Virus record (IMG/VR): IMGVR_UViG_3300032018_000010
Span: 1-39,055 of that record
Reading direction: 5' to 3' (one strand)
DNA: 39,055 nucleotides
Source of the DNA: a virus
Part shown: positions 1 through 39,055 of the stretch, in pieces
How the letters are laid out: every line of letters starts with the position of its first letter
How positions within the stretch are numbered: position 1 is the first letter of the stretch
The notes under the pieces: generated by a model
What the model was told of the DNA's origin: nothing
Database searches by the model: none
The model's input: only the letters and a program-made list of their open reading frames with translations
Made by a program: the position numbers and the translations under genes

Positions 1-720
1 GTGGCCTCAATCAGCGCGGCAGATGTAATCGCGTTGAATGCGACTTCTGTCGTGATGACCCGTGAGGCAATCGCGGCAACCGGGACAGATGCTACTAATG
101 CGGCAGTATTAACCAAGCAATGCAACGCGATTACCGCCTCTGATGGTACCAAGGGCGTTTCCCTTCCCGCAGCGGCAACCACCACCGGACCTATTTTTGT
201 GGTGAACACCGTAACCACGGCAACCCTCAAGGTTTACCCTGTTAATGGCGGAAACGACAATATCAACGGCCTGGCGGAAGATGCCGCCTTTACAATGGGG
301 CCGGGTAAGTCTGCATGGTTTACTCCTGTTTCTGCAACGCAGTGGTGGTGCGATGATTTTGCCGCCTGTACCACAACCACCGGCGAGATCAACAACGCCG
401 CCGACGTGTCGGCCAGGGTACAGACGCTTACCTCTTCCGGAGCGATTACCGCAGGAGTCCAATGCGTACAGCTTAACCATGCCAGCACTCCGGTTGTCAC
501 CACGATTGCGAACGCCGCGAACCATCAGGGGCTTTTTGTGGTCAAGGACATTTCCGCAACCGGAACCGCCGCGCACACTTTGACGCTGACCGCTGGCACG
601 TTCAACGGGATTAACAATGTTGCAACGCTTAACGCGCTGAACGAATGCCTTGTGGTGTACTTCGACAGTGCAGGCAACGGAACCATCATTGAAAATGTCG
701 GGTCTGTAGCGTTGAGTTAA
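1..720 (+). CDS. Virion structural protein, two similar beta-rich domains (5' end uncertain)
   Basis: The reading frame is open from the first base with a GTG, so this is either a real start or the inside of a longer gene. The 239 residues are rich in Thr, Ala, Val and Asn, with no charged stretches, as in beta-rich virion proteins. Two related halves are visible: about residues 35-115 (a V-x-L-P-x-A pattern, then VYPVNGG, INGLAEDAAF, a Gly-rich turn and WW) and about 150-235 (FVVKD, LTLTAG, INNVATLNAL, VVYFDSAG). On a circular map it lies just after the major capsid protein, a position often held by decoration or head-fibre proteins. That role is inferred from position and composition; I recognise no named family. 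Confidence 0.6.
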   Translation: MASISAADVIALNATSVVMTREAIAATGTDATNAAVLTKQCNAITASDGTKGVSLPAAATTTGPIFVVNTVTTATLKVYPVNGGNDNINGLAEDAAFTMGPGKSAWFTPVSATQWWCDDFAACTTTTGEINNAADVSARVQTLTSSGAITAGVQCVQLNHASTPVVTTIANAANHQGLFVVKDISATGTAAHTLTLTAGTFNGINNVATLNALNECLVVYFDSAGNGTIIENVGSVALS

Positions 721-725
721 TCATG

Positions 726-745
726 GGCGGCCCTTCGGGGCCGTC
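726..745 (+). terminator. UUCG-capped hairpin after the first structural gene
   Basis: An 8-bp GC-rich stem (GGCGGCCC with GGGCCGTC, one G-U pair) closes on a TTCG tetraloop, six bases after the stop codon at 720. Only a short T/A stretch follows, so it is a weak or partial intrinsic terminator or an mRNA-stabilising hairpin between two structural genes. Confidence 0.6.
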
Positions 746-763
746 TTATAAAAGGTAAAGGAT

Positions 764-1120
764 ATGAAAAACAACCAGACTATTTTTACCAGCGCGGCAC
801 GAACAGCGACCACCACGGCGACTATCCCTTGTCCGTCAATGGCGGGGTTGTTCTTTATCAACTGCACGGCTGCATCGTTAACGCCATCGGTGGTTTTTAC
901 CATTGCGGGGGTATCACCTAACGGAAGCGCCGAATATACCATTTTGACCTCGGCGGCTATCACCGGAACCGGGCTAACCGTCCTGCGGGTGCATCCTGAG
1001 TTCACGGCGGCTGCAAATACCGTGGCAAAGGACATTTTACCGGCGGCCATTAAGGTAACTGCCACCCATGCGGACACGGACAGCATTACCTATTCAATGG
1101 CCTTTGTGGGGGTTGACTGA
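764..1120 (+). CDS. Small beta-rich virion protein, decoration-like
   Basis: The product has 118 residues, is very rich in Thr, Ala, Ser and Ile, almost lacks Lys and Arg after the N-terminus, and ends in short alternating hydrophobic strands (YSMAFVGVD). The composition matches small capsid-decorating or fibre-base proteins and resembles the 4050-4382 product. An AAAGG-type ribosome site precedes the ATG, and the stop codon overlaps the next start (TGATG), so the two are translationally coupled. It lies in the head-proximal structural block. No catalytic motif or named family was recognised. Confidence 0.6.
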   Translation: MKNNQTIFTSAARTATTTATIPCPSMAGLFFINCTAASLTPSVVFTIAGVSPNGSAEYTILTSAAITGTGLTVLRVHPEFTAAANTVAKDILPAAIKVTATHADTDSITYSMAFVGVD

Positions 1121-1443
1121 TGCTTGAAGAGACAAGCTATTACGATGAGCAGGCAGACAAGCTAATTGTCAAGACGAGCTTCGACAATAGCGAGGCTCTC
1201 AAGGAAAACGCACAGGCGCGGGATGCCAAGCCGGAAAACTTCGGGAAATACAAAGGGGCATTGTGCCATGTAGGCTCAATCCATATGGGCGATGTGGTAC
1301 GGCTGAAAAACCTTGGCTATAACCTGCTTTCCCCGGACGTTGACGAGAAGCGCCGGGCCTTGTGTTATATCCAGACAAACGAGCCTTATCTGTTGACGGT
1401 AAATGGTACACCTTTCGCAAGGAACAGGAAAAAATGGGCCTAA
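1120..1443 (+). CDS. Hypothetical protein in the head/adaptor cluster
   Basis: This is a 107-residue mixed-charge protein with no recognised family. The N-terminal third is acidic (EETSYYDEQADK), the middle has a YKGALCHVGS segment and the C-terminus is basic (FARNRKKWA). The start overlaps the preceding stop codon and the stop overlaps the next gene's start region, so it belongs to a tightly packed structural operon. Its position between decoration-like proteins and the adaptor suggests a virion or assembly role by context only. Confidence 0.5.
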   Translation: MLEETSYYDEQADKLIVKTSFDNSEALKENAQARDAKPENFGKYKGALCHVGSIHMGDVVRLKNLGYNLLSPDVDEKRRALCYIQTNEPYLLTVNGTPFARNRKKWA

Positions 1444-1976
1444 AAGTTGCCATAATCGGGCTATCCCCGTCTACCCACGACCAAGCGCCCTGGTACGACC
1501 AGGAATGGGAAAAGTGGGGGTTGCCGTGGGATCACGCATGGCCTTTGATGGACCGTCTTTTCGAGATGCACGACATTAGGTTGCTTGAGAGCGAACACAG
1601 CAAGAGGCCGCGTGGGTATATTGATAGGCTGAAAGAGTCCTATGTCCCGCTCTACATGCAAGAAGAGTATTTCCCAAGCGCAACGCAGTACCCTTTCGAG
1701 ATTGCGCGGTATTACAACTCATCCGTCTCCTATGCCATGGCCCTTGCTATTTACGAGGGAGCGGAAGAGATAGGGCTTTGGGGAATAGACATGGCAGATG
1801 GTGAGGAATACACCTACCAGCGGGCCAATATGGAATATTTGATCGGGCGGGCGGAAGGGCAGGGTATCACGGTCCATATCCCCAAAGAGTCGCACCTTTG
1901 CCGGTTTGCCGGGGAGGGTATCAAGTTTTACAACCACAATCCGGTTTACGTTGACCGCTACGGGTGGCTTAGATGA
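1434..1976 (+). CDS. Rossmann-like protein in the structural cluster
   Basis: I chose ATG 1434 because AAGGAACAGGAA lies just upstream; the open frame extends further 5' without a better start. The 180-residue product opens with a strand-turn pattern (VAIIGLSPSTHD) like the first strand of a nucleotide-binding Rossmann fold, followed by acidic and aromatic motifs (WEKWGLPWDHAW) and a second strand (EIGLWGIDMADGEEY). Proteins of this general look occur in phage structural clusters and resemble MptE/DUF115-type folds, but I see no assigned reaction. Its stop overlaps the adaptor gene by four bases. It could modify a virion component or be a non-virion passenger gene. Confidence 0.5.
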   Translation: MGLKVAIIGLSPSTHDQAPWYDQEWEKWGLPWDHAWPLMDRLFEMHDIRLLESEHSKRPRGYIDRLKESYVPLYMQEEYFPSATQYPFEIARYYNSSVSYAMALAIYEGAEEIGLWGIDMADGEEYTYQRANMEYLIGRAEGQGITVHIPKESHLCRFAGEGIKFYNHNPVYVDRYGWLR

Positions 1977-2578
1977 ACTCTTTTACCACGATCGAAACCG
2001 CAATTGCTAACTGGTTAGACCGGTCAGACCTTGCCGGGGTAATTCCTGCGTTTATCGCCTCGGCTGAGGCGCGGATGTATCGAGACTTGCGGGTTGCCGC
2101 CATGGAAACTGCCATATCTGAGACAATTACAGCCGGGGTTGTTGCTGTCCCTGACGGATATCTCGAAATGAAACACCTGTATATTAACGGCGCGCCGGTC
2201 CAGAAGTTGCAACGAAAAACGGCAGAGTGGATTTATACAAATTATCCATCCAGGGCAGCAGATGCAAAGCCGTTATTTTTCGCCCGTGAGGCTGGTAATT
2301 TCATTTTTGGGCCATATTCGGACAGCACATACACGGTGAAAGGCGTTTACTACAAAAGATTGACGGCACTTTCTGTAAGCAACGAGACAAATTGGTTCAC
2401 CACTAATGCCCCTGATCTGATTTTGTTTGCGGCATTGGCCGAGGCAGAGCCATACCTTGGCAACGACCCGCGCTTCGTCTTGTGGCAATCGAAATATGAC
2501 ACTGTGAGGGCAGCAGTGCAGAAGCAAGACACGGCGGAAGAATTTTCTGGCTCTATCTTACAGGTGACAGCAGCATGA
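1973..2578 (+). CDS. Head-tail adaptor protein, SU10-adaptor type
   Basis: The 201 residues have the look of the SU10/P22 gp4-like adaptor that forms the first ring under the portal and joins head to short tail: an N-terminal helical segment (IETAIANWLDRSDL, then AEARMYRDLR), a middle beta segment with VPDGYLEMKHLYINGAPV and YPSRAADAKPLFFARE, and a C-terminal helical region (LILFAALAEAEPYLGNDPRFVLWQSKY). The length is usual for the family. It overlaps its upstream neighbour and the downstream nozzle gene by four bases each, which fits stoichiometric co-expression of neck components. The family call rests on motif memory and position. Confidence 0.7.
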   Translation: MNSFTTIETAIANWLDRSDLAGVIPAFIASAEARMYRDLRVAAMETAISETITAGVVAVPDGYLEMKHLYINGAPVQKLQRKTAEWIYTNYPSRAADAKPLFFAREAGNFIFGPYSDSTYTVKGVYYKRLTALSVSNETNWFTTNAPDLILFAALAEAEPYLGNDPRFVLWQSKYDTVRAAVQKQDTAEEFSGSILQVTAA

Positions 2579-4053
2579 TAAAGTTTGGCGAATATCTCCC
2601 AGACCTTCCGGCGCATGATAATCCTGGCGCAACGGTGGCAAATAACGTCATCCCGCACGGAGACAGCTATAAGCAATTTCCAGGGGTTACCGTGTACTCC
2701 GGGGCATTGGCGGCACGATGCCAGGGCGCATCATCTGGCCGCGATAATGCCGGGAATGTGTACCTGTTCTCTGGGGATGCCTCAAAGCTGTACCAGATAA
2801 GCACAACCACTTGGGGAGATGTGTCAAAGGTTGGCGGTGGGTACACATGCGCAACAGATAGCAGTTGGAACTTTACCCAATGGGGCAAGCAACTTCTTGC
2901 TACACAGGTAGGCGATCCGATCCAGACCTTTACTATGGGAACAAGCTCTGCGTTTTCTAGCCTTTCCGCCTCTGCCCCACAAGCTCGTTATATTGGAGTT
3001 GTCCGTGATTTCGTGGTGGTTGGTAACACCTACGATGTTTCCGATGGCAGTGTACCTTTTCGGGTTCGGTGGTCTGCCATTGGCGACCCGTCAGATTGGG
3101 TTGTTTCGTCAACTACACAGGCAGATTTCCAAGACCTCAACTCGTCTAACGGGTGGGTCCAGGGCATTGTTGGCGGAGAATACGGTATCATCTTTCAAGA
3201 GCGGGCGATAACCCGCATGACTTATGTTGGCAGCCCCGCAGTATTTCAGTTTGACGAGATCGAGGCGGGATATGGCACCAACGCCCCAGGCTCAATATGC
3301 AAGATCGGAACCATGACCGCCTACCTTGGGGAAGATGGCTTTTATGTGTTCGATGGGACAAGCTCAACCCCGATAAGTCACAACATGGTTTCAAAGACGT
3401 TTTACAGCGACCTTGACCAGGTGCATTTACACCGTATTTCCTCAGTAGTTGACCCGATCAATCAGGTGATTTTTTGGGCATACCCTGGGGCAAGTAATAT
3501 TAGTGGAAACCCGAACAAAGTAATCATGTTCAATTATGCGCAAAACTCACAGAAGCGATGGGCGGTGGCAGAAATAACCACGGAATTGATTGCGCGGTTG
3601 GCAATCCCAACAAGTTACACACTGGACTCCCTCGATTCCGTATCTTCTAGCCTTGATGCGCTTGAGTTTTCCCTTGATTCGAGGGTGTGGATTGACAACA
3701 CAATTTCACTTTCAGCATTCAACACGGATCACAAGCTATGTTTTTTCAATGGTACGGCCCTTGATGCCACAGTAGAAACCGGAGAGGTAGAGATTACAGA
3801 GGGGAAAAGAACGAGGCTTTCAAGAGTCCGGCCAATGATCGAAGGTGGATCAACCGTAACCATGCAGATCGGATCACGCAACGCACTGACAGAAAGTGTC
3901 ACATGGACAACGGAGGCAGCACCCAATACATCCGGTGACGTTGAGGTAAGAAGCAATGCGCGATACCACCGGGCGCGGGTGAAGGTTTCGGGCGGCTTTA
4001 CCCATGCGCAGGGCGTGAGCGTGGTTGAGTTTTCAGAGGGTGGCAAGCGATGA
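2575..4053 (+). CDS. Tail nozzle / hub protein of a short-tailed phage
   Basis: The product has 492 residues and looks beta-propeller-like, with a repeated strand-turn pattern and many aromatic-Gly motifs. The N-terminus (FGEYLPDLPAHDNPGATVANNVIP) is typical of the P22 gp10/SU10 nozzle family, which extends the tail tube below the adaptor and seals packaged DNA. Middle motifs such as WSAIGDPSDW, QDLNSSNGWVQGIVGGEYG and LGEDGFYVFDG recur in this family. The gene starts inside the adaptor stop codon, as in other podoviruses, and ends overlapping the next start. The family placement comes from motifs and synteny. Confidence 0.7.
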   Translation: MIKFGEYLPDLPAHDNPGATVANNVIPHGDSYKQFPGVTVYSGALAARCQGASSGRDNAGNVYLFSGDASKLYQISTTTWGDVSKVGGGYTCATDSSWNFTQWGKQLLATQVGDPIQTFTMGTSSAFSSLSASAPQARYIGVVRDFVVVGNTYDVSDGSVPFRVRWSAIGDPSDWVVSSTTQADFQDLNSSNGWVQGIVGGEYGIIFQERAITRMTYVGSPAVFQFDEIEAGYGTNAPGSICKIGTMTAYLGEDGFYVFDGTSSTPISHNMVSKTFYSDLDQVHLHRISSVVDPINQVIFWAYPGASNISGNPNKVIMFNYAQNSQKRWAVAEITTELIARLAIPTSYTLDSLDSVSSSLDALEFSLDSRVWIDNTISLSAFNTDHKLCFFNGTALDATVETGEVEITEGKRTRLSRVRPMIEGGSTVTMQIGSRNALTESVTWTTEAAPNTSGDVEVRSNARYHRARVKVSGGFTHAQGVSVVEFSEGGKR

Positions 4054-4382
4054 GCTTTCTTAAAGCGATAGAGACCCACACAAACCCCCTCGAATGGTGC
4101 AAGCAGCTTGCCAAGAAGATAAACGCTGTAATGGACGGAAAGACGAACAATACGGCCACAGTGACACTTACAGCGAACAGCGCAACCACAATAGTTACCT
4201 TCGCCGAGGGCCGGGTGGGGGCTGATACCGTATTGACCTTTACCCCGACAACGGCGAATGCTGCGGGGGCAATTGGTGGCTTGTATGTCTCTGGTCGTGA
4301 TGTGGCGGCAAAGACCGTGACCTTGACCCATGCGAATACAGCTACCGTTGATAGAACCTTTTCCTGCGTGCTGGTGGGGTAA
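4050..4382 (+). CDS. Small beta-rich virion protein with a helical N-terminus
   Basis: About 35 N-terminal residues (EWCKQLAKKINAVMDG) are likely helical. The rest is a compact beta domain with VTLTANSATTIVTFAEGRVG, LTFTPTTANAAGAIGGLYVS, VTLTHANTATVDRTFSCVLVG. That VTLTAN, GADTVLTFTPTTANAA, THAN, DRTF series is one I associate with small phage structural proteins beside tail adaptors, possibly capsid or tail decorations. Start and stop overlap both neighbours, so expression is coupled to the nozzle. The exact virion position is unknown. Confidence 0.6.
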   Translation: MSFLKAIETHTNPLEWCKQLAKKINAVMDGKTNNTATVTLTANSATTIVTFAEGRVGADTVLTFTPTTANAAGAIGGLYVSGRDVAAKTVTLTHANTATVDRTFSCVLVG

Positions 4383-4912
4383 TGGAAAGAATCATTCCCT
4401 ACATGGTTATTGATGGGATACCGAACATGCCGGATTCTATGCTGGCTAGTTTTTATCTGACCCTTGTTGCGGATGGGTTGGAGAAAACAGCGTTTTATGA
4501 TGGCTCTGTTCAGTGTGCCAGTGATTTTGTCCGGTTGTTCAAAAGCCCAGGACAACTCTTGTTTGTGGTTGTTCGTGAGGATGCGCCGATAATGATTAGC
4601 TGGTTGAACTCACTGGAAGGGAAAAGGGTACAGGTCCATTTCTCTATGTTCAAGCGTGGGTTTGGGCGAGACTCTTTCGAGATAGGCAGGAAGGTTGTGG
4701 AACATTACCTTTCTCTATCAGGACCGGATGGGTTTTTGTTCGATGTGGTCTACGGAGTAACGCCAACGGCGAACAAGCTGGCATGTAAATATGTGAAAAA
4801 AATAATGAATGTTTCTGCCATTGTCCCCAATTTCTGCTTCAATTTTTGGGACAAGACAACCTCAGATGGACTTTTGACCTACAAGACGAGGGCAACAAAT
4901 GAAAGTATATAA
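4382..4912 (+). CDS. Hypothetical protein in the tail cluster
   Basis: The product has 176 residues with a mixed alpha/beta pattern (QLLFVVVREDAPIMISWLNSLEGKRVQVHFSMF split over two strands, then FGRDSFEIGRKVVEHYLSL). It reads like a soluble alpha/beta fold rather than a fibre, and the segment around MISWLNSLEG hints at an acyltransferase-like layout; I cannot confirm this. It overlaps the next gene by 14 bases. A tail assembly or ejection accessory role is possible by context only. Confidence 0.5.
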   Translation: MERIIPYMVIDGIPNMPDSMLASFYLTLVADGLEKTAFYDGSVQCASDFVRLFKSPGQLLFVVVREDAPIMISWLNSLEGKRVQVHFSMFKRGFGRDSFEIGRKVVEHYLSLSGPDGFLFDVVYGVTPTANKLACKYVKKIMNVSAIVPNFCFNFWDKTTSDGLLTYKTRATNESI

Positions 4913-6137
4913 CAGCGTCACAATAGACATGGAAAGCGGGTCGGTATTATCTGAGGACAGTTACGAATATAAAGGGCCTGTTGCATTGTGCGGCGGAAAG
5001 GGTGGCGGTGGTTCAACGTCAACCCAAACAGTAACAAAATCAGACCCGTGGTCCGGCCAACAACCTTACCTTACTGATGTTTTTTCAAAGGCCCAGGGAC
5101 AATACAATACCGGAGTTCCTAGCTATTTCCCAGGCTCAACCGTAACGCCTTTTTCACCGGAAACACAGCAGGCCATGGCGATGCAATCAGCACGGGCAAC
5201 AAATGGCTCCCCCATAATGGCGGCAGGGGGCCAGCAGCTTACCGATACGCTACAGGGCGACTATCTTACCTCGAACCCGGCGTTTAGCCTGCTCAACTCT
5301 AACGCGCAAGGCGATTACCTGAACAAGAACCCGTACATCGACCAGACGGTTGACAGAGCATTGGGCAAGGTGCGAGGCAGTCTTGATAGCCAGTTTGCGC
5401 AGGGTGGCCGGTATGGATCAGGCTTGCACCAAACCGCGCTTGCCGGGGCATATGGAGACACCGCAGCCAGCATGTACGGGCAGAACTACGCAAACGAGCG
5501 ACAGAACCAGATAGGCGCAACCAATGCCATGGGCCAACTATACGGCGACGAGCGTACAAAACAGCTTCAAAGCATGATGTTTGCGCCACAGATGGCAAAC
5601 CAGGATTATGTGGACGCACAGCAACTTGCAGCGGTGGGCGGGGCAAAAGAGGGCATGTCACAAGCTAACATAAACGACCAGTTGAACCGCTGGAACTTCG
5701 ATCAGAACAAATATTCTGACGCTCTTGCCAGATATAACCAGCTTGTCCAAGGTAACTATGGAGGGTCGGGGTCTAGCACAAGCACATCCCCGACGAACAC
5801 TAACCGCACAGCATCAATGCTCGGCGGTGGTCTTTCTGGGATGATGGGCGGCGCGATGTTGGGGAGCCTTATCCCTGGCATGGGCGTTGGGGGGGTTGGG
5901 GCCGGTATTCTTCCCACCCTCGGCGGGCTGGGTGGGCTTATGCTTTCAGACCGCAGGCTCAAGAAGGACATTAAGGCCATGGGCAAGTTAGACAACGGCT
6001 TGACGGTTTACAGCTTCCGTTACAAGATGGGCGGGCCTGTAACCATGGGCGTTATGGCCGATGAAGTGAAAAAGGTAATCCCCGAAGCGGTGCAGACGGT
6101 TGGCGGCGTTGACTTTGTAAATTATGGGAGGCTCTAG
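4899..6137 (+). CDS. Ejection/tail protein with C-terminal S74-type chaperone domain
   Basis: The 412 residues fall into three parts. Residues 25-60 form a Gly-rich linker and the motif KSDPWSGQQPYLTDVF. A central region of about 200 residues is rich in Gln, Ala and Tyr with helical repeats (QGDYLTSNPAF, QGDYLNKNPYID, DSQFAQGGRYGSGLH). A Gly/Met-rich hydrophobic segment (about 305-345) is followed by LSDRRLKKDIKAMG and GVMADEVKKVIPEAV, hallmarks of the intramolecular chaperone/peptidase S74 domain. In that family the Ser before Asp-Arg-Arg is the self-cleavage nucleophile. The central part resembles podovirus internal proteins. The combination suggests a trimerising tail or ejection component that clips its C-terminus after folding. 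Confidence 0.65.
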   Translation: MKVYNSVTIDMESGSVLSEDSYEYKGPVALCGGKGGGGSTSTQTVTKSDPWSGQQPYLTDVFSKAQGQYNTGVPSYFPGSTVTPFSPETQQAMAMQSARATNGSPIMAAGGQQLTDTLQGDYLTSNPAFSLLNSNAQGDYLNKNPYIDQTVDRALGKVRGSLDSQFAQGGRYGSGLHQTALAGAYGDTAASMYGQNYANERQNQIGATNAMGQLYGDERTKQLQSMMFAPQMANQDYVDAQQLAAVGGAKEGMSQANINDQLNRWNFDQNKYSDALARYNQLVQGNYGGSGSSTSTSPTNTNRTASMLGGGLSGMMGGAMLGSLIPGMGVGGVGAGILPTLGGLGGLMLSDRRLKKDIKAMGKLDNGLTVYSFRYKMGGPVTMGVMADEVKKVIPEAVQTVGGVDFVNYGRL

Positions 6138-6138
6138 C

Positions 6139-7305
6139 ATGGCAGGATTGATGGATTTTTTACAAAGCCCAGGAGCAATGCAAATGGCGGCTTCCCTGCT
6201 TGAGTCTGGCGGGCCAAACCAGCAGCCGGTAGGGACAGGTCAGGCTTTGGGGCGCGGATTGCTTGCGTACCAGCAGGGGCAAGATATGGCCTTGCAGCGC
6301 AAGTTTCAAGAGCAGCAAATGGCTAAGATACTTGCCGATCAGGAAAGGAAGAAGCGGGAAGACGAATTTTATGCTAACACCGGGAAATATTACCAATCCC
6401 CACAGCGGCAGGCGTTGGAGCAAGCAGGCGGGATGCCGACTCAAGAAGCAGCAACGGCGATGCAAGATATGGCCCCACGGTTTGACACGCAAGCCATGTA
6501 TCAGGACATGTTGGGAGTTCCTGGGCTTGCAAAAGAGGCCATCAAGGGGCTGACCGCTACGCAAGACCCGATCAAGTTGGCAGAGGGCGATACTCTGCTT
6601 GACCCGCGCTCATATAAGCCTGTGTATCAAGCTGGCCCTAAACTGCCTTGGTATGTCCAGAAAGGCGAGGGTGGCGCACCGGTTGGCATTGATCCGTTGT
6701 TCCGTGAATTTGAACTAACAAAAGCACAGGCCGGTGCGGCAAGGACAAACACGAACATCAACATAGACAACAAGAAGCAAATGTCTGTAGTCGAGCCGTT
6801 CCTCAATAAGTTACCGGAAAATTATCAGGCGGCGGTTGGTGATAAAATGTCAATAGCCAGAATTGACCAGGCCCTTGATATTGTGAAAAAGGGCGGTGAT
6901 TCAGTGACCGGCCTTTCTGGGGCAGTAAAATCGGCAGTTGCTCCATACGCTACTGCAATAGGCATGAACACCGCCGCGATGAATGACTCACAGATTCTAC
7001 AAACCCTTCTTGACGCAAACGCCGGGAGTCTCAGGATGGAAGTTGTCGGACCTGGCCCTGTGTCGAACTATGAGCAGGGGATTTTGCAACGGGTTTCCGG
7101 GCGCAAAATGTCGGCGGCGGAAGGTGTTAAGAAAATACTCGAATATCACAGGGCTAACAAGGAAGAGAAAATCAAGTCTTTTAACAACCAGATAGGAAAG
7201 GTGTCAACTCTTCCCGGGTATAGCGATGTAACAACCCTCTACCCAAAGATTGACTATAACACCGCACCTCCTGCCGGTGGTGGGTGGGGGATAAAGAGGA
7301 AATAA
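6139..7305 (+). CDS. Putative DNA ejection / internal virion protein
   Basis: I chose ATG 6139, one base after the upstream stop codon, because GGGAGG sits six bases ahead. The 388-residue product starts with MAGLMDFLQSPGAMQMA and has a long Gln/Lys/Glu-rich helical region (about 40-110: QQGQDMALQRKFQEQQMAK, then coiled-coil-like charge). Later residues (PVSNYEQGILQRVSGRKMSAAEGVKKILEYH) resemble the C-terminal helices of phage internal proteins. The family is diverse; I rely on composition, position before another ejection-type gene and the start motif. The role would be to leave the capsid with the DNA and help form the channel across the envelope. Confidence 0.55.
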   Translation: MAGLMDFLQSPGAMQMAASLLESGGPNQQPVGTGQALGRGLLAYQQGQDMALQRKFQEQQMAKILADQERKKREDEFYANTGKYYQSPQRQALEQAGGMPTQEAATAMQDMAPRFDTQAMYQDMLGVPGLAKEAIKGLTATQDPIKLAEGDTLLDPRSYKPVYQAGPKLPWYVQKGEGGAPVGIDPLFREFELTKAQAGAARTNTNINIDNKKQMSVVEPFLNKLPENYQAAVGDKMSIARIDQALDIVKKGGDSVTGLSGAVKSAVAPYATAIGMNTAAMNDSQILQTLLDANAGSLRMEVVGPGPVSNYEQGILQRVSGRKMSAAEGVKKILEYHRANKEEKIKSFNNQIGKVSTLPGYSDVTTLYPKIDYNTAPPAGGGWGIKRK

Positions 7306-8921
7306 TGGCAACCTACGAAATCACGGCACCAGATGGGCAAGTTTTCGAGGTAACAGCTCCCGATACTGCCACACAAGAACAGGTTTTAGCTTATGCTCAA
7401 AGCAACTATTCTGCTCCTGGGAATCCTCAAGAAGAGAAAAAAAACTCAAAATGGAAAGACTTACCGGGTAACATACCGGCCAGTGCAGGTAGATGGTTGA
7501 CCAACATGGCACAGCCTATTCTGCATCCGATAGACACGGCGAGAAGCCTTGATAACCTCGTTATGGGGGTGGGTCAAAAACTAATACCAGGCGAACAGCC
7601 TCAGGAAGTGTATGCTGATGCCCTTGGCGCTGCAATTAAAGATAGGTATGGCTCTTTAGGCACGGTAAAAGAAACTGCCATTACAGACCCCGTGGGGATG
7701 CTTGCTGATGTTGCAGGCGCAACCACAGGAGTAGCAGGCTTGTTAAGGGGCGGGGCTAAAACACTCGCCGCAGTCGCGCCAAAGGCTCAAGGGCTTTCTG
7801 CATCAATGACCAGAGCCGGGGAGATTGGCGGGAAGGTCGGCAGGATGATTGACCCAACAAACCTGATTGTTCAGGCTCCTGGCGCGATAATGAAAAATGT
7901 TGTCGAGCCGGTTGTGTCACATTCTTTTGGACAAATAACGGGCGGGGGCGGGCAGGGACTACGAGAGCTTGCCAGGGCGGGGGCGCAAGGCGGAGACACC
8001 TTTGCAGATGCACAATCACATTTGCGCGGCATTGCCCCGATCCAAGAAGTAGCGGAAGACGCAAAAAGGGCCACAGGCGCGATGCGGCAAGCAAGGGGGG
8101 CAGAATATCTGGCGGGGAGAGAGGCGTTACCACTGACCTCCCCCGTTGATATTGGCACCATAGACAGGGTGATAGGTGATGTGCGAAAAACCGGGATGTT
8201 TAAATCATTTGTAAAAAATAAACCAGCAGCTGACGTGTGGGAGCAGATAAATACAACAGTTGACGATTGGAAGAATCTTGACCCAAACGAATACCACACA
8301 GTAGAGGGGCTTGACGCACTAAAGCAATCAATCGGAGAGATAAGAGATAATGCAAAATATGGCACTCCTGGCCGCCGTGTTGCTGATAGCGTATATCATG
8401 CTATCAAAGGGCAAATAGTGAAAGAAGCACCAGAATACGCAAAAGTTATGCGGGGTTATGAGGATGCCAGCAAGATTATAAAGGATGTTGAAAGCACCCT
8501 GTCGGCTAATCCTGGGGCAAATGTTGACACAACAATCAGAAAGCTGCAATCGGTAATGCGGAACAATGCGAATACCACATACGGGCGACGTGTCGATCTG
8601 GCGCAAATGCTTGAAGATGCAGGGGCTAAAAACCTCATGGCAAAACTGGCGGGGCAATCGTACAGCAGTGCGACCCCTCGTGGACTACAGGGGCTAGGCG
8701 CTTCTCTGGGTGGCGTTGCGGCCCTAGCAACTAATCCGATTTCTGTTCTTGGGCTTGGGCTTACATCTCCAAGGCTCGTAGGAGAGGCGGCTATGTATGG
8801 CGGTAGGGCGGCAGGGGCAATAAACAAAGTTGCTGGACCAGCGGTGAGTCTTCTCCCGTCACATGTCGTAGGGCAATCTTTGTTGCAAGCTGGCAGAAAT
8901 AAAAATCTTCTTGAAAGGTAA
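7305..8921 (+). CDS. Putative internal virion/ejection protein with N-terminal ITAPDG motif
   Basis: ATG 7305 shares a base with the preceding stop (TAATG). The 538-residue product begins with YEITAPDGQVFEVTAPDTAT and TQEQVLAYAQ, a short beta/helix unit that recurs at the N-termini of podovirus internal virion proteins. Most of the remainder is helical, with Ala/Gly-rich amphipathic stretches (GMLADVAGATTGVAGLLRG; GASLGGVAALATNPISVLGLG) that could insert in membranes. It is the last large gene before the fibres, consistent with an ejection complex member. I see no lytic transglycosylase motif, so cell-wall cleavage cannot be claimed. Confidence 0.6.
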   Translation: MATYEITAPDGQVFEVTAPDTATQEQVLAYAQSNYSAPGNPQEEKKNSKWKDLPGNIPASAGRWLTNMAQPILHPIDTARSLDNLVMGVGQKLIPGEQPQEVYADALGAAIKDRYGSLGTVKETAITDPVGMLADVAGATTGVAGLLRGGAKTLAAVAPKAQGLSASMTRAGEIGGKVGRMIDPTNLIVQAPGAIMKNVVEPVVSHSFGQITGGGGQGLRELARAGAQGGDTFADAQSHLRGIAPIQEVAEDAKRATGAMRQARGAEYLAGREALPLTSPVDIGTIDRVIGDVRKTGMFKSFVKNKPAADVWEQINTTVDDWKNLDPNEYHTVEGLDALKQSIGEIRDNAKYGTPGRRVADSVYHAIKGQIVKEAPEYAKVMRGYEDASKIIKDVESTLSANPGANVDTTIRKLQSVMRNNANTTYGRRVDLAQMLEDAGAKNLMAKLAGQSYSSATPRGLQGLGASLGGVAALATNPISVLGLGLTSPRLVGEAAMYGGRAAGAINKVAGPAVSLLPSHVVGQSLLQAGRNKNLLER

Positions 8922-8926
8922 GGATA

Positions 8927-9958
8927 ATGTCAAACATTTCAGCATGGAGCAGCACCGCAGCAAGCAACAACAGCGCATCTCCTAACGGGTTTCCCGAAGG
9001 AATGCTACCGTCTGGGGTAAACGACTCTTGCCGTGAAATTATGGCAGGGGTCCGTTCGTGGTATGAAAGCGCGGAGTGGATCAACAGGGGGCATGCCCCG
9101 ACCTTCGTTTCAACGGTTTCGTTTACCATCCCCACGGATGTAATGGCTATCTATCATGTGGGCCGGAGAATGCGCTTTACGGATGCGACAACCCTATATG
9201 GCACAATCGCAACAAGCACATACAGCGCACCGAACACCACCATCGAAGTCACTATGGACTCCGGTGTTTTGTCGTCCTCGCTTTCCGCTGTGTCGGTCAG
9301 TATTCTTTCCAGCACCAATAGCCCGATCCCTACAACAGTAACCAGCCAGATTCCAGCAGGGTCAATAACCGCATGGAACCCAGGTTATTACACAAATGGC
9401 TTAAATGCAGGGTACACCTTCGCGCTCGGATCTGCTAACACTGTTGCGGCGGCAAATGCCTATCTTAACCCGCTCGGGTATTATGTTTGCGATGGGGCAG
9501 CGCTTAATGACTCTAGAAGCGTGATTTTCAACGGAGCATCAAGATACCTGCCCAACCTGACGGACTCCCGGTTTTTGATGGGCAGCACAGCGGCGGGCGC
9601 GGGCGCAGCAACGGGCAGCAATACCTTGAGAGACCACACACACACATCCAGCCTAACCGCAGCAGGTCAAACCCATGCTGGTAACTCTGGAAGCGTAAGC
9701 GACCCCGGAACACATACGCATAATATGGCGGCAGATAACTCAACCTCGTATGGCGGTGGACCTTATGTTAAAGGCAACCTCGGTAATGTTACCGTCATAG
9801 CCACTGGAGGAGCAGGCGCACATAGCCACACTGTAGCACTAAACCATACCCACGCAGCGTCCGCAGTTTCCGGCACAATCGGCACGGGGGCTGTGGCGGG
9901 GTCAACAGAGAACCGCCCCTTATTCCTCTCCTGCTTCTACATTATGAAGGTACGCTAA
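8927..9958 (+). CDS. Tail fibre / tail collar-type protein
   Basis: The product has 343 residues. The first ~45 (SNNSASPNGFPEGMLPSGVN, then DSCREIMAG) match the first ~45 of the 10177 gene almost position for position, so they form a shared virion-anchoring module. Residues ~60-150 are beta strands. The last ~130 are Gly/Thr/His-rich with repeated H-T/S-H triplets (DHTHTS, GTHTHN, AHSHTV, NHTHAA) like the metal-binding His motifs of trimeric fibres, and the chain ends ENRPLFLSCFYIMKVR, typical of the phage tail-collar C-terminus. It probably forms a trimeric receptor-binding fibre. The next gene starts on its final base triplet. Confidence 0.75.
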   Translation: MSNISAWSSTAASNNSASPNGFPEGMLPSGVNDSCREIMAGVRSWYESAEWINRGHAPTFVSTVSFTIPTDVMAIYHVGRRMRFTDATTLYGTIATSTYSAPNTTIEVTMDSGVLSSSLSAVSVSILSSTNSPIPTTVTSQIPAGSITAWNPGYYTNGLNAGYTFALGSANTVAAANAYLNPLGYYVCDGAALNDSRSVIFNGASRYLPNLTDSRFLMGSTAAGAGAATGSNTLRDHTHTSSLTAAGQTHAGNSGSVSDPGTHTHNMAADNSTSYGGGPYVKGNLGNVTVIATGGAGAHSHTVALNHTHAASAVSGTIGTGAVAGSTENRPLFLSCFYIMKVR

Positions 9959-10173
9959 TGTATACCGTGAAATATAAACTTTTCTTGATATGGCACACCC
10001 TGAAAAACGTGACAGGCGATGGGGTTATGCAGGAAAACAGGAACAGGTTTTTTATTTTGTCAGATGAAAGCCGGGTAGAAGTACCATCAACCGCAGTATT
10101 TTGGTTCTCGAAAGAACGGTATATTTCAATTAAGAAGAACATGGAAAAACAAGCTGGACAGCCGATAGGGTGA
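9958..10173 (+). CDS. Small protein between the two fibre genes
   Basis: The product has 71 residues, is basic, with a hydrophobic N-terminal third (YKLFLIWHTL) and a beta-like core (RFFILSDESRVEVPSTAVFWF). It starts on the last bases of the first fibre gene (TAATG) and ends three bases before the second, so it is co-transcribed. It could be a fibre assembly factor or a small chaperone, but nothing in the sequence proves that and I recognise no family. Confidence 0.5.
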   Translation: MYTVKYKLFLIWHTLKNVTGDGVMQENRNRFFILSDESRVEVPSTAVFWFSKERYISIKKNMEKQAGQPIG

Positions 10174-10176
10174 TTT

Positions 10177-11622
10177 ATGTCTGACGTTTCGACTTGGAGT
10201 ACCACGGCTGGCAACAATAATTCAGCCTCGCCAAACGGTTTCCCTGAAAACATGGCCCCTTCCGGTGTAAACGATTCGTGCCGTGAGGTTATGGCTGCGA
10301 CTAAGCGGTTTTATGATACCATTAATGGCACTATCAACGACATAGGCACCCCCGGCCTCCAAGGCTTCGGCGTAGGCATCTGCCCCACCCCACCACCAGG
10401 GTTCGCCGAACTATCCGGCACACGGGACAAGGCCAGCGACAACTACGGCAACTACCTGTATCAGGATGGCTCGGTGATGGCCTGGGTGCCCTTGTTTTAT
10501 TACCGCATTGCCCATGCCAGCAACCCAACCTATGCCACCTATCTGCTCAACAGTATCGACATTAAGCCTGAGTCATACTTCGCAAATGTCACCGCTGCAA
10601 ATGCTGCCGGGTATGCGTTGCATCGTGCTTTCCGGGATGGCGGGGTGACAAAGCGCGGAGTTTTTGTGGATAAATATGGCTGCTCCAATAACGCAGGGGT
10701 AGCCAGTTCCATCCGTTATGGCAAGCCGCTCTCTACTGCTGCAGATCACAACCCAATCAGCGCCCTTAATGGGTCCCCGGCCCTCACCTTTGCCGGGGTA
10801 ATTGATGCGGCAAAGACCAGGGGTGCTAATTTCTTCCCCGCTTTGATGTTTATTCGTGCGGCCCTAGCCATGATCTCTAATGCGCACGGCCAGGCCTCTA
10901 CCACCACAACCTACTGCGCCTGGTACAACGCCACCTATAATTTCCCAAAAGGGAACAACAACAATGCCCTGGGCGACACAAACGATGCCGCGGTGCTGTA
11001 TCTTTCCGACGGCTACCTCAACTGCGGCAAGTGCGGTTCCGGTGCGCCATTTGCCAAAACTACTCACAACGGCCAGGCGTGTGGTATTGCGGATCTGAAC
11101 GGCAATATGTGGGAGATTTCTCTTGGCCTTACTCGCCCTGGCACAACCGCCACCGAGGCGATCAACGACGCTCTTGGCACGGCCAAATTCCATATTCTGA
11201 AAGAATCAGTCGCCGCAGCCAGCCTCACGTCCGGCTGGAATACCGGCAACGACCATTGGGGCACGGATGTTTTCCTTGACACCAATTTCCAGGAAATCAA
11301 TCTGGCCCATATCGGTGCGGCATATGGCTGGAAATATTTTGGCAGCGGAACAAATCAAGTTTTTTCCGCTGATCTTTCCGGCAATAACTGGCTGATGACC
11401 GGCTTGGGTATTTACAAGGATGCCAATGGCGCATCCACCTCGGGAACGAACCTGTTTGGGCAGGATGGCCTGTACGAATATCACGCCTCCAACCTCTGTG
11501 TGCTGTCGGGTGGTTATTGGTTCCATGCTGGGATCGCGGGCGTCTGTTGCGCGGATCTGAGTGGCTGCCGTTCCAACTCGTCCTACGGTGCGGGCTTCCG
11601 GGCCGCCTGTTATTGTGCTTAA
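10177..11622 (+). CDS. Tail fibre with C-terminal C-type-lectin-like, DGR-target-type domain
   Basis: The 481 residues have a fibre anchor (1-45) shared with the 8927 gene, a linker, then a large formylglycine-generating-enzyme/C-type-lectin-like domain (about 65-480). Supporting motifs are GVFVDKYGCSNN, GQACGIADLNGNMWEI (the G-x-x-x-L-x-G-N-x-W-E signature of that fold) and a final LSGGYW...GAGFRAACYCA, the usual frame of a diversity-generating retroelement variable region. In such proteins the variable residues line the ligand-binding face, so this is probably the receptor-binding tip. The last ~40 residues are rich in Cys, Ser, Tyr and Gly, unusual for a phage fibre but expected of randomised NNY codons. 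No reverse transcriptase or template repeat lies in the window. Confidence 0.75.
   Translation: MSDVSTWSTTAGNNNSASPNGFPENMAPSGVNDSCREVMAATKRFYDTINGTINDIGTPGLQGFGVGICPTPPPGFAELSGTRDKASDNYGNYLYQDGSVMAWVPLFYYRIAHASNPTYATYLLNSIDIKPESYFANVTAANAAGYALHRAFRDGGVTKRGVFVDKYGCSNNAGVASSIRYGKPLSTAADHNPISALNGSPALTFAGVIDAAKTRGANFFPALMFIRAALAMISNAHGQASTTTTYCAWYNATYNFPKGNNNNALGDTNDAAVLYLSDGYLNCGKCGSGAPFAKTTHNGQACGIADLNGNMWEISLGLTRPGTTATEAINDALGTAKFHILKESVAAASLTSGWNTGNDHWGTDVFLDTNFQEINLAHIGAAYGWKYFGSGTNQVFSADLSGNNWLMTGLGIYKDANGASTSGTNLFGQDGLYEYHASNLCVLSGGYWFHAGIAGVCCADLSGCRSNSSYGAGFRAACYCA
11497..11616 (+). other. Candidate DGR variable region (VR) at the fibre C-terminus
   Basis: Across the final 40 codons, the positions that correspond to randomised sites in DGR targets are TAT, TTC, CAT, ATC, TGT, TGC, GAT, AGT, GGC, TGC, TCC, TAC, GGT. 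All end in C or T, as expected if adenines of AAC/AAT codons in a template were mutated while other bases stayed fixed. Invariant codons (GGT GGT, TGG, GCG GGC, GGC TTC CGG) hold the scaffold. The template repeat and reverse transcriptase were looked for and not seen, so this is an inference from codon form and fold. Confidence 0.6.
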
Positions 11623-11697
11623 GCGATCGATAGGGAGTGGGCAGATGGGGATCAACTCCGAGGCAACAATCATTTTCCAATTTGAAGGAGATAAATA

Positions 11698-12627
11698 ATG
11701 CCCTCTATTGTGAGCTATCAGAAGATTATCACCGAATATACCACCTATAAGCTCAACGAGCCGCGTGATTTACAAGGAAGCTCCCTTGCCACCGAGCTAT
11801 GCGAGATTGACGGAGTAACATATGTGTCCGTGCCGGATGGGGTTGCCTTGCCGCCACAACCTGCGGAGATTACCGTTGTGCCGGTGGTGCTTACCGATGC
11901 GCTGCGGGAACAGATTAAGGCCGCGTCTCCGCATGTGCGGCTGATAAACCAACGGGTAGTGGAGCGGATAAGGGAGAAATATAGCCAAGATGATGAGATA
12001 AAAATGTTGAGCCTCTCACAGTCGCCAGAGAAAGACGGTTATCTTGCCCATGTTGTCGCTTGCCGTGAATGGGGGGCGCAGGAGAAAGCAGCAATCAGTC
12101 TTTCTCCTGCGAATATCACACAGAGACTTGATGATCTGGATGTATTGTATCAGCAAAAGCTATACAGCAACGTCGATGCGCTTTTCCCCTCTGGGACAAA
12201 AACAATTCAGCTACGGAATGACAAGGATTTTTCAATTTTCAGGGATATAGTTTATGACGCAGTGGCGATGCGGGCGGCAGGCCAAGAGTCGGCTCTGGTT
12301 GAGTTTCGCACAGAGGACAACATGACACAAATACTTCCGGCCTCTGAATTTATCCCTGTTGGCCTTGATGTCCTTGCGGCAAAGAAGGCACTCTGGTCGG
12401 TTAGAACCGCCCATAAAGACGCTATTTTATTGTTGACAGAAGAACAAGCGGCAACCTATGTTATTACAACGGGTTGGCCGACAACAAACGAGCCTTATTG
12501 GGTACAGCGGGAACGGGCAGACCGCAATTATAGGGATTATGTTCGTAGGGTGGCTGCGAGATTAAACAATGGCACACCAGAAGGCAATGTGGCAGAAATT
12601 TTAAAACTTAAAGCGATAGGTGAATGA
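11698..12627 (+). CDS. Hypothetical fibre-associated protein
   Basis: The product has 309 residues behind a strong GAAGGAG ribosome site. The N-terminal ~65 residues are beta-like and Pro-rich (PDGVALPPQPAEITVVPVVL). The centre is helical (ALREQIKAASPHVRLINQRVVERIREKY), and the C-terminal half contains an Asp/Arg-rich helical section ending RNYRDYVRRVAARLNNG. The layout, a short beta head then a long helical body directly after a fibre gene, resembles DUF4376-like fibre-associated proteins, but I cannot place it firmly. An assembly or baseplate role is inferred from position. Confidence 0.5.
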   Translation: MPSIVSYQKIITEYTTYKLNEPRDLQGSSLATELCEIDGVTYVSVPDGVALPPQPAEITVVPVVLTDALREQIKAASPHVRLINQRVVERIREKYSQDDEIKMLSLSQSPEKDGYLAHVVACREWGAQEKAAISLSPANITQRLDDLDVLYQQKLYSNVDALFPSGTKTIQLRNDKDFSIFRDIVYDAVAMRAAGQESALVEFRTEDNMTQILPASEFIPVGLDVLAAKKALWSVRTAHKDAILLLTEEQAATYVITTGWPTTNEPYWVQRERADRNYRDYVRRVAARLNNGTPEGNVAEILKLKAIGE

Positions 12628-12628
12628 A

Positions 12629-12931
12629 ATGGCAAAAGTACCGTATGGATCACCATCAGGTTATGGAAGCACAATGGTAAAAGAGTTTATCAATAAAACT
12701 GTCGAACTGATAAACGAGGGAGAGCGGATAAAGGCGTTGCTGAACTCAACAACGGCAGATGCGGGGGCAACATCTAACATAAATGTGGGTGGCACATACG
12801 GAGATGTTTTTTCCGTGGCAGGAACTGGAGGGGGCACTTTTTATAACCTTCTTAATCAGGTAACTATCGGCATCATCCCTATTTTGGAAACAATCGACAA
12901 GGCAAAACTTGCCGACCTGGATATGGGATAA
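12629..12931 (+). CDS. Small hypothetical virion-associated protein
   Basis: Start ATG 12629 lies two bases past the preceding stop; an in-frame ATG at 12620 is less likely. The 100-residue product has a helical part (MVKEFINKTVELINEGERIKALL, listed here in part) and a Gly/Thr-rich middle (VGGTYGDVFSVAGTGGGTFYNLL). No family recognised. Position at the end of the fibre block suggests a minor virion component. Confidence 0.45.
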   Translation: MAKVPYGSPSGYGSTMVKEFINKTVELINEGERIKALLNSTTADAGATSNINVGGTYGDVFSVAGTGGGTFYNLLNQVTIGIIPILETIDKAKLADLDMG

Positions 12932-12943
12932 AGAGGAACGACA

Positions 12944-13012
12944 ATGGCAGGATCACCGAAACCGAAAGGCGCACCACCGAGCAGAGACCCCAGGACCGGA
13001 CGGTTTAATTGA
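12944..13012 (+). CDS. Very small basic Pro-rich peptide
   Basis: A 22-residue frame (MAGSPKPKGAPPSRDPRTG and RFN) sits behind AGAGGAACGACA. Its stop overlaps the TTG start of the next gene, a layout that would couple translation. Basic Pro-rich leaders ending RDPRTGRF recur in small phage proteins, but at this length coding remains tentative. Confidence 0.35.
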   Translation: MAGSPKPKGAPPSRDPRTGRFN

Positions 13013-13713
13013 ACTGGCTCCTTGGCCTCATAGCTATTGCGGCAAGCGAACACCTAGCGCATGGGTTTTTATCCAATGACGCAACGTGGGAGCTTGCCCT
13101 TGGCGCGAAGTATCTTTCTCTGGCCGTCGTCCTGCAACTGCTTCTCGCAGAGACAAAGCAACGGCCCCTGCTGTTTCGCTCCTTTATTGCCCTGTTCTGC
13201 ATAGGGGCATGGGTTGACTTTTCCGGGCATGTCGTATGGCAGGTTGCACGATTTGATTCATCCGTTCCGATCTTGGTTTGCTTTTCTATGTGGTTTATCC
13301 ACACGGCGAAAAGAAGCTACTCCGTGCAGAGCGACCCGCTCAATAATAAGAATGTCTTTATATTATTTCACAGACCCAAAAGCACATGGGGCGTAATCAA
13401 GGCGTTAGTGGGCCTCCCCGCTGATTCCGTGTCGGTGTATGCTAATGGTCAAGCGTGGTCATTCCGACGCAAGACAGGCGACTTTGCGCTCTATTCTATG
13501 GGTCATTCTGTTTTATCTGCCAATATCGCGGTTGACACCGGACAAGCACTTACCCCAGAGATAGAGGAAATGCTTGACGATCTGGTGGGTGAGCCGCGCT
13601 TCCCTGGAACAAAATGCGTCTGGACTATCCGGCATGTGCTGGCCAGACTGAACCTTAAACCAAGATGGCGGGAATATCTACCGGGGCTGTATGCGATGAG
13701 GGTTTTAAAATGA
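13009..13713 (+). CDS. Membrane protein with several N-terminal transmembrane segments
   Basis: The start is TTG 13009, overlapping the stop of the 22-residue frame. Residues 1-105 contain about three to four hydrophobic segments (WLLGLIAIAA, LSLAVVLQLLLA, FIALFCIGAWVDFSG, VPILVCFSMWFI). The last ~120 residues are soluble, with VFILFHRPKSTWGVIKALVGLP and a TKCVWTIRHVLARLNLKPRWREY tail. It precedes a run of small membrane proteins and the lysis genes, so an envelope role such as superinfection exclusion or lysis control is conceivable. I recognise no family. Confidence 0.5.
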   Translation: MNWLLGLIAIAASEHLAHGFLSNDATWELALGAKYLSLAVVLQLLLAETKQRPLLFRSFIALFCIGAWVDFSGHVVWQVARFDSSVPILVCFSMWFIHTAKRSYSVQSDPLNNKNVFILFHRPKSTWGVIKALVGLPADSVSVYANGQAWSFRRKTGDFALYSMGHSVLSANIAVDTGQALTPEIEEMLDDLVGEPRFPGTKCVWTIRHVLARLNLKPRWREYLPGLYAMRVLK

Positions 13714-14069
13714 ATGTTTCCGAAATGACCAAGGATGAATTTATGTCTATGCTCAAGGACTTGCAGGTAAACCACCTTGAGCCTAAGTTTCGGGAAATTG
13801 TACAGCACGAGTTACAGCTTGAACGTACAGCGTTCTGGATACCAGCAGAGCGGCACTACAACGAGCATAACCACTTGGCGAAGTGCATTATTTTAGCAGA
13901 AGAGAAAGAAGAGAACCACGCTTTTGTGTCCCGGTTTAGAAAACGAGGTAGCAAGGCCGGGGAGATCGCGTTTTATCTGTCTGTTGCCGCTGTTTGTGTA
14001 TGGACAGCCGCAACATTCTGGGACGGGTTTGTTGCCACCATGCAAAAGATGTTTAAGCACGGAGGGTGA
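13710..14069 (+). CDS. Small protein with one C-terminal transmembrane helix
   Basis: ATG 13710 overlaps the upstream stop (ATGA). The 119-residue product has a charged helical N-terminal part (KDEFMSMLKDLQVNH; REIVQHELQLERT), His-rich residues (ERHYNEHNHLAKC) and one hydrophobic span near residues 90-108 (IAFYLSVAAVCVWTAATFW) before a Lys/His tail. A single-span topology just ahead of the holin candidate suggests a lysis accessory protein. Not assigned to a family. Confidence 0.5.
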   Translation: MNVSEMTKDEFMSMLKDLQVNHLEPKFREIVQHELQLERTAFWIPAERHYNEHNHLAKCIILAEEKEENHAFVSRFRKRGSKAGEIAFYLSVAAVCVWTAATFWDGFVATMQKMFKHGG

Positions 14070-14070
14070 C

Positions 14071-14271
14071 ATGACAGCGATACCAGACGATCCTTGCTCT
14101 ATCTGTTGCCACGAAACAAGGAACGCTCTTGCCGCAGTGGTACACCTTGCAAAGCACGTTATGGCGGAAAACCCTACCATGGGATCTGTGATGCTGGATG
14201 CGGCGATAGACCGGCTTGAGAAGCACTTAACACGTTGCGCTGATATTATGGGGGAAACACCATGCTTGTGA
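14071..14271 (+). CDS. Small Cys/His-containing protein before the holin candidate
   Basis: ATG 14071 follows a GGAGGG ribosome site. The 66 residues contain a CSICCHE cluster near the N-terminus and helices (AALAAVVHLAKHVM-like; LDAAIDRLEKHLTRCADIM). The pattern DPCSICCHETRNALAAV could bind a metal. The stop overlaps the next start by ten bases. Function unknown. Confidence 0.45.
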   Translation: MTAIPDDPCSICCHETRNALAAVVHLAKHVMAENPTMGSVMLDAAIDRLEKHLTRCADIMGETPCL

Positions 14272-14729
14272 CTTTGATTTCTTTTTTAGGAGGTAGCGCA
14301 TTCCGATTGATATTTGGGGCGGTGTCTGATTGGTTCACGAAAAAACAAGACCACCAGCACGAAATGGACTTGCAGCGGTTACAGTCCGAGCTTGAGGCCG
14401 CGCGGCACACTAGAGACCTTGAACGGATCAAGCTACAGGCAGACCTTGGCGTAAGGGAAATAATTGCCCAGGCTGACGCAATAGAAAAGAAGGTAATGAC
14501 GGATGCCTTCCTTGAGGCGGTAAGGGCCACCAACACTGTGACCGGGATAAGGTGGGTGGATGCGTGGAATCATATAATCAGGCCTTGTGGAGCGTCTATA
14601 TCGCTTCTTGTATGGGTTGTGGCTATGGGCGTGACGGGTTTTATTTTAGATCAAATGGATTGGGCCTTAATCAGCGCATTTCTAGGTGTGTTTGTTGGTG
14701 ATAGAATCCACACCAGGAGCAAGCTGTGA
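14262..14729 (+). CDS. Holin candidate, GTA-type 3-TM family
   Basis: The 155 residues show an N-terminal hydrophobic span (LVTLISFLGGSAFRLIFGAV), a central coiled-coil region with many charges (EMDLQRLQSELEAARHTRDL, KLQADLGVREIIAQADAIEKK), a W-x-D-A-W-N-H-I-I-R-P motif, then two hydrophobic spans (ISLLVWVVAMGVTGFIL; ALISAFLGVFVGD). That order, with R-P just before the hydrophobic pair, fits GTA-type 3-TM holins, which let the lysozyme reach peptidoglycan. It overlaps the lysozyme gene by four bases. A coiled coil between spans is also seen in some spanin-like proteins. Confidence 0.6.
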   Translation: MLVTLISFLGGSAFRLIFGAVSDWFTKKQDHQHEMDLQRLQSELEAARHTRDLERIKLQADLGVREIIAQADAIEKKVMTDAFLEAVRATNTVTGIRWVDAWNHIIRPCGASISLLVWVVAMGVTGFILDQMDWALISAFLGVFVGDRIHTRSKL

Positions 14730-15151
14730 ACGATCTTGCCGAACTGTATGTGCTCATAAAGAAGTTTGAAGGTTGCCGGTTAATGCCCTATTGGTGTCCT
14801 GCTGGAAAACTCACATGCGGATATGGGGCAACCGGCCCTGGTGTATTCCCAGGTGTGCCGTGGACACAAGCACAAGCAGACCAGCGGCTAGAAGATGATG
14901 CGGTAAGGTTTGTGGCTGGAACCCTTGCCCTTTGCCCAACCCTACGCGGTAATAAATTATGCGCTATTGCTGACTTTGCTTACAATCTTGGCCTTGGCAG
15001 GCTGAAAGCGTCCACATTGAGAAAGCAAGTAAACGCCGGGCGCTGGCAATCCGTAGTCGCAGAATTAAATAAGTGGGTATGGGCTGGCGGCAAGAAATTA
15101 ACCGGCCTTGTGTTGCGCAGAAAAGCAGAGTCGGTATTGTTGACACGTTAG
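14726..15151 (+). CDS. Endolysin, GH24 lysozyme
   Basis: The product has 141 residues, a normal length for a single-domain phage lysozyme. It has the GH24 catalytic triad spacing E-8-C/D-5-T: E15 (KKFEGCRL), C24 (YWCPAG), T30 (KLTCGYG), with the G-Y-G core. Later motifs CALIADFAYNLG-like (here CAIADFAYNLG) and a C-terminal LVLRRKAE are typical. It hydrolyses the beta-1,4 bond between N-acetylmuramic acid and N-acetylglucosamine during lysis. I see no signal peptide, so it needs the upstream holin candidate. It is the last rightward gene before a pair of hairpins. Confidence 0.9.
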   Translation: MNDLAELYVLIKKFEGCRLMPYWCPAGKLTCGYGATGPGVFPGVPWTQAQADQRLEDDAVRFVAGTLALCPTLRGNKLCAIADFAYNLGLGRLKASTLRKQVNAGRWQSVVAELNKWVWAGGKKLTGLVLRRKAESVLLTR

Positions 15152-15153
15152 GT

Positions 15154-15229
15154 TTCGCGGCCCCTCTCCCCGCGAATGGTGCGCCCCGGACTTTTCCCCT
15201 CCGATTAGTCGCGGGGCGCGGTTTTGTTT
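15154..15229 (+). terminator. Tandem hairpins closing the late/lysis transcription unit
   Basis: Hairpin one pairs TTCGCGG (15154-15160) with CCGCGAA (15170-15176). Hairpin two pairs GCGCCCCG (15181-15188) with CGGGGCGC (15212-15219), followed by GGTTTTGTTT. The second has intrinsic terminator form for the plus strand. The minus-strand operon ends here too, so the region may stop transcription converging from both sides. Confidence 0.7.
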
Positions 15230-15425
15230 ACGCGGTTTTCCAGCCGTTTTTTCTGCAAGCGACGATGGATGCAACCGCCTCTTGGACATTTTCAGGCTTT
15301 ATATTTTGGCATGTCAGCCTCGTCGAACTAACATCGCCCCACAGGCAAATTTCCGCTCCATCAAAATTTATTTCGATCTTGTTTAGTTTTGCTAAGTTGC
15401 GTATTTTAACCAGTTCTTTAATCAT
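15228..15425 (-). CDS. Small protein, last of the leftward operon
   Basis: The product has 65 residues with a good GGAGGG ribosome site seven bases before ATG. Its sequence (MIKELVKIRNLAKLNKIEI; FDGAEICLWGD; NVQEAVASIVACRKNGWKT) suggests a small helix-strand-helix fold. It is the terminal gene of six leftward small genes and its stop abuts the terminator. No family recognised. Confidence 0.5.
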   Translation of the reverse strand: MIKELVKIRNLAKLNKIEINFDGAEICLWGDVSSTRLTCQNIKPENVQEAVASIVACRKNGWKTA

Positions 15426-15439
15426 TGTTGCCCTCCTTT

Positions 15440-15652
15440 TTATGCTTCATTCTCCACGAGGTAAACGGTAACACCCCCGCTTCCAATTCGAGTAGTAACC
15501 ACAACGCCGTTCTTCTTCGCCCATTTCGAGACGCATGATTTGATGTTCCCGATCCGCTTTGCATCGGCCTTGTAAAACTTCTTTTTCATCTTGAGCAGGT
15601 CCGCGAATTTGTACACGGTTTTGCGGCCTGTTTGCTTGGGGGGGATGTTCAT
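15440..15652 (-). CDS. Small basic protein, possible DNA-binding
   Basis: I chose the ATG at 15652 because GGAG lies nine bases upstream; an in-frame start ten codons earlier lacks one. The 70 residues are strongly basic (RKTVYKFADLLKMKKKFYKA; KSCVSKWAKKNG) and end in two beta strands (VVVTTRIGSGGVTVYLVEN), a pattern like a small winged helix. It may be a regulator or modulator acting on host nucleic acids. Assignment is by composition only. Confidence 0.5.
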   Translation of the reverse strand: MNIPPKQTGRKTVYKFADLLKMKKKFYKADAKRIGNIKSCVSKWAKKNGVVVTTRIGSGGVTVYLVENEA

Positions 15653-15656
15653 TGTT

Positions 15657-15851
15657 TTACTCCTTCGCTTTGCGTGATTCAATCATGCTATCTGCGTATT
15701 GATATGCTGCTCTGGTATATGCTCCCCGGTCTATTGGGAATCCGTTTGAAGTGGTTTCAATCCCGCGAGTATGGTCATTTTTTTGAGCCTGGATAATCGC
15801 CTTTAACGATTCAACGGCAAAATAGTCACGTAGCGTAATATTTTCCATCAT
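15657..15851 (-). CDS. Small hypothetical protein of the leftward operon
   Basis: The product has 64 residues with AAAGGAG just upstream of two adjacent ATGs. Its end (GAYTRAAYQYADSMIESRKAKE) is helical and the N-terminal half (ITLRDYFAVESLKAIIQAQ) recalls a short motif often seen in small early phage proteins. It overlaps no gene, but spacing to its neighbours is under 5 bases. Function unknown. Confidence 0.55.
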   Translation of the reverse strand: MMENITLRDYFAVESLKAIIQAQKNDHTRGIETTSNGFPIDRGAYTRAAYQYADSMIESRKAKE

Positions 15852-15989
15852 TTATTTCTCCTTTAGTTCACGGGCGGCGGTGAATGACTTTTCTGCGTCG
15901 TAGCTGTCACCCTTATCCTCTAATTCCACAAGCCAATCATCAAACGTGGCATACTTGTACTCTGCCGGGCTTTCCCCGGCCTGCATCAT
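15852..15989 (-). CDS. Very small acidic protein of the leftward operon
   Basis: A 45-residue frame starts at the double ATG 15989/15986 and ends TAA at 15852. The product (MMQAGESPAEYKYATFDDW; LVELEDKGDSYDAEKSFTAA) is acidic and helical. Its start overlaps the previous gene's stop (ATGATG/TGA), and its last codons contain the ribosome site of the next gene, both signs of a real operon member. Confidence 0.5.
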   Translation of the reverse strand: MMQAGESPAEYKYATFDDWLVELEDKGDSYDAEKSFTAARELKEK

Positions 15990-16246
15990 ATAAATTTTCC
16001 AGATCTTATCGCTTCGGCACAATTTTTACATGCCTCTGTCATGGCCACACCAGAATCATCTAGTTCTCTTCCCCCGTCAAAAGTCGGGATGGTATCGATG
16101 ATTGATTCGCATATTTTCGCGCATCTTTCCCGCTCGCAAGCTGATCCCGCATCAAAACATTGTTCCCCGGCAAACTCCGATGATTCATTCCATACGTCTG
16201 AATCTTGTTCGATTTGCTCTCTCCACCATTCTTTGAATTTTTTCAC
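15986..16246 (-). CDS. Small Cys-rich early protein
   Basis: The start is uncertain: GTG 16246 follows a G-rich stretch, while a TTG at 16264 is also in frame. The 86-residue product has Trp/Glu-rich N-terminal helices (KKFKEWWREQIEQDSDVW) and a central C-E-R-E-R-C-A-K-I-C-E motif, common in small phage early proteins of the Ea22 kind. Two later Cys residues (CKNC) could join a metal site. Function unknown. Confidence 0.5.
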   Translation of the reverse strand: MKKFKEWWREQIEQDSDVWNESSEFAGEQCFDAGSACERERCAKICESIIDTIPTFDGGRELDDSGVAMTEACKNCAEAIRSGKFI

Positions 16247-16316
16247 ATGGCCCCCAAGTGTCAAATATTATTTGTCTGTTGGTCTACAAAAAAAGACTGG
16301 CATTCCTCGGCCTGTA

Positions 16317-16529
16317 TCATATTTTTTTGTGCATAATTGCCCACACTCCTGCACCTATAGATTTCCCCACGGGATTAATGTGTTTACCGTCATAAAAATA
16401 CGGGCCATTCAAAAGTACCCGCCTTGCAACTGCGGTTATGCATCGCTGCTCAGAGCTAGGAAATGCCCCCAGCGCATTCTTTATTCTGGTTGCTTCCTCG
16501 CCTATTAAAAAATCTCTTCGTGCGCTCAT
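16317..16529 (-). CDS. First gene of the leftward operon, small protein
   Basis: The product has 70 residues with TTGGAGG seven bases before ATG 16529. Its sequence includes FLIGEEATRIKNALGAF and RRVLLNGPYFYDGKHINP, with an overall helix-strand mix. It is the first gene downstream of the leftward promoter at 16566-16594. I do not recognise the family; as first gene of a divergent pair it could be regulatory, which is inference. Confidence 0.5.
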   Translation of the reverse strand: MSARRDFLIGEEATRIKNALGAFPSSEQRCITAVARRVLLNGPYFYDGKHINPVGKSIGAGVWAIMHKKI

Positions 16530-16565
16530 CCAAAAACCTCCAAAAAATTATTACCACGCAAGATT

Positions 16566-16594
16566 AGCATATCGAAAAATTGCGCCATTGTCAA
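16566..16594 (-). promoter_or_regulatory. Leftward sigma70-type promoter
   Basis: On the minus strand a perfect -35 TTGACA (16594-16589) is separated by 17 bases from TATGCT (16571-16566), about 40 bases before the start at 16529. It faces away from the rightward promoter 36 bases away, so the space between can hold shared operators. Confidence 0.75.
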
Positions 16595-16629
16595 CACAAA
16601 AAGTTTTTCAACAGGGTGCAAATAAAATA

Positions 16630-16657
16630 TTGACAAAGGTTGTTTTTGTGATAAGGT
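16630..16657 (+). promoter_or_regulatory. Rightward sigma70-type promoter
   Basis: TTGACA at 16630-16635 is followed after 16 bases by TAAGGT (16652-16657), preceded by TGA. It lies 45 bases before the first pentapeptide gene's start and is back-to-back with the leftward promoter, forming the early divergent switch. Confidence 0.65.
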
Positions 16658-16701
16658 GAATAAAAAGCAAGATGATTTTTAACACAAACATGGAGGGAAA
16701 A

Positions 16702-17238
16702 ATGAAATTTGAAATTAAGAATAGATGGAGCGGATCAGTACAATTTGTCGCGGAGATTGAGGCAGATGAAAATGCCCTGCTATCGGTAAAAACTGGCCTT
16801 GCTGTTAGGTGGGGCTTTAAAACATCTGCCAACCTCACCGGGGCCAACCTCACCGAGGCCAACCTCACCGGGGCCAACCTCGCCTGGGCCAACCTCGCCG
16901 GGGCCAACCTCACCGGGGCCAACCTCTTTGGGGCCAACCTCGCCTGGGCCAACCTCACCGAGGCCAACCTCACCGAGGCCAAACTCTTTGGGGCCAACCT
17001 CGCCTGGGCCAACCTCACCGAGGCCAACCTCTTTGGGGCCGACCTCACCGGGGCCAACCTCACCGAGGCCAACCTCACCGAGGCCAACCTCACCGGGGCC
17101 AACCTCGCCTGGGCCAACCTCGCCGGGGCCAACCTCACCGGGGCCAAACTCTTTGGGGCCAACCTCGCCGGGGCCAACCTCTTTGGGGCATTCATGTGGA
17201 TTGGCAGAAAGAAATATTTACTTGTTGAAGATAAATGA
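16702..17238 (+). CDS. Pentapeptide-repeat protein (first paralogue)
   Basis: I chose ATG 16702 because GGAGGG lies immediately upstream. Of 178 residues, 1-40 form a globular N-terminus (MKFEIKNRWSGSVQFVAEIE). Residues ~45-165 are about 24 pentapeptide repeats A(N/D/K)L(T/A/F)(G/E/W), which fold as a right-handed quadrilateral beta helix. In DNA the repeat unit is 15 bp and nearly identical, suggesting recent expansion. Some pentapeptide proteins (MfpA, Qnr) mimic DNA and bind gyrase, which would suit anti-host defence, but this is not shown here. A second copy with the same N-terminal module sits at 18392. Confidence 0.85.
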   Translation: MKFEIKNRWSGSVQFVAEIEADENALLSVKTGLAVRWGFKTSANLTGANLTEANLTGANLAWANLAGANLTGANLFGANLAWANLTEANLTEAKLFGANLAWANLTEANLFGADLTGANLTEANLTEANLTGANLAWANLAGANLTGAKLFGANLAGANLFGAFMWIGRKKYLLVEDK

Positions 17239-17606
17239 TGAGCAAATTCAACGCCGATCACTGGCTACGCACAAGAAAGGAAATGCTCATGCAAATAGGA
17301 TGGGTCGAGCCGGAAAGCCTTTATTTTTTCTGGAATATCAAGGACGAATACAAGGCCATGCTTGCCGCCATGAGCCGTGAATGCCAGCTACAGGAAATAG
17401 CCGCGACATTCAAATGCCATGTTGGCACGATCCAGCGCGACAAGTACATGCTTGGCCTGTCGAAAAAGACACCTGGCGGCAGCAACCGAAAAAAGAGAAT
17501 GTTCGGCTACAAGGGCCAACTCCTACCCTGCGCCGAGATAGCGGCACTGGAGGGGGTTGGCTATAATACAGCCTATTCATGGCTTACAAAAGGGAGGTTA
17601 AGTTGA
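17235..17606 (+). CDS. Helix-turn-helix protein
   Basis: The product has 123 residues; the start overlaps the previous stop codon (a second ATG follows at 17238). The N-terminal third is aromatic-rich (SLYFFWNIKDEYKAML). A first helix-turn-helix candidate is CQLQEIAATFKCHVGTIQRD and a second is PCAEIAALEGVGYNTAYSWL. The twin-HTH layout suggests a DNA-binding regulator or replication accessory. No family assigned. Confidence 0.55.
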   Translation: MMSKFNADHWLRTRKEMLMQIGWVEPESLYFFWNIKDEYKAMLAAMSRECQLQEIAATFKCHVGTIQRDKYMLGLSKKTPGGSNRKKRMFGYKGQLLPCAEIAALEGVGYNTAYSWLTKGRLS

Positions 17607-17608
17607 TA

Positions 17609-17794
17609 ATGAAAATATTGGTGTTTGTGGTTTTTTTGCTAATCTGGGGTGCGGGTTGTTTTGTTGTTGATAAATTTATAAACTATACAAGCGGTTCGTT
17701 CGCAGCCAGTACTCCATTTATTATGATGTACGGATGGATGGCTGGTAATCTTGCTAGCTTCATATCTGATTTGATAAATTTGATAAAAAGGTAA
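17609..17794 (+). CDS. Small membrane protein, two hydrophobic spans
   Basis: ATG 17609 follows a GGGAGG site. The 61-residue product has an N-terminal hydrophobic span (MKILVFVVFLLIWGAGCFVV) and a second (FIMMYGWMAGNLASFI). It may act on the host envelope, a common place for small early phage proteins. Not recognised. Confidence 0.5.
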   Translation: MKILVFVVFLLIWGAGCFVVDKFINYTSGSFAASTPFIMMYGWMAGNLASFISDLINLIKR

Positions 17795-17798
17795 AAAA

Positions 17799-17924
17799 AT
17801 GAAATGCGTAAAAACAGGAGAGCCAACGATGAATGGGGTACTGTGCCGGAAATGCAAGGAGCAGTGCGAACATGCCGGGCGGATCAAGATGCTTGATGAG
17901 ATGCTGAGGGAGGAACTACAATGA
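17799..17924 (+). CDS. Very small Cys-rich (zinc-finger-like) protein
   Basis: A 41-residue frame (MKCVKTGEPTMNGVLCRKCK; EQCEHAGRIKMLDEMLREEL) holds a C-x12-C-x2-C-x3-C pattern that could bind zinc. Its stop overlaps the next start (ATGA). Small zinc-binding proteins of this size are frequent in phage early regions. Confidence 0.45.
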   Translation: MKCVKTGEPTMNGVLCRKCKEQCEHAGRIKMLDEMLREELQ

Positions 17925-18157
17925 CCGCACCTCGCACAACAACACAGGCATGGAGAGCGCATGTGCAGATATGCCCGATAACATCCGGGCTGGAAACAAG
18001 GATGCTTGAATCAACCTATCTGCGACTGTGCAAAGATCGCCAGAAAGCGGCGCGAACCAAAGAGGAAATGGACAGCGGCGACCCGTATTCGGTTTGGTGC
18101 CGTGAGTGCAAGGGGAATATTGTACCGGCAGAGCTTACTTTTATCGAGATTGACTAA
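17921..18157 (+). CDS. Small hypothetical protein
   Basis: The product has 78 residues, ATGA-overlapping its upstream neighbour. It is charged and helical in the middle (ETRMLESTYLRLCKDRQKAA) with a C-terminal C-x-x-C pair (WCRECKGNIVPAE). Possibly a small nucleic-acid-binding protein. No family recognised. Confidence 0.5.
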   Translation: MTAPRTTTQAWRAHVQICPITSGLETRMLESTYLRLCKDRQKAARTKEEMDSGDPYSVWCRECKGNIVPAELTFIEID

Positions 18158-18167
18158 GGAGGAAAAA

Positions 18168-18353
18168 ATGCCACAATACATTATTTATATCGACTGTGGT
18201 TATGAGGATGAATACGAGGAAGTATCCGCAGAAAACGAAGAGGAGGCAAACAAAATCGCCTATAAACGGTGGAGAGAAGAGGCCGAAGTCCAGGCAGGTT
18301 ATGGGGTTATTGGAGAAGCGACCGACGATCTTCGAGAGGAGTTTTTGTCATGA
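18168..18353 (+). CDS. Small acidic protein
   Basis: ATG 18168 follows AAGGAGGAAA, a strong ribosome site. The 61-residue product (QYIIYIDCGYEDEYEEVSAE, then helical EEEANKIAYKRWREEAE) is very acidic and resembles small phage beta-alpha folds with DNA-mimic-like charge. That function is not demonstrated. Confidence 0.5.
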   Translation: MPQYIIYIDCGYEDEYEEVSAENEEEANKIAYKRWREEAEVQAGYGVIGEATDDLREEFLS

Positions 18354-18391
18354 ATTTATTCAAATACCGATATTAATAAAGGGAGATACCC

Positions 18392-18892
18392 ATGCAATTC
18401 GAGATTAAAAACAGATGGACAGGGGATGTACAATTCACGGCAGAAATAAATGCGACCAACGATATGTTGCCGGGGGTTAAAATTGCTTTGTCGGTTAAGT
18501 GGGGGTTGAACTACGGTGCCGATCTGCGCGGTGCCGACCTGAGCGGTGCCAATCTGCGCGGTGCCAATCTGCGCGGTGCCGATCTGAGCGGTGCCGACCT
18601 GAGCGGTGCCAATCTGCGCGGTGCCAATCTGCGCGGTGCCAATCTGAGCGGTGCCGACCTGAGCGGTGCCAATCTGCGCGGTGCCGATCTGCAAATTTTC
18701 CAAGCAGGAAGATATACGGCGTGGGTGCAAAAAACACATACCAGAATAGGATGCCAGTATCACAGCAACAAGGAGTGGAGAGCATTTGACGATGAAAAAA
18801 TATCTTCCATGGCTGATGATGCCGTGGAGTGGTGGTCTGAAAATAAGAAGATTATTTTTATGATGATATCCGCAATGGGTAAGAAAAAATGA
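18392..18892 (+). CDS. Pentapeptide-repeat protein (second paralogue)
   Basis: The product has 166 residues with GGGAG before ATG. Residues 1-40 ([20 protein letters not shown]) match the N-terminal module of the 16702 protein at most positions. About 12 pentapeptides A(D/N)L(R/S)G follow, encoded by a GGTGCC(A/G)A(T/C)CTG(C/A)GCGG-type 15-bp unit, and then a C-terminal ~60-residue globular tail ([21 protein letters not shown]-containing) that the first copy lacks. The two genes differ in repeat consensus, so they diverged and expanded separately. Confidence 0.8.
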
Positions 18893-19056
18893 GTAACAAT
18901 CTATTCAAAGACCAAGCATCAAAGGAGTTCCGCACCACGGAAGTCATTGCTGCCATATTCCTGATATTGTGGGCGGTGGTAATCTTCGGCACCCTGTTCG
19001 AGTGTGCGGATAAGACGGCTGAGATTCAGGGGAGGAAAATATGTCGGACGCGATAA
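18889..19056 (+). CDS. Small membrane protein
   Basis: A 55-residue frame starting inside the pentapeptide stop codon (ATGA). One hydrophobic span is clear ([19 protein letters not shown]) between a Lys/Arg-rich N-terminal part and a short polar tail. It ends overlapping the next gene's start region. Probably a single-span envelope protein. Confidence 0.45.
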
Positions 19057-19307
19057 AAGAAGCACTGGTGTCTGGAGATAATGAGGCAACACGGTCGCCA
19101 TATTGGCTTATTCTCGACCCTAGGCAGAACATGAGGTGCAATATCCACGAAATGGCGGGCGGAATAACAGGACCGTTCTTTTGCCGAGAGGATGCGGAAG
19201 GTTTTCTACGGGCGACAAGATACAATTTTTCTGACCGCGCCCATGTTTATTGTTTATCTGGGCATAGGTCGAAAAAATATGACGACCTATGCCGCGAGAC
19301 AAGATAA
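19041..19307 (+). CDS. Small hypothetical protein
   Basis: The product has 88 residues with GGGGAGGAAA before the start at 19041. Polar, with an aromatic centre (YWLILDPRQNMRCNIHEMAG) and a helical segment (REDAEGFLRATRYNFSDR). The pattern of residues is that of a small globular protein. No family recognised. Confidence 0.5.
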   Translation: MSDAIKEALVSGDNEATRSPYWLILDPRQNMRCNIHEMAGGITGPFFCREDAEGFLRATRYNFSDRAHVYCLSGHRSKKYDDLCRETR

Positions 19308-19441
19308 TCATAACCCTACTGGCAACCCTACTATCATGGGCCATGATCTACCACCACCTACACCAGACATATAACCCTGCAATAGTTGGCTATTGGCAGA
19401 TGCACCCGGTGACGAAGCAGCTTTATTTTGTCAAAAGGTAA
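19289..19441 (+). CDS. Very small membrane-anchored protein
   Basis: A 50-residue frame (MPRDKIIITLLATLLSWAMI then polar HHLHQTYNPAIVGYWQMHPV) overlaps the previous gene by 19 bases. The N-terminal hydrophobic stretch after two basic residues looks like a signal anchor, with an aromatic C-terminal domain outside. Function unknown. Confidence 0.4.
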   Translation: MPRDKIIITLLATLLSWAMIYHHLHQTYNPAIVGYWQMHPVTKQLYFVKR

Positions 19442-19450
19442 AACAAAAAG

Positions 19451-19479
19451 TTGCATAAAACATTGTGCAGTGGTATACA
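19451..19479 (+). promoter_or_regulatory. Sigma70-type promoter
   Basis: TTGCAT (19451-19456) and TATACA (19474-19479) are 17 bases apart, 48 bases ahead of the GTG start at 19527. The leader contains a GGGC/GCCC hairpin (around 19490-19509). A near-identical plan (promoter, short GGGC hairpin, ribosome site) lies ahead of the cassette gene at 27889. Confidence 0.6.
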
Positions 19480-19526
19480 TTAGACAACAGGGCAGCACGA
19501 CGCAGCCCATAACCGGGAGAGATACC

Positions 19527-19739
19527 GTGGCAAAACAAATAACCTGTGTTGACTGCGGCAACACGGCATACGATTACGACGAGCAATGGTACAGCACCAT
19601 CATCGGCCCGGTTTGCCGTGAATGTGTCGGAATACATATGCCCTTCAATCCAAGAGAAGAAGAGGACATGGGCCGGAGCAGGCGTGAAATGGTGCGCGAG
19701 CAAAACGCAATTGATGATTTTGAGTATTCAAAACTATAG
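19527..19739 (+). CDS. Small Cys-rich zinc-finger-type protein
   Basis: GTG 19527 has GGGAGAG eight bases upstream; a longer frame exists but lies over the promoter. The 70 residues hold two Cys pairs (ITCVDCGNTAYD; PVCRECVG), spaced as in a zinc ribbon, then an Arg/Glu-rich tail (REEEDMGRSRREMVREQNA). Likely a small DNA- or protein-binding zinc protein. Confidence 0.55.
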   Translation: MAKQITCVDCGNTAYDYDEQWYSTIIGPVCRECVGIHMPFNPREEEDMGRSRREMVREQNAIDDFEYSKL

Positions 19740-19748
19740 GAGGGAATT

Positions 19749-19907
19749 ATGCCGACTTTCAAAGTAAAACGCCATGCCGAAGATGATTCCATGTTTGAAA
19801 TTTGGTCAGAGGACGAGCGACACCTGGTGGCAATAATTCACGAAGATATGCTCTTGCCGTTCAAGGGGAATTACGCCGAAATGGTTCTTGTAGAAGAAGA
19901 AAATTAG
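19749..19907 (+). CDS. Small hypothetical protein
   Basis: A 52-residue frame after TAGGAGGGAATT, so translation is likely strong. Sequence is strand-rich and acidic (MPTFKVKRHAEDDSMFEIWS; YAEMVLVEEEN). It is the last small gene before the noncoding region at 19.9-20.35 kb. Function unknown. Confidence 0.5.
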   Translation: MPTFKVKRHAEDDSMFEIWSEDERHLVAIIHEDMLLPFKGNYAEMVLVEEEN

Positions 19908-19910
19908 TAT

Positions 19911-19940
19911 TTGACATTCAACAAATAAAGGTGCTAAGAT
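19911..19940 (+). promoter_or_regulatory. Strong sigma70-type promoter before a gene-free region
   Basis: TTGACA (19911-19916) and TAAGAT (19935-19940) are 18 bases apart and start immediately after the preceding gene's stop codon. Transcription would begin near 19947 and run for about 450 bases before the ERF gene's start, crossing the structured region. Confidence 0.7.
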
Positions 19941-19946
19941 GAGAGA

Positions 19947-20298
19947 AGCAAGAACATTTGCGACGATCCCGACGAGATCAAATAGCACTGAAAAACCTTT
20001 GCCCCCAATGGCCGCACTTTCTCTCTCTTCGTCGGGATCAGAACTTTTGCGCTTGCGGGGGCATTTTTTATTCAGAGTTTCTTGCAGTCGCCCCGGCAGA
20101 CCCAGCCAAAGAGATAACCTGAGCAGCCGGGTAGTAAAACTTCCACGGCGGTATTCCAGTAGCCACCAACCGTCCAGCGAGAACGCACCGGATATGTGTG
20201 ATGCAGCCTTTCGAGGCCGAACGAGTTTAGCCCGCTTTAAGGGTTCCGGCAATTTCGTGGAAGTTTCGCCAGCACCGATATAACCCGCTGGTCTTTTA
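19947..20298 (+). ncRNA. Candidate structured noncoding RNA upstream of the recombination genes
   Basis: No convincing gene lies here although the stretch follows a good promoter. Paired segments on the plus strand: 19965-19975 with 20029-20039 (11 bp); 20000-20006 with 20057-20063 (7 bp, followed by T6), which interleaves with the first and so would form a pseudoknot or a switch; 20092-20097 with 20126-20131 (6 bp); 20137-20147 with 20256-20266 (11 bp); a UUCG-capped hairpin at 20206-20217; and 20269-20273 with 20287-20291 then TCTTTT, terminator-like. It could be a regulatory leader, a trans-acting RNA or a terminator complex. It does not match tmRNA, RNase P or 6S features I know. Confidence 0.45.
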
Positions 20299-20301
20299 GG
20301 A

Positions 20302-20339
20302 GTGTGACAGCATTAGAATTGATCTAGTGCGCTTCACAC
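20302..20339 (+). promoter_or_regulatory. 14-bp stem-loop before the ERF gene
   Basis: GTGTGA (20302-20307) pairs with TCACAC (20334-20339), and GCATTAGA (20310-20317) pairs with TCTAGTGC (20323-20330, one G-U), around a five-base loop ATTGA. It sits 60 bases before ATG 20399. There is no T-run, so an operator, RNA-processing or translation-control element is more likely than a terminator. Confidence 0.5.
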
Positions 20340-20398
20340 GATCATGGTGGTGAAATATGCAAAACTTAGCCAACAACATAACAACGGGAGGAACAGAC

Positions 20399-21055
20399 AT
20401 GAACATTTATCAAAAACTAATCGAGGTCCGCAAGTCATGCGAATACCTGCAAAAATCAAACGAGGGGGCACAGTATAAATACGTTTCCAGCTCTCAAACC
20501 CTCTCGGCCCTTAAAAGCAAGATGGACGAGCTTGGCCTGTTGTTGGTGCCTAAAATCACAAGTTCGAGTGTTGACACCGACACGATTGATCAGCCGCCAG
20601 ATAAGTACGGAAAACTGAAAAGAACATCAACATATTTTACTCAACTCTGGATAGTCTATGTATGGATCAACGCAGAAAACCCAGAGGAGCAGATTGTTTG
20701 CCCATGGTATGGACAGGGTGTTGATATTGCCGGGGAAAAGGGCGTTGGCAAGGCCGTAACCTATGCAGAGAAATATTTCCTGCTCAAGTTTTTCAATATT
20801 GCCACAGACAAAGATGACCCAGATTCTTTCCAGAAGAAAAACGAACCAGACCCCAAGAAGCCAGACTCCGACCCAGAAGCAAACGACACCTGTGCCGAGT
20901 TATGCACCGAAATGGAAAAGGCCGACAGCTTTGAAGCATTGACATCATGGGCAGCAGCAAGCAAACCGCAGGTTGAAGCACTGCCGGAGTTTCAGAGAAA
21001 CAAGGTGTACGATGTGTATCGGAAAACTGAAATCAAATTAAAGAAGGCGAAATAA
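20399..21055 (+). CDS. erf: ERF-family single-strand annealing protein
   Basis: ATG 20399 has GGGAGGAACA upstream; an in-frame ATG at 20357 is weaker. The 218-residue product starts with helical MNIYQKLIEVRKSCEYLQK, includes YKYVSSSQTLSALKSKMDELG and the ERF core GQGVDIAGEKGVGKAVTYAE followed by KYFLLKFFNIATDKDDPD, the conserved motif of the family. The C-terminal ~70 residues are acidic and helical, as in P22 Erf. It promotes annealing of single strands in phage recombination. It is followed at once by a PD-(D/E)XK nuclease, the usual exonuclease-annealase pairing. Confidence 0.85.
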   Translation: MNIYQKLIEVRKSCEYLQKSNEGAQYKYVSSSQTLSALKSKMDELGLLLVPKITSSSVDTDTIDQPPDKYGKLKRTSTYFTQLWIVYVWINAENPEEQIVCPWYGQGVDIAGEKGVGKAVTYAEKYFLLKFFNIATDKDDPDSFQKKNEPDPKKPDSDPEANDTCAELCTEMEKADSFEALTSWAAASKPQVEALPEFQRNKVYDVYRKTEIKLKKAK

Positions 21056-21804
21056 TGGCTATCATATCAACAGAATCAGGCCACTGGTACGATCTGAAGG
21101 GCAATCCGGCATATACCATTACCGGGTCAAAAGGACAAGAACGAAACACCACGCTGCGCGATGCCAGGAAGGTGGGACTGGTTCCGTCTGTGACCACCAT
21201 TCTTTCAGTATTAGCAAAGCCTGGCCTGGAGCGGTGGAAAATGATACAACTCCTCCAATCCGCTCTTACTCTCCCCAAGTTAGAAGGGGAAAGCCTGGAC
21301 GGGTACGCCGAGAGGGTAATAGCTGACAGCCAAGAGCAGGGCAAAAAAGCCCGTGACCTTGGCACAGGAATACATGGCTCTATCGAGAGATATTTCTTGG
21401 GGTTGTCCTATGACAATAAATCAAGGGTTGCGGCGGCTCTGGATGTTCTTCCTCAAGGACAAGAATGGAGCGCGGAAAAATCTTTCTCCTCACACTTCGG
21501 GTTCGGCGGCAAGTGTGATCTTCATAGCGAGAACTGGGTTATCGACTTCAAAACAAAGGAGTTTTCGGAGGTTGATGGATTAAAAATATGGGACGAACAC
21601 GCAATGCAACTTGCAGCGTATCGGTACGGCCTGGGCAAGCATTCTGCCCGCTGCGCAATTTGCTATGTCTCTACCATTAGCGACATAGCCCACTTGATCG
21701 AGATAGGGGAGGAGGAGCTTGCGCGGGGATGGGCCATGTTCTATCATACCCTTTCTTTGTGGATAGAGCAGAAAAAATATAATCCATCTTTCGCAAAAAA
21801 ATGA
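21055..21804 (+). CDS. PD-(D/E)XK nuclease, recombination exonuclease
   Basis: The 249-residue start overlaps the ERF stop (TAATG). The family hallmarks appear in order: GTGIHGSIERYF, then D in FGGKCDLHSEN followed by WVIDFKTKEFS (the D-x(n)-(D/E)-x-K core), then QLAAYRYG, the conserved Gln helix. Such nucleases resect DNA ends to give single strands for the annealing protein. Its length is close to that of phage RecB-like exonucleases. The C-terminus overlaps the NinB gene. Confidence 0.8.
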   Translation: MAIISTESGHWYDLKGNPAYTITGSKGQERNTTLRDARKVGLVPSVTTILSVLAKPGLERWKMIQLLQSALTLPKLEGESLDGYAERVIADSQEQGKKARDLGTGIHGSIERYFLGLSYDNKSRVAAALDVLPQGQEWSAEKSFSSHFGFGGKCDLHSENWVIDFKTKEFSEVDGLKIWDEHAMQLAAYRYGLGKHSARCAICYVSTISDIAHLIEIGEEELARGWAMFYHTLSLWIEQKKYNPSFAKK

Positions 21805-22214
21805 AAGAGTTCAAAATCAACAGCCTTGCCGAGCTATCCCGCGCCATTACGGAAATAGACGCAGAATGGCACGAGGCTCATTACCTTGAGGTGACGATTA
21901 AGCGCAAGGCCAAGCAAAGGACACTGACCCAGAACGGATCGTTGCACCTGTTCCTTACGCGGCTGGCTGGCGTTTTGAACGATGCTGGCTTTGATATGCG
22001 CCGGACGTTGAAACACGACGCAGAGATACCTTGGACAACCGAGAATGCGAAGGAGTTTTTGTGGAGGCCGATTCAAAAAGCTCTGACTCAAAAGACCAGC
22101 ACAACGGAAATCACAACGGTAGATCCGACACAGATTCACGATGTATTATGCAGGCACCTGGGGCAAAAACTTGGGGTTGTCTGCCCACCATGGCCCAAGA
22201 AGGAGGACAAGTGA
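21801..22214 (+). CDS. ninB: NinB-like recombination mediator
   Basis: The 137 residues show the lambda NinB (Orf) pattern: ITEIDAEWHEAHYLEVTIKR, KQRTLTQNGSLHLFLTRLAGV, RTLKHDAEIPWTTENAKEFL and IHDVLCRHLGQKLGV. In lambda this protein binds single-strand DNA and helps RecA-independent recombination. Position after an exonuclease gene and an annealase gene matches lambdoid recombination clusters, although only this Nin-type gene was clearly seen nearby. Confidence 0.8.
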   Translation: MKEFKINSLAELSRAITEIDAEWHEAHYLEVTIKRKAKQRTLTQNGSLHLFLTRLAGVLNDAGFDMRRTLKHDAEIPWTTENAKEFLWRPIQKALTQKTSTTEITTVDPTQIHDVLCRHLGQKLGVVCPPWPKKEDK

Positions 22215-22375
22215 TGGCTGACATAACCAAATGTTCAAACGCAAAAGACGGCTGCAAGTGGATGAAGCAATGCGCCAGGTTCGCGGAAACCCATGGCGAG
22301 AACCAGAAGTGGCATGATTATTATTTTCACGGGGTACACTGCCTCGCGTTTATCCCGCGGGTGGGCCGGAAATGA
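22214..22375 (+). CDS. Very small Cys/His-rich protein
   Basis: ATG 22214 overlaps the NinB stop with AAGAAGGAGG upstream. The 53-residue product (ADITKCSNAKDGCKWMKQCA; YYFHGVHCLAFIP) has four Cys and several His, which could bind zinc. Several lambdoid recombination clusters carry such small zinc proteins. Family not recognised. Confidence 0.5.
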   Translation: MADITKCSNAKDGCKWMKQCARFAETHGENQKWHDYYFHGVHCLAFIPRVGRK

Positions 22376-22569
22376 GCGGGCCATGGAGAAAAGGCACCCC
22401 ACCAAAGAACGAGGTGTTGCGGGTCCGTGGCGACGATTGGGAGGCCCTGGCTATAGCTGTTCCGTTTAAAAAGACGACGGGGAAAAGAAAAAGGCAATGG
22501 CGATGGGTTTCCCTTGCAAATAAGCTACATATTTTCCATGATGTAATCGAGTGGAGATTTGACACATGA
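22372..22569 (+). CDS. Small basic protein
   Basis: The product has 65 residues, ATGA-overlapping both neighbours. It is Lys/Arg/Trp-rich (VLRVRGDDWEALAIAVPFKK; KRKRQWRWVSLANKLHIFHD), suggesting nucleic-acid contact. No family recognised. Position inside the recombination operon is the main clue to function. Confidence 0.5.
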   Translation: MSGPWRKGTPPKNEVLRVRGDDWEALAIAVPFKKTTGKRKRQWRWVSLANKLHIFHDVIEWRFDT

Positions 22570-22865
22570 TCAACCCTACAGCAGCGCAAAAACGCCGGTG
22601 GGACAGGGTTGCAAACCTGGGCTGTTTACCGTGCCGCCTTGACGGCTTTTTTGGCACCCCTGCCACCATAAGCCATTGCCATGACCACGGCAACAGGGAC
22701 CATGACAGAGTGTGGCCTGGGTGTCCTGTTCACCACCTGTACCAAGAAGCAGTAGATGGAATACCGAACCGGCACAAAAACCCCGTGGAGTTTGCGGAGA
22801 AATACGGGACCGACGACGAACTACACCGCATTACTTGCGCACTTTTAGGGGAGACCCCGGAATGA
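22566..22865 (+). CDS. Ref-like (RecA-dependent nuclease) HNH protein
   Basis: The 99 residues carry C-L-P-C then a His-rich run (TISHCHDHGNRDHDRVWPG, CPVHHLYQEAVDG) that matches the P1 Ref family, where a metal-bound HNH fold cleaves DNA in RecA-coated D-loops. The spacing Cys-x2-Cys, H-x-H-x4-H and CPxHH agrees with the family, and length is close to its compact form. It lies between two recombination proteins and a methylase, consistent with a recombination or DNA-damage role. The reaction is inferred. Confidence 0.7.
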   Translation: MINPTAAQKRRWDRVANLGCLPCRLDGFFGTPATISHCHDHGNRDHDRVWPGCPVHHLYQEAVDGIPNRHKNPVEFAEKYGTDDELHRITCALLGETPE

Positions 22866-22966
22866 AGATATTAATTATGGCGTTTGGTGGTTTTCTTGGG
22901 TTTACAGCCACATTCTTATTCTTGTATTTTGTGGTATCTCCTTTTGTCCAGGGCCTGTTTAAATGA
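22862..22966 (+). CDS. Very small membrane peptide
   Basis: A 34-residue frame (MKILIMAFGGFLGFTATFLF; LYFVVSPFVQGLFK) that is almost wholly hydrophobic. Its start overlaps the previous stop (ATGA) and its stop overlaps the next start. A single-span inner-membrane peptide is likely. Confidence 0.45.
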   Translation: MKILIMAFGGFLGFTATFLFLYFVVSPFVQGLFK

Positions 22967-23052
22967 CCACCTGGCAACGCTACTTCATGGCAATTATAAT
23001 CCTGCTTCTAGCCGCTAATCTTGTGGCTATACAAATGGGGGTGTATGAATGA
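22963..23052 (+). CDS. Very small membrane peptide (second of a pair)
   Basis: A 29-residue frame (MTTWQRYFMAIIILLLAANL then VAIQMGVYE) overlaps both neighbours by four bases. The hydrophobic centre would span a membrane once. With the preceding peptide this forms a tight pair; the layout is coding-like, but at this size the call is tentative. Confidence 0.4.
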   Translation: MTTWQRYFMAIIILLLAANLVAIQMGVYE

Positions 23053-23279
23053 CCTGCATCGGCTTAAAATATCGCGCGGACATATCAACCCGCACCACCA
23101 AGCGCGGAATACAGCGGCTTGTCCATTTGCGGCTCTTGAAGCGTAGATCTTGCGCCGGTTGTCCAGAATGTTCACAGGTGCTTACATGGGCGCAACAAGG
23201 GGCAAGGATTCATCGGTTCAATGAGGTTGAGCATGGGCGGGTTTACCGGCTCGACCGGGAGATAAAAGATGAGCGTTGA
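23049..23279 (+). CDS. Small basic Cys-containing protein
   Basis: The product has 76 residues, strongly basic (RADISTRTTKRGIQRLVHLR; LLKRRSCAGCPECSQVL), with a C-x-x-C-x-x-C cluster that could hold a metal. The start overlaps its upstream neighbour and the stop lies inside the next gene. It may bind DNA or RNA. Not assigned. Confidence 0.5.
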   Translation: MTCIGLKYRADISTRTTKRGIQRLVHLRLLKRRSCAGCPECSQVLTWAQQGARIHRFNEVEHGRVYRLDREIKDER

Positions 23280-23877
23280 ATTGCTCAATGTTGACTGCAT
23301 GACTTATATGGCGACCTTGCCGGATAAGGCGTTTGACTTGGCTATTGTTGACCCCCCTTATGGTATCGGGGTTAATAAAATGAATATGGGGTCTCGAAAA
23401 ACAGTGAAACCAGATTCTCGATCATGGGATGATGCCCCCCCCCCGAAAGAATACTTTGTTGAGTTAATGAGGGTATCATCCGCGCAGATTATATGGGGAG
23501 GTAATTATTTCCCTCTTAGGCCGAGTAGGTGTTTTGTGATTTGGGATAAAGGAGAATCGATGTATGGCCGTGATTTTGCCGAATGTGAACTTGCGTGGGT
23601 ATCGTTTGACAAGTCCGCAAGAATTTACAAGTAAAACCCAAACCAAATTGACCGCATCCATCCAACCCAAAAACCAGTAAAGCTATACAAGTGGCTCCTA
23701 ACCAACTACGCCAAGCCCGGCCAACGAATACTCGACACCCACCTCGGCAGCGGATCAAGCGCGATTGCGGCACATAATTTCGGCTTTGATTTTGTTGGAT
23801 GCGAGTTGGACAAAGAATATTATGATGCGGCTGTTCGCAGATTTAACAAGGATACAGCGCAGATAAGCATGTTTTAA
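23269..23877 (+). pseudogene. DNA adenine methylase split by an in-frame TAA
   Basis: Codon 122 (TAA, 23632-23634) stops a frame that otherwise continues unbroken to 23877. Upstream: DLAIVDPPYGIGV (the DPPY catalytic motif IV of the N6-adenine/N4-cytosine methylases) and a WGGNYFPL stretch. Downstream, in the same frame: IDRIHPTQKPVKLYKWLLTN, RILDTHLGSGSSAIAA (the SAM-binding FxGxG-type motif) and FDFVGCELDKEYYDAA. The two parts align as one beta-class phage methylase, so this is a single gene interrupted by a nonsense codon or read through at low level. Alternatively the base is an assembly error. Confidence 0.75.
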
Positions 23878-23971
23878 CACCACCGTCAGTGCTGATGCGT
23901 CAAGCGCAACCTCCTTCATCTCCCGCGCCGGATCGGCCTCATCCGAAATCAGCACAGAGGTGATTTTTTGT

Positions 23972-24000
23972 TTGCAAAACACGATATATTGTGAGATAGT
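23972..24000 (+). promoter_or_regulatory. Candidate promoter over a palindrome
   Basis: TTGCAA (23972-23977), a 17-base spacer and GATAGT (23995-24000) lie in the 290-base stretch between the methylase and the next gene. The spacer holds a 14-base palindrome-like sequence, CACGATATATTGTG (one mismatched pair), which would suit a repressor site. Support is moderate. Confidence 0.4.
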
Positions 24001-24082
24001 GAAATTGCTGACACGACTTTGACAACCGTGCCGATTAGCAAAAATGTTTTACTCCAAGGAAAATTGACCAATGAAAACAGAG

Positions 24083-24158
24083 AAGCGACTTGTTGCGGGT
24101 GTCACACAAAGAAATGGGGATCAATCCCTCTTGGACTTTGTGCCGCAACAAGTCGCTT
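24083..24158 (+). other. Large near-perfect stem-loop upstream of the replication genes
   Basis: AAGCGACTTGTTGCGG (24083-24098) pairs with the reverse complement at 24143-24158 (16 bp perfect), and CACAAAG (24105-24111) pairs with CTTTGTG (24136-24142). Together that makes 23 pairs around a six-base bulge and a 24-base loop. The 3' side ends in TTTT and the following start is 24169. It could terminate or attenuate transcription into the replication genes, or mask the start region. Its presence makes the longer upstream start at 24019 doubtful. Confidence 0.65.
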
Positions 24159-24168
24159 TTGTGCGTTT

Positions 24169-24477
24169 ATGGACACCAGAATGACAAGTAAAAAACCAAG
24201 GAAAATCCGTGTTCACGATTGGGATAAATGGCAGACCTTCAGAAAAGACAGGGGAACACCTCCTTGGATCAAAATACACCGATGCTTAATGACATGCCAA
24301 AAATGGGCAAGCCTGAGCGATGGAGAAAAAGGGCAGCTTGTTTCGATATGGATTGCTGCCGCTGACAACGGCGGAGAGCTTCCGGCTGATCCGATTGTAA
24401 TAAAAAAGGTTTGCCAACTTGATTCAGAACCAGACATAGAAAAACTTGTTGAATTGCAGCTACTTGATATTAAATGA
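24169..24477 (+). CDS. Replication-accessory-type protein, truncated C-terminus
   Basis: I chose ATG 24169 rather than 24019 because the latter would translate the stem-loop. The 102-residue product (KIRVHDWDKWQTFRKDRGTP; WIKIHRCLMTCQKWASLSDG; LVSIWIAAADNGGELPADP) resembles N-terminal domains of phage replication-initiation or DnaT/DUF-type proteins that have further C-terminal sequence. Here the frame stops soon after LQLLDIK. The next frame carries residues such as THQRRGEQIKDLTAALAGKR ahead of the helicase start, which look like the missing tail. A frameshift or disruption between 24477 and 24588 is therefore possible. Confidence 0.5.
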   Translation: MDTRMTSKKPRKIRVHDWDKWQTFRKDRGTPPWIKIHRCLMTCQKWASLSDGEKGQLVSIWIAAADNGGELPADPIVIKKVCQLDSEPDIEKLVELQLLDIK

Positions 24478-24587
24478 CAACCAGATGACAACCAGATGTC
24501 CGCACGCTGCCTGCCGCTTTGACGCACCAGAGAAGAGGAGAGCAGATAAAGGACTTAACAGCAGCGCTAGCCGGAAAGAGATTTATA

Positions 24588-26144
24588 ATGAGACCGCCTA
24601 AAAAATACCAGCAACTATCCATCGATCATATCAAGCTTCCATCCGGCCAGGGTTTTATACTGCGCGATTATCAACACAAGCTTGTTGATGGGGTTCGAGA
24701 TTCGATTGTGTCAGGTAATAGGCGTGTAGTGATGGTGCTGGCCACGGGCGGCGGAAAGACGGCGGCTTTTGCGGAGATAGCAAAACTCGCAGTTGAGAAG
24801 GGCAAGAAGGTTCTTTTTTTGGTGAACCGGCGCAATCTTGTACAGCAGACCAGGGAGGCGTTTGCTTTCCATGGTGTGACCGGAACCGGGGTTATAATGG
24901 CAGGGCACGAAACAGCGCTCCATGAGCCATTACAGCTCGCCACAATACAAACCTATGGGCGGAGGATCAAACTGGAAGAGGGGGAAACGGTTTTTAATTT
25001 TCCCGCCGACTTAATTCTTGTCGATGAAGCGCATTTCAGCGTCAGCCCACAATTTCAGGATGTTCTGGCCCACTACCCGAAAGCAGTGATTGTTGGATGC
25101 ACGGCAACGCCAATGCGGGGCGATGGTAGAGGTTTGGGGGAAGTGTTTGACGCATTGGTTGACGTTATCGACACGCAAGATTTAACAGACAAAGGGTTTC
25201 TCGCCCCGTGCCGATACTTTGCTCCTTCAAAGCCCGACCTTGATAAAATTAAGATCGTGCGCGGCGACTATGAGCAAAAAGAGCTTGAAAAGAGGATGAA
25301 CCAGGCAAAGCTGGTAGGAGATGTTGTAGAAAACTGGATGCGCCTGGCTGGGGATAGAAAGACAATCGTGTTTGGGGTATCTGTTGCCCACGCAAAAGCC
25401 CTTGCTGTGGAGTTTAACCGGAAAGGAATCGCGGCGTACGCTTTGTCTGCTGCCAGCACAGAAGAAAAGAGAGAATATGCCTTCCGTGAAATGGAGCGCG
25501 GTAATATTCAGGTAATTACAAACTGTGCCTTGTACCAGTACGGAATGGATGTACCTGATATTTTGTGCGTGGTACTTGCAAGGCCAACCAAAAGCCTTGG
25601 GTTGTATCGACAGATGGCTGGGCGTGGCTTGAGGCCGTCACCAGGGAAAGAAATGCTACTGCTTGACCATGGCGGGTGCATTGAGGAAAACGGGTTGCTG
25701 ACTGATCCTATTGAGTGGAGCCTGGATGGAAAAAAGAAGGCATGGAAAAAGAAAAAGAAAGATGACAAGCCTCGTGAGAAGCGTGATAATATTTGTTCTT
25801 CATGCTCCTTATTGTTCACCGGCTCGAATGTTTGCCCTGATTGCGGAAGTGAGGCAAAGAGTTTTGGGAAAAAGGTGGATGTGGTTGATGGAGACCTTGA
25901 AGAGATAAAACCCAAGAAGGTCAGTAAGGATGATCGGCGGAGGTTTTACGGTATGTGCTTGTTCTACCAGAGGCAGAAAGGATATTCAGACGGGTGGTGC
26001 AGCCATAAGTATAAATCGCGGGTTGGGGTATGGCCTCGCGGGATGAACGATGTTCAGCCAATACAGCCGGACCAAGAATTTATGAACCGCATCCGCCATG
26101 AGCAGATAAAATACGCCAAGGCCCAGGAGAAAAGGAATGGCTGA
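24588..26144 (+). CDS. Superfamily 2 DEAH-box helicase with zinc-binding tail
   Basis: ATG 24588 is preferred (GGAAAGAG upstream); a TTG at 24519 is open in frame but would extend over a probable remnant. The 518 residues carry the motifs in order: ATGGGKT (Walker A), LVDEAHF (motif II), CTATPMRG (motif III), QMAGRGLRP (motif VI), then a Lys-rich stretch and a zinc-type quartet (C-S-S-C ... C-P-D-C). It unwinds DNA or remodels protein-DNA complexes at the phage origin. It overlaps the Toprim primase by eight bases, matching the DEAH helicase plus Toprim pair of other phages. Confidence 0.85.
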   Translation: MRPPKKYQQLSIDHIKLPSGQGFILRDYQHKLVDGVRDSIVSGNRRVVMVLATGGGKTAAFAEIAKLAVEKGKKVLFLVNRRNLVQQTREAFAFHGVTGTGVIMAGHETALHEPLQLATIQTYGRRIKLEEGETVFNFPADLILVDEAHFSVSPQFQDVLAHYPKAVIVGCTATPMRGDGRGLGEVFDALVDVIDTQDLTDKGFLAPCRYFAPSKPDLDKIKIVRGDYEQKELEKRMNQAKLVGDVVENWMRLAGDRKTIVFGVSVAHAKALAVEFNRKGIAAYALSAASTEEKREYAFREMERGNIQVITNCALYQYGMDVPDILCVVLARPTKSLGLYRQMAGRGLRPSPGKEMLLLDHGGCIEENGLLTDPIEWSLDGKKKAWKKKKKDDKPREKRDNICSSCSLLFTGSNVCPDCGSEAKSFGKKVDVVDGDLEEIKPKKVSKDDRRRFYGMCLFYQRQKGYSDGWCSHKYKSRVGVWPRGMNDVQPIQPDQEFMNRIRHEQIKYAKAQEKRNG

Positions 26145-27081
26145 TCGTATTGATTACGAAACCGTGAAGTCTAACGCTTGTGGCCGCTGGATCGGAATAT
26201 ATTCTTCTCTCGGAATAGAAGTTGGTGAAGAAGGGAGATATACCACGTGTCCACTTTGCGGAAAAAAAGACAAGTTCAGGATGGACGATAAGGGGCGCGG
26301 CCTGTGGGTGTGTGTTTGTGGCGCTGGTGACGGCTGGAAGTTGGTACAGGAAGTGCAGAATATTGGCTTTGTCGCCGCGATGGAGCTTGTGGCCCCAATT
26401 ATCGGGTCGGTAGAAATCAAAGAGTTAAGGGAGAAAAAAAGCAACTTCACCAAGGAAAAAGCCAGAAAGGTATTTGAGGGGGCGTTCAAGGCTGACCGAG
26501 CCAACCCTGTCGGGCTGTACCTCAAAAACAGGGGGATTGATCTCTGCCCGAATACCTTATGGTATCACCCGGCCATGATGGACGAAAAACAGAAACTTCC
26601 CGCTATGGTGGCATGTGTTACAACGAAGGCCGGGGAAGTGTCTGCGATGCACCGAACCTTTTTGACGCTTGATGGAAAAAAGGCTAATGTTGATCCGGTA
26701 AAAAAGTTGTCTCCGAATATTGTTGGGGTTAAGAACATAAAGGGAGCGGCAATACGGTTGTTCCCCCCGGCGCACAAAGTATTAGGGGTAGCAGAGGGGA
26801 TAGAAACCGCCCTTGCCTGTTATGGCTTCCACGGAATACCAACATGGGCCACGGTGTCAGCGGTTGGCATGATAGGGTGGGAGCCACCGGAAGGCATCCC
26901 GATTAAGAAGGTGTTTATTTTTGGCGACAACGACAAGAGCTTCACCGGGCAATCTGCGGCGTATCAGTTGGCGAAAAAGTTGACGGTGTTGAGAAAGATG
27001 GAAGTCGAGGTGCTTATACCGGATGGGGTTGGCACTGATTGGCTGGACGAACTGAACGCAAGAAAACAAGATTTGGCGTAG
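26137..27081 (+). CDS. Zinc-ribbon/Toprim primase
   Basis: The 314 residues show an N-terminal zinc ribbon (TTCPLCGKKDKFRMD; GLWVCVCGAGDGW) as in the P4-alpha/DUF7146 primases, a linker with a FRVYLKNRGI-like LKNRGIDLCP stretch, and a C-terminal Toprim-type domain with LGVAEGIETALAC (catalytic Glu) and FIFGDNDKSFTGQSAA (the DxD motif). It makes RNA primers for lagging-strand synthesis, presumably with the helicase it overlaps. No polymerase is seen, so the phage probably relies on the host replisome. Confidence 0.8.
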   Translation: MADRIDYETVKSNACGRWIGIYSSLGIEVGEEGRYTTCPLCGKKDKFRMDDKGRGLWVCVCGAGDGWKLVQEVQNIGFVAAMELVAPIIGSVEIKELREKKSNFTKEKARKVFEGAFKADRANPVGLYLKNRGIDLCPNTLWYHPAMMDEKQKLPAMVACVTTKAGEVSAMHRTFLTLDGKKANVDPVKKLSPNIVGVKNIKGAAIRLFPPAHKVLGVAEGIETALACYGFHGIPTWATVSAVGMIGWEPPEGIPIKKVFIFGDNDKSFTGQSAAYQLAKKLTVLRKMEVEVLIPDGVGTDWLDELNARKQDLA

Positions 27082-27083
27082 CC

Positions 27084-27275
27084 ATGAACAAATACAGCGA
27101 TTTTTCCAGACAAAGAGAGGAAAAGAAGGCGCTGAAAAAATACCGAATGTGCGCAAAGAAAAAAGCATTTGAATCACCAGAAGCTGCGCACCAGAAGGGG
27201 CAGAGGTTTTATGCTTGCCCATTCTGCGGGGAATATCACCGGACGAGCCATTTTGTCAACTATGACGCGACATGA
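27084..27275 (+). CDS. Small basic zinc-finger-type protein
   Basis: ATG 27084 lies just after the primase stop. The 63 residues are basic (QREEKKALKKYRMCAKKKAF) with C-P-F-C and two His (YHRTSH) near the C-terminus, forming a plausible C2H2-like zinc knuckle (YACPFCGEYHRTSHFV). A close match to small replication-region zinc proteins of other phages, but not assigned. Confidence 0.55.
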   Translation: MNKYSDFSRQREEKKALKKYRMCAKKKAFESPEAAHQKGQRFYACPFCGEYHRTSHFVNYDAT

Positions 27276-27610
27276 ACAGAAAGATGAAAATACCAAACAA
27301 CTTTCACCTTTTAGGGCAAAAAATAACCGTTGTTGTCAATCCTGCCTGCTTCACAGAAAAAGACGGGGTTTATGGCTATGCGTCATACCGGACGAACCAG
27401 ATACAACTTAGGCCGTCAACGGAAACGCATCCTCTTAACCAGGATCAGCTTGAGCAGACGTTTTACCATGAGTTGATGCACTTTATTTTATACCATGCTG
27501 GCTCGGCATATTCTGGTAAGTGCGATTATATGCACCAAGACGAAGGGTTTGTAGATTTGTGCGGATCGTTGCTGCATCAAGCAATGTCCTCTATGGAGCA
27601 TGTAGAATGA
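27272..27610 (+). CDS. HExxH metallopeptidase-like protein
   Basis: The 112 residues overlap the previous stop (ATGA). The motif F-Y-H-E-L-M-H-F-I-L-Y-H holds the HExxH signature of zinc metallopeptidases, and an E/D/H-rich end (YMHQDEGFVDLCGSLLHQAM) could supply a third ligand. ImmA/IrrE and SprT-type small metalloproteins share this look. Some phage members cleave repressors, and since no repressor is visible here that link is only a possibility. It ends at the phage side of the cassette array. Confidence 0.6.
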   Translation: MNRKMKIPNNFHLLGQKITVVVNPACFTEKDGVYGYASYRTNQIQLRPSTETHPLNQDQLEQTFYHELMHFILYHAGSAYSGKCDYMHQDEGFVDLCGSLLHQAMSSMEHVE

Positions 27611-27696
27611 AAACACCACAAGACGTAGGAAAATATCGCCTCGGAATAATCCGCCGATTGCTGGCCGGAGATTTAACCCCGGAACAGGCGGCTTAA
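27607..27696 (+). CDS. Very small protein ending inside the first attC-like site
   Basis: A 29-residue frame (MKTPQDVGKYRLGIIRRLLA then GDLTPEQAA) begins inside the previous stop codon and its TAA lies in the R'' box of the first attC-like site. It could be a truncated phage protein or a small cassette gene; cassette genes typically end at this spot. Basic and helical, no family. Confidence 0.4.
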   Translation: MKTPQDVGKYRLGIIRRLLAGDLTPEQAA

Positions 27697-27781
27697 CGAT
27701 TGAAGCCAGCCGACCGCGCCCCGGCTGGCGCAGGAAACAACGCGGCGCTTCACGCGGTCGATCTGAGCTGATTGGTTATAT
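27691..27781 (+). repeat. attC-like site 1
   Basis: R'' GCTTAAC (27691-27697, a perfect RYYYAAC) and R' GTTATAT (27775-27781) flank an imperfect palindrome. Outer arms share TAAC/GTTA; inner arms share CGACCGCG (27710-27717 region) with CGCGGTCG (27753-27760). Two further inner stems (GCCAGCCG/CGGCTGGC) extend the structure. R' departs from GTTRRRY at its end. Length is 91 bp, within the normal attC range. Confidence 0.55.
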
Positions 27782-27810
27782 TTTATTTTGTTGTGGGTGC
27801 AAAATAATAC

Positions 27811-27844
27811 TTGTGGTTGCATTAAAACGGGTGTACATTATATT
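27811..27844 (+). promoter_or_regulatory. Cassette-internal promoter
   Basis: Two overlapping promoter readings: TTGTGG (27811-27816) with TACATT (27834-27839) at 17 bases, and TTGCAT (27817-27822) with TATATT (27839-27844) at 16 bases. A short GGGC/GCCC hairpin and AAAAGGAG follow before the ATG at 27889. Cassettes are usually promoterless, so a private promoter suggests self-regulated genes. Confidence 0.5.
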
Positions 27845-27888
27845 TAAACGAGGGGCAATAAAGCCCACCACCCAAAAGGAGAACGACC

Positions 27889-28164
27889 ATGAAAACCACC
27901 TACACGATTCCCCAGAAGATGAGCAACAGCGGCAGCATCCACGACATCGCCTCTGATAATTTTGACCGTGACATCGTGTTTGCCGCCGGTTGCAAGTACG
28001 CGGTTGTTTTGGCCAGCTACTACGGCGGCAAGGGCTACACCACCCACAAGACCGCCGGGGCTGCGATTAAGGCCAGCAACGCCCAGAAAGACTACAGCCG
28101 TGAGATCATCGACACTGACGGCAACCGCTACCTGGTTGACTACGACCGGCTGGTCAAGGCATGA
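27889..28164 (+). CDS. Cassette A gene 1, small hypothetical protein
   Basis: The product has 91 residues with a strong AAAAGGAG ribosome site. Sequence is polar with Gly/Tyr-rich centre (VLASYYGGKGYTTHKTAGAA) and a strand-rich end (IIDTDGNRYLVDYDRLVK). It overlaps the next gene (ATGA), giving a two-gene cassette with its own promoter. That layout recalls toxin-antitoxin cassettes, but no toxin family is recognised. Confidence 0.55.
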   Translation: MKTTYTIPQKMSNSGSIHDIASDNFDRDIVFAAGCKYAVVLASYYGGKGYTTHKTAGAAIKASNAQKDYSREIIDTDGNRYLVDYDRLVKA

Positions 28165-28352
28165 CAGACGACACCAAGCGGAGCCGGGGAAAACCCCCCG
28201 GCTCCCGAAAAATTGACGCCCGCCGGGTGGCCGTAAAGATCCGGTGGACTGAGGCCGAGGTTGAGACGGTAAAAGCGGCGGCAGAACTGGCCGGGGAAGA
28301 TTTTTCGGCTTTTGTTCGAGCCGCTGCCCTAGCCAGGTGCCGTAAAATATAA
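28161..28352 (+). CDS. Cassette A gene 2, ribbon-helix-helix-like protein
   Basis: The product has 63 residues, basic, with VAVKIRWTEAEVETVKAAAE followed by AGEDFSAFVRAAALARCRK: a strand followed by two helices, as in ribbon-helix-helix DNA-binding proteins, including MobC-type and antitoxin members. It could regulate its own promoter at 27811 and the upstream partner. Its TAA (28350-28352) falls in the R'' box of attC-like site 2. Confidence 0.6.
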   Translation: MTDDTKRSRGKPPGSRKIDARRVAVKIRWTEAEVETVKAAAELAGEDFSAFVRAAALARCRKI

Positions 28353-28436
28353 CGACCAGGGTGAGCAGACCGGGCCAACCAAACTACAATAAAAAACACC
28401 GAGCTTCCCCCCGGTCAGCCATGACCGGCGTTGATA
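28347..28436 (+). repeat. attC-like site 2
   Basis: R'' ATATAAC (28347-28353) and R' GTTGATA (28430-28436) flank arms GACCGGG (28368-28374) and CCCGGTC (28410-28416). Total length is 90 bp, exactly that of site 5, with which it shares long stretches (GGTGAGC, GACCGGGCC, AAAAAAC, CCGAGCTTCCCCC). Box matches to consensus are partial, so this is the weaker copy of that pair. Confidence 0.6.
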
Positions 28437-28666
28437 TGGTTGAATTGCCCAAAGGCGACTACTTGACGGTGATCAGCCGGGGCAAAGAGTTCCACGCCAC
28501 AAAAGTTGCACGGGCCGTTGTCGCTGGCCAGATTAAAATTGAAGACATTAAGGGGCTTGAAAATGAACGAGAAAACAGCAGGGACCAAAAAAGAGATTGC
28601 CGCCAAGATTGCAATTTGGCAAACTATGGCCGGGACTGCAACAACAACGAGATTGACAATGACTGA
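28436..28666 (+). CDS. Cassette B gene 1, small hypothetical protein
   Basis: ATG 28436 follows directly on R' of site 2; no clear ribosome site precedes it. The 76-residue product opens with a compact beta-like part (LPKGDYLTVISRGKEFHATK; ARAVVAGQIKIEDIKG) and then a long charged, Asn/Asp/Arg-rich tail (ENERENSRDQKRDCRQDCNL) which overlaps the next gene and may not be functional. It ends in frame beyond the next start. Confidence 0.4.
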   Translation: MVELPKGDYLTVISRGKEFHATKVARAVVAGQIKIEDIKGLENERENSRDQKRDCRQDCNLANYGRDCNNNEIDND

Positions 28667-28841
28667 GTACGTCAAGCAGTTACGGGTTAAAGGTTGGACG
28701 GCTCAGGAGTTGGCGAAGCGATGGGGGGTTAGCCCCCGTCGCATCTCTCAAATCGGGGCCGCACCCACCCAAAAAGATTGGGATGCCCTGGCCGGTCTGC
28801 CGGAGATGGCCAAGGCATCACCCTGGCCGGTCTGCCGGTGA
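28563..28841 (+). CDS. Cassette B gene 2, helix-turn-helix protein
   Basis: ATG 28563 has AAGGGG seven bases upstream; a shorter start is ATG 28660. The HTH is clear: VKGWTAQELAKRWGVSPRRI then SQIGAAPTQKDWDAL. The C-terminal residues LPEMAKASPWPVCR are encoded inside the first copy of a 35-bp tandem repeat, so the natural stop may have been changed when the cassette end was duplicated. Likely a small transcription regulator. Confidence 0.6.
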   Translation: MNEKTAGTKKEIAAKIAIWQTMAGTATTTRLTMTEYVKQLRVKGWTAQELAKRWGVSPRRISQIGAAPTQKDWDALAGLPEMAKASPWPVCR

Positions 28842-28855
28842 TGGCCAAGGAATCT
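28786..28855 (+). repeat. 35-bp tandem repeat at the end of cassette B
   Basis: Two copies in tandem (28786-28820 and 28821-28855) both read CCCTGGCCGGTCTGCCGG then (A/T)GATGGCCAAGG(C/A)ATC(A/T). A third copy lies at 29397-29431, just before attC-like site 4. All three end at or near an R'' box, as if cassette ends had been duplicated by slippage or site-specific recombination. Confidence 0.8.
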
Positions 28856-28908
28856 AACGCCGGAAATAACCGGCGGCTTTAGCCGTCCAGTTGATTGATT
28901 TGTTAAGC
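28852..28908 (+). repeat. attC-like site 3
   Basis: R'' ATCTAAC (28852-28858) and R' GTTAAGC (28902-28908) both match consensus. The arms AATAACCGGCGGC (28865-28877) and the 28882-28896 arm pair with two extra bases on the 3' arm, T28886 nearer the loop and G28893 nearer the base. This is the arrangement of known class 1 integron attC sites such as that of aadA1. Length is 57 bp, near the classic 59-base element. Confidence 0.8.
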
Positions 28909-28923
28909 TATAGGAGGTGTGCC

Positions 28924-29340
28924 ATGGGGCTTTCGTGTTCTTGCCCAGAGTTTGATGGTGACGGATTTTATTACACGATAAAGTCCAAATTGCTGTGCGC
29001 AACGCCTATTTACAGGGACGGCAAAGCGATATGGGATCAGGAGTTTTTCTTTCCACTGACCACCAAGAGAACCCGGCGGTGCAAGTCGTGTAACACAAAA
29101 GTAAAAGTCGGTGATGATTGCATAGAATTTGAGAGGCATATCAGCACCGAAGGCGATGAGATAAAAGAACGAATCTACGGCGATGAAATGAGGTTGGCAT
29201 CATGGTTCCACTGCGCAAAATGCGGAGAGCAATACTTGAACCTTGAAGAGCTTGGTTACTGTGTCGATATTACTGAGAATATGCACGACCTTTTGATGGA
29301 GTACCGGGAGTTGCACGACACTTCGGAGGTGGCGGCATAA
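28924..29340 (+). CDS. Cassette C gene, zinc-binding protein
   Basis: ATG 28924 follows TAGGAGGTG. The 138 residues include an N-terminal Cys pair (LSCSCPEFDG), then CKSCNTKVKVGDDCIEF, and CAKCGEQYLNLEELGYCVD, six or more Cys in C-x-x-C form. The rest is acidic and strand-rich. It resembles small zinc-ribbon proteins of phages. The TAA at 29338-29340 sits in a partial R''-like GCATAAC, with no matching R'. Confidence 0.6.
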   Translation: MGLSCSCPEFDGDGFYYTIKSKLLCATPIYRDGKAIWDQEFFFPLTTKRTRRCKSCNTKVKVGDDCIEFERHISTEGDEIKERIYGDEMRLASWFHCAKCGEQYLNLEELGYCVDITENMHDLLMEYRELHDTSEVAA

Positions 29341-29431
29341 CGCTTGAGCTGAGACGCGGGAACCCTAAACAGGAGAGAGTAGATGCCGATTTCATGCCCT
29401 GGCCGGTCTGCCGGAGATGGCCAAGGCATCA
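29336..29431 (+). repeat. Half attC-like remnant followed by a duplicated cassette end
   Basis: GCATAACGCTTGAGCTGAG (29336-29354) has the look of an attC 5' half (R'' then spacer then GAG), but no 3' half follows. From 29397 the sequence is a copy of the repeat at 28786 and leads straight into attC-like site 4. A short frame here (MPISCPGRSAGDG...) is unlikely to be a gene. The stretch reads as a scar of cassette deletion or fusion. Confidence 0.55.
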
Positions 29432-29486
29432 TAACGCTGGAAATAACGGGCGGCTTTAGCCGTCCGAGTTGATTGTTTGGTTGGGC
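29429..29486 (+). repeat. attC-like site 4
   Basis: R'' TCATAAC (29429-29435, one departure from RYYYAAC) and R' GTTGGGC (29480-29486, perfect). Arms AATAACGGGCGGC and 29459-29474 pair with the same extra bases T29463 and G29471 as site 3, of which it is a near-copy (58 bp). Confidence 0.78.
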
Positions 29487-29511
29487 GACGTGCCCTGATG
29501 AGGAGAATAGA

Positions 29512-30018
29512 ATGCAGATAGAGAATAAACGTGTTTTGGACCCATGTTGCGGCGGGCGCATGATGTGGCTGGACCGGAAACACCCTGACGTTGTTTTTGG
29601 AGACAGGCGCAGCGAAACCATTACCGTAACTGACCGCTCACACGGCAACGCCAGCGGCACCAGAACGCTGCGGATTGAGCCAGACACGCTGATTGACTTC
29701 CGTGATCTGCCGTACCCGGACGGGTTTTTCAAACTGGTAGCATTTGACCCGCCGCATGTGTTACGGGCTGGTCCGCGTTCGTGGCTGGCTGCAAAATACG
29801 GGAAACTCTCCGATACCTGGCAGGAAGACCTGAACCTCGGCTTCGCCGAGTGCTTCCGTGTGCTGGATAACGATGGCGTGTTGGTTTTCAAATGGAACGA
29901 AACACAGATTAAAGTCGGCGAGGTGCTGGCACTTACACCCGTACAACCGCTGTTTGGGCATATTTCGGGCAGAAAGGGGTTGACGCACTGGTTGGTTTTC
30001 ATGAAGCCCAACGACTAG
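29512..30018 (+). CDS. Cassette D gene, class I methyltransferase-like protein
   Basis: ATG 29512 follows GAGGAGAATAG. The 168 residues carry VLDPCCGGRMMWLDRKHPDV (SAM-binding loop region), a FDPPHV motif (DPPH, equivalent to the D-P-P-Y/W catalytic motif of amino-methylases), and a fold-like end (GVLVFKWNETQIKVGEVLAL; HISGRKGLTHWLVFMKPND). It resembles phage-type SAM methyltransferases; the substrate is not evident. It might modify phage or host nucleic acid. Confidence 0.65.
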   Translation: MQIENKRVLDPCCGGRMMWLDRKHPDVVFGDRRSETITVTDRSHGNASGTRTLRIEPDTLIDFRDLPYPDGFFKLVAFDPPHVLRAGPRSWLAAKYGKLSDTWQEDLNLGFAECFRVLDNDGVLVFKWNETQIKVGEVLALTPVQPLFGHISGRKGLTHWLVFMKPND

Positions 30019-30095
30019 GGTGAGCCGACCGGGCCGCCCAAACGTGAACAAAAAACGCCGAGCTTCCCCCGGTCGGCTCTACCCGCTTGTTAAGC
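30006..30095 (+). repeat. attC-like site 5
   Basis: R'' GCCCAAC (30006-30012) and R' GTTAAGC (30089-30095) both match consensus. L arms GAGCCGACCGGG (30022-30033) and CCCGGTCGGCTC (30068-30079) pair perfectly over 12 bp. The spacers between R and L are symmetric, nine bases each side. The 34-base loop region contains AAAAAAC and GCCGAGCTTCCCC. Length is 90 bp. The cassette D stop (TAG) lies at 30016-30018 in the spacer. Confidence 0.85.
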
Positions 30096-30114
30096 AAGCG
30101 AACCACGGAGCTAA

Positions 30115-30753
30115 ATGAAACCACGGATTCTTGACCTATTTTGCGGGGCCGGTGGCGCTGGCATGGGCTACCACTTGGCCGGGTTTGAGGTGGTGGGGGT
30201 TGATATAAATCCGCAACCGCGATACCCGTTTGAGTTCCACCAGGGCGACGCACTGGTATACCTGCGGGAACACGGACACGAATTTGATGCGATACACTCC
30301 AGCCCGCCCTGCCAGGCCCATAGCTCACTGACTGCGCTGACCAGCACAAAGACCCATTGTGACATGATACCGGCCACGAGGTGGGAGCTTACCCGCACAG
30401 GCAAAGCGTGGGTAATAGAGAATGTCCCAGGCGCACCGCTGGTTTCTCCGGTGCAGGTATGCGGTACGGCGTTTGGGCTGAAGGTGGCGCGGCACAGGAT
30501 GTTTGAAAGCAATGTGGCGCTCACCGGCACCGGGGCTTGCTCGCACAAGGGGAAAGAGCTTTACACGGTGCTGACGAAATCATGCCGAGTAATAGGTGAC
30601 ATGCGCGGGCCGTCCAGCCACCAGACCGGAAAAGCGGCGATGGGCGTGGACTGGATGACTCAAATGGAACTGGGGGAGGCCATACCACCGGCCTATACTG
30701 AATTTTTAGGATTGCAGCTTCGGGCGGCACTGATGCTTTCCCGAGCTGCATAA
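30115..30753 (+). CDS. Cassette E gene, C5-cytosine DNA methyltransferase-like protein
   Basis: The 212 residues carry the conserved motifs of the C5-cytosine methylases in order: motif I DLFCGAGGAGMGYHLAGF, motif II-III VVGVDINPQP, motif IV SSPPCQAHS (catalytic Cys) and motif VI WVIENVPGA. The protein is short and has a reduced target-recognition part (LTKSCRVIGDMRGPS, KAAMGVDWMTQMELGEAIPP). It may methylate cytosines to mask phage DNA from host restriction. The TAA (30751-30753) falls in the R'' box of site 6. Confidence 0.75.
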   Translation: MKPRILDLFCGAGGAGMGYHLAGFEVVGVDINPQPRYPFEFHQGDALVYLREHGHEFDAIHSSPPCQAHSSLTALTSTKTHCDMIPATRWELTRTGKAWVIENVPGAPLVSPVQVCGTAFGLKVARHRMFESNVALTGTGACSHKGKELYTVLTKSCRVIGDMRGPSSHQTGKAAMGVDWMTQMELGEAIPPAYTEFLGLQLRAALMLSRAA

Positions 30754-30806
30754 CGTGTAGTTGAGCGGCTGCGCTTTATGCAGTCCGCTCGAACGTAGGG
30801 TTCGAC
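30748..30806 (+). repeat. attC-like site 6
   Basis: R'' GCATAAC (30748-30754) and R' GTTCGAC (30800-30806) each depart from consensus at one position. Arms GTTGAGCGGCTGC (30760-30772) and 30780-30794 pair with extra bases T30784 and G30791 in the 3' arm, the class 1 integron pattern. Spacers are symmetric, five bases each. Length is exactly 59 bp. Confidence 0.82.
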
Positions 30807-30828
30807 CATACTTTAATCGGAGAGAGAT

Positions 30829-31047
30829 ATGAAAGTTTATCAAGTGGTATATGAGCATGACGGTGAAATAACTGCTGAACCAGGCAAGCAGTCAATCGAA
30901 ATAAACCGCGTGACAGTGCGATACGCGGCAGAACACATTGCCGAAGTGTGGGAAGCAATCGAATGGTTACGCAATGACGAAGAACAAACAATTATTGCCA
31001 TAATCGAAGAGGCCCCTGCTATAATCATGTTGGGGTCGAACCATTGA
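30829..31047 (+). CDS. Small protein after the last attC-like site
   Basis: The product has 72 residues with GGAGAGAG upstream. Acidic and mainly beta/helix (VYQVVYEHDGEITAEPGKQS; HIAEVWEAIEWLRNDEEQTI). It is either the first phage gene to the right of the array or an unterminated cassette. Function unknown. Confidence 0.5.
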   Translation: MKVYQVVYEHDGEITAEPGKQSIEINRVTVRYAAEHIAEVWEAIEWLRNDEEQTIIAIIEEAPAIIMLGSNH

Positions 31048-31072
31048 TTATCAGGTAAATTTGCCCTGATAA
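31048..31072 (+). terminator. Stem-loop at the right end of the cassette region
   Basis: TTATCAGG (31048-31055) pairs with CCTGATAA (31065-31072) around nine bases, straight after the 30829 gene's stop. A T-run is missing, so termination would be weak. It lacks R boxes, so I do not count it as an attC site. Confidence 0.45.
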
Positions 31073-31110
31073 GTTGATAATTACATCCTATTGGGGGGGA
31101 AGGGATAAAA

Positions 31111-31473
31111 ATGAAAATAATCCTACCATGGCCGCCGAAAGAATTAAGCCCGAACGCCCGTGTCCATTGGTCAAAGCGAGCGAAATTTGCGAAACTGTAC
31201 CGGCAAACGTGCATGGTTATCACCAGGGCAACCGGGGAAAAGGCTGATTGGGATGGAGATATTCATTTGTTTATTGACATGTATCCTCCCGACCGGCGGC
31301 GCAGGGATTGGGATAACTGTGTCTCGTCACTCAAGGCAGCCATGGATGGGGTCGCTGATGCCCTGGGCGTAAACGATAGACGTTTTAGGGTTCATCCAGT
31401 TTTAAGCCAAGAAGTTAGGCCAGGGGGGCAAGTGGTGGTGAAGATTTGCAGTTATCATGGAGGAGAGAAATGA
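31111..31473 (+). CDS. rusA: RusA-family Holliday junction resolvase
   Basis: The product has 120 residues with a strong GGGGGGGAAGGG site ahead. Motifs of the family: PPKELSPNARVHWSKRAKFA, RRRRDWDNCVSSLKAAMDGV (the D-x-D-N catalytic Asp motif) and ADALGVNDRRFRVHPVL. RusA dimers cut four-way junctions and resolve concatemers before packaging. It overlaps the next gene's start. It flanks the cassette array on the right. Confidence 0.85.
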   Translation: MKIILPWPPKELSPNARVHWSKRAKFAKLYRQTCMVITRATGEKADWDGDIHLFIDMYPPDRRRRDWDNCVSSLKAAMDGVADALGVNDRRFRVHPVLSQEVRPGGQVVVKICSYHGGEK

Positions 31474-31796
31474 GCGAACACGATCCACACGGGATAGACC
31501 CACATGCACCAGGGGCTAAGCTGGACGCGGGAAAGATTATGGCCGGTGTTTTGGAGGATTTTGCCCTTGCCCTTCTTGCGGTGGCAGAGGTCGGGACACA
31601 CGGGGCGCAGAAATACAGCCGGGGTGGGTGGCAATCGGTACCGAACGGGGAGGAACGATATACGGACGCTGGGTGGAGACATGCGCTCAAGGGCAGACAT
31701 GAGGAAAGAGACCAAGATTCCGGGCTGCTGCACGACGCACACAAAGCGTGGAACGTCCTTGCTGCGCTGGAGTTGAAATTAAGGGGGGAGAAATGA
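31470..31796 (+). CDS. dATP/dGTP diphosphohydrolase N-terminal-type protein
   Basis: ATG 31470 overlaps the RusA stop (ATGA), with GGAGAG upstream. The 108 residues match the dATP/dGTP diphosphohydrolase N-terminal family as I know it: APGAKLDAGKIMAGVLEDFA, AVAEVGTHGAQKYSRGGWQS and YTDAGWRHALKGRHEERDQD then SGLLHDAHKAWNVLAALEL. The His and Asp/Glu residues fit a metal-dependent nucleotide pyrophosphohydrolase. In phages such proteins adjust dNTP pools or remove nucleotides used for base modification. No partner for purine-base replacement is seen here. Confidence 0.65.
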   Translation: MSEHDPHGIDPHAPGAKLDAGKIMAGVLEDFALALLAVAEVGTHGAQKYSRGGWQSVPNGEERYTDAGWRHALKGRHEERDQDSGLLHDAHKAWNVLAALELKLRGEK

Positions 31797-32068
31797 AAGC
31801 AATAAAAAAAGCAGTGTGTTACAAGCGCGGACAGCGCAAGCCAGAGCGGATAGAAAGAAGAGAATATACCTGCGAAACTGGCGACCGGGTTTTGTGCCAA
31901 GGAAAAGAAATCATGGTACAGGAAGTGATTGAGGATGGAAGCGAGGCGCACCATGATTGCGGGATAGATTGGGATGGGCTGATAGAGTTGGTGCGGGAAC
32001 GCATGTTATCCGGGCCGCTTACGATCCTTTGCAAAGAATGTCACGACGCAGAACATGAAGAACCTTGA
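31793..32068 (+). CDS. Small Cys/His-containing protein
   Basis: ATG 31793 overlaps the preceding stop. The 91 residues are basic at the start (AIKKAVCYKRGQRKPERIER) and end in LTILCKECHDAEHEEP, where C-x2-C-H resembles half of an HNH or zinc motif. Function unknown. Confidence 0.5.
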   Translation: MKAIKKAVCYKRGQRKPERIERREYTCETGDRVLCQGKEIMVQEVIEDGSEAHHDCGIDWDGLIELVRERMLSGPLTILCKECHDAEHEEP

Positions 32069-32139
32069 GGCAACATTGTGTCGAGACTGGATGATATTTT
32101 GGAGATTATTGGGGTTATGACAAAAAACGACACAACCAC

Positions 32140-32168
32140 TTGACACTGACACAATTTGTCTGTATGAT
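32140..32168 (+). promoter_or_regulatory. Strong promoter upstream of the packaging genes
   Basis: TTGACA (32140-32145), 17 bases, TATGAT (32163-32168): close to the sigma70 consensus. The spacer contains GACACAATTTGTC, an inverted repeat (GACA-N5-TGTC) that could be an operator. It lies 30 bases before ATG 32199 and probably drives the terminase-to-capsid run. Confidence 0.75.
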
Positions 32169-32198
32169 GAGAATATAGCCTATTCTCTAGGGGACAAC

Positions 32199-32399
32199 AT
32201 GCAGGCAAGGCGGTGTCAGCAATGCAATTCGATTTTCTCCCGATACAACACGCAGCCTGTGTGTTTCCGCCACGACTCGCATCCAGATTTTCTTTTGTAC
32301 ATCGACACAATACCAGTACACGACACAACCACCTGTTCCAGCCGAACCAATCAAGGGCTTGAGCAGGTTTTTTTTGACTATTACGGGACGGTTGAATAA
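32199..32399 (+). CDS. Small Cys-containing protein at the start of the packaging operon
   Basis: The product has 66 residues behind AGGGGAC. Its N-terminus (MQARRCQQCNSIFSRYNTQP) has a C-x2-C pair, and the middle is strand-rich (DFLLYIDTIPVHDTTTC). A zinc knuckle is possible. It is first in the rightward operon and overlaps the next start by one base. Confidence 0.5.
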   Translation: MQARRCQQCNSIFSRYNTQPVCFRHDSHPDFLLYIDTIPVHDTTTCSSRTNQGLEQVFFDYYGTVE

Positions 32400-32554
32400 T
32401 GGCACAGAATATGTTTAGCCCAGGGCAGACAGCAACGACCGAAGCATATCGCGACAACTACGAGCGCATTTTCGCAAGGCAAGAGCAGCCGGAAGAGGAC
32501 AAGGAAGACTTGTCTTATCTAGCCGATCCGTATTTAAACGAGGGAAGGAACTAA
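32399..32554 (+). CDS. Small acidic protein before the small terminase
   Basis: A 51-residue frame (AQNMFSPGQTATTEAYRDNY; ARQEQPEEDKEDLSYLADPY) starting on the previous stop codon. Acidic and Glu/Asp-rich near the centre. It ends one base before the small terminase. No family recognised. Confidence 0.45.
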   Translation: MAQNMFSPGQTATTEAYRDNYERIFARQEQPEEDKEDLSYLADPYLNEGRN

Positions 32555-32555
32555 T

Positions 32556-32915
32556 ATGGCAGTCGGCAGGCCCATGAAGTTTAAGACCGTAAAGGAACTG
32601 AAAGATAAGTGTGACGCTTTCTTTGCGCAGCGTGAGGCGGAAGGGAAACCGTACACAATCACGGGCCTTGCTCTTGCTCTTGGGACAACTCGCGAAACCC
32701 TTTGCGACTACGGAGAGAAGGACGACTATTCTGACACCATAAAAGAAGCGAAGGCCAAATGCCAGGATTATGCAGAGCAACGCCTCTATATGGGCGGCCA
32801 AGCAGCGGGGCCGATATTTGCGTTGAAGAACTTCGGGTGGAGCGACAAGCAGGAGATAGATCATACCGGCAAAGTTTCGCTCAGTTTTACGTCAGACGAC
32901 GAGAAGTGTCTGTGA
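32556..32915 (+). CDS. terS: Terminase small subunit, P22 gp3-type
   Basis: The 119 residues open with AVGRPMKFKTVKELKDKCDA, then an HTH-like region (TGLALALGTTRETLCDYGEK) and end FALKNFGWSDKQEIDHTGKV, the typical last motif of the DNA-packaging gp3 family (FxLKNxGWxD). It recognises the packaging site and delivers DNA to the large terminase. The stop overlaps a small frame that couples to the large terminase. Confidence 0.8.
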   Translation: MAVGRPMKFKTVKELKDKCDAFFAQREAEGKPYTITGLALALGTTRETLCDYGEKDDYSDTIKEAKAKCQDYAEQRLYMGGQAAGPIFALKNFGWSDKQEIDHTGKVSLSFTSDDEKCL

Positions 32916-33016
32916 AATGTAGTAATTTAACAGAAAGATTAATCCAGCTATATCAACAAAAAATGGCATACTCTCACAGGGTAGACAAAATAAAAGCGGT
33001 TAGGCATTGGAACTGA
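32912..33016 (+). CDS. Small coupling frame between the terminase genes
   Basis: GTG 32912 overlaps the small terminase stop (GTGA). The 34-residue frame (MKCSNLTERLIQLYQQKMAY; SHRVDKIKAVRHWN) ends nine bases past the large terminase's TTG start. This layout is that of a coupling peptide; the alternative is that it is merely leader sequence. Low support for an independent function. Confidence 0.35.
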   Translation: MKCSNLTERLIQLYQQKMAYSHRVDKIKAVRHWN

Positions 33017-34323
33017 CAGCCAAACAAAAACAAGCGGTCCAGCTTATGGGCGGAAGCGAAACCCACGACTTACTATTTGGTGGAAGCCGGAGCGGGAAAA
33101 CGTTTCTTATCACGCGGACGCTGGTACTTCGCGCACTGGCCGCCTCTGGTTCTCGACACGCAGTTCTTCGCTATCGATTCAACCACGTTAAAAGCGCAGT
33201 TGTCCTTGACACCTTCCCCAAGGTGATGACTCTGTGCTTCCCCGGCGTAACCGCGCACGTTGACAAAACCGACTGGTACGCAGAGTTCCCCAACAAGAGC
33301 CAGATATGGTTCGGCGGGCTTGACGACAAGGAGCGCACCGAGAAGATTCTGGGGCAAGAATATGCCTCAATCTTCCTGAACGAGTGCAGCCAGATTCCGT
33401 ACAGCTCCCGCAATTTGGCTATCACCCGCCTTGCACAACGTGCAGAGCGCGACGATGGCAAAGGCCCGTTGCGGCTGAAGATGTACTATGATTGCAACCC
33501 ACCTTCCCAAGCGCATTGGACATACCAGTTATTTGTGAAGGGCAGAGACCCGCAAGACAAGCAGCCTATAGCGGCCAGCAACTACGCAAGCACGGTGATG
33601 AACCCCACGGATAACATCGACAACCTCCCTGCCGAATACCTAGCGACCCTTGAATCACTCCCAGCAAGACTCCGCACTCGCTTTCTTGAGGGGCGTTTCC
33701 TTGATGACACCGTAGGCGCATTGTGGACCATTGAAGGTATTGAGACCTGGCGCAAGGTGAACAAGCTACCCGATATGCAGCGTATCGTTGTTGCGGTTGA
33801 CCCTTCTGGATCAGAAAATAAGGACAACGCAGATAATGACGCTATCGGCATCATCGTGGCCGGTCTTGGCGTTGATGGTAACGGGTATGTGCTTGAGGAC
33901 TTGACCTGTAAGGCTGGACCGGCAGTGTGGGGCAAGATCGTCACGACTGCTTACGAGCGGCACAGCGCAGATAAGGTGGTCGGTGAAAAGAACTACGGCG
34001 GGGCAATGGTCGAGCATGTGATCCAGACAGCAAGACGCAATACCCCGTACAAAGGGGTTACGGCCACTAGGGGTAAGGTTATCCGGGCCGAGCCTATTGG
34101 TGCATTGGCAGAGAAAGGCAGGATCAGGCACGGCGGTTACTTCCCCGATCTTGAGGATGAGCTGTGCGCCATGACCACCAAGGGGTATATGGGCGAATCC
34201 TCACCTAACCGTGCGGACGCTTACGTTTGGGCGTTCACCGAGTTGTTTGGTGAGATTGTCAACGGTAAAAATAACTCATTTTTCGATCAATCATTGAACG
34301 TCAACAGGGGGTACATAGTCTAA
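33007..34323 (+). CDS. terL: Terminase large subunit
   Basis: TTG 33007 is the only start preceded by TTAGG in this frame. The 438 residues contain FGGSRSGKTFL (Walker A), IFLNECSQIP (Walker B with catalytic Glu), YDCNPPS and a C-terminal RNase-H-like nuclease with VVAVDPSGSENKDN (first metal Asp), GIIVAGLGVD, KVVGEKNYGGAMVE and a last Asp (NRADAYVWAF). This is the ATPase-nuclease motor that fills the head. The short start overlap with the 32912 frame keeps subunits co-translated. Confidence 0.85.
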   Translation: MELTAKQKQAVQLMGGSETHDLLFGGSRSGKTFLITRTLVLRALAASGSRHAVLRYRFNHVKSAVVLDTFPKVMTLCFPGVTAHVDKTDWYAEFPNKSQIWFGGLDDKERTEKILGQEYASIFLNECSQIPYSSRNLAITRLAQRAERDDGKGPLRLKMYYDCNPPSQAHWTYQLFVKGRDPQDKQPIAASNYASTVMNPTDNIDNLPAEYLATLESLPARLRTRFLEGRFLDDTVGALWTIEGIETWRKVNKLPDMQRIVVAVDPSGSENKDNADNDAIGIIVAGLGVDGNGYVLEDLTCKAGPAVWGKIVTTAYERHSADKVVGEKNYGGAMVEHVIQTARRNTPYKGVTATRGKVIRAEPIGALAEKGRIRHGGYFPDLEDELCAMTTKGYMGESSPNRADAYVWAFTELFGEIVNGKNNSFFDQSLNVNRGYIV

Positions 34324-34601
34324 TGCCACGTCCAAAGAAGAAAGTAGAGGTTGTTGAGCCTGTTGTGTCGGGTTTTGATGCAGGGTTGGAAGATCAGACC
34401 GTTGTGTTTGTCGATGAGTCTAAAAACATAGAGCAGGCACACATGAACGACCTTGCCGCCCGTATCTTCGATGGCCAAAGCCCAGACTTGCCCCTAAACG
34501 AGCGGGTGCGCCGGATCAAGAACGCGGTAATCGAAAGGGGTTGGGAGTCTTTGCTGCCCCTGCTTATTATCCCAGCCAAGGGCTTTGAGAGATACCTGTG
34601 A
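34323..34601 (+). CDS. Small protein between terminase and portal
   Basis: The product has 92 residues, ATG sharing the preceding stop. Basic N-terminus (PRPKKKVEVVEPVVSG), acidic middle (FVDESKNIEQAHMNDLAARI) and a helical end (RRIKNAVIERGWESLLPLLI). It overlaps the portal start. No family; small packaging accessory proteins are common here. Confidence 0.5.
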   Translation: MPRPKKKVEVVEPVVSGFDAGLEDQTVVFVDESKNIEQAHMNDLAARIFDGQSPDLPLNERVRRIKNAVIERGWESLLPLLIIPAKGFERYL

Positions 34602-36799
34602 GAGAGCAAGAGCTTGTCGCAATAATCAAGACTCAACGGGCCAATTCTTTAGGGGTTGACGCTGGCGATCTATCGGCGCAACGGGCGACCGCGCTTGACC
34701 ATTACCACGGGAGACCATACGGAAATGAGCAGGATGGGCGGTCTCAGGTTGTCAGTAAGGACTTGTCAGAGGCTGTCGATTGGGCTATGCCTGCCATTAT
34801 GCGGGTATTTACTGCTAGTGACAACATTGCAGAGTTTATTCCGGTTGGCCCAGAGGATGAGGCGCTAGCAGAGCAGGAGAGCGATTACACCAACAAAGTG
34901 ATTATGCAGGACAACGACGGATGGTTGTTGCTGCATGACGCTTGTAAGGACGCGCTCATACTCAAGAACGGCTATGTCAAGTACTGGTGGGACACCTCAG
35001 AGAAGATCGAGGAAGAAGAATACTCCGGAATCACCCTGGAAGAGTTGGTCAAGATTTCCTCCGACCTTGAGGCCAACGGGTCTGATATTAAGATCGTGGC
35101 CCAGGAAGAAAAGGTCATTGACATGGGTGGTGTGCCTGTGTCGCTGTTCGATATAAAGATCAAGGTAACTACTAAGACCGGAAAATGTATCATTCAGGCG
35201 GTGCCATCGGAAGAGGTCAGGGTATCAAAGCGGTGTCGGGGGTCACTACAGGATTCTCCATTTACTGAACACGTTACCGTAAAGACCCGCTCAGACCTAA
35301 TCGAGATGGGGATGCCGAAAGACTTTGTTTCTAAGCTGGCCTCTCTTGCCGGGGAGCGGAACGACGAACAGGTACACGCCCGTGACTCGGTTGACGATGA
35401 GAGCGGCGACTATGGCGCGTCCTCTGGTGATAAGTCACAAGATGAAATAGAGTTTTGTGAGGCGTATATCAAGGTCGATTGGGACGGCGACGGGATTGCA
35501 GAGCTTCGCAAAGTGGTGACTGTCTCTGACAAAATCCCCCCCGGAGAAGAGTGGAACGAGGTCATTCCAGCCGTGCCGCTTACCTCTTTCATGCCTAAAC
35601 GAATCCCTCATCGGCATGTAGGGGAGTCTTTGGATGATGATCTAGCCGACCTGCAAGAGATCAAGACGATTCTTTCCCGGCAAATGCTGGATAACATTTA
35701 CTTGACAAATAACAATCAATGGATTGTCAACGAACGGGTAAACCTAAAGGACTTCTTGCAGTCCTTCCCCGGCGGCGTGAAGCGTGTTTCTGGTCAAGAG
35801 CCTGTGTCTGGAAGCGTTGAGCCGGTAATGGCCGTGCCGATTGTAGGGCAGATACTTCCGGTTATTGACTATATCGACAATCTCAAGGAGTCCCGCACCG
35901 GAATAAGCAAGGCCACATCAGGGCTTGATCCTGATTCCCTGCGTGACAGCACAAAGGGCGCGTTCCTTGAGAACTTGAACAGGGCCAGCCAGAAAATAGA
36001 GATGATAGCGCGGATGCTGGCCGAGACAGGGGTGAAAGAGCTTGTCCGACAGGTGCATGGTGTTTTGCTTCGGTATCAGGACAAGGATCGCATTATCAAA
36101 CTGCGTGGCCAATATGTTTCCGTTAACCCCAGAGAATGGAAAGAGCGCAACGATCTGGTGGTAAAGGTTGGGATCGGCACCGGAAACGAGCAGGAGAAAC
36201 GGGAAAAGTTGATGCTGATGGTTCAGGCGCAGGAGAAGCTCGCCGGGCTTGGCTTGGTAGGTCCTCAACATGGGTATGCCTTGTTCACAGATATTGCCAA
36301 AAACCTCGGCTTTGAGCTGCCCGAAAAGTACGCATTCGACCCATCTTCTCCGGAGTTCCAGCAATTTCAGCAGAGCCAGGGACAGCCGAGCAACCCGCTA
36401 GCTGAGGCCGAGCAGGTCAAGGGCCAGTACGTCATCCAGAAAGCGCAGATTGACCAAGAAGCGAAGATAAAGAGTGACGTTCTTAACGCCGAGGCCAAGA
36501 ATCGAGAGGCGGCTATTGACGCAGAATTGCGCAGAGACGAAATGACCATCCAGGCAAATTTGGAAATGGAGAAAACCATTGCCACTTTATCCCTTGAGCG
36601 TGAGATAGGTCTTGCGAAGATGAACTTGGAAGCTTATTTGGCCTCTGTTCAGCAGCCGGGTGTAGAAGTGCCGGAAGGTCCGGGGATTTCGGATATCATA
36701 AACCAGTTGGGCGCACAGACGCAGGCTATTATAGACACACTGAGCCGCCCGAAAACCGTAGTTTATGGCCCTAACGGTCGAGATAGTGGCGTGGCATAG
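34598..36799 (+). CDS. Portal protein
   Basis: The 733 residues match the large portal proteins of podoviruses (P22/SU10 type): LDHYHGRPYGNEQDGRSQVV, SEAVDWAMPAIMRVF, KNGYVKYWWDTSEKIEEEE, FCEAYIKVDWDGDGIAELRK, HVGESLDDDLADLQEIKTIL and SGLDPDSLRDSTKGAFLEN. The C-terminal ~150 residues are a long Gln/Glu/Ala-rich helix (IQANLEMEKTIATLSLEREI), as in the barrel that extends into the head. It forms the dodecameric vertex through which DNA enters and leaves. Confidence 0.85.
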   Translation: MREQELVAIIKTQRANSLGVDAGDLSAQRATALDHYHGRPYGNEQDGRSQVVSKDLSEAVDWAMPAIMRVFTASDNIAEFIPVGPEDEALAEQESDYTNKVIMQDNDGWLLLHDACKDALILKNGYVKYWWDTSEKIEEEEYSGITLEELVKISSDLEANGSDIKIVAQEEKVIDMGGVPVSLFDIKIKVTTKTGKCIIQAVPSEEVRVSKRCRGSLQDSPFTEHVTVKTRSDLIEMGMPKDFVSKLASLAGERNDEQVHARDSVDDESGDYGASSGDKSQDEIEFCEAYIKVDWDGDGIAELRKVVTVSDKIPPGEEWNEVIPAVPLTSFMPKRIPHRHVGESLDDDLADLQEIKTILSRQMLDNIYLTNNNQWIVNERVNLKDFLQSFPGGVKRVSGQEPVSGSVEPVMAVPIVGQILPVIDYIDNLKESRTGISKATSGLDPDSLRDSTKGAFLENLNRASQKIEMIARMLAETGVKELVRQVHGVLLRYQDKDRIIKLRGQYVSVNPREWKERNDLVVKVGIGTGNEQEKREKLMLMVQAQEKLAGLGLVGPQHGYALFTDIAKNLGFELPEKYAFDPSSPEFQQFQQSQGQPSNPLAEAEQVKGQYVIQKAQIDQEAKIKSDVLNAEAKNREAAIDAELRRDEMTIQANLEMEKTIATLSLEREIGLAKMNLEAYLASVQQPGVEVPEGPGISDIINQLGAQTQAIIDTLSRPKTVVYGPNGRDSGVA

Positions 36800-36806
36800 G
36801 GGTAAT

Positions 36807-37085
36807 ATGTATAAATCAGAGATTTTCAAGGCTACGGATGCGAAGGCGTTGCTCGACAACCCTATTTTCAAAGATGCCTTTGTGAAGGTTGGCGAATATC
36901 TGGAAGCGCAAGCCTTGTCTTGCGACCCCAACGACCAGGGCAAGGCGCAGCGGGTTATTGTAGCCAAGCAGATTCTCGCCGGGATCAAGCGTGAGATTAC
37001 AAAAATGGTTGATGATGGCGATATTGCACAGATAAGGATGGATGAGGTCGAGCAGCGCAGAGGTTTAAAGCGGTTTATCAGATAA
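36807..37085 (+). CDS. Small hypothetical protein in the head module
   Basis: I chose ATG 36807 over the longer frame because GGGG lies just ahead and the earlier start is inside the portal. The 92 residues are helical (FVKVGEYLEAQALSCDPNDQ; QRVIVAKQILAGIKREITKM). It sits between portal and scaffold, where phages often place a small head protein. No family. Confidence 0.55.
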   Translation: MYKSEIFKATDAKALLDNPIFKDAFVKVGEYLEAQALSCDPNDQGKAQRVIVAKQILAGIKREITKMVDDGDIAQIRMDEVEQRRGLKRFIR

Positions 37086-37101
37086 CAAAAGGAGCAGCAC
37101 A

Positions 37102-38148
37102 ATGTCAGAGGAAAACGGGAACCCTACCGGAAACGGCGCAAGTACCATCGAGCGGTTGGAAAACTACCTTACAGCACAGGAAGCACCAGCCAAAGAAGAA
37201 CCCGCAGCGGAGCAAGCCCCTGTTGTGGAAGATCAGGACGTAAAAGCCGAGGTTGAACCCGAAGCAAAAGATGATGGCGCAGGGGTAGAAGGGCCGCAGA
37301 TCACCACCGACGATCTTTCCGCGCTTCTTGGTGTCGAGGCTAGCATGTTCGACGCTGACGAAGAGGGAAACGTAGTAATCAAGACTAAAATCGACGGGAA
37401 GGAAGGATCAGCCAAGCTCAATGACATTCTGGCCGCCTACCAATTGCGGGGGCATGTAGACAACCAGAGCCGGGAAGTTGCAGAGAAGAAGAAAGCACTT
37501 GACGCGCAGGCCGTAGAGTTGCAGCAGCGGGCCGAGGCGAAACTGCAAGAGGTTGAAGACATTGGCACCCTTGCCCACCAAGAGTTAATGCGCGAGTTTC
37601 AGGCAATCAACTGGCAGGAATTGAGGCAGTACGAACCCGCAGAGTATGCGGCAAAGCTGGCCGATTTTCAGATACGCCAGGGCAACCTGAATGCCTCAAT
37701 GCAAAAGGTGCAGGCAGAGCGGCAGAAGATCGCAGAGCAGAATCAGGCACAGGAGCAAACCCTTATGGCGTCGGAAGCGGCCAAGATGCGGTCGCATATT
37801 CCTGGCTGGTCAGATGAAGCGGTTGCTGCGAAAGAGTGGGCAGAACTAGAGGCCCATGTACAGAAAGACCTTGCAGCGTGGGGTGAACAGCCGGAAAGCC
37901 TGAATGTAATCAAAAAGGCGTTTCATATTAATCTGCTACGCAAGGCGATGTTGTATGACAAGATGATGGACAGCAAGGCCGGGGTCGAGAAGAAGGTAAG
38001 AATCGCGCCGAAACTCGTTAAGCCAGGACAGGCACCATCAGCGCAGGATGGAAAGAACAGGGAATTTAACAATCTACGATCAACCATAAAAAAATCAGGC
38101 GGTAAGCAGGGTATCAGAGAATACCTGATTGCCGCCGGTAAAGTTTAG
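37102..38148 (+). CDS. Scaffold protein
   Basis: The product has 348 residues with AAAAGGAG upstream. Low hydrophobicity, many Glu, Gln, Ala and Lys, N-terminal acidic low-complexity part (PAAEQAPVVEDQDVKAEVEP), a central helical region (REVAEKKKALDAQAVELQQR) and a positively charged C-terminus (KKSGGKQGIREYLIAAGKV) that in scaffolds binds the coat. Position directly before the capsid gene is the main support. It would guide prohead assembly and leave before DNA packaging. Confidence 0.7.
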   Translation: MSEENGNPTGNGASTIERLENYLTAQEAPAKEEPAAEQAPVVEDQDVKAEVEPEAKDDGAGVEGPQITTDDLSALLGVEASMFDADEEGNVVIKTKIDGKEGSAKLNDILAAYQLRGHVDNQSREVAEKKKALDAQAVELQQRAEAKLQEVEDIGTLAHQELMREFQAINWQELRQYEPAEYAAKLADFQIRQGNLNASMQKVQAERQKIAEQNQAQEQTLMASEAAKMRSHIPGWSDEAVAAKEWAELEAHVQKDLAAWGEQPESLNVIKKAFHINLLRKAMLYDKMMDSKAGVEKKVRIAPKLVKPGQAPSAQDGKNREFNNLRSTIKKSGGKQGIREYLIAAGKV

Positions 38149-38159
38149 GAGCAACAACC

Positions 38160-39055
38160 ATGGCACAGCCAGCAGATACTTTTTCGAGTTATGATGCAAT
38201 CGGCAATCGGGAAGACCTTTCCGATATCATCTATGACATTTCTCCGACAGACACCCCGTTTCTGTCTGCCATTCCTCGTAGCCCAGCTACCGGGACCAAG
38301 CATGAGTGGCAGAAGGACAGCCTGACCGCTGCTTCTGACACCAACTTCGCAATTGAGGGTGACGACGCAACCACGGATGCAAGCGCAGCCACTACCCGCA
38401 TTTACAACTACCGGGCTATCTCAGACAAGGTTTCCCGCGTAACCGGAACCCAGGAGGCAGTTTCCAAGGCTGGCCGGAAGTCTGAAATGGCCTACCAGAT
38501 GGAAAAACGCATGAAGGAGTTGAAGCGGGATGTTGAAAAAATCCTGCTTGCCAACAACGCCTATGTAGTCGGAAACGATACCCTTGCCTCTGAGTGTGCC
38601 GGGGCGCAGGCATGGATCAGGACCAACGTTGATAAGGCCAGCGACGCAACCCTGCCCACGGGTGACGGGTCCGACATTCATACCGACGGCACGCCCAGAG
38701 CGTTGCAAGAGTCGTTTGTAGAAACTGCCCTTGCCTCTGCATGGACCAACGGCGGCAACCCGACCATGGGCGTACTGAATGCCTTCCAGAAACGTAAGTT
38801 TGCTACCTTCTCCGGGTCTGGCACCACGACCCGCGATGCAGATACCAAGAAAGTTATCAACACCGTGGACGTTTACATTGACCCGCTCGGCAATGAAGTG
38901 ACCCTTGCTCCTTGCCGTCAGTGTCCGACCGATGTTGTGTACTTCTTCGACCCTGAATATGTAAAATTCGCGGTTTTGCGCGATTTTCATACCATCCAGC
39001 TTGCCAAGACCGGCGACAGTGAGCGGAAGCAGATTTTGGTCGAGTACACCGAAGA
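38160..39055 (+). CDS. Major capsid protein, SU10/DUF5309-type (3' end cut)
   Basis: The start at 38160 has GGAGCAACAACC ahead. The 298 visible residues have an N-terminus (FSSYDAIGNREDLSDIIYDI; SPTDTPFLSAIPRS) and core motifs (TRIYNYRAISDKVSRVTGTQ; MAYQMEKRMKELKRDVEKIL) that match the DUF5309/SU10 capsid family. The frame runs out of the window with a KQILVEYTE stretch, usual near the end of this family, so perhaps 20-60 residues are missing. It forms the icosahedral shell. Confidence 0.85.
   Translation, partial: MAQPADTFSSYDAIGNREDLSDIIYDISPTDTPFLSAIPRSPATGTKHEWQKDSLTAASDTNFAIEGDDATTDASAATTRIYNYRAISDKVSRVTGTQEAVSKAGRKSEMAYQMEKRMKELKRDVEKILLANNAYVVGNDTLASECAGAQAWIRTNVDKASDATLPTGDGSDIHTDGTPRALQESFVETALASAWTNGGNPTMGVLNAFQKRKFATFSGSGTTTRDADTKKVINTVDVYIDPLGNEVTLAPCRQCPTDVVYFFDPEYVKFAVLRDFHTIQLAKTGDSERKQILVEYTE

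Follow-up and report, generated by a model that had tools for sequence, protein, structure and literature searches.

Introduction

Clusters of attC sites without an integrase gene (CALINs) are already known in phages (Qi et al. 2023, PMC9892861), where IntI1 proved able to recombine five of six phage attCs put to the test. The array described here resembles these clusters in its attCs without an integrase and in its methyltransferase cargo. Its cassettes are inverted, in contrast to those of the model case TJE1, which are co-oriented (3/3), and inverted cassettes, an attC-then-gene unit, attI and a layout with intI before terminase are absent from that paper. What is new relative to Qi et al. 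(2023) is the inverted, operon-embedded cassette form, and searches of the open literature for inverted phage cassettes found no description of it.

Sedentary chromosomal integrons of Desulfobacterota (G020:C7, L108) share their attC sequence types and the pairing rule of their cassette ends with the window, i.e. the whole stretch of 39,055 nucleotides analysed here, and their IntI and attCs stand in standard geometry. Their genes are co-oriented with the attCs, whereas those of the window are inverted and part of a phage gene run. Class 1 mobile integrons have the same attC structure, as a class-1 model detects the window sites; their cassettes are co-oriented and driven by Pc, of which the window has none, and carry drug resistance in place of methyltransferases and small phage-type genes.

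Spirochaete-type integrons and phage integrons share a common direction of transcription for intI and the cassettes. In the spirochaete type, intI itself is flipped. Phage integrons, in contrast, have a standard intI/attC geometry and genes flipped relative to attC. Integrons of the spirochaete type have been described as 'reverse', with intI in reverse orientation (PMC9668308).

On sequence evidence, region 27691-31041 of the window is read here as an inverted-cassette array left from a phage integron after loss of intI and still bounded by an attI-like end at 31035, with a probability of roughly 0.8.

Detection of attC sites

A search of the record against Rfam gave no match at the gathering threshold or at E ≤ 1, and attC models were therefore built. 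An initial mixed alignment made with MAFFT (A1) placed the Desulfobacterota sites wrongly and was discarded. Model R1 is a covariance model with a training set of only eight clinical class-1 attCs; model R2 is broader and was trained partly on viral sites. Following a search of both strands of the 39 kb, R1 matched five of the six sites (E = 1.5e-3 to 1.2e-9); no further match appeared on either strand up to E = 10. Site 2 is degenerate; it was missed by R1 and found by R2 (E = 0.03). The model search that the earlier note had proposed as a check thus returned all six sites where it had placed them. Their R''/L''/L'/R' architecture and strand asymmetry, seen with R1 and R2, identify them as genuine attCs. 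They span 3.1 kb without intI, which places the locus among CALINs, defined by a minimum of two attCs with no integrase in the vicinity. When sites 3 and 4 were folded for minimum energy, the attC fold did not appear, and folding energy was therefore excluded as evidence. In another phage, H101, R1 had no match in the first 50 kb.

The features of the locus were as follows. Genes were assigned with PHROGs, Pfam or gene calls, and chain values give the pairing of the two end boxes of a cassette over four variable bases.

24519-26144, plus strand: phage helicase, upstream of the array (PHROGs)
26137-27081, plus strand: phage primase, upstream of the array (PHROGs)
27691-27781, minus strand: attC site 1, of cassette a; R1 E = 1.5e-3, R2 60.2 bits; sense boxes GCTTAAC ... 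GTTATAT
27697-28352, plus strand: cassette a; attC 1, then genes 27889-28164 and 28161-28352 (gene calls)
28347-28439, minus strand: attC site 2, degenerate, right half deleted; R2 E = 0.03; chain 0/4
28353-28857, plus strand: cassette b, rearranged; gene 28421-28666 and a downstream frame carrying a 38-nt repeat
28852-28908, minus strand: attC site 3, best match; R1 45.5 bits, E = 1.2e-9; sense boxes ATCTAAC ... GTTAAGC
28858-29340, plus strand: cassette c; attC 3, then gene 28924-29340 (cysteine-rich protein), end GCATAA|C
29335-29375, minus strand: half-site attC remnant after cassette c; box GCATAAC
29429-29486, minus strand: attC site 4; R1 E = 8e-5; sense right box GTTGGGC
29436-30011, plus strand: cassette d; attC 4, then DNA methyltransferase gene 29512-30018 (phrog_954, E = 1.7e-66)
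30006-30095, minus strand: attC site 5; R1 E = 1e-5
30012-30753, plus strand: cassette e; attC 5, then C5-cytosine DNA methylase-like gene 30115-30753
30748-30806, minus strand: attC site 6; R1 E = 2.2e-6; sense boxes GCATAAC ... GTTCGAC
30754-31040, plus strand: cassette f; attC 6, then gene 30829-31047 (72 aa, unknown)
31035-31041, minus strand: attI-like boundary box GTCGAAC; pairs with site 6, at the attI position of intI-bearing phages
31111-31473, plus strand: RusA-like resolvase, phage, downstream of the array (PHROGs)
33007-34323, plus strand: terminase large subunit (PHROGs)

The array lies within a rightward phage gene run, with replication genes on one side and terminase on the other. 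The phage context described in the earlier note was confirmed by terminase, portal, primase and RusA genes around the array, and its methyltransferase cargo by cassettes d and e, the gene of the latter matching PF00145 above cut-off and phrog_363 (E = 5e-44). A Desulfobacterota search for the C5-methylase gave only two relatives. As also noted earlier, an integrase gene is absent from the whole record, which may itself be a fragment. The window holds no intI remnant, and loss of intI, as opposed to its never having been present, is therefore something that we infer.

Orientation of sites and genes

Every attC match lay on the minus strand, and the plus strand scored far lower with filters off. 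The plus orientation given in the earlier note, with R'' and R' swapped, was abandoned once R1 had put every match on the minus strand, and with it fell the assignment of attCs to genes. The extra T and G that it had reported are extrahelical bases of the bottom strand, which fits the minus-strand placement. As the attCs are on the minus strand, it is the recombinogenic bottom strand that codes for the cassette genes, and in a moving cassette the attC lies upstream of the gene. All cassette genes of the window run against their attC, and the usual layout of a gene with attC at its 3' end was not found.

The array also extends beyond 30806, where it had been thought to end. Box GTTCGAC of site 6 exactly complements GTCGAAC at 31035-31041, a match expected by chance in about 3% of cases, and the predicted boundary has no adjoining intI.

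Cassette ends and cassette movement

Complementarity of the two boxes within a cassette was exact in 27 of 37 viral cassettes. Mean pairing was 3.51 of 4 variable bases versus 1.72 for random pairs, and none of 20,000 permutations reached the observed mean. Cassette ends thus pair with their own attC, as is required of integrase-made cassettes passing through a circular intermediate. Together with the attC models, this bears out the integron cassette array first proposed. In cassette a, box GTTATAT of site 1 exactly complements ATATAAC at 28347, at the opposite end, and the cut AA|C falls directly behind the final stop TAA. Pairing is exact in cassette d (GTTGGGC/GCCCAAC) and 3/4 in cassette e, of which the stop TAA is likewise flush with the cut. 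Cassette c pairs 3/4 (GTTAAGC/GCATAAC); the same gene in the related phage L090 ends in GCTTAAC, giving 4/4. The rule fails at the junctions of sites 2-3 and 3-4, and part of the array is thus scarred.

The scars bear on an unlikely alternative, that the array was once mobile and is now frozen, its sites decaying without an acting integrase in this phage. Degenerate site 2, the half-site at 29335-29375 (of which 29339-29375 matches an attC region of L093), duplicated 38-nt tails and the record without intI are in line with it. Sites 3-6, however, still score as good attCs with R1, and comparison with L090 points to recent movement: blocks about 98% identical to the window, that of cassette a being 98% identical, occur there in another order, and one extra cassette is inserted exactly at the predicted cut. 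This is the presence or absence of single cassettes, with a breakpoint at the R' cut, that the earlier note had suggested looking for in relatives. L090 also holds an intact site 2 (8580-8670, 51.7 bits with R2), followed in the alignment by 225 bp missing from the window. Likewise, one cassette is common to L180, L198 and L206, with breakpoints at the cut G|TT. Independently of the models, the insertion breakpoints and this shared cassette place the cut at the sense-left box.

Comparison of viruses and bacteria

Of 47 non-redundant virus contigs, 38 had inverted cassettes, as did none of 28 bacterial genomes. Inversion was general in the viruses sampled, except for a few co-oriented arrays (TJE1, L169). 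An independent, integrase-based search yielded 14 virus contigs with intI and an array. In all of these the attCs face away from intI and the cassette genes run with it; attI boxes are predicted in 13, and intI often precedes terminase. Phages that share this layout and carry intI include G003 and G342, and intI/attC geometry was standard in 57 of 57 cases. Phage IntI belongs to family TIGR02249 and is about 48-50% identical to IntI1 and to Desulfobacterota IntIs. Such phages are more than passive carriers of cassettes, which the earlier note had missed, because others have intI and attI at the corresponding place, between array and terminase.

Desulfobacterota hold matching attCs and IntI, in line with the reading as a phage integron. 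The attC sequence types shared with their integrons and the record without intI would also fit an ordinary CALIN of the kind in Qi et al. (2023), picked up passively from an integron of the host chromosome. This origin is improbable, as genes in those bacteria are co-oriented with attC (37:0; 5:0 in L108) while those of the window are all inverted, like most in viruses, and cassettes are shared among phages, which differ by one at a time.

Proposed model

The units of the array are inverted cassettes made up of attC in reverse, an RBS, the gene and TAA. Their recombination point is sense AA|C (minus-strand G|TT), which in many cases directly adjoins the stop codon. Because the array lies within the rightward gene run, phage transcription could read all cassettes without a Pc promoter. 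The coding strand, being the attC bottom strand, may become single-stranded during phage replication and form hairpins that an integron integrase can bind. Such an integrase, from the host chromosome or a co-infecting intI-bearing phage, would act in trans to excise and insert cassettes, and a cargo of two DNA methyltransferases would shield phage DNA from host restriction.

It is also fairly probable that tailed phages have an integron class of their own, with intI and attI directly ahead of terminase or a different phage gene in standard geometry, a viral cassette pool inverted relative to attC, cassettes and intI in one gene run, and a coding bottom strand. Inversion would keep viral and bacterial pools apart, since a cassette that crossed over would be read antisense by the promoter of its new host. 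Many phages, including this one, would retain the array alone and depend on an integrase from elsewhere. With the layout found here, scattered reports of phage attCs become a system with rules for position, direction, mobile unit and partner integrases. It offers a route by which phages may swap anti-restriction genes as discrete cassettes. Cassettes of such a viral reservoir are misassigned when read without regard to orientation, as had happened here. The system would offer a natural test of attC strand and replication direction as controls on recombination, and bears on the origin of cassettes.

Reliability of orientation calls

Orientation was counted with a codon-bias gene caller, preferred over a length-based caller that was noisy for short phage genes. 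As attC is nearly palindromic, the caller a simple script and R2 trained partly on viral sites, inversion might be an artefact of models or caller. This is very improbable: R1, trained on clinical sites only, gives the same strand, R2 assigns clinical sites to the correct strand, the caller showed no bias towards inversion on the bacterial loci, the cut is fixed independently by breakpoints and the shared cassette, and the coding strands of methyltransferase and similar cassette genes are fixed by homology. That the sites are intergenic hairpins (terminators or RNA signals) merely resembling attC is hardly credible: they do lie between gene ends and starts, as terminators would, but a clinical-attC model picks them and nothing else from 39 kb, the two ends of a cassette are complementary although hundreds of bases apart, and insertions break exactly at the integrase cut.

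The orientation of a gene towards its attC is a usual rather than a strictly defining property of cassettes, reversed cassettes also occurring in one bacterial integron (L111).

attC sites and genome of the window

A covariance model, R1, was built from eight attCs of class-1 resistance integrons on plasmids, with no window sites in the training set. Applied to both strands of the window at E values up to 10, it gave exactly five matches, all on the minus strand. These are five of the six sites named in the earlier note, which had proposed such a search, and nothing further was matched in the window. Judged by their sequence, the window sites are attCs. Site 2 is damaged; its counterpart is intact in the 9.8-kb virus contig L090, which shares blocks of ~98% identity with the window, and is followed there by 225 bp absent from the window.

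Unfiltered R1 scores on the plus versus minus strand were 19.1 versus 30.5 bits for site 5 and 8.1 versus 33.1 bits for site 6; no plus-strand score was listed for the remaining window sites. The training set of a second model, R2, comprised 30 sites from phages and Desulfobacterota, some of them the window's own and none clinical. Because R2 nevertheless places clinical attCs on their known strand, the direction call is sound. All called genes in the array region are on the plus strand. With the attCs on the minus strand, the plus strand is therefore the attC bottom strand, on which integrases act, and each attC goes with the gene downstream of itself (cassettes a to f, 27697-31040).

The window spans the whole of one linear IMG/VR virus record, in which virion proteins are also encoded. 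Phage genes were located as follows:
24519-27081, phage helicase and primase
31111-31473, RusA
33007-34323, terminase
34598-38148, portal and scaffold

No tRNA, Rfam family or integron integrase was found in the 39,055 bases; the earlier note had likewise seen no integrase. A small phage gene at 27607-27696 is truncated to 29 aa relative to a longer frame in contig L081. The truncation coincides exactly with the array start, which is likely the entry point of the array.

Pairing of cassette ends

The pairing test makes no use of the model's direction and scores the four variable bases of the end boxes. Since bases past the cut (AA|C) belong to the next cassette, the end boxes of one cassette are expected to be complementary, whereas no such match is required within a single site. 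The test took in 37 viral and 19 bacterial cassettes, loci L165-L207 being left out. All four bases matched in 27 of the 37 viral cassettes (mean 3.51; baseline 1.69 within one site and 1.72 for random pairs), a score reached by 0 of 20,000 permutations; the bacterial mean was 3.79.

In the window, pairing is exact for cassettes a and d, and for cassette f with the attI-like box at 31035; one mismatch was found in cassette e and one in cassette c, paired with a half-site box. Pairing fails at the junctions of sites 2-3 and 3-4, where deletions and the half-site (29335-29375) are visible. A 38-nt G+C-rich unit, ATGCCCTGGCCGGTCTGCCGGAGATGGCCAAGGCATCA, occurs in three copies in the window (28783-28855 and 29394-29431), two of them tandem, and is the copied tail of a cassette.

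Cassette exchange between phages

Presence or absence of single cassettes in related phages, with breakpoints at the predicted cut, had been put forward as a check and was observed in L090. In this contig an extra 264-bp unit, attC then gene, separates cassette a from the attC that comes next. Its two joins read AATATAA|CGA and CAGATAA|CGACCAGG, each exactly at the predicted cut. The position of the cysteine-rich cassette also differs: it is upstream of cassette a in L090, downstream of it in the window. A second cassette, common to L180, L198 and L206 (90-95% identical, flanks unrelated), starts at its own attC and ends at GCATAA|C. Homologues of the window C5 methylase, 29512 methyltransferase and 28161 protein are located among attCs of phages L271, L094 and G342, respectively. 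A PAPS-reductase-like cassette is present in both L085 and L086, in differing surroundings.

Cassette orientation in viruses and bacteria

Virus contigs, metagenomic and often partial, were gathered via the window's RusA and primase and by matching three attC motifs in both orientations; genes of viral and bacterial loci were called with the same simple script. Among 47 non-redundant virus contigs, cassette genes were mostly opposite to their attC (inverted) in 38, in the same orientation in 6 and tied in 3. Same-orientation cases include L201/L202, one record and by the look of its gene content a multi-resistance array, and L169, with phage-type genes. Desulfobacterota loci found with R2 in 28 genomes gave 37 same-orientation and 0 inverted, class-1 arrays 10/10 and phage TJE1 3/3 same-orientation (inversion, viral versus bacterial, by contig: Fisher p=2e-14).

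Inverted cassettes exist in bacteria too, as one bacterial integron (L111, G019:C248, 3245-6338) is of mixed orientation; its inverted cassettes, whose ends touch attC, are possibly captured phage cassettes. Often a gene's stop codon is the TAA of the box itself: of 152 such boxes, 78 close a reading frame of 50 codons or more. The phage record L119 (G002) carries attC arrays on both strands (1476-9278 and 14366-18685), and in each array the genes run opposite to the attCs.

Phage integrons with an integrase

G003 (L085) and G342 encode IntI; in G010 (L129) it persists as a remnant. The 45-kb G342 is ordered replication genes, inverted cassettes, intI, terminase and portal, the terminase overlapping intI by 4 nt. 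An independent virus search, using a protein alignment of the two full phage integrases and blind to attC, gave 29 loci, 14 with attCs. All 57 attCs in these 14 loci are on the strand opposite intI, as in any integron, and the cassette genes run with intI (L253 ambiguous). In 13 of the 14, the stretch from the last attC to intI contains, as an exact 7-mer, the attI predicted by the pairing rule. Phage IntI scored 329-413 bits against TIGR02249 (cut-off 265), and the two full integrases group as apparent sisters when placed in a small tree.

Attachment sites of this type are already known in phages: Qi et al. 2023 (PMC9892861) described 17 attC clusters among about 10,700 phages, IntI1 activity on 5 of 6 tested phage attC sites, and methyltransferase cargo, which the window shares. 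No description of the inversion, the attC-then-gene unit, the attI or the intI-terminase position was found in the open literature searched.

Proposed mechanism

Bottom strands of attC fold and recombine more on the lagging-strand template, and chromosomal integrons hold them on the leading template (PMC8946536; PMC11023631). Should the fork travel in the direction of transcription, the inverted arrangement would leave cassette genes in the phage gene run and set their attC bottom strands on the lagging-strand template. As to fork direction, the only observation is a mostly positive GC skew of the coding strand. Matching attCs and IntI were found in Desulfobacterota, and IntI also in other phages; either may supply the integrase. 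The only pointer to the host is the resemblance of the attCs to those of Desulfobacterota. From their families, the window methyltransferases would act against restriction.

An inovirus-like, filamentous-phage-like prophage in L095 (MGTA01000008.1, a Deltaproteobacteria MAG), beside an apparent tmRNA gene, carries a single attC (1528-1584), likewise inverted relative to the prophage genes; provided that the coding strand is packaged, the virions would contain the attC bottom strand as their single-stranded DNA.
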